Shown here: positions 1-34,238 of the stretch, one piece after another
How the letters are laid out: each line of letters starts with the position of its first letter
Numbering within the stretch: position 1 is the first letter of the stretch
NCBI GenBank assembly: GCA_027451105.1
Contig: DAIDKB010000019.1
Span: 1 to 34,238, forward strand
From: a bacterium
Lineage (GTDB): Bacteria; Patescibacteriota; Saccharimonadia; Saccharimonadales; Saccharimonadaceae
DNA: 34,238 nt
Direction: 5' to 3'
Translations under genes and position numbers: made by a program
Notes under the pieces: generated by a model
Told to the model about the DNA's origin: nothing
Database searches by the model: none
Seen by the model: the letters and a program-made list of their open reading frames with translations, nothing else

Positions 1-65
1 CTTTCATGGCCGAACAATAGACGTCGGTCTAACAAAAAAATGACAGACTAGCTATACTGGTTTTA

Positions 66-1277
66 GTGAAATCATCATTCTATAAAAATAATCGGGACAA
101 AATCTGCGAATCGACAACCGGTGCGCTAATCGTTATTCCAAGCTATACTCAGATGCAGCGCGGCAACGATGCGGCTTTTGCGTTTGAGCAAGAGGCTAAT
201 TTTTGGTGGCTGACTGGTATTGATTCACCTGATTGGTGGCTAATTATCGACGGTTCACGTCATAAATCATGGTTAGTATCACCGGACATTTCGGCGACAC
301 ATGCCATTTTTGACGGTAGCCTATCTACTGGCGAGGCGATTGCAGTTAGCGGCGTTGAGCATGTGATTGGCCACGACGAGGCGATGCGTATGCTGCGTGA
401 TTTGGCTGCAAAACACAGCGTGGTTTATAGTCTGGGCGAGCCCCCTTACGGTCAGTATTATGATTTTACGGTCAACCCGTCTATTAAAAAGAACTGGCGC
501 ATGCTACAGACGATTTTTAATGACGTTCAGGACCTGCGCCCTGGCCTTGATAAGCTTCGTGCTATTAAGCAGCCCGAAGAGATAAGGGCGATTAAAAAGG
601 CAATTAAACTGACAATTGATGCGTTTAAATTAGTTCACGATAAACTACCGGACTTACATTATGAATATGAAGTCGAAGCGGAGTTTTCGTATTTTTTCAG
701 ACGTAGCGGGGCACGTGGTCATGCCTATGATCCGATTGTTGCGGGCGGCGCTAATGCCTGCACGCTGCATTACGGTGCCAACAAAGATCGACTAAAAAGT
801 GGCTCAGTCATATTGATGGACATTGGGGCGCGGGTTGATGGTTATGCGGCCGATATATCGCGCTCATATGCTTTTGGCGGTCAGTCCGAGCGCCATCGGC
901 AAGTTCATGCGGCAGTTGAGGATGCTCATCGTAAGATTATCAAATTACTGCAACCTAATCTTAAAATGACAGACTATTACCAGCAGGTTGACCAAATCAT
1001 GAAGCAGGCACTAATCGACCTAAAATTAATTAACAGTGATAGCGACGAGTCAAAATATCGTCAGTATTTTCCGCATGCGATTGGCCACGGACTGGGTGTT
1101 GATGTGCACGATAGTCTGGGCCGATTTTCAGAGTTTTTGCCAGGAATGGTTTTGACGGTTGAGCCGGGAATTTATATTCCCGAAGAGGGTATTGGCGTGA
1201 GGATTGAAGACAATATATTAATTACTGAAAAAGGCTACACCAACCTCAGCAGCGCACTGCCAACGTCTATGCTATAA
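66..1277 (+). CDS. pepP: M24 family Xaa-Pro aminopeptidase
   Basis: Metallopeptidase that removes the N-terminal residue from peptides with proline in second place. The 403-residue length is close to the aminopeptidase P family. The N-terminal third (about 1-165) is the creatinase-like domain and the rest is the pita-bread catalytic domain. All five expected dinuclear-metal ligands are visible: D252 (in MDIGA), D263 (in ADISR), H341 (in HAIGHGLG), E366 (in VEPGIY) and E381 (in RIEDN). The start is GTG at 66; a TATACT box at 53-58 lies only 7 bases upstream, so the mRNA is probably leaderless, and no Shine-Dalgarno sequence is visible. The next gene has its own -10 box overlapping this stop. 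A cytosolic role in peptide scavenging fits a reduced genome that imports peptides (see the binding protein at 1940). The exact substrate is inferred. Confidence 0.93.
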   Translation: MKSSFYKNNRDKICESTTGALIVIPSYTQMQRGNDAAFAFEQEANFWWLTGIDSPDWWLIIDGSRHKSWLVSPDISATHAIFDGSLSTGEAIAVSGVEHVIGHDEAMRMLRDLAAKHSVVYSLGEPPYGQYYDFTVNPSIKKNWRMLQTIFNDVQDLRPGLDKLRAIKQPEEIRAIKKAIKLTIDAFKLVHDKLPDLHYEYEVEAEFSYFFRRSGARGHAYDPIVAGGANACTLHYGANKDRLKSGSVILMDIGARVDGYAADISRSYAFGGQSERHRQVHAAVEDAHRKIIKLLQPNLKMTDYYQQVDQIMKQALIDLKLINSDSDESKYRQYFPHAIGHGLGVDVHDSLGRFSEFLPGMVLTVEPGIYIPEEGIGVRIEDNILITEKGYTNLSSALPTSML

Positions 1278-1290
1278 TTGATTTAATATT

Positions 1291-1674
1291 ATGAAGAGAC
1301 AGTTCGTCGTTTTCTTGTTTCGTTGGGTGCTAAACTCGTTGGGCCTTTGGGTGGCGGTGCGTATTTTTGGTGCCGGCTATGATCATCCTGGTACTAGCGC
1401 TGTTGTTGTCGAATTCTTGGTTGCCGGGTTAGTTTTTTCAATTATCAATAGCGTGATGCGTCCAATTGTAGTTATCTTGTCGTTGCCGGCAATTCTATTG
1501 ACGCTTGGGCTATTTGTATTAGTAGTCAACGGTCTGATGGTCTATATCTCGTTACTAATTACACCGGGAATTTCGATGACTTTTATGGAGTCAATCCTAA
1601 CCGGAATACTGCTAAGTCTGGTAAACTATATATTAAGCGCCACACTTGAATTACATCAAGCAAATAAGGCGTAG
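1291..1674 (+). CDS. YvlD/phage-holin-4 family membrane protein
   Basis: Membrane protein of 127 residues with four hydrophobic segments (about 7-27, 38-58, 62-88 and 98-117). The central motif NSVMRPIVVILSLPAILLTLGLF is cited here by its key parts: N-S-x-x-R-P-I, then L-S-L-P, then L-T-L-G-L-F, followed by VVNGL. This pattern is typical of the YvlD (Phage_holin_4_2) family, which despite its name is usually chromosomal and of unknown function. A TATAAT box at 1273-1278 sits 12 bases before the ATG, so the transcript has a very short leader. The gene ends 13 bases before the secG start and is probably cotranscribed with it. Family assignment is confident; function is unknown. Confidence 0.8.
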   Translation: MKRQFVVFLFRWVLNSLGLWVAVRIFGAGYDHPGTSAVVVEFLVAGLVFSIINSVMRPIVVILSLPAILLTLGLFVLVVNGLMVYISLLITPGISMTFMESILTGILLSLVNYILSATLELHQANKA

Positions 1675-1687
1675 GAGAGACAATAAA

Positions 1688-1921
1688 GTGAATTTAAACA
1701 TTATTCTACAGACCGTTACTATTGGATCGTCGATCCTTATGATTATTTCGATTTTATTGCAACAACGCGGTGCCTCATTGGGTGCTGGCTTTGGTAGTAC
1801 TGGTGAGCTGTATACAACCCGTCGTGGTCTTGATAAGAATTTATTTGAAGTAACGATTGTACTAGCTGTTATCTTCATTCTTTCAATTTTGGTAGGGCTT
1901 TTGTTGCCCGCCGCTAAATAG
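1688..1921 (+). CDS. secG: Preprotein translocase subunit SecG
   Basis: Small subunit of the SecYEG translocon. From the chosen start it is 77 residues with two transmembrane helices (about 5-23 and 52-74). The typical SecG loop between them contains LLQQRGASLGAGFG and then G-x-x-x-L-Y-T-T-R-R-G. The start is GTG at 1688, because an AGGAGAG Shine-Dalgarno sequence lies at 1673-1679 with 8 bases of spacing. An in-frame start 42 bases further upstream would overlap the previous gene and add a non-homologous polar stretch. The gene is followed after 18 bases by the peptide-binding protein, probably in one operon. Confidence 0.88.
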   Translation: MNLNIILQTVTIGSSILMIISILLQQRGASLGAGFGSTGELYTTRRGLDKNLFEVTIVLAVIFILSILVGLLLPAAK

Positions 1922-1939
1922 GATACGGGCGGTCCATCT

Positions 1940-3742
1940 ATGAATGATGATGACGAGTCTAACCGTTGGCAAAAGCTTCGGGATACTCGCGTAAATCGTA
2001 AAGTTATTAATAAGCGGGTACGTCGTGCCGAAGACGTTACTTTGCGCCATGCCCGTAAATTTATCATTAAGCGTTGGAGCAATATTCGAGAGGTGCGCTG
2101 GAATATTTTGGCGTGGAGTGTCACGGTCGGCGTTTTGATTGCTGCTACGGGACTACAGGTTATGTGGTACCAGCAAGGCTATCGGACTTCGGCGACCGCG
2201 CTTGGCGGTACATACGCCGAGGCTGATTTGGGACCGGTTAACACGCTTGATCCATTATTTGCATCATCACACGCCGAAGAATCGCTCAGTCGCCTACTTT
2301 TTTCACGACTATTTACTTATGATGCATCCGGACATCTTAAGGGTGATTTAGCTACATCGATGACGGTTGATAGTACCGGCAAGATTTATACGATAAAGAT
2401 ACGTCCCGATGCAACTTGGCAGGATGGCTACAGATTAACTACCACCGATGTGGCCTTTACGGTTGGTCTATTAAAAAACCCAGCCGTACGTTCGACTAAT
2501 CCCGAGGATTGGAGCCGCATTAGTGTTAAGGCAGTTGATGATACGACTCTTCAATTTACGTTGCCAGCGGTGATTGCGGCCTTTCCGTACGCCTTGACAT
2601 TTCCAGTTGTCCCCGAGCATGTTTTATCAAAAGTTGAGCCAAATTCACTACGTGAAAATATGTTTAGCGATTCACCGGTCGGAAGTGGTCCATTTAAATT
2701 GCGACTTTTGCAGGACGTCGATACTAGTCGCGGTATGAAAGTCGCTCAGCTGGAAAGAAACAATAGCTATTACGGTGGTGCGTCCAAGATTGAATTTTTC
2801 CAATTGCACGTTTATTCGACGCAGGAGCAAATCCTAAGCGCATTATCAAACGGTGAAGTTAACGCTGCAGCCGATTTGTCATCATCAGATACAAAGCAAA
2901 TTGACACAAAACGATATAAGGTCGAAACAACACCAATTAAAAGTGGTGTTTACGCACTATTTAACACCACGAAAGGTGACTTACAGGACAAGAACGTTCG
3001 CCGGGCGCTGCAGAGTGGTACAAATACATCGGCGATTATTAGTCAGATGCCTGCTGGTATTCCTCATCTTGATTTGCCGTTTGTTAATGGTCAGTTGACT
3101 GGTGACGTGCCAACAGCACCTCCTTACGACAAGGCCAATGCCAGTAAGCTGCTTGATGAAGCCGGCTGGCATTTGGATAGCAATGGTCATCGCGTCAAGG
3201 ACGGTCGTCAGCTCAAATTATCGGTGGTGACAATCAAAGATGACGATTATGAACGTGCGCTCGAGACTTTGGCCGGTCAGTGGCGTGATTTAGGTATCAA
3301 GATTGATACAGTCGTGATTGATCCGAGCGACACCTCTACTAATGCTGTCCAAGAGACCTTGCAATCGCGCGGCTATGACGTCTTAATCTATCAGCTGACA
3401 ATTGGGGCCGACCCAGATGTCTACGCCTATTGGCATTCGTCGCAGGCTAACCCGCTTGGGCTGAACCTATCAAATTATTCAGATACCATTGCCGACGATG
3501 CGCTCATTAGCGCACGAACAAGGCTTGAGCCGGGTCTTCGAAATGCTAAATATATCACTTTTTCAAAGCAGTGGCTAGCAGATGCGCCCGCAGTTGGTCT
3601 TTATCAATCAGTTGCTTACTATGCCTCGAGCTATAATGACCAGTCATATAATGACAAGAACATTTTTGTGTCGCAATATGATCGCTATCAGGACGTCTTG
3701 TATTGGTCGGTCGGTTCGCGAACGGTTTACAAAACTCCTTAA
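1940..3742 (+). CDS. ABC transporter peptide-binding protein (SBP_bac_5 family)
   Basis: Membrane-anchored extracytoplasmic solute-binding protein of the oligopeptide/dipeptide (family 5) type, 600 residues. Residues 1-52 are highly basic and presumably cytoplasmic. A hydrophobic anchor spans about 53-75 (WNILAWSVTVGVLIAATGL), and the bilobed binding domain follows. Family hallmarks include LDPLFASSHAEESLSRLLFSRL at the domain start (key residues L-D-P and E), then W-Q-D-G-Y with a T-T-x-D-V-A-F motif, and later A-S-K-L-L-D-E-A-G-W. No lipobox cysteine is seen, so the anchor is the transmembrane helix. No permease or ATPase genes are adjacent, so it either works with a transporter encoded elsewhere or acts alone. 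The long charged N-terminus before the helix is unusual for this family. Confidence 0.88.
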   Translation: MNDDDESNRWQKLRDTRVNRKVINKRVRRAEDVTLRHARKFIIKRWSNIREVRWNILAWSVTVGVLIAATGLQVMWYQQGYRTSATALGGTYAEADLGPVNTLDPLFASSHAEESLSRLLFSRLFTYDASGHLKGDLATSMTVDSTGKIYTIKIRPDATWQDGYRLTTTDVAFTVGLLKNPAVRSTNPEDWSRISVKAVDDTTLQFTLPAVIAAFPYALTFPVVPEHVLSKVEPNSLRENMFSDSPVGSGPFKLRLLQDVDTSRGMKVAQLERNNSYYGGASKIEFFQLHVYSTQEQILSALSNGEVNAAADLSSSDTKQIDTKRYKVETTPIKSGVYALFNTTKGDLQDKNVRRALQSGTNTSAIISQMPAGIPHLDLPFVNGQLTGDVPTAPPYDKANASKLLDEAGWHLDSNGHRVKDGRQLKLSVVTIKDDDYERALETLAGQWRDLGIKIDTVVIDPSDTSTNAVQETLQSRGYDVLIYQLTIGADPDVYAYWHSSQANPLGLNLSNYSDTIADDALISARTRLEPGLRNAKYITFSKQWLADAPAVGLYQSVAYYASSYNDQSYNDKNIFVSQYDRYQDVLYWSVGSRTVYKTP

Positions 3743-3760
3743 AATAATCTATACTATTTC

Positions 3761-3774
3761 AATGCTTCGGCATT
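3761..3774 (+). other. UUCG-tetraloop hairpin upstream of tRNA-Leu
   Basis: AATGC-TTCG-GCATT forms a 5-bp stem closed by the very stable UUCG tetraloop, ending 5 bases before the tRNA-Leu 5' end. There is no U-tract, so it is not an intrinsic terminator for the upstream gene. It lies in the tRNA 5' leader downstream of a TATACT box (about 3750-3755). It may affect leader folding or RNase P processing; this is inference. Confidence 0.45.
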
Positions 3775-3778
3775 GTGC

Positions 3779-3865
3779 GCGCGAATGGCGGAATCGGTAG
3801 ACGCGTCAGCTTGAGGGGCTGGTGTCCTTAGGGACGTGGAGGTTCAAATCCTCTTTCGCGCACCA
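3779..3865 (+). tRNA. tRNA-Leu(GAG)
   Basis: Class II tRNA of 87 bases. The acceptor stem is GCGCGAA/TTCGCGC, the D-arm runs from GCGGAATCGGTAGACGC, and the anticodon arm TCAGC-TTGAGGG-GCTGG has anticodon GAG. A long variable arm (TGTCCTTAGGGACG) and the T-arm GAGG-TTCAAAT-CCTC follow. The CCA end is encoded. It is followed by a terminator and then by a duplicated copy of its 3' end (see 3850-4047). Confidence 0.95.
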
Positions 3866-4047
3866 AAAAGACATGATGGTCGATTGGCCGTCATGCCTTT
3901 TTGATATGTAAATGGTTTGAACCTCCACGCGTGGAGGCGAAAACCGTCAGTGACGGTTTGAGGGAAATCTTCCGATGGCAACTGGTTTGCCAATCGCGAA
4001 GTTTCGGGGTCGCGGGACGTGACCAAAACCTCTTTCGCGCACCAAAA
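3850..4047 (+). mobile_element. Miniature element flanked by duplicated tRNA-Leu 3' end
   Basis: Nineteen bases covering the tRNA-Leu 3' end, its CCA and four A (3850-3868) recur exactly at 4029-4047, 179 bases downstream. The second copy has its own terminator. Between them lie a reverse-complement copy of the tRNA T-arm region (around 3913-3928) and a cluster of short hairpins (3937-4024): AACCGTC-AGT-GACGGTT, GGCAA-CTGGT-TTGCC and a CGCGA/TCGCG stem. There is no credible coding sequence. The layout resembles a tiny integrated element or the scar of one at a tRNA 3' end. A related hairpin cluster lies at 31377-31470. The mechanism is unknown. Confidence 0.55.
3870..3902 (+). terminator. Terminator after tRNA-Leu
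   Basis: The 8-bp stem CATGATGG/CCGTCATG (3872-3879 with 3888-3895, one G-U) is followed by CCTTTTT. Confidence 0.8.
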
Positions 4048-4084
4048 TAAAACATCGGGTCTTAATCGGATGTTTTATTTTTAT
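4046..4084 (+). terminator. Terminator after duplicated tRNA-Leu 3' end
   Basis: AAAACATC and GATGTTTT arms around GGGTCTTAATCG, followed by ATTTTTAT. On the complementary strand it could also end the leftward gene at 4090-4539. Confidence 0.7.
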
Positions 4085-4089
4085 AAAAA

Positions 4090-4539
4090 CTAGTTGCTGG
4101 TTTGTAGGCTGATGCTTGGACTCATGGTATTCATGACCAAACTAAGCTTACCTGTTGGTGGGGCACTTTGAACTGCAGTTGTATCTGCTGGTTGAGATTT
4201 AGCAACAGGCAAAGCTTTGGCGGCGGGTTTACTGCTGATTGACGCCGGATGTGTCACTTGTGCTGAGCCGGTAGATGCGGCAATGGTCGTTGCTTTATTT
4301 ACCGACTGCTGTGAATTATTACCGGTATAGCTGTCGACGGGATCGGGTAGAGCGTAGGCCTGCTGAAGCTCAACGCCTGATCTGTCTGTGCTATAGGTTG
4401 AGACTAGGCGTGGCTGGATTGGTTGAACCTGGCTGGTTTGGGGGTGAGTGATGGCAATTCCGAAAATGACAAATATTAAAGACACGGGCAAAATAATTAT
4501 TTTATTGACATTAGTTAGTTGATTAAGCCAAGCTCGCAT
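4090..4539 (-). CDS. Hypothetical single-pass anchored protein, low complexity
   Basis: 149 residues that I do not recognise. One N-terminal hydrophobic segment (about 13-30, IIILPVSLIFVIFGIAI) would anchor it in the membrane. The remaining 120 residues are rich in Ser, Thr, Ala, Gln and Pro (for example SISSKPAAKALPVAKSQPAD) and are probably an unstructured extracytoplasmic tail. Such anchored linker proteins are common in Patescibacteria but have no assigned role. It is encoded opposite to its neighbours, between the tRNA-Leu duplication and tRNA-Val. No Shine-Dalgarno sequence is obvious at the ATG (AGACAAG just upstream), so the start is moderately sure. Confidence 0.6.
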   Translation of the reverse strand: MRAWLNQLTNVNKIIILPVSLIFVIFGIAITHPQTSQVQPIQPRLVSTYSTDRSGVELQQAYALPDPVDSYTGNNSQQSVNKATTIAASTGSAQVTHPASISSKPAAKALPVAKSQPADTTAVQSAPPTGKLSLVMNTMSPSISLQTSN

Positions 4540-4616
4540 CTTGTCTAAAACACCTCCACGTTACAAGCTAATTATAAGTGATTATCATCACAAAATCAAG
4601 GGCATAAGCTTAATAC

Positions 4617-4643
4617 AAAAAGCCCGTCGTGACCGACGGACTG
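4617..4643 (-). terminator. Terminator of tRNA-Val
   Basis: On the minus strand CCGTCG-GTCA-CGACGG is followed by GCTTTTT, just downstream of the tRNA-Val 3' end. Confidence 0.8.
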
Positions 4644-4649
4644 CTTGTA

Positions 4650-4726
4650 TGGTGGGCGCTGAGGGGCTCGAACCCCCGACCCTCTCGGTGTAAACGAGAT
4701 GCTCTAGCCAACTGAGCTAAGCGCCC
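4650..4726 (-). tRNA. tRNA-Val(TAC)
   Basis: Class I tRNA of 77 bases on the minus strand. The acceptor stem is GGGCGCT, the D-arm GCTCAGTTGGCTAGAGC, and the anticodon arm TCTCG-TTTACAC-CGAGA has anticodon TAC. The T-arm is GGGGG-TTCGAGC-CCCTC-like and CCA is encoded. Confidence 0.95.
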
Positions 4727-4828
4727 ATTCCCAAGGATTATACACCAACATTTTGTCGCTGACTAGGGTTTATCATTCGGATATGTTATTTTTGAGCTTC
4801 TACCTAGGAGTGCTTATATGCATCACGC

Positions 4829-4857
4829 TTGAACGAATGACATTTTTCTGCTATAAT
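4829..4857 (+). promoter_or_regulatory. Promoter of typA
   Basis: TTGAAC (4829-4834) and TATAAT (4852-4857) with an exact 17-base spacer. The transcript would have a leader of about 30 bases holding a small CCCG-CGTAA-CGGG hairpin (4872-4884) between an AAGGA sequence (4865-4869) and the ATG. This differs from the leaderless neighbours. Confidence 0.75.
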
Positions 4858-4893
4858 TACAGATAAGGAAGCCCGCGTAACGGGTATATTTTT

Positions 4894-6717
4894 ATGAAAG
4901 ACCCAAAATTTATTCGAAACATCGCTATTATTGCGCACGTTGACCACGGTAAGACGACTCTTGTCGATGGATTATTGAAGCAAAGTCACACTTTCAGGTC
5001 AAACCAGGCCGAGATGGCTCAAGAACTAATCATGGATAGCGGTGACCAGGAGCACGAGCGCGGTATTACGATTACTGCCAAGCAAACCTCGATTTACCAC
5101 GGCGATTACAAGATTAATATTATTGACACCCCAGGTCACGCCGACTTTAGTGGTGAAGTTGAACGAACTCTAAATATGGCCGACGGTGTTCTGCTGATTG
5201 TTGATGCCCAGGAAGGCCCAATGCCACAAACAAAGTTTGTGCTGTCAAAAGCACTTGAACTTGGCCTAAAGCCAGTGGTTGTTATCAATAAAATTGATAA
5301 GCCATCACGTCGTATCGACGAAGTTGTTGATGAAGTTTCAGACCTCTTTTTGGAACTTGCCGTTGACGATAGTCAGTTGCACTACCCAGTCTATTACGCC
5401 ATTGGTCGCGAGGGTAAAGCGTGGCGTGAATTGCCAGATAACCCGTCCGAGCACACTGACTTGGCGCCAATTTTCGAAGCGATTATTAATGATATTCCCG
5501 CCCCAACTGTCGAGACTGACAAGCCCTTCCAGATGCTTGTGACCTCGTTGCAGTACGATTCTTTCCTTGGTAAATACGCGATTGGCCGGATTACACGCGG
5601 TAATATCAAAAAAGCTCAGCAGGTTGTTTTGATAAAGCGTGACGGCTCACTGATTAATGCCAAAATCGATAAGGTTTTTGGTTACCGTGGTCTAAACCGT
5701 GAAGAAATCACCGAAGCTGGTGCCGGTGATATTGTCGCCTTAACTGGCGTAGCTGACGCTCACATCGGCGAGACGATTTGTGATAAAGAAAACCCAGAGG
5801 CTTTGCCAGTCATTGATATTGAACCGCCAACGATTAGCATGTACCTTGGCCCAAATACCAGCCCGTTAAAGGGTCGTGAAGCTAAGTACAATACTAGCCG
5901 CCAAATTGGCGACCGCCTAAAGCAAGAACTTGAAACCAACGTGTCACTGCGCGTTCGCGACGAGGGTATCGGTTTTGTGGTATCTGGTCGTGGTGAGCTG
6001 CACTTGTCGGTTTTGATTGAGACTTTGCGTCGGGAAGACTTCGAGTTTGAAGTTGGTCGACCGCAAGCCGTCACGATTGAAGAAGATGGCGTCATTAAAG
6101 AGCCTGTCGAAGAGTTATTGATTGAAGTTGCTCCAGAATTTTTGGGTGCCGTCAGCCAAGAACTTGGTATTCGCCGTGCTACGCCAATTCGCCAAGAGCA
6201 AACCAGTGGCGGTACAACTCGTTCGACCTACATCATCCCAACTCGGGCAATGATTGGTCTTCGTAACCTACTGCTGACTGCAACAAAGGGTACTGTTATT
6301 ATGAACAGTCTGCCGCACGGCTACCAGCCACTTGGCGCCAAGCTGCAGCAGACCCGTAACGGGGCTTTGATTGCTACCGAAGCTGGCTCGACAACTGCTT
6401 ACGCACTTGATGCTGCCGCTGCTCGGGGTGAGTTGTTTGTTGGCCCGGGTACAACTGTTTACCAGGGTATGATTGTTGGTGTTTATAACCGTCAAGGCGA
6501 CTTGGACATTAATGTCTGTCGTGGCAAACAGCTAACAAACATGCGTACTTCATCAAGTGATGGCGCAATTCAACTGACGCCATACACCGACTTAAGTCTC
6601 GAGCAGTCAATCGACTTTATCGAAGATGATGAGCTTCTAGAAGTTACGCCAAAGAGTATTCGTTTACGTAAACGATTCCTTGACCCCAACCAGCGCAAGC
6701 GCGCTGCCAAAAACTAA
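4894..6717 (+). CDS. typA: Translational GTPase TypA/BipA
   Basis: Ribosome-associated GTPase of the EF-G family that aids ribosome assembly and stress adaptation. It is 607 residues, the usual family length. G-domain motifs are G1 AHVDHGKT (14-21), G2 with RGITI near 57-61, G3 DTPGH (78-82) and G4 NKID (132-135). The EF-Tu domain II, EF-G-like domains III and V and the TypA-specific C-terminal domain follow; the last contains the [15 protein letters not shown]-type segment, the G-x-M-x-N-S-L-P-H-G-Y motif and a lysine/arginine-rich end. The start agrees with the conserved N-terminus [15 protein letters not shown]. It is a single transcription unit with a strong promoter and a strong terminator. 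Confidence 0.97.
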
Positions 6718-6721
6718 TTAT

Positions 6722-6748
6722 AAAACCCGCTGTAAAAAGCGGGTTTTT
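6722..6748 (+). terminator. Terminator of typA
   Basis: AAACCCGCT-GTAAAA-AGCGGGTTTTT hairpin starting 5 bases after the typA stop codon. Confidence 0.92.
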
Positions 6749-6788
6749 GATTGACCTAAAGCTTAAGCACCTTATACTAAGTATAGGA

Positions 6789-8372
6789 ATGCCAAAAAAT
6801 ATTATAGACAAAGACAAGATAAAATCAGCATTGGTGTCAACAGCCGGTCAGCTGGTGCGAGCCCACAGTAGTCCGGACGAGGCCTTGGGCGAATTATTTA
6901 TCGATGTCCAAAAACGCAATATTTACGGCGATGGGAAAGTGTTTGTCGATTTAGTGCCAAAGCTTCGCCCAAAACAATTACGACAAGCCTATTTAAGTGA
7001 AAAAAATAAGCCAGATTTTGACTTACAGAGTTTTATCTCTAATAATTTTACCGAAAAAAAGATTCACCAAGCTGAGCCCTATATCAATGGCGGCCGTGGT
7101 ATCGAGGAACATATAGTTGCATTATGGCATCACCTGGAGCGTCGTAATCGTCTTGACCGCGGATCATTGTTGGCGCTTCCATATAAATATATCGTCCCAG
7201 GCGGTCGCTTTAACGAGCAGTTTTATTGGGATAGCTATTTTATCATGCTGGGGCTGGCCGCCAATGATGACTGGGATATGATTGAAGGCATGATTAAAAA
7301 CTTTGCCTACATGATGCGTCGATTTGGCCATATTCCGACTGCCAATCGCACTTATTTTTTGAGCCGTTCGCAGCCGCCATTTTTTTCACACATGATCCGA
7401 CTATTATCTCGTCACAAGGGCAAGACGGTTTTGATTGAATACCTGCCATATTTGCTAACTGAATATCGTTTTTGGATGCGCGGCCAATCCAAGCTTGGTA
7501 AAAGTGAATATCAGTCTTACGCCCGGTTAGTACAGGTGTCTGATGGCTCACTTTTAAATCGCTACTATGATAATAAATTAACACCACGGCCCGAATCGCT
7601 GCGGGAGGATACCGATACGGCTGGGCTTGATACTGCCCGAGATCCAGAAAGGCTTTATCTGCATCTGCGTGCTGCCGCTGAATCTGGTTGGGACTTTAGT
7701 ACTCGCTGGTTTAATAGTGCCAGTGGTATTGCCTCGATTCATACTGCCGATATCATTCCTATCGACTTGAACTGTCTGCTTTATCAACTTGAGATGACGA
7801 TTGCCGAGGCTTACCAGGTGCTGCACCAGCCGATATTATTTAATCGATTTAAAAAGCTAGCTGACCGACGCGCTCGGGCAATTAACAAATACTGTTGGAG
7901 CCCAGTTAAGAACTTTTTTGTCGATTACAACTTTCATAAACAAGTTCCGACTGACTGTTTAAGTTTGGCTGGTGTATTTCCGCTGTACGCTAAAATTGCC
8001 GATGCCAAACAGGCCGCAGCTGTGGCGCATATGATTGAAAAGTCTTTCCTGAAAGAGGGTGGTTTGATGACGACTTTAACCGAGAGCGGCCAGCAGTGGG
8101 ACGGTAGTAACGGCTGGGCGCCGTTGCATTGGATCGTTATTGAGGGCTTGCGTAACTATGGATATCACAGCCTGGCGGATGAAATTAAGCGACGCTGGAT
8201 TGCTACAAACAAAAAGATATATAACGAGCAGCATCGCTTAGTTGAAAAGTACAAAGTGACAAATGGCGGCGGGGTAGGTAGTGGCGGTGAATATCCTTTA
8301 CAGGACGGTTTTGGCTGGACGAACGGTGTCTTAGCGGCGCTACTTAATGAAGATCATCATCCGAAGCTTTAA
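6789..8372 (+). CDS. GH37 family trehalase
   Basis: Probable alpha,alpha-trehalase, cleaving trehalose to two glucoses; 527 residues from the chosen start. Both family signatures are present: PGGRFNEQFYWDSY at 137-150 and QWDGSNGWAP at 436-445. The glycine-rich region near 492-515 contains GGEYPLQDGFGWTNG, whose Glu is expected to be the catalytic base. There is no signal peptide, so it is predicted to be cytosolic. The start is ATG 6789 because a TATACT box lies at 6773-6778, 10 bases upstream; an earlier in-frame TTG would fall inside the typA terminator region. Its 3' end overlaps the convergent hydrolase at 8344 by 29 bases. The clustering with another glycosidase and a GT4 enzyme suggests a small alpha-glucan or trehalose module. 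Confidence 0.9.
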   Translation: MPKNIIDKDKIKSALVSTAGQLVRAHSSPDEALGELFIDVQKRNIYGDGKVFVDLVPKLRPKQLRQAYLSEKNKPDFDLQSFISNNFTEKKIHQAEPYINGGRGIEEHIVALWHHLERRNRLDRGSLLALPYKYIVPGGRFNEQFYWDSYFIMLGLAANDDWDMIEGMIKNFAYMMRRFGHIPTANRTYFLSRSQPPFFSHMIRLLSRHKGKTVLIEYLPYLLTEYRFWMRGQSKLGKSEYQSYARLVQVSDGSLLNRYYDNKLTPRPESLREDTDTAGLDTARDPERLYLHLRAAAESGWDFSTRWFNSASGIASIHTADIIPIDLNCLLYQLEMTIAEAYQVLHQPILFNRFKKLADRRARAINKYCWSPVKNFFVDYNFHKQVPTDCLSLAGVFPLYAKIADAKQAAAVAHMIEKSFLKEGGLMTTLTESGQQWDGSNGWAPLHWIVIEGLRNYGYHSLADEIKRRWIATNKKIYNEQHRLVEKYKVTNGGGVGSGGEYPLQDGFGWTNGVLAALLNEDHHPKL

Positions 8373-9891
8373 TTGATTTTATGATTTCAGATTCAAACTG
8401 GCTTGGTTTTGAGTAGCTATGATTTTTAGCGTCATAATGATGCAGCGTGATGATGGCCGCTACTGACCAGGCCTGCACCTCTTGCGGCGGCTGCTCGATG
8501 CGGTTTGATTTGTTGTTGATACTATCCCATACGTCGACGACACGCTGATTAAGATAGGCCCTAGGTGAGTCGTCGCCACGGACAAATTCAGGAAACATTT
8601 TTGTTTGATGGATTACTTTCTCAAGACGCTGGCTTAATTCATTGGCAAGTAGGTGATAGTTATGCCGATGGAGCCCCTGGACAATAAAGTAGGTATCCCA
8701 CAGCCAAATACTCCCATTATGATAGGCGCCGGGTCGGTAACGTATCTCATTTGTAGCTAATGTGCGAACGCCGTTGCCGCCTAGCATTTCTGGTGAAAAA
8801 AGCTGCCTAATAATAGCTTCGCGCATCTCGACAAGCGCAGTATCATTACCTTCTAGTAGGCGAGAATGGAGTAAGTGGCCCATATTAGAAGTGCGAATTT
8901 TTAGTTGTCGTAAATTACCATTATCATCGCGGTCGGTGCCGATGACAAAGTAGCCACCTTTATCATCAGTCCAAAATACATCCAGGATAGTCTGTTTTAA
9001 TTCGTTGGCGCGCTGTCTTAACGCATTCGCTTCGCTACTCTTACCTAGCGCATCATCGTATATTTCAGCAGCATCAAGTAGGGCATCATAGACCACTCTT
9101 TGCACCTCGATTGACGCAACGCCCTTATCATGATTGGCGATTGTACCGTCACTATGAAAATATGAATCCCATGAATCCTTCCACGCCTGATTCAATATAC
9201 CACCGGGTAGTGGCGTTTTAAATTCTAGTAAGTGCTGCGGATTCTTGTCCATACGGTTAATAATCCAACCTACGGCGTCTATCAGGGCATCGGCAATTTG
9301 ACGTTCTTGGCCGTCTTTGTCGGTAAAGTGACTCGATAAAAATCCAAAACCTTCTTCTGTTTGCTGGCAATAGGCAACTAATGTGCGTATAAATTCAGGG
9401 GTAGCATCAACCGATCCATAGTATGGCCAGCCCCAACCGAATTCTTTACTAAGTTGTTTTGCTATCGGGTCATCGGGATTGCGAATCTCGTGCGGTATTC
9501 GACCGGGCTCTTCTTCGCGCGCCAAGTTATAGCTTGTACCTTGAAGCTTGGCTAGTGCAATAATTGTTTTGCGGGTTAGTTGAGGATAGAATGCCAAAAG
9601 ATCAATAGCAACACGCAAGGCATCGCGACCAAATAGGGCCTCATATCGGTGTAGGTGGCTGGATGTTTCTGTGTCGCTCTCAAGTGCCAATGAGGCTAGT
9701 GGTGGATTCCATGTCTGCAAACTCTTACTGATCTCAACTCGTGCGAGTCGGTACAGTTCGCTCAGGCTTGATGGCGTGTGTTGAGTTGCAGCCTTTTTGA
9801 CATATTCAATGTTAGTAACTCGTTCACCGGTAAAAATATAGGGCAAAAGATCTGCTGGAATGTCAATTGAATTGCCGCTTGCTGGTTCCAT
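8344..9891 (-). CDS. Six-hairpin glycoside hydrolase, amylo-1,6-glucosidase-like
   Basis: A 515-residue (alpha/alpha)6-barrel hydrolase related to the glycogen-debranching (amylo-alpha-1,6-glucosidase) and GH63-type enzymes. Recognisable segments in order are FGRDALRVAIDLLAF (about 88-102), EEPGRIPHEIR (about 125-135), WPYYGSVDATPEF (about 154-166), QAWKDSWDS (about 232-240) and YHNGSIWLWDT (about 399-409). These match the sugar-pocket motifs of that superfamily. No signal peptide is seen. The minus-strand TATACT box ends 6 bases before the ATG, so it is probably leaderless. It is divergent from the GT4 gene and convergent with the trehalase. The family is fairly sure; the precise substrate (glycogen branch, trehalose-like or other alpha-glucan) is not. 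Confidence 0.78.
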   Translation of the reverse strand: MEPASGNSIDIPADLLPYIFTGERVTNIEYVKKAATQHTPSSLSELYRLARVEISKSLQTWNPPLASLALESDTETSSHLHRYEALFGRDALRVAIDLLAFYPQLTRKTIIALAKLQGTSYNLAREEEPGRIPHEIRNPDDPIAKQLSKEFGWGWPYYGSVDATPEFIRTLVAYCQQTEEGFGFLSSHFTDKDGQERQIADALIDAVGWIINRMDKNPQHLLEFKTPLPGGILNQAWKDSWDSYFHSDGTIANHDKGVASIEVQRVVYDALLDAAEIYDDALGKSSEANALRQRANELKQTILDVFWTDDKGGYFVIGTDRDDNGNLRQLKIRTSNMGHLLHSRLLEGNDTALVEMREAIIRQLFSPEMLGGNGVRTLATNEIRYRPGAYHNGSIWLWDTYFIVQGLHRHNYHLLANELSQRLEKVIHQTKMFPEFVRGDDSPRAYLNQRVVDVWDSINNKSNRIEQPPQEVQAWSVAAIITLHHYDAKNHSYSKPSQFESEIIKSIKASDDDLH

Positions 9892-9951
9892 ATAGACAGT
9901 ATAGCATTGTGCAAATTAGCTTAAGGCTGTCACCGAGAGTATAATAGGGTC

Positions 9952-11139
9952 ATGTCGAAACTACGCGTTGCAATAATCGCTCCGCCTTGGTTGCACATTC
10001 CTCCTACCGGATACGGCGGCATAGAAGCTGTGCTTGATGGTCTTATTACAGGGTTAGTGAATAAATCGGTCGACGTTGAGCTCTTTACGGTGCGCGGCAC
10101 TAAGCGCTATCGCGGCGTCAAGCAGCACGTTCTTTATAGCGAAGAACAATACAAGGATATTCACCGCCCGATGTATGAGTCGCTGCCAATCTTGGCGGCT
10201 CACATGCAGTTTGCCCTCAACTATATTAAAAATGATGGTAAGTTTGACATTATCCATGATCATAATGGTTTTTTAGGTCCGCAGCTACTTGACTGGGCAA
10301 CGCTCGATCCGTCGATGCCGCCAGCTGTCCACACGCTACATGGCCCACCATTTAGTAATCAGGTGATGCTTAACCAGGGTCTGCCTGATAATCGATTATT
10401 CTGGGAACAGCTCGGTCAGTCTAAGCGGTCATTTATTATTGGTATTTCAGATACATTGATGGCGCCAGCACCCGAAAACCTCAAGCCGATGATTTTGCCG
10501 GCGGTATATAATGCGGTCGACGTTAACCACTTTATTTTTAAAAAGCAGAAAAATAACTATTTCATTACTTTGGCGCGATTTTCGCCAGAAAAGGCGCAGC
10601 ATGTTGCCGCTGAACTGTGTCAAAAATTAGGCTATCGTTTAAGGATGGCTGGAACGGTCGCTGGTATCGCTACGAATCGCAGGTTAATTCTTGAGCTAGC
10701 TAACCCACTTAGCAATTATCGTAATACGACCGATTTTCGTTATTATAGTGATAAAATATTGCCACTTGTGATTCGTAGCCCACGCATTACCTATGTTGGT
10801 AATATCGAGGGTCGACGCAAGTTAAACTTTATTGCACACGCCAAGGCTTTACTTTTTCCAATTGATTGGGAAGAGCCGTTTGGTATGGCAGTTATCGAGG
10901 CCCTGGCCAGTGGTACGCCAGTCGTCGCTATGAATCGTGGGGCCATGCCCGAGATTATTCAACATGGTTATAATGGCTTTTTGGCAAATTCCGTCGAAGA
11001 GTTTGAAGAGTATATGCAGCGGGTTGATGAGATTAATCCTGAAGATTGTCGTCAGTCAGTGATTGATAAATTTTCAGCTGACATTATGGCGCAGAATTAC
11101 ATTGAGCGTTACCAAGAAGCCATTCGTCGGTCTAATTAA
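9952..11139 (+). CDS. GT4-family glycosyltransferase
   Basis: GT-B fold retaining glycosyltransferase, 395 residues. The N-terminal lobe starts with IAPPWLHIPPTGYGGIEAVLDGL, with the glycine-rich acceptor loop Y-G-G-I-E. The C-terminal donor lobe carries the E-x7-E motif in EEPFGMAVIEALASGTPVVA (about 304-322), and a G-A-M-P-E-I-I motif follows. This is the classic GT4 donor-binding pattern. The TATAAT box 6 bases before the ATG indicates a leaderless transcript. It overlaps the convergent rarA gene by 4 bases. The acceptor cannot be told from sequence; context suggests alpha-glucan or trehalose-type metabolism, but a cell-envelope glycan is equally possible. Confidence 0.85.
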   Translation: MSKLRVAIIAPPWLHIPPTGYGGIEAVLDGLITGLVNKSVDVELFTVRGTKRYRGVKQHVLYSEEQYKDIHRPMYESLPILAAHMQFALNYIKNDGKFDIIHDHNGFLGPQLLDWATLDPSMPPAVHTLHGPPFSNQVMLNQGLPDNRLFWEQLGQSKRSFIIGISDTLMAPAPENLKPMILPAVYNAVDVNHFIFKKQKNNYFITLARFSPEKAQHVAAELCQKLGYRLRMAGTVAGIATNRRLILELANPLSNYRNTTDFRYYSDKILPLVIRSPRITYVGNIEGRRKLNFIAHAKALLFPIDWEEPFGMAVIEALASGTPVVAMNRGAMPEIIQHGYNGFLANSVEEFEEYMQRVDEINPEDCRQSVIDKFSADIMAQNYIERYQEAIRRSN

Positions 11140-12308
11140 AAGATTTTTTCGTTGCTAATTTCGTCTGGCAAAAAGCCCTTACCGGGTTTATAGTCGGCTT
11201 CCCATTTGTAATCTTTGCCATAGCCAATGTCTTTCATAAGTTTAGTCGGGGCGTTGCGCAGGTGGAGCGGTACCGGCGAATCGGGGTATTGCTTTGCCAG
11301 CGCCTGGGCGCGATGCATGGCGTCGGTCGTTTGACGTGACTTTTGACTTTTAGCTAGGGCAGTTGCGACATGAAACAAAATATAACTTGATTCGGGCATA
11401 CCGACTCGTTCGACGGCTTGAAAGGCGTTTAAGGCTAATCCCAAGGCGCCGTTGCCAGCCAGGCCAATGTCTTCACTGGCAAAAATCACCATGCGGCGGG
11501 CGATGAATTTGGCATCTTCGCCAGCATCAATCATGCGTGCTAGGTAATAAAGTGTCGCATCAACATTGCTGCCACGCATGCTTTTGATAAAAGCGCTAAT
11601 GACGTTGTAATGCATTTCACCTTTTTTGTCGTAGCCGGGTACGCGTTTTTGAGCTGCGACTTTGACGACTTCCGGTGTAACTTTTTGCTCCATGCTAAGC
11701 GCTAATTCCAGGTTGCCAAGCGCCACCCGGGCATCGCCACCGGATAATTCAGCCAAATAATCAAGCGCGGCTTGGTTAACGCGTTTGGTGGCTTTTTCAA
11801 TCTTAAGCGCATGTTTAAGGATAGTTATAATCTCGCCTTTTTGCAGTGGCTCTAGTACCAAAACGCGACTGCGTGACAACAGCGGGTTGATAATTTCAAA
11901 ACTTGGGTTTTCGGTCGTGGCTCCAATTAGAGTAATTAAACCGGACTCGACGTGTGGCAAAAAGGCATCTTGCTGGGCTTTATTAAAGCGGTGAATCTCA
12001 TCAACAAACAAAATCGTCCGTAGCTGCAGGTTCCAGTTTTGGCGGGCATGTTCGATAACTTTTTCGACGTCTTTTTTACCACTCGTAACGGCTGATAGCT
12101 CGATAAATTCGGCCTGAACTTCATCAGCAATAATCCGCGCCAAGGTGGTCTTGCCGCTGCCCGGCGGTCCCCAAAGTATCAGGCTAACTGGCTCTTTATT
12201 CTTAACGATTTGACGCAAAATCTCGCCATCACCCAACAAATGGGTCTGGCCAATAACATCGTCTAATGTCGTTGGGCGCATGCGCTCCGCCAAGGGGATT
12301 CGTTGCAT
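11136..12308 (-). CDS. rarA: Replication-associated recombination protein A (RarA/MgsA)
   Basis: AAA+ ATPase acting at stalled replication forks, related to the clamp-loader. It is 390 residues, slightly shorter than most homologues (about 420-450). Walker A is GPPGSGKT at 47-54, Walker B is FVDEIHRFN near 100-108, and sensor 1 lies in [10 protein letters not shown]. The C-terminal tetramerisation domain contains the typical [14 protein letters not shown] segment and S-E-D-I-G-L-A. On the minus strand TATAAT is followed by AGAGCT and then ATG, so the mRNA is probably leaderless. It is divergent from ddl. Confidence 0.95.
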
Positions 12309-12342
12309 AGCTCTATTATACCCTGTATGCTAGACCTACAAT

Positions 12343-13362
12343 ATGAATCGAAAAACCATACTACTAGTATTCGGTGGTGAGTCATCCGAACACGAGGTGT
12401 CCGTGTTATCGGCGCGCAACGTTTACGCCGCAATTGATAACGATAAATTTGAAGTTATTTTGGCCTATATCGATAAATCTGGTGTTTGGTGGCTAATCGA
12501 CAATATCGTTGAAGATATCGTAACTGATACAGCGCAGCAGCTTGTGCCAGCACTAGGTTCCGGCGAATTTAGGACGACACCTGACAATAAATCGATTAAA
12601 CCAGACGTTATTTTACCGATCTTGCATGGTAAAAATGGCGAGGATGGCAGTATTCAGGGCTTGGCGCAGCTGTTGCATATTCCGATTGTCGGTTGCGATA
12701 TGACATCCAGCAGCATTTGCATGGATAAGTTGGCTACTAAAGAAATTCTTGAGTCACATGGTATTGCGGTTTCGCCATATGAATCACACCGCTCAGGTGC
12801 ACCGCTGCCTGATTTTCAGACTGTTACTCAGCATCTGGGTAGTCCGATTTTTGTTAAGCCGTCACGAGCTGGTAGCTCGGTTGGCGTCAGTAAGGTTCGT
12901 AACCAGCAAGAATTTATCGATGCTTTAGCTGAGGCGCATCGTCACGATGAGGTCGTTCTAATCGAAAAGGGAATTAGCGGCCGTGAACTGGAAGTCGCAA
13001 TGCTGGGCAATCCACCCGATCATCAGGCTAGTGCTGTCGGCGAAATTATACCAGGTGATGATTTTTACAGCTATGATGCCAAATACGCCAGTTCGTCTAG
13101 CTCGCAGTCATTGGTACCGGCACCACTTGATGACAATACTGCTTTGATGGTTCGAAACGCGGCGGCAAATGTCTATGAATTATTAGGCTGTAGCGGTATG
13201 TCTAGAGTCGACTTTTTCTTAGCCGATGACGGTATTCTTTATGTCAACGAAGTTAATACGATACCTGGCTTTACTAATATCAGTATGTATCCTAAATTAT
13301 GGCAGGCGAACGGTTTGGCTTATGGTCAACTGATTGAACGCTTAATTTCCTTGGCCCAGTAG
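12343..13362 (+). CDS. ddl: D-alanine--D-alanine ligase
   Basis: ATP-grasp ligase making the D-Ala-D-Ala dipeptide for peptidoglycan; 339 residues, normal for the family. The N-terminus VFGGESSEHEVSVLSA is the family signature. Further motifs are LHGKNGEDGSIQG (about 95-107), FVKPSRAGSSVGVSKV (about 169-184), and the metal- and D-Ala-binding end EVNTIPGFTNISMYPKL. A TATGCT box at 12326-12331 lies 11 bases before the ATG. Its presence indicates that the cell builds its own peptidoglycan. Confidence 0.95.
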   Translation: MNRKTILLVFGGESSEHEVSVLSARNVYAAIDNDKFEVILAYIDKSGVWWLIDNIVEDIVTDTAQQLVPALGSGEFRTTPDNKSIKPDVILPILHGKNGEDGSIQGLAQLLHIPIVGCDMTSSSICMDKLATKEILESHGIAVSPYESHRSGAPLPDFQTVTQHLGSPIFVKPSRAGSSVGVSKVRNQQEFIDALAEAHRHDEVVLIEKGISGRELEVAMLGNPPDHQASAVGEIIPGDDFYSYDAKYASSSSSQSLVPAPLDDNTALMVRNAAANVYELLGCSGMSRVDFFLADDGILYVNEVNTIPGFTNISMYPKLWQANGLAYGQLIERLISLAQ

Positions 13363-13397
13363 TGCTACAATAGAAGTACAAACAAAGGAGGCGCATT

Positions 13398-14138
13398 GTG
13401 CTGTACTACTTACTTATCATCGTTATTATCTATATATTGGGCGGACTGAAGGTCGTTAACCAGTACGAGCGTGGCGTCGTTTTGACGCTGGGTAAGTTTA
13501 CTGGTATGCGTCAGCCAGGTCTGCAGATTATTGTGCCAATTTTTCAGCGTATGATTCGCGTCGATATTCGTACCAATACGATTGATATTCCAAAACAAGA
13601 GGTGATTACCAAGGATAACGTGACGGTTAATGTTGACGCGGTTGTCTATTTTAAGGTTAAGGATTCTGAAAAGGCTGTTTTTGAAGTTGCAAACTATATT
13701 TACGCCAGCAGCCAGTTTGCTCAGGCGGCACTACGCGATGTGACCGGTAACGTCGAGCTTGACTCGCTACTTGGCAAGCGCGAAGAGGTCAGTGCTCAGA
13801 TTAAAGAGATTGTCGATGTTCAGACTGAAAAGTGGGGAATTGACGTTGAAAGCGTGAAGATTCAGAATATTGAGTTACCACAAGATATGAAACGAGCCAT
13901 GGCCAAGCAAGCAGAGGCCGAGCGTGAGCGCCGAGCCGTCATTATCACTGCTGAGGGCGAAAAGGCCGCTGCGACCGCTGTGGCGGCTGCAGCGGGCATA
14001 TTATCGAAGGCAACCGGTGGTATTAGTATCCGTACGCTTCAAACTTTAGAGAAGATTGCGGTTGAACCTAGCCAGAAGACGCTATTTGTCTTGCCAGCCG
14101 AGCTGACCGAAACTGTCAGCAAAATGCTAAACAAGTAA
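13398..14138 (+). CDS. SPFH-domain slipin (stomatin-like membrane protein)
   Basis: Membrane-organising protein of the prohibitin/stomatin class, 246 residues. One N-terminal membrane segment (about 2-16) is followed by the SPFH domain, with the slipin hallmark V-N-Q-Y-E-R-G-V-V and a G-x-x-x-x-x-x-P-G-L motif. An Ala/Glu-rich coiled coil (about 165-205) contains the typical K-Q-A-E-A-E-R-E-R-R-A-x-I segment. The GTG start is set by an AGGAGG sequence at 13385-13390 with 7 bases of spacing. Slipins are usually paired with an NfeD protease, but no nfeD gene is adjacent here. Confidence 0.92.
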   Translation: MLYYLLIIVIIYILGGLKVVNQYERGVVLTLGKFTGMRQPGLQIIVPIFQRMIRVDIRTNTIDIPKQEVITKDNVTVNVDAVVYFKVKDSEKAVFEVANYIYASSQFAQAALRDVTGNVELDSLLGKREEVSAQIKEIVDVQTEKWGIDVESVKIQNIELPQDMKRAMAKQAEAERERRAVIITAEGEKAAATAVAAAAGILSKATGGISIRTLQTLEKIAVEPSQKTLFVLPAELTETVSKMLNK

Positions 14139-14202
14139 ACGGCTTGTTGAATTGGTGCAACTCTAGTAAAATAATAGGGCTATAAACAGTGGTGCGTCCA
14201 AT

Positions 14203-14280
14203 GTGGCTCTTCAGCTCGTTGACCCGGAGGGTCACGAGTAAAAAGTGTAGAGCAGAGGCGCCGATGTAACTATATGTGCA
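14203..14280 (+). pseudogene. Degenerate tRNA-Phe-like sequence with hairpin D-loop
   Basis: The stretch starts GGCTCTTCAGCTC and resumes GTAGAGCAGAGGC, matching the 5' half of the tRNA-Phe gene 109 bases downstream, including the shared bases AATGT before it. In place of the D-loop there is a perfect hairpin (CTCG-TTGACCC / GGGTCA-CGAG, about 14215-14239). The anticodon side is replaced by an unrelated weak stem and no T-arm or acceptor 3' strand follows. I read it as a broken duplicate of tRNA-Phe; a functional structured RNA is possible. Confidence 0.5.
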
Positions 14281-14311
14281 TCACCCGTTGTATAATAGCG
14301 ATAACCAATGT

Positions 14312-14387
14312 GGCTCTTTAGCTCAGTTGGTAGAGCAGAGGCCTGAAGAGCCTTGTGTCCCCAGTTCAAGTCTGGGAGGAGCCACCA
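14312..14387 (+). tRNA. tRNA-Phe(GAA)
   Basis: Class I tRNA of 76 bases with acceptor GGCTCTT/AGGAGCC, D-arm GCTCAGTTGGTAGAGC, anticodon arm GAGGC-CTGAAGA-GCCTT (anticodon GAA), T-arm CCCAG-TTCAAGT-CTGGG and encoded CCA. A TATAAT box lies at 14291-14296. Confidence 0.95.
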
Positions 14388-14575
14388 AATAAAAAATCTA
14401 ATCCATCGTGATTGGATTTTTTATTTGGACCGCTTTTTCTCAGGCTTGAATTGGGGACTTTTGTGAAACAAAATCGTCCCCAGTGCATGAAGCGACGGGC
14501 GGTAAAGATTAGCTTGCTTATCTTTACAACCGAGCGGATATAGGGAGCAAAGCGACCGCCTGATGGGAGGAGCCA
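14373..14575 (+). mobile_element. Miniature element flanked by duplicated tRNA-Phe 3' end
   Basis: TGGGAGGAGCCA, the tRNA-Phe 3' end at 14373-14384, recurs exactly at 14564-14575, 191 bases downstream. The DNA between holds the tRNA terminator and a structured stretch: GTAAAGAT-TAGCTTGCTT-ATCTTTAC, and a longer-range GGGCGGT/ACCGCC pairing. It has no coding potential. Size and layout match the 179-base element behind tRNA-Leu, although the interior sequences differ. A 12-base repeat is short, so chance or a simple scar remains possible. Confidence 0.42.
14387..14428 (+). terminator. Terminator after tRNA-Phe
   Basis: Long symmetric stem starting at the CCA end: AAATAAAAAATC and AATCCA arms pair with TGATTGGATTTTTTATTT. 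It would work on both strands. Confidence 0.8.
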
Positions 14576-14581
14576 TAGCTC

Positions 14582-14610
14582 TTGCAATTTACCCCGTTAT
14601 TCCCTATAAT
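14582..14610 (+). promoter_or_regulatory. Promoter of tRNA-Gly
   Basis: TTGCAA (14582-14587) and TATAAT (14605-14610) with a 17-base spacer, 12 bases before the tRNA. It shows that the tRNA stays transcribed after island insertion. Confidence 0.8.
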
Positions 14611-14622
14611 TTTTCCAGGTAC

Positions 14623-14699
14623 GCGGGTGTAGCTCAGTTGTTTAGAGCGCTTCCTTGCCAAGGAAGAGGTCGAGAGTTAGAGTCTCTTCACCCGCACCA
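14623..14699 (+). tRNA. tRNA-Gly(GCC), integration target of the island
   Basis: Class I tRNA of 77 bases with acceptor GCGGGTG/CACCCGC, D-arm GCTCAGTTGTTTAGAGC, anticodon arm CTTCC-TTGCCAA-GGAAG (anticodon GCC), T-arm GAGAG-TTAGAGT-CTCTT and encoded CCA. Its 3' part (14677 onward) is the left copy of the island's 24-base direct repeat, so insertion leaves an intact tRNA. Confidence 0.95.
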
Positions 14700-14700
14700 A
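14677..14700 (+). repeat. Left attachment core (attL) in tRNA-Gly
   Basis: 24 bases from the T-loop to one base beyond CCA, identical to 30403-30426. It also encodes, on the minus strand, the last seven residues and stop codon of the recombinase. Confidence 0.85.
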
Positions 14701-16392
14701 CAAGGATTGATCAAGTATTGGTCGATCTTTTTTTATCTTGAATAACTCATTTATCCCTGTTAAATCCCAAAAATTATTCGGTCCGTCGCTGGTTACAGAA
14801 GCAATTTCATCATAGGTTGGCGTTGTGTCAAAAATTACCCCGAAAAAGTCAGCTCTTTTAACTGGATCAATCTGTTGCATGATCAGTTGATCAATGTGTT
14901 GGAGAAAGTATTTGGCGTATTTCTTAACGACGTCAAAACTGATTGGTTGCTCAGCGTTTTTGCGCTCCTTTTCGCTAATGAGTTCTTCGATTTGTTGTTC
15001 GATTTTCATGAGGTCCTCCTCCATATACTTAATGACTGTTTGGCTGCTCAAAAGCTTTATCTTATCGACCGTAGCTAAAGCCTGAGCTCTCAGTGTGGTT
15101 AAGCGTGTTTCAATTGCAGCCTCGTCTTTACCGTCGTCCTTATGCCGCGTCTGCCAGACGGTCTCAAGAGCCTGCATGATGTCTTCAATATGGTCGTCGG
15201 CAAACGTGACATGGTTAACGAGGTTTTCAACGGCATCTTCAAGTTTTGCTTTGGGAACACGGAAATGATGACCGCGTTTGTTGCAGTGATAGCCAGGGTA
15301 ATACTGGTAACGGCCTTTAGCGGCACTGCCGAAAAACGGACGTTTGCAGATAGGGCAAGTAACGGCCTTACGATACGGGTATTCTGCACTATGCGATCCT
15401 TTGCGAAGTTGGAACTCAGGAGTATCACGTTTAGTGATTGTCACGACGCCATCTTGTTCGTCTAGCGTCAGTTTGCCATGGTTAGCGGCGTTAAAGGCAG
15501 CGAAGGTGATTAAACCTTCGAACTGCGCTTTAACTGGCTGATCTTCAGTCCACTTCTCGTGTATAACGCCGGCATAGATAGGATTAGCAATATAGAGCCA
15601 GAATCGCTTTAAACTAAGCTTGTTATTACCCATACGGGCAGTTATCTGGGTTTTGTCAGTATTAGCGCGTCGGTTATAGGTACGTGATACATACCCGAGC
15701 CTATTTATCTCATCAACGATTTGCTGATCACTTAAATTGCCCTGGATACGTAGCTCAAACATCTTCTCAATAAAGTATGCTTCTTCCGGAAGACGAACGA
15801 GCACGAGGCGTTTGCCGTTACTCGTCTCGACGCGACGGCTTGAGTAGCCAAATGGGGCACCCCGCATCCAGTAACCCATACGGGTGTATCGAACTTCAGC
15901 ACCGATCATGCGACTCATGATGTCACGTAACTCATCTTTGGCACGTTCGGCTTCTAGGAATTCCATCTTTTGACTTGGCGAGTATTCGCTCCAGCGATAT
16001 TTTACCCTTAAGTGCTCCAGCGTATTCACTTTTTGCTGACTGATTACGCCGTAGATATCAACGAGCTTCACACCGTACTTCTCGAGTTGCATTTTTAATT
16101 GGTCATAGGGCGTAGCACCACCTCTTGTAAAGCGGTCAATCGATTTAATAATGAACAGCTGAACATCATTCTTCGGGTCTTTGCAGTAGTTGATAGCTTG
16201 CTGCATTGGCTGGTTATCTTTAGAAGCGGATTCGAGAAATACAAATGTTTCTTTGAGGTTGATATTGTGTAGCTTTGCAAAGCTGGCAATTTGTTCTTTC
16301 TGTGCCTCGGGCGAATCTCCATCCGTACCTTGACGCACGGATGAAACGCGAATAGCAGCTACCGCATTTTCAGGTACTACGTAATCTAGCAT
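14677..16392 (-). CDS. Large serine recombinase (site-specific integrase)
   Basis: 571 residues. The N-terminal resolvase domain has the catalytic pattern R15-V-S17-S, with later S-I-D-R-F-T-R-G-G. A recombinase domain follows (about 180-300, with P-F-G-Y and P-I-Y-A-G-V). The zinc ribbon C-P-I-C ... Y-H-C lies near 340-375, and a C-terminal coiled coil (about 395-475) is typical of large serine integrases. The ATG is placed by GGAG 7 bases upstream and overlaps the upstream 63-residue gene by 23 bases, so the two are translationally linked. The stop codon lies inside tRNA-Gly: the last residues VRVKRL are encoded by the attachment core. Serine integrases rarely use tRNA genes, which are the usual targets of tyrosine integrases. 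Confidence 0.93.
   Translation of the reverse strand: MLDYVVPENAVAAIRVSSVRQGTDGDSPEAQKEQIASFAKLHNINLKETFVFLESASKDNQPMQQAINYCKDPKNDVQLFIIKSIDRFTRGGATPYDQLKMQLEKYGVKLVDIYGVISQQKVNTLEHLRVKYRWSEYSPSQKMEFLEAERAKDELRDIMSRMIGAEVRYTRMGYWMRGAPFGYSSRRVETSNGKRLVLVRLPEEAYFIEKMFELRIQGNLSDQQIVDEINRLGYVSRTYNRRANTDKTQITARMGNNKLSLKRFWLYIANPIYAGVIHEKWTEDQPVKAQFEGLITFAAFNAANHGKLTLDEQDGVVTITKRDTPEFQLRKGSHSAEYPYRKAVTCPICKRPFFGSAAKGRYQYYPGYHCNKRGHHFRVPKAKLEDAVENLVNHVTFADDHIEDIMQALETVWQTRHKDDGKDEAAIETRLTTLRAQALATVDKIKLLSSQTVIKYMEEDLMKIEQQIEELISEKERKNAEQPISFDVVKKYAKYFLQHIDQLIMQQIDPVKRADFFGVIFDTTPTYDEIASVTSDGPNNFWDLTGINELFKIKKDRPILDQSLLVRVKRL
14705..14735 (+). terminator. Terminator after tRNA-Gly, inside the recombinase gene
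   Basis: GATTGATC-AAGTATT-GGTCGATC with G-U pairs and a run of seven T. It is supplied by the island and lies within the antisense recombinase coding end. Confidence 0.65.
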
Positions 16393-16561
16393 CGCCTTGC
16401 TCCACTACTTGCCTTAATAATTTACCACCAGTTTGCTGGTCTTCAATAATACGATCAATGATAAGATTGGCGAGAACGAAAAGCTTCTCTTCGGTAGGTA
16501 AGGAGGTATACATCGGCACTTCTGCCGAGTTTTTGTTCTTTGAGCCTTTTGTTCGTGCCAT
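16370..16561 (-). CDS. Small basic protein preceding the recombinase
   Basis: 63 residues with an N-terminus MARTKGSKNKN rich in Lys/Arg, like a DNA-binding tail, followed by a mostly helical acidic region (EEKLFVLANLIIDRIIEDQQTGGKLLRQVVEQ). I recognise no named family. It is the first gene of the recombinase operon and overlaps it by 23 bases. By position it could be a recombination directionality factor or an accessory or regulatory protein; this is inference only. The start ATG at 16559-16561 lies downstream of the twin palindromes. Confidence 0.65.
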   Translation of the reverse strand: MARTKGSKNKNSAEVPMYTSLPTEEKLFVLANLIIDRIIEDQQTGGKLLRQVVEQGDARLRST

Positions 16562-16580
16562 GTATTACTACCCCTGTTAT

Positions 16581-16598
16581 CTATACGTCTGCGTATAG
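16581..16598 (+). promoter_or_regulatory. Operator palindrome 1 of the recombinase promoter
   Basis: CTATACG-TCTG-CGTATAG, perfect 7-base arms around a 4-base centre. It lies just downstream of the recombinase -10 region on the minus strand. Confidence 0.7.
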
Positions 16599-16602
16599 TA
16601 TA

Positions 16603-16620
16603 CTATACACGCTTGTATAG
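16603..16620 (+). promoter_or_regulatory. Operator palindrome 2, filling the -35/-10 spacer
   Basis: CTATACA-CGCT-TGTATAG, the same architecture as palindrome 1 and centred 22 bases away, two helical turns. On the minus strand it occupies exactly the 18 bases between TTGTAA (-35) and TATACT (-10), so a bound dimer would block RNA polymerase. The cognate regulator is unknown; the divergent 16860 gene or the 63-residue protein are candidates. Confidence 0.7.
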
Positions 16621-16859
16621 TTACAAGGGGTAATCTTACTATTTTAGGGCTAAGACTGTGGATAACTGCCCTATTCTCATTGTGTTTAAGATTGTCCCCA
16701 TGGGCGGTGACACTTTACTAGTATTCTTAAGGTGATATAGTGAATATATCGTATCCTGTACCTATTAAATAAACGGAGTAGGTGGGGATAGGCATAATAG
16801 TACATTGCTCAACTACCAAAACCACAAAACTACACAACAACCATAGCGACACTACTCAT

Positions 16860-17639
16860 ATGACACTACCTACAATCACCAATAAGCAACAACAAATAAT
16901 ACGCCTTCTATATAGACATAGATTCTTAGACAGAAAACAAATTCAAACACTACTACAACACAAAGACAAAAGGCGTATTATTACTTGGCTTAAAGACCTA
17001 AGAGAAAAACAGTACGTACTGTGGATATATGACGGGGATGATTTTGCGGCTAAAACAAAACCAGCAATATATTATATCGGACTTGCCGGCATACGGTATC
17101 TAAAGACGACAGGCGATTACCCGACACTTGAACTACGCAAGCGCTACAAGGAAGCCGGACGAAAGCAGTCATATATCAGCAGATGCCTGTTAATCGCAGA
17201 TTGTTGCATAGCTCTAGACGATAAAGCAAAGACCAGCCAAAGCCTACGGTATGCGTATGTAACAGAAGCTGATTACTCTGACCTCGATTCGACGTATAAC
17301 CCACTTCTAGGCGAACTGAAGCCTCACCTGTATTTTACGAAAGATGACAGTAACTCTAACACTACATACGTCATGGAGTTATTCGACGCTTTACTGCCGC
17401 GCTATCAGGTGAGAAAAAGACTGAGTGAATATGTGGAATATTTGAAAGATAAAAAAGCAGACGCTTCGAACCTAGTCGCGCTGCTTGCTTTCTCGAGTAC
17501 GGCAGACTTGCTGTATGCCAAGCGAAGGCTGCGCTTGCTGCTTGAAGATGACGACGAAAACGAGCTTATTGTCAGGCTAACACTCATCGATAAAATCAAA
17601 AAAGACGGCATCACAAGTGAGATCTGGGAAGAAGTATAG
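16860..17639 (+). CDS. Replication-relaxation family protein
   Basis: About 259 residues from ATG 16860. The N-terminal winged-helix region (TNKQQQIIRLLYRHRFLDRKQIQTLL, key pattern L-L-x-x-H-R-F-L-x-x-x-Q-I) and the following R-R-I-I-x-W-L-x-x-L, Y-Y-I-G-L-A-G-I-R-Y-L and later sensor-like region match the replication-relaxation (Replic_Relax) family. These are found on Gram-positive plasmids and conjugative elements, with an incompletely understood role in plasmid replication or DNA processing. An in-frame GTG at 16782 would add a 26-residue extension unlike the family, so I prefer 16860, although no Shine-Dalgarno sequence is visible. It is divergent from the recombinase operon across the twin operators. 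Confidence 0.72.
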   Translation: MTLPTITNKQQQIIRLLYRHRFLDRKQIQTLLQHKDKRRIITWLKDLREKQYVLWIYDGDDFAAKTKPAIYYIGLAGIRYLKTTGDYPTLELRKRYKEAGRKQSYISRCLLIADCCIALDDKAKTSQSLRYAYVTEADYSDLDSTYNPLLGELKPHLYFTKDDSNSNTTYVMELFDALLPRYQVRKRLSEYVEYLKDKKADASNLVALLAFSSTADLLYAKRRLRLLLEDDDENELIVRLTLIDKIKKDGITSEIWEEV

Positions 17640-17674
17640 CGTAATAGCTAAATTTCTGTCAGCAACATTAAAAA

Positions 17675-17702
17675 GCCCGGAAGCCACGCATGACTTCCGG
17701 GC
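17675..17702 (-). terminator. Terminator of the DUF3768 gene
   Basis: 9-bp stem GCCCGGAAG/CTTCCGGGC with a minus-strand TTTTTAAT tail. It sits between two convergent genes and may also slow plus-strand readthrough. Confidence 0.85.
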
Positions 17703-17708
17703 CTATCT

Positions 17709-18023
17709 TTAATACTCCTCGGCTAACATCACCGTTAAGGTTCGGTTACAATCCGGACTGAGCGGATCACACCAGTACTGCAACTGCTTGTCGTAGTAAT
17801 CTATTTTCCAGAATACTTTCTGCCCCTCAAAGCTCAACGAGCCGAAATCATGCTCTCCGTGCGGATCATTATCTTCAGTAAATTTACTGAAGCTTTCTAT
17901 TCTTCGGGAAAGCTCGATGAGATCCATAATCCCATCACGTATACCACTTGTGTAGAACACGTTAAGACACATCCCCCGGAATCTGTCGTTTATCTTTGCT
18001 ATATCACTAACTTGAGTTTCCAT
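17709..18023 (-). CDS. DUF3768 family protein
   Basis: 104 residues. The family pattern is clear: I-x-x-x-N-D-R-F-R near 10-17, then F-x-x-F-x-x-D-N-D-P-H-G-E-H-D-F-G (about 45-62), F-W-K-I-D-Y-Y-D (about 70-77) and a C-terminal L-T-V-M-L-A-E-E-Y. The function of DUF3768 is unknown; to my knowledge it is mostly seen on plasmids and accessory regions of Proteobacteria. It may therefore be a transferred cargo gene here. The start is set by AGGAGG 5 bases before the ATG, a much stronger ribosome site than most genes in this window have, supporting foreign origin. Confidence 0.82.
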   Translation of the reverse strand: METQVSDIAKINDRFRGMCLNVFYTSGIRDGIMDLIELSRRIESFSKFTEDNDPHGEHDFGSLSFEGQKVFWKIDYYDKQLQYWCDPLSPDCNRTLTVMLAEEY

Positions 18024-18349
18024 GAAACCCTCCTTTACATTCTGAGAGGGCTTTCTGCCTCTCTGTCTAGAGGCGACGGGCTGCGACGAACAGGGTCAAG
18101 CTGGAGCGCCCCTTGACGTTTACCAATGGGACGAACGACCTTGATGCGGTTCGTTCACCCCGTATAATGAAAAGACAGAGGAAGGAAGTCTATTATTAAG
18201 CTATGGAGATTAGTAACCAAATACTACCTTGAACTATGAATTCGGGATGTACGCTGCCAACACATACGTAAAGAACGTTATTAAATAAGAGCCGGAAGAA
18301 TCATAGGCTGGCGCAATACGTCAAGCTGTAGCATACAGGGACATACCGC
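18024..18349. other. Non-coding stretch upstream of the pilin cluster
   Basis: No credible gene. It holds an imperfect inverted repeat GAACGACC...GGTTCGTTC (about 18133-18156) overlapping a promoter-like pair TTGATG and TATAAT (spacer 16; -10 near 18162-18167) reading toward the pilins. Any transcript from it would start about 210 bases before pilin 1 and could be a leader or small RNA. Confidence 0.4.
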
Positions 18350-18378
18350 TTGCGCTTGCGGGGGGGGGGTGCTATATT
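18350..18378 (+). promoter_or_regulatory. Phase-variable promoter of pilins 1-2
   Basis: TTGCGC (18350-18355) and TATATT (18373-18378) are separated by exactly 17 bases, 10 of which are the G tract. A change of one G would move the spacing to 16 or 18 and alter promoter strength, as in known poly-G or poly-C spacer promoters of Neisseria. Transcription would start at or within a base or two of the ATG at 18385. Confidence 0.65.
18360..18369 (+). repeat. Homopolymeric G10 tract
   Basis: Ten consecutive G in the -35/-10 spacer of the first pilin promoter. Tracts of this length are prone to slippage. Confidence 0.95.
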
Positions 18379-18384
18379 ACAAGC

Positions 18385-18879
18385 ATGCCCAAGCCGCCAA
18401 CCAAACAACACGGTTTTACTATTGTTGAACTACTTATAGTTATTGTAGTTATCGGTATTTTGGCCGCTATTACTATCGTGGCATATAGTGGTATTCAAGA
18501 CCGCGCCAAATATGCGCGCGAGCAGTCAGATATGAGCAGTTTAAACAACTTGATTCAAATGTACTATGCTGCTAACGGTTCGTACCCTAATTCGGGCAGC
18601 AGCTTGTGGGTCGGATTTTCCCAGGCTGCTAATTTCATACCCGGTATTGTACCAGCGCTTGCGCCGAGTATGCCACAAATGCCAAGCGACCCAGATTCTA
18701 ATAATTCTTATATCTATCGCTCAGACGGTGTGGACTATAAATTGATTCGGTATTCTGGGGCAGCCGGCTTGCCAGCTCCTGAGCGAACCAATAATGCTTT
18801 AGCGGATCCAATGCGAAATCCAAGCAACGCCGCCAACGGTGCCTGGGGGTACTGGAGTAGTGGAGGAGTCAGTTGGTAG
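18385..18879 (+). CDS. Type IV pilin 1
   Basis: 164-residue prepilin. A short basic leader MPKPPTKQHG is followed by the cleavage site G|F and the hydrophobic helix FTIVELLIVIVVIGILAAIT with Glu at mature position 5. The helix continues as IVAYSGIQDRAKYAREQSDMSSLNNLIQMYYAANGSYP, the usual alpha-1 spine and first loop. The variable globular part is Gly/Ser/Pro-rich and lacks the C-terminal disulfide loop seen in pilins 2, 4, 5 and 6. With the present G10 tract the promoter spacing is optimal, so this gene and pilin 2 look ON. Assembly would depend on pilus machinery encoded elsewhere. Confidence 0.88.
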   Translation: MPKPPTKQHGFTIVELLIVIVVIGILAAITIVAYSGIQDRAKYAREQSDMSSLNNLIQMYYAANGSYPNSGSSLWVGFSQAANFIPGIVPALAPSMPQMPSDPDSNNSYIYRSDGVDYKLIRYSGAAGLPAPERTNNALADPMRNPSNAANGAWGYWSSGGVSW

Positions 18880-19481
18880 TTGTGTTGAGAAAAAATAAAC
18901 AAGCTAAACACTTTGGTTTCACGATTGTCGAGCTCCTCATCGTTATTGTCGTCATCGGCATCCTAGCCGCTATTACAATAGTGGCATATAACGGGATACA
19001 GCAAAGGGCACGCAACGCGCAGACGATTTCGGCGGCGCATGACTATCTCACCGCATTTCAAGGTTATCTGGCTCAAAACGGCAGCTATCCGCCGGTTGCA
19101 TCTGGGGGATATTGGTGTCTAGGACAGGAGGCTGTTTCTTGCACGGTGGCGACAGCTAATTGGGGACGCAGTGCCCCTCTTGAATCGGCCCTGCAGACTG
19201 TTATCACCCGGTTACCGCTTCCGAGTAACGGGCCGGGAACAGCTAGTACAAATGATCCAGACATGGGCTATATCTCTGCTAGTGTTTCCACGGCGTACCC
19301 CTTTCTTAACGGTGTCAACTCCAGCTTCCTAATTTATATTCTAGAAGGTGACACCTCTTGTCCTGTCGGACCTGTTGCTTCCGGTGGCTGGCCCAACTTT
19401 TCGACGGCTGCCCCAACGGGCGGGCGGACATATTATGCGAATGGCGTGTCGACCTGCTGGGTTCCACTACCAGCCAGTTAG
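18873..19481 (+). CDS. Type IV pilin 2
   Basis: 202-residue prepilin with leader VVVLRKNKQAKHFG| and the conserved FTIVELLIVIVVIGILAAIT helix. The start TTG at 18873 is supported by GGAGGAG at 18862-18868, 4 bases before it, and overlaps the end of pilin 1 by 7 bases, so translation is coupled. GTG 18882 is the alternative. The globular part has a C-terminal cysteine pair (D-T-S-C-P ... V-S-T-C-W-V-P-L-P) like the D-loop of type IV pilins. Because it lacks its own promoter, its expression should follow the G-tract state of pilin 1. Confidence 0.85.
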   Translation: MVVVLRKNKQAKHFGFTIVELLIVIVVIGILAAITIVAYNGIQQRARNAQTISAAHDYLTAFQGYLAQNGSYPPVASGGYWCLGQEAVSCTVATANWGRSAPLESALQTVITRLPLPSNGPGTASTNDPDMGYISASVSTAYPFLNGVNSSFLIYILEGDTSCPVGPVASGGWPNFSTAAPTGGRTYYANGVSTCWVPLPAS

Positions 19482-19501
19482 TTTTACCAAGTATATGATC
19501 A

Positions 19502-19530
19502 TTGACCTTATACCACTCATGCTTCATAAT
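19502..19530 (+). promoter_or_regulatory. Promoter of pilin 3
   Basis: TTGACC (19502-19507) and CATAAT (19525-19530) with a 17-base spacer, five of six matches in each box. The ATG at 19544 is 13 bases past the -10 box, giving a very short leader. Confidence 0.6.
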
Positions 19531-19543
19531 TCGACTTAAAGTT

Positions 19544-20618
19544 ATGCAGTACTTAAAGTCACATACTATAATCAACCACCTTACCTATTTAAGTTCGAGA
19601 CTAGGTAACTCTCTCTCTCTCTCGACGCGCTGCGTATAGACGCCATCAGCTAAAGTCACAACCACAGCCAGGTTTCACGATCGTCGAACTCCTCATAGTC
19701 ATCGTCGTAATAGGTATTCTGGCCGCTATTACTATCGTTGCCTACAATGGTATCCAAGGCCGGGCTATTGCAGCTACCTTGCAGTCGGATCTAGACGGTG
19801 CCTCTAAACAGTTAAAACTCTACCAAGTAGACAATAGCGCTTATCCGACATCTAATGACTGTAGCGCCAGTCCGGCAGCTGGCAGTATTTGTCTGAAGGC
19901 TAGTGGTAGTACTACCTATACTACAATGAACGTTAATAACTCCGCTACTCCGCAGACGTTCTGTCTTACCGCTACCAACGGTTCTACGAATTACTATCTT
20001 AATCAGGACGGAACACCGGCCAGTGGTGGATGTGCGGTGACAAACCTAGTAGCGAACCCGAGTATGGAGACGGATGCAACATCTTGGTCTTATCGCTGGT
20101 ATGGTGGTGGTGCTAGTGCCGGTACAAATACGAGAGGTACAAACGGTGGTTTCTCGGGAGGTGCTTATTTACGCAAGACTTGGACTACTAGTGGTATTGG
20201 TCAAGACAATGGGTTTAATACATACGCAATCTCTGTCACTCCAAATGCAGTTTATACGGCATCTGGTTATATGCGGACAAATCGAAGTGATGTGATTGTT
20301 CGTGTTGGATATCAGTGGTTAGACTCGTCCGGGACTATTATCACGTCTTTGTTCACAGGAGCCCAGGCGACACTAGTATCAAATACCTGGAGCAGAATTC
20401 AGATGACTGCTACCGCACCATCAAACGCGGCGTCTGTAGATTTAATATTTTCTAACGCATCGTCACCTGTCTCTTGGGCCGTAGGTGATACTTTTGATGT
20501 CGACGCCGCAATGTTCACATCTGGTCCTGCTGCCTATGTCTACGCTGACGGCAATTCACCAAGCTGGAGCTGGAACGGCACTACCAACGACTCTACTTCA
20601 ATTGGACCACCGCTCTAG
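19544..20618 (+). CDS. Type IV pilin 3 with carbohydrate-binding-like domain, phase-OFF
   Basis: The pilin frame is open from 19605 to 20618 but has no start codon in that frame: TAG at 19602 closes it upstream. The only open upstream frame starts at ATG 19544, runs through the CT tract and stops at 19637. Adding one CT unit (or losing two) joins them into a 358-residue prepilin with a basic leader ending QPQPG|, then FTIVELLIVIVVIGILAAIT. After the spine and first loop, residues from about 165 (NLVANPSMETDATSW) to the end form a beta-rich domain. Its N-P-S-M-E-T start, Y-x-x-S-G-Y and V-D-A-A-M-F elements resemble CBM4/9-type carbohydrate-binding modules. This suggests a sugar-binding adhesive pilin. 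Confidence 0.75.
19609..19623 (+). repeat. CT dinucleotide tract in pilin 3 leader
   Basis: 15 bases, seven and a half CT units, inside the leader reading frame. It encodes alternating Ser-Leu when translated. Confidence 0.95.
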
Positions 20619-20649
20619 CTAACGGTCTAATCCTAGCATTTCGATAGCT

Positions 20650-20678
20650 GCTTATGCTAAAATAGTGCCAACTATGAA
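20650..20678 (+). repeat. Duplicated promoter-start module, copy 1
   Basis: 29 bases identical to 21954-21982. It contains an extended -10 box (TGC-TAAAAT, -10 at 20658-20663) and the ATG of pilin 4. The ATG is 10 bases after the -10 box, giving an almost leaderless transcript. No good -35 box is visible, in keeping with the extended -10. Confidence 0.85.
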
Positions 20679-21265
20679 GTCACTACGCTATCGAGAGAGA
20701 GAGAGAGAGTAGCCTAAGCCCCCTCAGCCATGGTTTCACTATCGTCGAACTCCTCATAGTCATCGTAGTAATAGGTATTCTGGCGGCTATTACAATCGTG
20801 GCGTACAACGGTGTACAACAACGGGCTAGCAATACCGCTATTATTGATTCCGCAAGTAGCTCTTTTAAGATGATTGAATCATACATTGCAGTCAGCGGAA
20901 CATACCCGGACTCAAATTATGCCTGTATAACCACTACCGCGGGGTGTAGTCTGACAGGGACAAACACAACATTTAATACCAACATGGCGACTATCGGTAC
21001 ACTGCCAAAAAGTGTGCCTATTTCTGGACCTGATCGCTATGGGCTACAGTACTTATATGACTCAACTAGGACCTTTAATGGGGCCCCGCAACCGGCCGTA
21101 TTACTTTATTGGCTTAGTGGTATTAATCAACAGTGCAGCGTATCTGGAGTGACGAATCCTACATTTGGAGCGCTGGTTTCCTCTACTACTGGCTATACTG
21201 ATGGTAATGATGCCTCGACGGGTAAGACGTTATGCACTATTAATATTCCTGGGCCGAGTACATGA
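20674..21265 (+). CDS. Type IV pilin 4, phase-OFF
   Basis: From ATG 20674 the current frame gives only MKSLRYRERERE and stops at TAG 20710, right after the GA tract. The pilin frame is open from 20678 to 21265 but contains no start codon before the helix. One more GA unit (or two fewer) fuses them into a 197-residue prepilin with leader ending SSLSPLSHG| and FTIVELLIVIVVIGILAAIT. The globular domain ends with a cysteine pair (Q-Q-C-S-V ... K-T-L-C-T-I-N-I-P). Its stop overlaps the start of pilin 5 as ATGA, so in the OFF state pilin 5 should lose its coupled translation too. Confidence 0.78.
20693..20709 (+). repeat. GA dinucleotide tract in pilin 4 leader
   Basis: 17 bases, eight and a half GA units, encoding alternating Arg-Glu. 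It directly follows the conserved leader start. Confidence 0.95.
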
Positions 21266-21798
21266 TTATGAAGACACGCGGCTTCACCATCGTCGAACTC
21301 CTCATAGTCATCGTAGTAATAGGTATCCTAGCTGCTATTACTATTGTTGCCTATAGCAATGTACAGTCGAATGCTAGAATCGCGGCAGATATCGCTAATG
21401 TAGATAGTTATGTTAAAGGACTAGAGCTGATAAAGGTAAGTACTGGTTCACTACCGACTGTCAATGGATGCTTAGGCCCTTTGTCGACTTACCCTGCGGC
21501 TACGGGAAACTGTCCTAACGGAGGTCAGAGTGCTACTAATACCGATTCGGCTGCATTGAACGCGCAGTTATACAGTTTTGGCGTTAAAGACGTAACGCTT
21601 ACAGCGCTACCAGGGGCCACTATTATATATTCCTATGGCTTTTACGGTAATCCGTACACGATAATTTATACGCTGCCCCTTGCGGCACAGAGTTGTGGGT
21701 TGAATAATGTGCTTTCAGGCTCGGGTTGGACTATGAACGGAGATCCTTATTCTTTTAAAAACTCAAATTTAACTTTTTGTGCAGTTTCGATTCCATAA
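21262..21798 (+). CDS. Type IV pilin 5
   Basis: 178-residue prepilin with a very short leader MIMKTRG| and the conserved FTIVELLIVIVVIGILAAIT helix. The start ATG 21262 overlaps the stop of pilin 4 by 4 bases; ATG 21268 is an in-frame alternative. It has no promoter, repeat tract or good Shine-Dalgarno sequence of its own, so it should depend on translation of pilin 4. The globular part has G-x-L-P-T-V-N-G-C-L-G, similar to pilin 6, and a C-terminal cysteine loop (A-Q-S-C-G ... L-T-F-C-A-V-S-I-P). Confidence 0.83.
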   Translation: MIMKTRGFTIVELLIVIVVIGILAAITIVAYSNVQSNARIAADIANVDSYVKGLELIKVSTGSLPTVNGCLGPLSTYPAATGNCPNGGQSATNTDSAALNAQLYSFGVKDVTLTALPGATIIYSYGFYGNPYTIIYTLPLAAQSCGLNNVLSGSGWTMNGDPYSFKNSNLTFCAVSIP

Positions 21799-21820
21799 AG
21801 AGACAGTGCTCCTTATATAA

Positions 21821-21922
21821 CACAGGGTTCAATCCTTATACAACTACTCTGACGGTAATAGTCTTAACTGGATTTGGGATGGTACTGTTGACGACTCAAC
21901 CTCTACCGGGTCGCCATTATAG
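21821..21922 (+). pseudogene. C-terminal remnant of a carbohydrate-binding pilin
   Basis: The frame ending at TAG 21920-21922 encodes YSDGNSLNWIWDGTVDDSTS followed by TGSPL. This matches the last residues of pilin 3 (YADGNSPSWSWNGTTNDSTS, then IGPPL). No upstream coding part remains; a frameshift or truncation lies near 21818-21838. The distance from this stop to the next -10 box is 40 bases, the same as behind pilin 3. It is the scar of a second pilin-3-like gene lost by rearrangement. Confidence 0.75.
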
Positions 21923-21953
21923 CCGAGGAGGTAACCATAGTATTCTGATACAT

Positions 21954-21982
21954 GCTTATGCTAAAATAGTGCCAACTATGAA
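21954..21982 (+). repeat. Duplicated promoter-start module, copy 2
   Basis: 29 bases identical to 20650-20678, with the extended -10 TAAAAT at 21962-21967 and the ATG of pilin 6 at 21978. Confidence 0.85.
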
Positions 21983-22590
21983 ATCACTGAGCTATCGAGA
22001 GAGAGAGAGAGAGAGAGAGTAGTCTAACTCCAATCTTCCTGTACCGTAAGTCTACTCATCGTTCATATCCTGGTTTCACTATTGTTGAACTACTTATTGT
22101 CATAGTTGTTATTGGTATCCTGGCTGCTATTACTATTGTTGCCTACAATGGAATTCAACAAAGAGCGTACAACGCAAAAGTTGTATCTGGCGCGAACGCT
22201 TATATCAAGGCGTTTTACGAGTATAAAGCGGTTAACGGGACTTATCCGTCGGTAGGAGGTTGCCTGGGGGCGAACTATCCTAATAATGCTTGCTGGGCTA
22301 ATAGTCCAGACGGTACGAGCCCAGTGATGACCGTCAGCTCCACACTTGATGCTAGTTTGAGCGAGTTTGTGAAAAGTAAACCCGATGCCGGCACGAACCT
22401 TATTAATATTGTAATTGTAAACGAATATAGGGGTGGCGCGTTTTATTATGCAACTGGAGTGGCTTACTCCACTAATGCGCCTTTAGTGGGGTATTATCTG
22501 GAAGGTAATAATGCAAACTGTTCGATGAATGTTTCTCAGCAGACTAACGAGGGGCCTTTGACACAGTGTCTTATAGCTTTACCTCAGTAA
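21978..22590 (+). CDS. Type IV pilin 6, phase-OFF
   Basis: ATG 21978 gives MKSLSYRERERERE and then TAG at 22020, directly after the GA tract. The pilin frame is open through 22590 without a start codon before the helix. One extra GA unit would make a 204-residue prepilin with leader SSLTPIFLYRKSTHRSYPG| and FTIVELLIVIVVIGILAAIT. The globular domain contains G-T-Y-P-S-V-G-G-C-L-G and a C-terminal cysteine pair (N-A-N-C-S-M ... L-T-Q-C-L-I-A-L-P). It is the last gene of the array and a single-gene unit. Confidence 0.78.
21997..22019 (+). repeat. GA dinucleotide tract in pilin 6 leader
   Basis: 23 bases, eleven and a half GA units. It is three units longer than the pilin 4 tract, exactly two codons, so both are in the same phase. 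Confidence 0.95.
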
Positions 22591-22882
22591 TGATATTGTT
22601 TAAGCAGCTAAGCAAATAGCTGAGAAATTAAATGCATAGTTCTTATCTTATGAAAATGCAGTCCATTTTGGTTCAAATAAATCAGAAACCCTAGAATTGT
22701 TGAGCGATATTTTATTAGAATATTCTTCCTGAAACATATCCACTATCCCTAGCCAAAGACAAGTTTCCAACCTTCCTAGGTTTATTCAATAAAAAATAGA
22801 GATAATAAAGTAGGCTTCGTGGTGGAGGCCTTTGGGAGAGTCTGTGTGAGCGTGTTCTTTTGATCACGATGGAACTAAATAG
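22591..22882. other. Non-coding stretch after the pilin array
   Basis: No convincing gene and no clear terminator for pilin 6. Its second half (about 22810-22906) is diverged from, but alignable with, 31628-31723 upstream of the related gene at 31787. Confidence 0.4.
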
Positions 22883-22908
22883 TAAGTGGTATACTATTCT
22901 CATACAGC
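22883..22908 (+). promoter_or_regulatory. Shared promoter module, copy 1
   Basis: 26 bases identical to 31700-31725, containing a TATACT -10 box at 22890-22895; similarity continues through the leader. No convincing -35 box. The leader of about 70 bases before the gene at 22968 is long for this genome. Confidence 0.6.
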
Positions 22909-22967
22909 CTAAACTACCTTGGCGGCATGGTTATTAAAAAACCAATCCACTAAATAAGAAGGAACTT

Positions 22968-23735
22968 ATGGACAAACAAGACCACAACCATATCAACAGT
23001 GTTAAAGCCAGGCCATTGAAGAGCACTACGGCTTCATCAAGCGACAATATGCTTTTTAGTCCTAGCGAGCTGAAACAAATGCACCATAGCGAGAAGCTAT
23101 CGAAGATTCTCAAGATTGCCATTCCTTGTTTACTTGTTACTGTTATAGGAACAACTACTTATGCCCTACAGGGTAAGGTAAACCATCTACCAGATAATTA
23201 CTCAGTCGTTACTAGTGGCAATAGTAGTCAATTAAGTGTCCCAGCTTCTACTAATACTGGCAGTAGCCAATCGAGTGTTCCAACCCCTAGTAGAACTAGC
23301 GAGTCAACGAACCCAGCTTCAACAGATAGTCAAACTACCAATGACTCTAGTCTACAGGCTCAGTTGAATGCAATTCAGGCTCAAGCTACGGCTTCCGTGA
23401 ATGAAGCTGATGCTCAGGCGAATGCTAACGCAGCGCAGGCTGAGGCATCTATTCAGGCTAATAACGCCGCCATAGCACAAGAACAAGCTCAGGCGACGGC
23501 TGATTTAGCTAATGCTAATAGCACCGCCGTGACACCAGCCGAACAAGCCTCAGCCGCAGCCAGCGCGGCACGCCTCCAGTGTATTGCTCAAGCCATTGGA
23601 CAACTTTCGGCAGCTAATGACCAGCTAGATACACAAGCTGGCACAAGGGGCTTCAATGCTGTCGGTACGGTGAACGCGCAGGCTGATATCCAAAATCAGC
23701 TCACAAGCAGAATCGCCAGCTGTAACAACCAATAG
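22968..23735 (+). CDS. Membrane-anchored Ala/Gln-rich coiled-coil surface protein
   Basis: 255 residues, no known family. Residues 1-16 (MDKQDHNHINSVKARP) match the start of the protein at 31787. One transmembrane helix lies at about 48-67, followed by a Ser/Thr/Pro-rich linker (about 75-125) and a long Ala/Gln-rich helical region (about 128-200, with repeated A-Q-A and N-A-N-A), which should form a coiled coil outside the cell. A cysteine pair (C about 203 and C about 252) may close the C-terminal part. The start is supported by AAGGA 4 bases before the ATG. It follows the pilin array and may be a surface adhesin or stalk; the role is inferred. Confidence 0.7.
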   Translation: MDKQDHNHINSVKARPLKSTTASSSDNMLFSPSELKQMHHSEKLSKILKIAIPCLLVTVIGTTTYALQGKVNHLPDNYSVVTSGNSSQLSVPASTNTGSSQSSVPTPSRTSESTNPASTDSQTTNDSSLQAQLNAIQAQATASVNEADAQANANAAQAEASIQANNAAIAQEQAQATADLANANSTAVTPAEQASAAASAARLQCIAQAIGQLSAANDQLDTQAGTRGFNAVGTVNAQADIQNQLTSRIASCNNQ

Positions 23736-23770
23736 TTATTTTTTACGTGAATGCTATAATAAAAAATATA

Positions 23771-23812
23771 ATGGATACAAACTCGAATCAAGATAAAGGT
23801 GTTGCATGGTAA
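23771..23812 (+). CDS. 13-residue leader peptide upstream of the 23806 gene
   Basis: ATG 23771 lies 10 bases after an extended -10 box (TGC-TATAAT at 23755-23760) and encodes MDTNSNQDKGVAW. Its stop overlaps the next start (ATGGTAA). This arrangement would couple translation of a leaderless mini-ORF to the following gene, whose own AAAGG ribosome site lies within the mini-ORF. There is no homology support. Confidence 0.4.
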   Translation: MDTNSNQDKGVAW

Positions 23813-24099
23813 ACACGCTGTATGCGTTAGCTATTTTATTAAGTGTATTAGGGTTTGGTTCTGCTACTTCTGGTTCTACTTCTACTTCTTCTGTTTCTGA
23901 CCTATCCTTGTTCCTAGGGATTTTCTTATTCGTTTTGGCATTTATCATAGATAATAACAAACAGAAGGGTGAACGGGCGCAGTTTCTAATGATGTCTCGG
24001 GAGGACGCAGAAATATATATAAACAATACAAAAAATCCACAGTTACGAATTAAATTAGTAAAGGATTGGCAAAATCATCACATTTCAACAAAATTATAA
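23806..24099 (+). CDS. Small two-helix membrane protein
   Basis: 97 residues, unrecognised. Two hydrophobic segments (about 3-20 and 33-49) flank a Ser/Thr-rich loop (SATSGSTSTSSVSD). The C-terminal half is charged and probably cytoplasmic (DNNKQKGERAQFLMMSREDAEIYINN...). The start ATG 23806 is preceded by AAAGG with 6 bases of spacing. It lies between the coiled-coil surface protein and another small membrane protein and could belong to the same envelope-associated set. Confidence 0.6.
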   Translation: MVNTLYALAILLSVLGFGSATSGSTSTSSVSDLSLFLGIFLFVLAFIIDNNKQKGERAQFLMMSREDAEIYINNTKNPQLRIKLVKDWQNHHISTKL

Positions 24100-24189
24100 A
24101 CGAAGCGATGATAAGGGTAGTAAAGTTATTAATATGAGCAAATGCTTCTATATCAACATAACTAATCTCAAGTGGTCCAGGTAGCTCGT

Positions 24190-24522
24190 ATGGGTGATGA
24201 AGAATTCCCCAGGATTAATACCGGTAATGGCTTTCAGAATGACCTAATAGCCACGACCAACGATCGAATCAAGAAACAAGTGCTGGTAACTAGAGAGCTG
24301 CACGCTGCAGTGACAACGCTAGATAACTCGATTAAAGCGTTCAATGCGGAGTCCTTGGATCAGACTGATAAGTTAATTAAGCTCACGAAATCCATCAGGT
24401 TATTGAATATCGAGACCTCAAAGCAGACAAGTAAGTTGATTAAACTGACAAAGTGGGTAGTAATGCTCACGGTCGTACTCGTGATTGGGTTGATTATCCA
24501 ACTAGCTCTTAGTTTTAAATGA
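24190..24522 (+). CDS. Tail-anchored coiled-coil protein
   Basis: About 110 residues from ATG 24190 (a GTG at 24172 is an alternative start). The middle is heptad-like with an internal duplication: T-D-K-L-I-K-L-T-K-S and T-S-K-L-I-K-L-T-K-W about 23 residues apart. One C-terminal transmembrane helix (VVMLTVVLVIGLIIQLAL) ends five residues before the stop, the layout of a tail-anchored protein or a small secretion-system subunit. No family is recognised. It faces the coupling-ATPase gene convergently with an 84-base gap that lacks a clear hairpin. Confidence 0.6.
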   Translation: MGDEEFPRINTGNGFQNDLIATTNDRIKKQVLVTRELHAAVTTLDNSIKAFNAESLDQTDKLIKLTKSIRLLNIETSKQTSKLIKLTKWVVMLTVVLVIGLIIQLALSFK

Positions 24523-24606
24523 GTTATTAACTAAAGGTTTGTCCTGTTGAGGGAGTTATATACGGAAAGATAGATGGCTATCCTGACTAGATATGAGACT
24601 GCCTTG

Positions 24607-27291
24607 CTAAACATTGTGCATAACCTTATTGCTATCACCCTTCACACTCTTGGCTCTACTAGCTTTTCGTACGGGCTTGGTTGAATCCGAACCAAACAAC
24701 GACTCCATATATTTTTCAACCTCCGCTTTAGGTGTACTGTATGTAGCTCTGCTATAAGAGACGACGGTTTTCATCGTCTCATCAGAGCCGGTGACATCAA
24801 GCTGTATTGTCTGTCCGGAAAAAGCTTCCTCACTGACATCGCCGCTGGTCTTCATATAGAAGTGATAAGGCTCAAGATTCACTATATCGCCCGTTTTAAC
24901 CTCGGGTTTCATGTAGGGTAGAATAAATGCTTCATCATCTGGACTGGCTTTTAAACAGATCATCGTAGCGGCGTTGCCGGCTACGATCTTAACAACGCTC
25001 TTGTCTTCGATTTGAGCTATATTCTGATGAGATACGATCAGTGAAACATGGAACTTACGCCCTTCGCTGGTTATTTCTGAAAATCTCGGCGTGGCAAAAT
25101 TCTGAAATTCGTCGACATAGACAAAGAAATCCCGTCGCTTGTCTTCCGGGATCTTTGTGCGCTGGTAAGCGGCCATCCAGATGAATGATGTCAGAATGGT
25201 GCCGAAGAAAAAGCTTTGATCTTCGCCGATATCGCCCTTGGACAAGTTAACCAACAATATCTTGCCTTCGTTCATAACGTCACCAATCCGCACGGTGCTT
25301 TTTTCTTGCATCAGAATATGCCTGGACATCTTCGAGGTAATAAAATGACCCAAGCGATGCGTTAGTGGCGCAGTGGCACTCGACATCTGCATACTGCCAA
25401 GTAATTTGAACTCTTTTTCCCAAAATTGCTTGAGGACAGGGTCTTTCAGACTCTTGGCAACTTCCTTCTGGTATTTCTTATCTGTCAGTAATCGTTGCAA
25501 GGTATACAGGCTCGGGTTAGGTGTTTGTAACGCCGTCAAAGTAGCGCTACGCAAGATATGCTCCATCCGTGGGCCCCATTGTTTCTCTTCGGAAAGCTTG
25601 GCGAATATTGAGAGGACTGTACTGGTAATCCACTCCTGCCTATCGTCATCGTCCTCAAAATCGATGCCAGGATTAAGGATGTTAAGCCCTATCGGGTTTT
25701 CTCGGTCGGATGGGTCAAAGACGATCACGTCTTTTTGTCGGTGTTCAGGCACGATCCGAAGAAGTTCTCGAAACATATCTCCGTGTGGATCGAAGACGGC
25801 TACGCCTTTGCCATTTTCCATATCTTGGTAAATGGAATTCATAAGGAGCGTTGTTTTACCCGTACCAGTCTTGCCGATAACATAGGTATGCTTTTGACGT
25901 TGCGGTAGCGTCATACCAATAGGCGACCTCTTGCCATCAAATTCGTTGACACCGACCACTATGTCGAACTGCGAGTTGTCGCCTTTAAGCGACAATGGGG
26001 CGGGAAGCTCATGGCTGCGATTCTTAATGAGACCCTCTGTTTTGGTCAGGGCGGTATTAGGGAAATGATACAAGTCAGATAATTCGGAGCTGGAAACAAT
26101 CGTCGGTTTGCTGATAACGTGAGGAGACAATACTCGCTGTTTAAATCTTGCCAGGTTTTTACTGCCAGGCGAAAATAACGGTATGTTTTTCCGGACACTA
26201 ATCGATTGGCGCAAGCTAGAGAATGGCTGAAACGATGAGACGATGGCCTCAACCCGACTTCCAATAGCATTAGCGTCAGGTGAAGCGACTAGTATACGCA
26301 TCGATACCTCAAATTGGTATTGGTCTATTTTTTGTTTAATCAAAGTGCCCAACTCCAATTCATACGGATTCGAACCAGGTGACCGACCATGAGATGATTT
26401 TGGCAAGTCGTTGGTGGAAAAGGCGATGAATACATAAGAAATAACCTTCGCGATCAATGTCAGTATGAAGAACGGTAGGACCACTAATTTAAACAGAATA
26501 CCTAGAATATTTATGTTGTGAGCATTAAGCTGCGACGACAAATCTTTGCTAAGCGCAATCCGGTTTCGAATGTTTTGTTCTCTCCGCACGACGACACTAT
26601 GCGTGTTCTTTAAAACTGGTACGGCTACAATCTGGAATGCGACAAGTTCGCCCGAAGCAAGACTACGCATATGCCCAGTCAAATAAGATGTCGGGTCATG
26701 TTCGGCTAGCGCCTTATTGTCTTCTAGTGGCAATATATAATCGCTCTTAAACGCGAGCTCGACAACACCGACTGATGAACCGGATAGTTCTGTCAGATAA
26801 TCCTCCGTCTCTTCGACCTTGAGACCAGGTAGGAATGACAGAAGAGTCCTTCTTATCGTTTCTACTTCCCCGGCGGGAACCATCGTGACGTATCGTATGC
26901 CATTGTCTCTAGTGGCAACCAGTTCTAAAGAATATGGTTGTTTACGTCCAGCTAGTCGTTCCCAGAAACCGCGATATTTTACAAGATCACGCATAATGAT
27001 ATGTAGTTGCTCAGTAGCATAGGCCGACTTGGACGTATCGGTCGGAAAGGTCATACGTAAAAAGGTGTACGTAATCTCCCGCTTACCGACGCCGAAGAGC
27101 CTTAGTAGAAAAGCGGTGAAAACTCGAGTTTGCCGCACGGCCTTTACCACAAGCAAAATGATAATGTAGGCAATGCTACACTCGATAAGTAAAGCGCCGA
27201 TGATAATAACCAGTGTCAATCCCGCATTTAAATGATGCTCTACGGTGTAACGAGCCGGGCCATTTATGATAATATCTAAAAAGTTTTGCAT
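24607..27291 (-). CDS. TraG/VirD4-like coupling ATPase (type IV secretion DNA-binding)
   Basis: 894-residue membrane ATPase. Transmembrane segments lie at about 25-50 and 258-290. The motor domain has Walker A GKTGTGKTT near 473-481, FDPHGDMFREL, and Walker B VYVDEFQNFATP near 722-733, then a C-terminal L-I-V-S-H-Q-N-I-A-Q motif as in TraG/TraD recognition domains. Coupling proteins hand DNA to a conjugation channel; related Patescibacterial ATPases of this type may serve other secretion roles. It is the strongest sign that the island can be moved between cells. No relaxase is recognisable nearby unless the 16860 protein acts as one. Confidence 0.82.
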   Translation of the reverse strand: MQNFLDIIINGPARYTVEHHLNAGLTLVIIIGALLIECSIAYIIILLVVKAVRQTRVFTAFLLRLFGVGKREITYTFLRMTFPTDTSKSAYATEQLHIIMRDLVKYRGFWERLAGRKQPYSLELVATRDNGIRYVTMVPAGEVETIRRTLLSFLPGLKVEETEDYLTELSGSSVGVVELAFKSDYILPLEDNKALAEHDPTSYLTGHMRSLASGELVAFQIVAVPVLKNTHSVVVRREQNIRNRIALSKDLSSQLNAHNINILGILFKLVVLPFFILTLIAKVISYVFIAFSTNDLPKSSHGRSPGSNPYELELGTLIKQKIDQYQFEVSMRILVASPDANAIGSRVEAIVSSFQPFSSLRQSISVRKNIPLFSPGSKNLARFKQRVLSPHVISKPTIVSSSELSDLYHFPNTALTKTEGLIKNRSHELPAPLSLKGDNSQFDIVVGVNEFDGKRSPIGMTLPQRQKHTYVIGKTGTGKTTLLMNSIYQDMENGKGVAVFDPHGDMFRELLRIVPEHRQKDVIVFDPSDRENPIGLNILNPGIDFEDDDDRQEWITSTVLSIFAKLSEEKQWGPRMEHILRSATLTALQTPNPSLYTLQRLLTDKKYQKEVAKSLKDPVLKQFWEKEFKLLGSMQMSSATAPLTHRLGHFITSKMSRHILMQEKSTVRIGDVMNEGKILLVNLSKGDIGEDQSFFFGTILTSFIWMAAYQRTKIPEDKRRDFFVYVDEFQNFATPRFSEITSEGRKFHVSLIVSHQNIAQIEDKSVVKIVAGNAATMICLKASPDDEAFILPYMKPEVKTGDIVNLEPYHFYMKTSGDVSEEAFSGQTIQLDVTGSDETMKTVVSYSRATYSTPKAEVEKYMESLFGSDSTKPVRKASRAKSVKGDSNKVMHNV

Positions 27292-27552
27292 GCGGGCGCC
27301 TTTCTAGGATACATAACACCTGAAGCACCCGCACCTTGCCATGAGTCGCGTATCTGAGAATATAATAACACCTTGAGCGCAGAATATTGCAATAATACTA
27401 TTATATTGTAAAATAATCAGCTTATGTTTAAAACGTGCAGTATCGTTAAGTAGTCATAACGTGTATTGATAACGTGTTAGTTAATTTAGTTGTCGATTAC
27501 CTTAAGGATGTTGATCAGGTAACTATTCAGGAACTAATAGCTAGTTAATTCC
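27292..27552. other. AT-rich non-coding stretch upstream of the coupling ATPase
   Basis: No gene seen. It probably holds the ATPase promoter on the minus strand. AT content is clearly higher than in neighbouring regions, and this AT-rich character continues to about 29450, suggesting a separate origin for that segment. Confidence 0.4.
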
Positions 27553-27584
27553 GTTCTAACTTTCACCAAAGTACTGTACCAAAA
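27553..27584 (+). repeat. Cassette-boundary direct repeat, copy 1
   Basis: GTTCTAACTTTCACCAAAGT followed by ACTGTACCAAAA. Copies 2 and 3 are at 28200 and 29137. It lies upstream of the 27717 gene. Confidence 0.8.
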
Positions 27585-27600
27585 CGAGATTTATGAATTT

Positions 27601-27620
27601 AGAACCGTTAATCCGGTTCT
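27601..27620 (+). promoter_or_regulatory. Palindrome upstream of the 27717 gene
   Basis: AGAACCG-TTAATC-CGGTTCT, perfect 7-base arms; a likely operator or hairpin about 100 bases before the gene. Confidence 0.5.
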
Positions 27621-27716
27621 ATTTCTTTGTTACAAAATAGGGCATTTTGACACTCTATCTGTTATTTGGTTCTAACCTCGATTGTTATTTGCTACCTGTA
27701 AGCACATAATATAAAT

Positions 27717-28178
27717 ATGGAACGTAAGTTACTTAGGGTACCACTTTATATCTGGATCATACAGATTGTCTATGTCATTGTCTCGTTAAGCTTACTATTG
27801 TTCTTGTTGCAGAGCATGACTGTCGGCTCAGTGTCGTTCTGGGGACGTAAACTGTTCATCATTGTTTTTGTCGTCGTGATGCTGGCTGCAAATGTGTTAT
27901 GGAGATTGTTGATTCGTAAGAAGAGAAATGTTCTAACGGTAATAGTTATCCTTTTCGCCTTCTTGCTAAACAGTGTGGTCGCACAAGTCTTTACGCTCAG
28001 AAGTGCACATAGTAGTTTTGATAACTACTATCATTTCAGAGGTTGTGTTCAACTCATTACTAAATCTGACACTGAAGCAACATGCAAACTCGCGTCTGGT
28101 GAAACGATAAAGATCGTAGACTATAAGGACGAGTGGTATCTTGATGGAGACTTACCGAATAGCTCATTTGGTTTTTAG
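27717..28178 (+). CDS. Hypothetical three-helix membrane protein
   Basis: 153 residues, unrecognised. Three hydrophobic segments (about 9-32, 43-63 and 73-93) are followed by a polar C-terminal domain of about 55 residues with two cysteines (F-R-G-C-V-Q and A-T-C-K-L), which would lie outside the cytoplasm if the N-terminus is inside. The ATG directly follows an AT-rich -10-like sequence (TAATAT), suggesting a leaderless message. It sits between two copies of a 30-base direct repeat, as if it were a cassette. Confidence 0.6.
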   Translation: MERKLLRVPLYIWIIQIVYVIVSLSLLLFLLQSMTVGSVSFWGRKLFIIVFVVVMLAANVLWRLLIRKKRNVLTVIVILFAFLLNSVVAQVFTLRSAHSSFDNYYHFRGCVQLITKSDTEATCKLASGETIKIVDYKDEWYLDGDLPNSSFGF

Positions 28179-28199
28179 AAAAGCTAGACTGACAACTCA

Positions 28200-28231
28200 G
28201 TTCTAACTTTTACCAAAGTGCTGTACCAAAA
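28200..28231 (+). repeat. Cassette-boundary direct repeat, copy 2
   Basis: GTTCTAACTTTTACCAAAGT followed by GCTGTACCAAAA, starting 21 bases after the stop of the 27717 gene. Confidence 0.8.
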
Positions 28232-28276
28232 TTATTATGCTTGCGTTACGTTCTGATATGAAGATACTTAATTCAT

Positions 28277-29143
28277 ATGGGACGTGTTTTTAGTATTGAG
28301 CAAATTCATAATCAAGCAGAGAGTATACCTACTCCCGAGGACTTCGATTATGCGATCGATCATTTCAAGCAAGCTGTAGGCGATGAAATCGAAGCCGAGA
28401 ACATAGACGGTGCACTTATCTACGGTTCTGTTGCCATTAAAGCGTATACACTACGAAGTGATCTCGATTGTTTGATAGTTCCTTATGACCATTCGCTTCC
28501 GAGTTTAGCTGCCATATCACGAATTTTAAAGGCGTCCAATCCAACTGGTCGCATTGAGATGAGTGCAATCATCCACCCTCGTTCGAGGCTATCGTCAGGT
28601 GCACATGAAATTGATCGTTATTTTGGAAATCATTTAAGTGGCTCAGCTCGTCTTGTCTATGGAGAAGATCCAGCAGAATATATTCGTTTTCCAGATTATG
28701 GCTCTGAAACTCACCTACTTGCGTATATTAGGCATAAGAAAAGGAGCGTTGCTACAGCTGTTACGTCTGAAGGACCTGATATGTATAAAGGCTTACAGCG
28801 TATTCTTGAGCTACCTTTAGCAATAGGAAGAAAAGCCTTGCGCGTTTTAGATGAGATGAACGGTACTCAAGCAGCAACTTCAGATAGTGCGAACAAAAGT
28901 GTCATAGTACCTGCGTCGCTTGAGCTATTCGACTCATTCGGTCTTGAGGACGTTCCTGGCACGATTATTAAGTTAGATCGTAAATACAGTGAAGTGCTTA
29001 AAGGTACAATTGAAGGAAGTATAACTGAGCTTGAGTACACGGCTTTAATTGATGAAATTCAGTCCCAGGGTGGTAAGGTAAGTGAATGGCTGGATGAATT
29101 TGATGACGCTTTAGTAGATATTTTTAACAGAGAGCAGTTCTAA
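28277..29143 (+). CDS. Nucleotidyltransferase-fold protein
   Basis: 288 residues. The DNA polymerase beta-type nucleotidyltransferase signature is clear: Y-G-S (G50-S51) followed by S-D-L-D (D62 and D64 as metal ligands), with E94 in GRIEMSA as a candidate third acidic residue. The C-terminal two thirds are helical and unfamiliar. Members of this fold include antibiotic adenylyltransferases, tRNA-modifying enzymes and the toxin halves of AbiE or MNT/HEPN systems; the position on a mobile element makes a defence or stability role plausible but unproven. Its last codons and stop overlap copy 3 of the direct repeat. No antitoxin-like partner overlaps it, although an XRE regulator follows 98 bases later. 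Confidence 0.7.
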   Translation: MGRVFSIEQIHNQAESIPTPEDFDYAIDHFKQAVGDEIEAENIDGALIYGSVAIKAYTLRSDLDCLIVPYDHSLPSLAAISRILKASNPTGRIEMSAIIHPRSRLSSGAHEIDRYFGNHLSGSARLVYGEDPAEYIRFPDYGSETHLLAYIRHKKRSVATAVTSEGPDMYKGLQRILELPLAIGRKALRVLDEMNGTQAATSDSANKSVIVPASLELFDSFGLEDVPGTIIKLDRKYSEVLKGTIEGSITELEYTALIDEIQSQGGKVSEWLDEFDDALVDIFNREQF

Positions 29144-29164
29144 CTTTTACCAAAGTGCTGTGCC
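29137..29164 (+). repeat. Cassette-boundary direct repeat, copy 3
   Basis: GTTCTAACTTTTACCAAAGT followed by GCTGTGCC. It overlaps the last seven bases, including the stop, of the nucleotidyltransferase gene. Confidence 0.8.
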
Positions 29165-29241
29165 GTATTCTCGACTTGCAAACAACAAATTAAAATATGC
29201 TTGTTATATTTAATCCACCGAATACGTTACAATATATGTAA

Positions 29242-29454
29242 ATGATAGACAATCAAGATAAGGCGATTGCTAAACGGATTAAACAGTACCGTAAACAAAG
29301 CGGTCTGACTCAAGTTGCCCTAGCTGAAAAAGCAGGAGTAGCCCCAAACACGGTTGCAAGGTTGGAACGTGGCATACATAAGGCATCGTCACTAACTATC
29401 GAGAAATTGTCGAAAGCTCTAGGTGTCAAAGCCTCAGATATCCTCGATTATTGA
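29242..29454 (+). CDS. XRE-family HTH transcriptional regulator
   Basis: 70 residues, a single Cro/CI-type helix-turn-helix domain. The core is L-T-Q-V-A-L-A-E-K-A-G-V-A-P-N-T-V-A-R-L-E-R-G (about 22-44), then S-L-T-I-E-K-L-S-K-A-L-G-V. A TACAAT box at 29228-29233 lies 8 bases before the ATG, so the message is probably leaderless. It may repress itself or the nucleotidyltransferase gene upstream, or act as an island regulator. Its end overlaps the convergent 29448 gene by 7 bases. Confidence 0.88.
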   Translation: MIDNQDKAIAKRIKQYRKQSGLTQVALAEKAGVAPNTVARLERGIHKASSLTIEKLSKALGVKASDILDY

Positions 29455-29654
29455 GATTTATCGCGCTTATCAATCTTTTTCTTGATATTGAAGAAACGTT
29501 CTGGTTCGCTCACCGCGAGCTTATGCAAGTCAGAGCCAATACCTTCAAGCTTTTTGCGTGCGTCCTCTAATGTTGAATTCTTAGAAACATGCAGCTTCAT
29601 ATAACGCAGGACTGCTTCGACATCTTCGTCGCTAATTTCGTATGGTTTTGTCAT
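29448..29654 (-). CDS. Small hypothetical helical protein
   Basis: 68 residues, unrecognised. It is charged and predicted mostly helical (DEDVEAVLRYMKLHVSKN..., then R-K-K-L-E-G-I-G), ending in a Lys/Asp-rich tail. No motif for catalysis is seen. It is 15 bases downstream of the PLD-type gene on the same strand and probably cotranscribed with it; by size and order it could be a partner or immunity-type protein, which is a guess. Confidence 0.55.
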   Translation of the reverse strand: MTKPYEISDEDVEAVLRYMKLHVSKNSTLEDARKKLEGIGSDLHKLAVSEPERFFNIKKKIDKRDKSQ

Positions 29655-29669
29655 ATTATTTCCATTGTA

Positions 29670-30152
29670 TCACCGAACAAAGTCATCTATCTTTACAAAA
29701 CGAATCATTTGCCATGCTAGTTGAGCAGACTCAATCCGGCGCATAACCTCGCAGCTATTATTTTGCGAGAGAATATTAAGGCTTCCTTCATAGAGAACTA
29801 GCCTATCAATAATAGCTAGTTTTCGGTGATGACCACCAGTGAAAAGTACATTAACACCCATATGTTGGAGCTTTGATAGAGCGAATCGTGCATCACTACG
29901 CATCCTTTCGTTATCGTGAGTTTCAGGGTCCCGAGTATTGATAGTGATTCTGACATGCTTTGACTTCAGCTTTTGCAAGGACGGCATTAGTAGTTCCAAA
30001 CGTCTACTAGTGACGAACGGACTCTCAATGATGACCTCGCTGCGACAGTTTTTAAGGTCTTTCGCGAAACGGGTATAAAATGTACTGTCATCGTAGAGAG
30101 TGGAGTTAACTAAATCGTTAGTTGTGCCTGAGCGCCTATTAAACCAAAGCAT
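29670..30152 (-). CDS. PLD-type (HKD motif) phosphodiesterase/nuclease
   Basis: 160 residues. A single HKD motif is complete: H109-x-K111, D116, G123-S124 and N126 in HRKLAIIDRLVLYEGSLN. Proteins of this size with one HKD motif usually act as dimers and include Nuc-type endonucleases. No signal peptide is seen, so it is predicted to be cytoplasmic. The start is the second of two in-frame ATGs because AGGAGG (30162-30167) ends 9 bases before it and directly touches the first. On a mobile element it may be a defence or competition nuclease; that role is inferred. Confidence 0.78.
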   Translation of the reverse strand: MLWFNRRSGTTNDLVNSTLYDDSTFYTRFAKDLKNCRSEVIIESPFVTSRRLELLMPSLQKLKSKHVRITINTRDPETHDNERMRSDARFALSKLQHMGVNVLFTGGHHRKLAIIDRLVLYEGSLNILSQNNSCEVMRRIESAQLAWQMIRFVKIDDFVR

Positions 30153-30231
30153 TGTTGTCATCCTCCTGGTTCAGGTAATATACTTCATCGTCTACCAAAA
30201 CGACGCCAAGGTTAGCTAGTTTACTCTGCAT
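30139..30231 (-). CDS. Possible 30-residue ORF overlapping the PLD gene start
   Basis: ATG 30231 encodes MQSKLANLGVVLVDDEVYYL and ten more residues, and it contains the ribosome site of the PLD gene. The frame stays open upstream past GTG 30282 into the ACCA-terminator at 30283, so this may be the tail of a gene truncated there. No homology is recognised. Confidence 0.35.
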   Translation of the reverse strand: MQSKLANLGVVLVDDEVYYLNQEDDNNALV

Positions 30232-30285
30232 CAGATATAAACTTGGCAAAATATGGTTCCACCTACTATCCAGTGAGCGCACCAA

Positions 30286-30325
30286 TATAAACACCCACCT
30301 TGTGTGGGTTTTTATATTGGTATGT
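30286..30325. terminator. Symmetric ACCA-type terminator 1
   Basis: ACCAATATAAA and ACCCAC arms pair with GTGGGT and TTTATATTGGT (30281-30322). It directly follows GAGCGCACCA, which looks like a tRNA 3' end although no tRNA precedes it. Usable in both directions. Confidence 0.7.
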
Positions 30326-30378
30326 TGTAGTTGTCCTAATTCTCGACCTCTTCAAAATATAAAATAGTCGAGATTGCC

Positions 30379-30398
30379 CCGGCCGCCCCAGCGGCCGG
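30379..30398. repeat. GC-rich palindrome before attR
   Basis: CCGGCCGC-CCCA-GCGGCCGG, a perfect 8-bp stem five bases before the right attachment core. A related hairpin precedes the degenerate core at 31269, so the two units flank the transposase gene. Confidence 0.8.
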
Positions 30399-30402
30399 GA
30401 GC

Positions 30403-30426
30403 TTAGAGTCTCTTCACCCGCACCAA
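30403..30426 (+). repeat. Right attachment core (attR)
   Basis: Exact 24-base copy of the tRNA-Gly 3' end (14677-14700), not preceded by the rest of a tRNA. It marks the right end of the island. Confidence 0.85.
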
Positions 30427-30429
30427 ATA

Positions 30430-30459
30430 AAGAATCCAGCCTTGTCGCTGGATTTTTAA
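30430..30459 (+). terminator. Terminator behind attR
   Basis: AATCCAGC-CTTGTC-GCTGGATTTTT, probably the original terminator of tRNA-Gly displaced by the insertion. Confidence 0.75.
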
Positions 30460-30470
30460 TATGTGGCACT

Positions 30471-31085
30471 CTATGATTGATTGGCGAGCTCGTCCTTTAT
30501 ATCCTCAAGCGACTCCTTGTAGCCGGCGTAATCATTCAAAAAATCTGCATAAGCCGGTAGTGACGAAAATAATTCAACAATAGGTCTGGGTTCCAGCCAT
30601 TCCGGCGCCCCCATGAAGTAGGCATGGATACTAGAATATGGGTATGCCATCCAGTCCTTAGGGTTTAGATGAATATATCTGCTGATATGCATTAGGTATG
30701 GATCCGATGATATGCGCGATGCTTTGTAGCGGCTCTCGAATAACGCACCAGATAGGCCGTACTTTTTATTGAAATATCCGCTATAGCTTGTCATAATACC
30801 GCGCATAAGCTGGCTCATCGAGCCTGCGGCGTTCTGGTAAAGCAGTAGGTGAAAGTGATTACTCATAAGGCAATAGCACAGGAGTGATACCGTCCCTCGC
30901 AGATGTGGATATGGTTTTCCGTATCGGTCACTGACAGCCTGTTTGGACAAATACCGTTCGAACAGACTAGCAAACATTTCAAAATCTTCTTCATCGCGAA
31001 AAATCTTTTGTCGTCCGTGCCCTCTGGCATATACGTGATAGTAGCTATTGTCGACATCAATCTTGAGTATATTACGACTTGGCAT
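30471..31085 (-). CDS. REP-associated Y1 (HUH) transposase, RAYT/IS200-like
   Basis: 204 residues. The HUH motif is H77-F-H79 (in LMSNHFHLLLY). The catalytic Tyr is Y101 or Y104 in S-Y-S-G-Y-F-N, followed by the G-x-L-F-E-S-R-Y-K and H-I-S-R-Y-I-H-L-N-P motifs characteristic of REP-associated transposases. The N-terminus Y-Y-H-V-Y-A-R-G-H also fits. The gene appears intact. It is flanked by two copies of a unit made of a GC-rich hairpin plus the tRNA-Gly 3' end (30379-30426 and about 31240-31290). In RAYT systems the enzyme recognises such palindromic REP sequences. Confidence 0.9.
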   Translation of the reverse strand: MPSRNILKIDVDNSYYHVYARGHGRQKIFRDEEDFEMFASLFERYLSKQAVSDRYGKPYPHLRGTVSLLCYCLMSNHFHLLLYQNAAGSMSQLMRGIMTSYSGYFNKKYGLSGALFESRYKASRISSDPYLMHISRYIHLNPKDWMAYPYSSIHAYFMGAPEWLEPRPIVELFSSLPAYADFLNDYAGYKESLEDIKDELANQS

Positions 31086-31268
31086 GATAACTATAGTTAT
31101 ACCACAAATCCAAACTTTAGAAGGTCCGTCCCTGTAAACCCATCAATGGTTTTGCAGCTAAAAAGCATATTTAGCGCTGGTGACGCCGAGCTCTTAAGTT
31201 AAGAGTTTATAACGCTTGATCCGTTTTTATTCCAGGCTTGCTGCCGCGCCTACAGGCGCCGGGAGTTC
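31086..31268. other. Non-coding stretch upstream of the transposase
   Basis: No gene. It holds the minus-strand transposase start region and, at 31246-31259, the hairpin GCGCC-TACA-GGCGC preceding the degenerate attachment core. Confidence 0.45.
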
Positions 31269-31290
31269 TAGAGTCTCTTCACTCGCACCA
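31269..31290 (+). repeat. Degenerate third copy of the tRNA-Gly 3' end
   Basis: 22 bases matching the attachment core with one C-to-T change (CACTCGCACCA). Together with 30403-30426 it brackets an 866-base segment holding the RAYT gene. Confidence 0.8.
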
Positions 31291-31333
31291 TAGAAATAGC
31301 CCCAGCTTTCGAGCTTGGGGCTTTTTCTATGGT
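31287..31333. terminator. Symmetric ACCA-type terminator 2
   Basis: ACCATAGAAA and AGCCCCAGCT arms pair with AGCTTGGGGCT and TTTCTATGGT, with internal T runs on both strands. Confidence 0.75.
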
Positions 31334-31376
31334 CTGTGTTCTTGCGCACTCTAACCTTGGACCGATGAGGTCTAGG

Positions 31377-31470
31377 GCGAGAACCTCCAGTGACGGTTCA
31401 CAAGGTAGTCCACTCTCGCAAGCTGGTTTGCGAAGCTGTGGCGACGGGGTTGCAGAATGTGACAGAGACC
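31377..31470 (+). repeat. Structured repeat related to 3937-4024
   Basis: Both copies share GCGA-AACC, CAGTGACGGTT, GCAA-CTGGTTTGC, GCGA, CGGGGT-GC and GTGAC in the same order and spacing, with hairpins conserved around AGT and CTGG loops. Each follows a tRNA-type ACCA end with a terminator. It may be a small RNA or a non-autonomous mobile element. Confidence 0.55.
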
Positions 31471-31699
31471 CCGTACCTTCACTAAAAGATAAAGCGGCAA
31501 CGATATTAAAGCACAAATTTATTCATTCCAGGGAGTGCCCCTGGTACAATTTACTATTTAGCTTAGGAAGATCTAGATTTTTCCGAGGAGTTTCCCTGGC
31601 AGCAGCAAACTTAGATTTATGTATGTATCTAGGCTTCATAGTGTGGGCTGTAGGAGATTCGGTGACGGTGGGCCCTTTTGAGAATAATAGACTAGATAT
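31471..31699. other. Non-coding stretch before the 31787 gene
   Basis: No gene supported. The 3' half is alignable with the region upstream of the 22968 gene. Confidence 0.4.
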
Positions 31700-31725
31700 T
31701 AAGTGGTATACTATTCTCATACAGC
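31700..31725 (+). promoter_or_regulatory. Shared promoter module, copy 2
   Basis: 26 bases identical to 22883-22908 with TATACT at 31707-31712. The following leader is also similar, including TAAACTACCTT and the AAGAAGGAACTTATG ribosome site. Confidence 0.6.
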
Positions 31726-31786
31726 ATAAACTACCTTAGTGGTATAGTTGTTAAAGACCAGCAGTCCACTATATAAGAAGGAACTT

Positions 31787-32560
31787 ATGGACAAGCGAGA
31801 CCACAACCATACAAACAGTATTAAAGCCAGGCCAACAAAAGCCGTCTCACCTAATTCGGGCGTAGTACAGCCTTCGGATGATATTCTTGCGGCAATAAGA
31901 GATGATTACCGTGAGGCCGGGAAACGGCTTAAATACTACAACAAGTTTATTGATAGGCATCCAAAATTAATTCTAAGCACTCCGTTTCTGTCATTGCTTG
32001 TATTATTAATGGTAGTAATCGTGGTTGTGACGACTAGTGTCAACGGTGTTGTTAGTATTCTTATATTCTGCGTACCTATACTTCTATTTTTTGTTAGTAT
32101 TATTCTTGGGTTTGTGCATTACGGACGTAATTCATCTGCAAATAAAATTGAGCGAAAAATGAAAGAGCTTGTAGAGGAAGCCGCCCAATACCGTCGTGTA
32201 GTTGCTCTTGGACTTAGTGAAAAGAATATATCACGCGAGGAATTAGGTCTCTTTCAAGAGTCCTTGGCTACGCAGCAGAATGAAGAAATAACGAAAGAAT
32301 CAACAGGACTAATAGCTCTTAGTTGGATAGCGTTTATAATGCAATTCTTCAGGTTTTGGGGCGCTATTTCAATTATTGCATCTATAGTCGCTCTGATCAT
32401 CTCTATTATTCTTGTAGCCTCTCAGGACCCTGTAAACAAGAGAAGCGGAAAAGCACTTCTTATCATTTGGATAGTGGTTAACTCGATAAGTTTTATTGTG
32501 GCATATAATAATGCACAACAAACTCAAGTACAGCCATCTTACTATAGCAACTACCAATAA
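31787..32560 (+). CDS. Multi-pass membrane protein sharing the MDK N-terminus
   Basis: 257 residues, unrecognised. The start ATG 31787 is chosen because AAGGA precedes it by 4 bases and because MDKRDHNHTNSIKARP matches the N-terminus of the 22968 protein. Hydrophobic segments lie at about 62-84 and 86-110, then a charged cytoplasmic-type helix region (about 120-170), then two or three segments (about 178-245). It ends in a polar Gln/Tyr tail (QQTQVQPSYYSNYQ). The second half resembles small DUF4190-like two-helix domains, but I am not sure. Apart from residues 1-16 it is unrelated to the 22968 protein. Confidence 0.65.
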   Translation: MDKRDHNHTNSIKARPTKAVSPNSGVVQPSDDILAAIRDDYREAGKRLKYYNKFIDRHPKLILSTPFLSLLVLLMVVIVVVTTSVNGVVSILIFCVPILLFFVSIILGFVHYGRNSSANKIERKMKELVEEAAQYRRVVALGLSEKNISREELGLFQESLATQQNEEITKESTGLIALSWIAFIMQFFRFWGAISIIASIVALIISIILVASQDPVNKRSGKALLIIWIVVNSISFIVAYNNAQQTQVQPSYYSNYQ

Positions 32561-32912
32561 GAAGGGCGGATAAGTGATATTTAAGGATAGTGTGTTATCG
32601 GGGTTATTTTGCCAGGGAGTGCTCCTGGAAGCCAGGATGGTTTCTAGAATTACATCCTGCATAAGGCCAAATTAAAGTTTTAGAGGTTCCGTCGGGTTCG
32701 CAACCACCTCGCTTCGGTGCACCAATTCAAGAAACCTCAGTAATCGGCTGGGGTTTTTGAATTGGTCTGAGTTGTGATTACTCTAACTCTCGACCTATCC
32801 ACAATATGCTTGCGACTAACTAGAAAAGATGCAAAACTCGATCGTTATATGATTAATCTGCTAATCAAATATAATATATAGATATAGAAGCCCCCAGGAG
32901 GTGAGGAATAAC
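32561..32912. other. Non-coding stretch with tRNA-like end and terminator
   Basis: No gene. At 32698-32736 there is GGGTTCGCAACC and a CGGTGCACCA end, reminiscent of a tRNA T-arm and 3' terminus but without the remaining arms. The symmetric terminator at 32733 follows. Promoter-like TATAAT-type sequences near 32873-32880 precede the next gene. Confidence 0.4.
32733..32769. terminator. Symmetric ACCA-type terminator 3
   Basis: ACCAATTCAA and AAACCTCAG arms pair with CTGGGGTTT and TTGAATTGGT, the third example of this architecture to the right of the island. Confidence 0.7.
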
Positions 32913-33230
32913 ATGTCTGAAAAAACCGATCAACCTAATGAGTACAAGTCGGCTCAAACTAAGCAGTCCTGGTTTGTCCCAAAGAAAAACGGAATAGGTA
33001 TAGCACCGCGCTCGTGGCAAGGCTGGGCCTCACTTGGAGCTGCACTGCTAATTGAAATAGGTATTTTCTATGTTTTTAAAAGCCTTCATCCCGAATGGTG
33101 GGCTCCAAAGCTACATGGTTATGGTACTAGGGCAGTGGCATGGCAGGGTTGGGTGGTCCTTTTAACTCCTGTATTGTTATATGTTATTTTTGTAGCAAGG
33201 CTGTACTTTAAGCAAAACAAGAGGGATTAG
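32913..33230 (+). CDS. Small two-helix protein with internal duplication
   Basis: 105 residues from ATG 32913, chosen because GAGG lies 6 bases upstream within AGGAGGTGAGG. It contains two related modules: W-F-V-P-K-x-x-G-I-G ... W-Q-G-W-A-S-L plus a helix (about 20-55), and W-W-A-P-K-x-x-G-Y-G ... W-Q-G-W-V-V-L plus a helix (about 62-98). The pattern W-x-P-K-x3-G-x-G-x5-W-Q-G-W suggests an amphipathic entry segment before each membrane helix. Tandem duplication of a one-helix unit is the likely origin. Function unknown. Confidence 0.68.
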   Translation: MSEKTDQPNEYKSAQTKQSWFVPKKNGIGIAPRSWQGWASLGAALLIEIGIFYVFKSLHPEWWAPKLHGYGTRAVAWQGWVVLLTPVLLYVIFVARLYFKQNKRD

Positions 33231-33357
33231 TTGCTGGAGCGCGCTAATCCATTCCGGTGTCCTGTGGTTTAAAGTTTATTCGCACGCACCTAGCATTAGT
33301 GTAATGGTGACCTCTGTGGCATGAGGTCTATTTTATTAAATTTGATACTATAGAAGT

Positions 33358-33696
33358 ATGAATGTTAGTAAAAATACAATTGTTTTTATTGTATCGATTG
33401 CCGCAGGCTTGGTGTTGGGAATCATTGGTGGTCCAGCAATAATTCTATTGCCATGGGCGCTTGTAAGTTTAGTAATAGGCGTATTTAGCGTCGGTAATAA
33501 ATCGGCTATTATTAATGGTTCGGTTTTTGGCTTTGCCGCAGCGTTTATGTTTATGATATCTGGGTATGCGGGGCAAGCGGCCATCGTCACTCGACTGCTT
33601 CCGTTTGCTATCTTAGGTCTAGTCGGTGCGATATACGGATTAGTGTTCTCTTTTGTTGGCAATGTTATCTATCGGCGTATACGACGTGAAAAATAA
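33358..33696 (+). CDS. Four-helix small membrane protein
   Basis: 112 residues with four hydrophobic segments (about 7-25, 27-44, 50-70 and 80-103), glycine-rich helices and a basic C-terminus YRRIRREK consistent with a cytoplasmic end. No family is recognised. TACTAT at 33346-33351 lies 6 bases before the ATG, so the message is probably leaderless, as in the host genes at the left of the window. It may mark the return to normal chromosome. Confidence 0.62.
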   Translation: MNVSKNTIVFIVSIAAGLVLGIIGGPAIILLPWALVSLVIGVFSVGNKSAIINGSVFGFAAAFMFMISGYAGQAAIVTRLLPFAILGLVGAIYGLVFSFVGNVIYRRIRREK

Positions 33697-33847
33697 AATA
33701 TTAAGTGTTGCAGGCAAGTATCTAGACGGCAAGGATAAACATTAGACTTATTCGTATTAGTCTGTTGTTTGGCCTTAACTCTCAACTTCTTACCCGCAAA
33801 TAAATCGCATCCAATTTGCTATAATAAAGATACGAAAGGGGGTAAGT

Positions 33848-34144
33848 ATGCTCGCTAGAATCATTTATGCTATCGGAGGTTTTATAGAGACGCTTATTGG
33901 GCTACGGTTTGTTTTGCGTCTTATTGGGGCAAATGCCGGAAATGTGATTGTGGACTGGATTTATACCTGGAGTACACCATTTGTCGCACCGTTTTCGGGC
34001 ATTTTAGGCCAAGATGCAACGGTTGTCCACGGAGTTGGGGTGGTTACCCAGAGTGTATTTGACTGGACGGCGCTCGTCGCCCTGGTGGTAATCGGTTTGA
34101 TCGTTGGATTTGTTGGCTCGCTTGTCGGCCGTTCGTATGTGTAA
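33848..34144 (+). CDS. YggT family membrane protein
   Basis: 98 residues. Family pattern R-F-V-L-R-L-I-G-A-N-A (about 21-31), followed by I-Y-x-x-S-x-P-F-V-A-P-F-x-G-I (about 39-53). There are two main hydrophobic segments, near 5-27 and 72-93. YggT proteins are small inner-membrane proteins linked in some bacteria to cell division or osmotic stress, without a settled biochemical role. The ATG is preceded by AAAGGGGGTA with appropriate spacing. Confidence 0.85.
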   Translation: MLARIIYAIGGFIETLIGLRFVLRLIGANAGNVIVDWIYTWSTPFVAPFSGILGQDATVVHGVGVVTQSVFDWTALVALVVIGLIVGFVGSLVGRSYV

Positions 34145-34171
34145 CATTGTGATTTTTGTTACAATTAGTAT

Positions 34172-34238
34172 ATGAAAAAGCTTATTATGTGGAACGTAAT
34201 TACGCTGGATGGGTACTTTGAGGGTAGTAAGGCGTGGG
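34172..34238 (+). CDS. Dihydrofolate reductase family protein (5' end only)
   Basis: The first 22 residues, MKKLIMWNVITLDGYFEGSK and two more, match the start of the RibD C-terminal/dihydrofolate-reductase-like family, which typically begins K-x-x-x-x-x-x-x-T-L-D-G-Y. The gene runs off the window. TACAAT at 34160-34165 lies 6 bases before the ATG, so it is probably leaderless. These proteins bind NADPH; which reaction this one performs cannot be told. Confidence 0.75.
   Translation, partial: MKKLIMWNVITLDGYFEGSKAW

Follow-up and report, generated by a model that had tools for sequence, protein, structure and literature searches.

The third of six tandem type IV prepilin genes (P1 to P6) in the window, by which we mean the whole 34,238-nucleotide stretch of DNA that was analysed, is very probably a phase-variable (contingency) gene switched by slipped-strand mispairing, with the CT and GA repeat tracts found in such genes acting as phase switches. 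Between its start codon and an intact gene body lies a tract whose repeat unit is not a multiple of three nucleotides. The sequence-only reading of this DNA had pointed to such variation in P3, and the frame arithmetic, the start codon and the existence of relatives in both states uphold it; that the gene switches within one population, and that the pilin is made when in frame, is what we infer from these features.

The array occupies positions 18385 to 22590 on the plus strand of a contig belonging to a 919-kb genome. Each of the six genes carries the G|FTIVELLIVIVVIGILAAITIVAY motif and scores above the Pfam cut-off for N_methyl (6/6), and the basic leader, the G|F site, the glutamate at +5 and the hydrophobic helix identify the products as type IV prepilins with a class III signal peptide. 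A prepilin peptidase (PF01478) above cut-off is encoded elsewhere in the same genome (G000:C36). A usable in-frame start is present in P1 (18385-18879; N_methyl 1.6e-8, T2SSG 2.9e-5), whose coding part is free of tracts, in P2 (18873-19481), whose open frame overlaps the end of P1, and in the tract-free P5 (21262-21798), whose start overlaps the stop of P4. P3, P4 and P6 lack such a start; these are the three genes whose cleaved leader contains a CT or GA tract, and in the assembly each of them is OFF. Their tracts are the only long CT/GA tracts in the window and share the same out-of-frame phase. In each case, an ATG stands shortly behind a -10-like box and its frame is open into the tract, while the pilin frame is open from the tract onwards and differs from that of the ATG.

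In P4, the start codon and first leader part (MKSLRYR..., 20674-20692) are followed by a GA17 tract (20693-20709) and by the remainder of the gene (20710-21265); the corresponding parts of P6 are 21978-21996 (MKSLSYR...), a GA23 tract at 21997-22019 and 22020-22590, all on the plus strand. Over 170 bases that span promoter, leader start and GA tract (20540-20709 for P4, 21844-22013 for P6), the two genes are 74% identical, and this switch module seems, from its sequence, to have been duplicated together with its gene. The P1 promoter (TTGCGC-17-TATATT, 18350-18378, plus strand) contains a G10 tract (18360-18369), which makes up the greater part of the 17-base spacer that separates TTGCGC (18350) from TATATT (18373). 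Since a change of one G would alter this spacer, P1-P2 may vary in transcription, and the tract is a possible transcriptional phase switch beside the translational ones. The array would thus hold four repeat-bearing units, P1-P2 (probably through the poly-G spacer), P3, P4-P5 and P6. That each genome keeps exactly one pilin ON finds no support beyond chance.

The P3 promoter was claimed to have the form TTGACC-17-CATAAT (19502-19530, plus strand), and a base-by-base check places TTGACC at 19502-19507 and CATAAT at 19525-19530 with a spacer of 17; promoter matches in the region as a whole are at chance level (8 found versus 8.6 expected), with no excess of consensus promoters in the pilin array. 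The ATG at 19544-19546, 13 nt downstream of the -10 box, opens the first leader part (19544-19608), after which come the CT tract CTCTCTCTCTCTCTC at 19609-19623 (CT15, 7.5 units) and the remainder of the gene at 19624-20618, all on the plus strand. As had been noted from the letters alone, a TAG at 19602-19604 and a TAA at 19606-19608 shut two frames, the sole frame open into the tract starts at ATG 19544, and the distance from this ATG to the prepilin motif equals 1 modulo 3, so that adding 2 bases or removing 4 restores the frame. In assembly GCA_027451105.1 the remainder is out of frame with the ATG, and reading on from the ATG meets a TAG about six codons past the tract. The G|F site that had been predicted is present in the cleavage motif G|FTIVELL at 19671 and is joined to a basic leader only in the ON frame. 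A 15-base CT tract did not occur in any of 100 dinucleotide-preserving shuffles of the window, and its appearance there by chance is therefore unexpected.

Downstream of the tract, the remainder of P3 encodes an arginine-rich leader segment (RRAAYRRHQLK), the cleavage motif, the pilin helix (N_methyl) and a C-terminal domain of carbohydrate-binding type that matches CBM_4_9 (Pfam, 1e-5); the 315 codons that follow the cleavage site remain intact. AlphaFold models P3 with moderate confidence (mean pLDDT 64.9); the model has a long N-terminal helix and resembles PDB structures of carbohydrate-binding modules from families 16, 22 and 4. These fold matches support the Pfam match and prove nothing alone; binding of a glycan of a host or partner cell by P3 is a reasonable suggestion on the basis of the domain match and the model.

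In the mechanism that we propose, translation of P3 would start at ATG 19544 behind its own promoter and would have to cross the CT tract to reach the prepilin, and slipped-strand mispairing at replication would add or remove CT units. One in three tract lengths would put the prepilin in the frame of the ATG (ON); at the others, translation would end at a stop just past the tract (OFF). Because the tract lies in the leader that is cut off by prepilin peptidase, its length leaves the mature pilin unchanged. GA tracts would serve P4 and P6 in the same way, and the poly-G promoter spacer probably P1-P2, giving four separately switchable type IV pilin units on one integrated mobile element.

To place this locus among its relatives, 394 genomes of this Saccharibacteria family were scanned for the tract-plus-prepilin pattern, which was found in 11 of them, whereas a reversed control pattern gave no match in the same 394 genomes. 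A follow-up of the remaining tracts brought in a further genome (G005) and a second locus in G022. The tally used below comprises 26 independent tract-bearing prepilins from 11 genomes, with one pair of near-identical loci (G140/G129) counted once. The richest genome, G023, has eight tract prepilins, six of which are arranged in tandem; one tract is interrupted, the others run unbroken for 17 to 35 bases, and most of the genes share the leader start ATGAAAAAGCGTG. Its tandem group (L053, G023:C10:92500-104500) consists of six prepilins with CT tracts of differing length, one in frame, the other two genes lying on other contigs. Several G023 leaders have a GTG 10 bases past the ATG in another frame, so that a start is possible in two of three frames; likewise, the ATGs before the tract stand in different frames at L059, L060, L062 and L127, where two of three tract lengths might be ON. 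Moreover, three contig ends of a near-complete genome (G009:C2, C3 and C7) begin within a P3-like pilin, which suggests near-identical pilin copies that break assembly.

The tracts of these loci look like translated sequence. Between tract and cleavage site, the pilin frame is open at 26/26 loci, whereas shuffled segments would lead one to expect 9.8 (a joint probability of about 2e-13 if the loci are independent, which the G023 paralogues are not fully), and both wrong frames are closed at 26/26. Stops in the wrong frames stand close behind the tract, at a median of 7 codons for the worst of the two frames compared with 17.5 in codon shuffles, as exemplified by GAGTAGCCTAA in P4 and CGATAAG in G023; such crowding is what a clean OFF state needs. 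A segment similar to RRAAYRRHQLK of P3 follows the CT30 tract of a relative (G010:C40, RRIARRRHQQLK).

These data bear on whether translation of P3 could instead begin past the tract at a non-standard codon, the CT tract being 5' untranslated region only. A start codon downstream of the tract had been named beforehand as the finding that would speak against the upstream ATG; it was looked for, and neither ATG, GTG nor TTG occurs in the pilin frame from tract to motif. The same holds for 18 other loci (19/26 in all, P3 included), where the start must consequently precede the tract. A start past the tract would suit the G140/G129 pair and a few other relatives, which have an ATG between tract and pilin, and a short MNRR-type leader is normal for prepilins. 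Set against this are the pilin frame open past the tract at every locus, the arginine-rich segment shared by P3 and G010:C40 as if translated, and an upstream ATG and promoter that are conserved and in frame in ON relatives. For P3 we reject a post-tract start, given the absence of a start codon there, and regard it as most unlikely.

The upstream start is further supported by two comparisons. In a genome of another genus (G116), the arrangement TTGACT-17-CATAAT-13-ATGCAG reproduces the promoter layout and spacing of P3, and a CT9 tract joins the ATG in frame to the prepilin, which is hence ON. In the same genus as the window, G010:C13 encodes a P3-like pilin (42% identical over 279 residues) in frame behind CATAAT and ATGCAG, with no tract. 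Both sequences back ATG 19544 as the start of P3, and the second indicates that the tract would be an insertion into a working leader, or was lost from one.

The placement of tracts across the genus is equally restricted. Among 28 genomes, every CT tract of at least 11 bases that ends in C before a purine lies at a prepilin start (15/15), in a scan that covered both strands and hence GA tracts too. Tracts ending in T before a purine, searched in 13 of the 28 genomes, lie at prepilin starts in 5/6 cases, the sixth being at a contig end in G006 and not at a prepilin. Both kinds pooled, 20/21 long CT/GA tracts in the genus stand at the start of a prepilin. This distribution decides against P3 being merely a decaying pseudogene, or its repeat length a product of misassembly, which we reject as the whole story and hold to be exceedingly unlikely: P3 is indeed out of frame in the consensus, and metagenome assemblies can get repeat lengths wrong, but random decay or errors would not put the tracts of a genus at prepilin starts. 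Nor do they fit the long intact frames seen behind the tract in P3 and at other tract loci, or the involvement of three separate tracts in the window, and a wrong repeat length would in any case leave the design of the switch in place.

A wider scan of 84,980 species yielded, outside Saccharibacteria, mostly 9-base tracts. These look unrelated to switching; in Stutzerimonas, for example, the tract precedes a GFTLIEIMVVVV gene with its own ATG past the tract. Leads outside Saccharibacteria with CT tracts of 15-18 bases before prepilin-like genes are L109 (Parcubacteria, VMFT01000042.1), L090 (JAJYZL010000030.1) and L097 (Planctomycetes CA13), the upstream ATG being out of frame in the first two. 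Viral contigs scanned with the tract patterns gave no match.

Tract length itself varies in nature. Two genomes of different species (G140 and G129) share a block of 20,308 bp that is 99.838% identical, with 29 substitutions and a single gap, and this gap consists of 4 bases (two CT units) in the pilin tract, 28 versus 24 bases long; a sampled 4-kb region elsewhere in the two genomes matches only piecewise at 70-92%. An upstream GTG shares the pilin frame in G140 but not in G129. As an ATG past the tract is available to this pilin as well, the pair is taken as evidence of tract instability and not for the switch. In this one pair, at a locus other than that of the window, tract length has changed faster than the surrounding sequence. 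MutS is absent from 28/28 genomes of the genus, while the same search finds it in 11/14 controls. Slippage on short repeats rises without mismatch repair, so that the tracts should be unstable, yet the P3 tract is short (7.5 units) and its slippage rate may be low.

Both in-frame and out-of-frame lengths occur among relatives, from one species to another. ON relatives are found in G012, G116 (two), G007 and one of the eight G023 loci, while P3, P4 and P6 of the window, most of G023 and G010 are OFF; some relatives have more than one possible start. Of 21 loci whose upstream ATGs agree, 5 are ON; the frame would be restored by one more unit (or two fewer) at 13 and by the loss of one at 3. The skew of 13 versus 3 has a binomial probability of about 0.02 if the loci are independent, which they are not. 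Together with the identical offset of P3, P4 and P6, it is not predicted by purely random slippage and counts against it; partial rescue by transcriptional slippage, a bias in the slippage or shared descent could account for it.

The same asymmetry is an argument for slippage of RNA polymerase or the ribosome (programmed frameshifting), in which the DNA length would stay constant and the out-of-frame gene would give a low, steady output. A 2-base slip on a dinucleotide repeat would re-pair perfectly, and the prevailing offset, shared by the three window genes, is the one rescued by one extra unit. DNA length does vary, however, in the near-identical element of G140 and G129, some relatives are in frame, and stops crowd directly past the tract; the lopsided offsets, moreover, are partly due to related paralogues. 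We consider such slippage very unlikely as the explanation of P3, and return to the reading of the tracts as DNA-level phase switches.

The array sits in an integrated element at 14677-30426, recognised by a serine recombinase, direct repeats at both ends and a tRNA-Gly target. The attL-like 24-bp repeat TTAGAGTCTCTTCACCCGCACCAA (14677-14700) lies at the 3' end of tRNA-Gly (14623-14699), and its exact attR-like copy at 30403-30426 bounds with it a 15.7-kb element. At 31269 stands a partial third copy, a hint of an older second insertion. The array is flanked on one side by the gene for a large serine recombinase (14677-16392, minus strand; Pfam Recombinase 8e-5), which ends in tRNA-Gly with its last codons inside the 24-bp repeat, is the sole recombinase recognised among the window proteins scanned and is 47% identical to that of the G140 element. 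On the other side, at the distal end of the element, lies a gene for a PLD-like protein (29670-30161, minus strand; 48% identical to G140, 78% to G005) that is common to related elements. Between them are genes for a Replication-relaxation protein (16782-17639, plus strand; PF13814, 1.8e-7) and for an ATPase resembling conjugative coupling proteins (TrwB/HerA; 24607-27291, minus strand; PF10412 2.2e-8, PF01935 1.2e-8; 35% identical to the G140 element, 64% to G005). A VirB4-like gene was not recognised among the ten window proteins scanned, in which the coupling ATPase and Replic_Relax were found, and the element may therefore be mobilisable and not self-transmissible.

Homologues of the window element's recombinase, DUF3768 protein, coupling ATPase and PLD-like protein occur in the G140 element, and the Replic_Relax family is present in both. 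The block shared by G140 and G129 encodes a serine recombinase, Replic_Relax, VirB4-like and VirB6-like proteins, a T4SS pilin, a coupling ATPase and a PLD-like protein, and from this gene content and its sequence it looks like a recently moved integrative conjugative element. It also encodes a reverse transcriptase (L065/L066; L189:14112-15272, minus strand). Tract prepilins near such element genes are found as well in G023:C10, G018:C2, G021:C71 and G005:C7, and element genes were not found on the examined stretches of G010:C13, G116:C11 and G023:C13.

In its working, the proposed switch resembles a well-known system. The opa genes of Neisseria carry CTCTT repeats in the region coding for the leader peptide, and slipped-strand mispairing there switches translation (PMC3960869). 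As in opa, a multigene family of surface adhesins would be turned ON and OFF at translation by a repeat in each leader-coding region (PMC3960869), which in the present case we deduce from sequence. Opa proteins are outer-membrane beta-barrels with a pentamer repeat, in contrast to the type IV prepilins with CT/GA dinucleotides found here on a mobile element of an ultrasmall bacterium without MutS. The likeness is one of working and not of homology, as Pfam finds prepilin and CBM_4_9 domains and no Opa. Expression of the type IV pilus also varies in Neisseria gonorrhoeae, where some OFF states of pilE are frameshifts with early stops (PMC4877100). Variation of pilE proceeds by recombination with silent copies, whereas every complete gene here has a leader repeat switch of its own. 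Site-specific inversion (the shufflon) varies the PilV tip of R64; here, whole prepilins would putatively be switched by repeats. Type IV pili matter for conjugation in R64 (PMC12102498), and the window resembles the IncI R64-type thin pilus in having type IV pilins on a mobile element.

Closer to the window in phylogeny, a study of the Saccharibacterium TM7x reports that its type IV pili, among them a minor pilin that carries an extra domain, have a part in host binding (PMC12206443). The window shares with TM7x a prepilin repertoire of the same phylum and minor pilins with extra C-terminal domains (PMC12206443), and it differs in that its pilins are cargo of an integrated element. Repeat tracts and phase variation are not mentioned in the passages searched of that paper (PMC12206443). 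A hypervariable repeat gene has been described in a Gracilibacterium (PMC6851277), and no report of phase-variable pilins in Saccharibacteria or Patescibacteria was found in the open-access journal literature searched. Switching of an adhesin family by leader repeats, the Opa strategy, is thus known; the novelty lies in its application to type IV prepilins, in Saccharibacteria and as a repertoire on mobile elements.

The question of how ultrasmall episymbionts recognise their hosts and move from one to another is still largely unanswered; in Saccharibacteria, type IV pili take part in host binding (PMC12206443). With somewhat less than even confidence, we tentatively propose that the cargo of mobile elements in Saccharibacteria includes adhesive type IV pilins that are phase-variable. 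Each cell would then display a random subset and could thereby engage different hosts or partners in conjugation, and the Candidate Phyla Radiation would possess a recognition repertoire that is driven by repeats and passed on horizontally. The mobile setting means that such a repertoire can spread between species. As any single assembly shows most tract pilins out of frame, they may be truncated or overlooked in annotation. A switchable repertoire of pilins, at least one of them with a domain of carbohydrate-binding type, offers a testable route to differences in host range within a clonal population.
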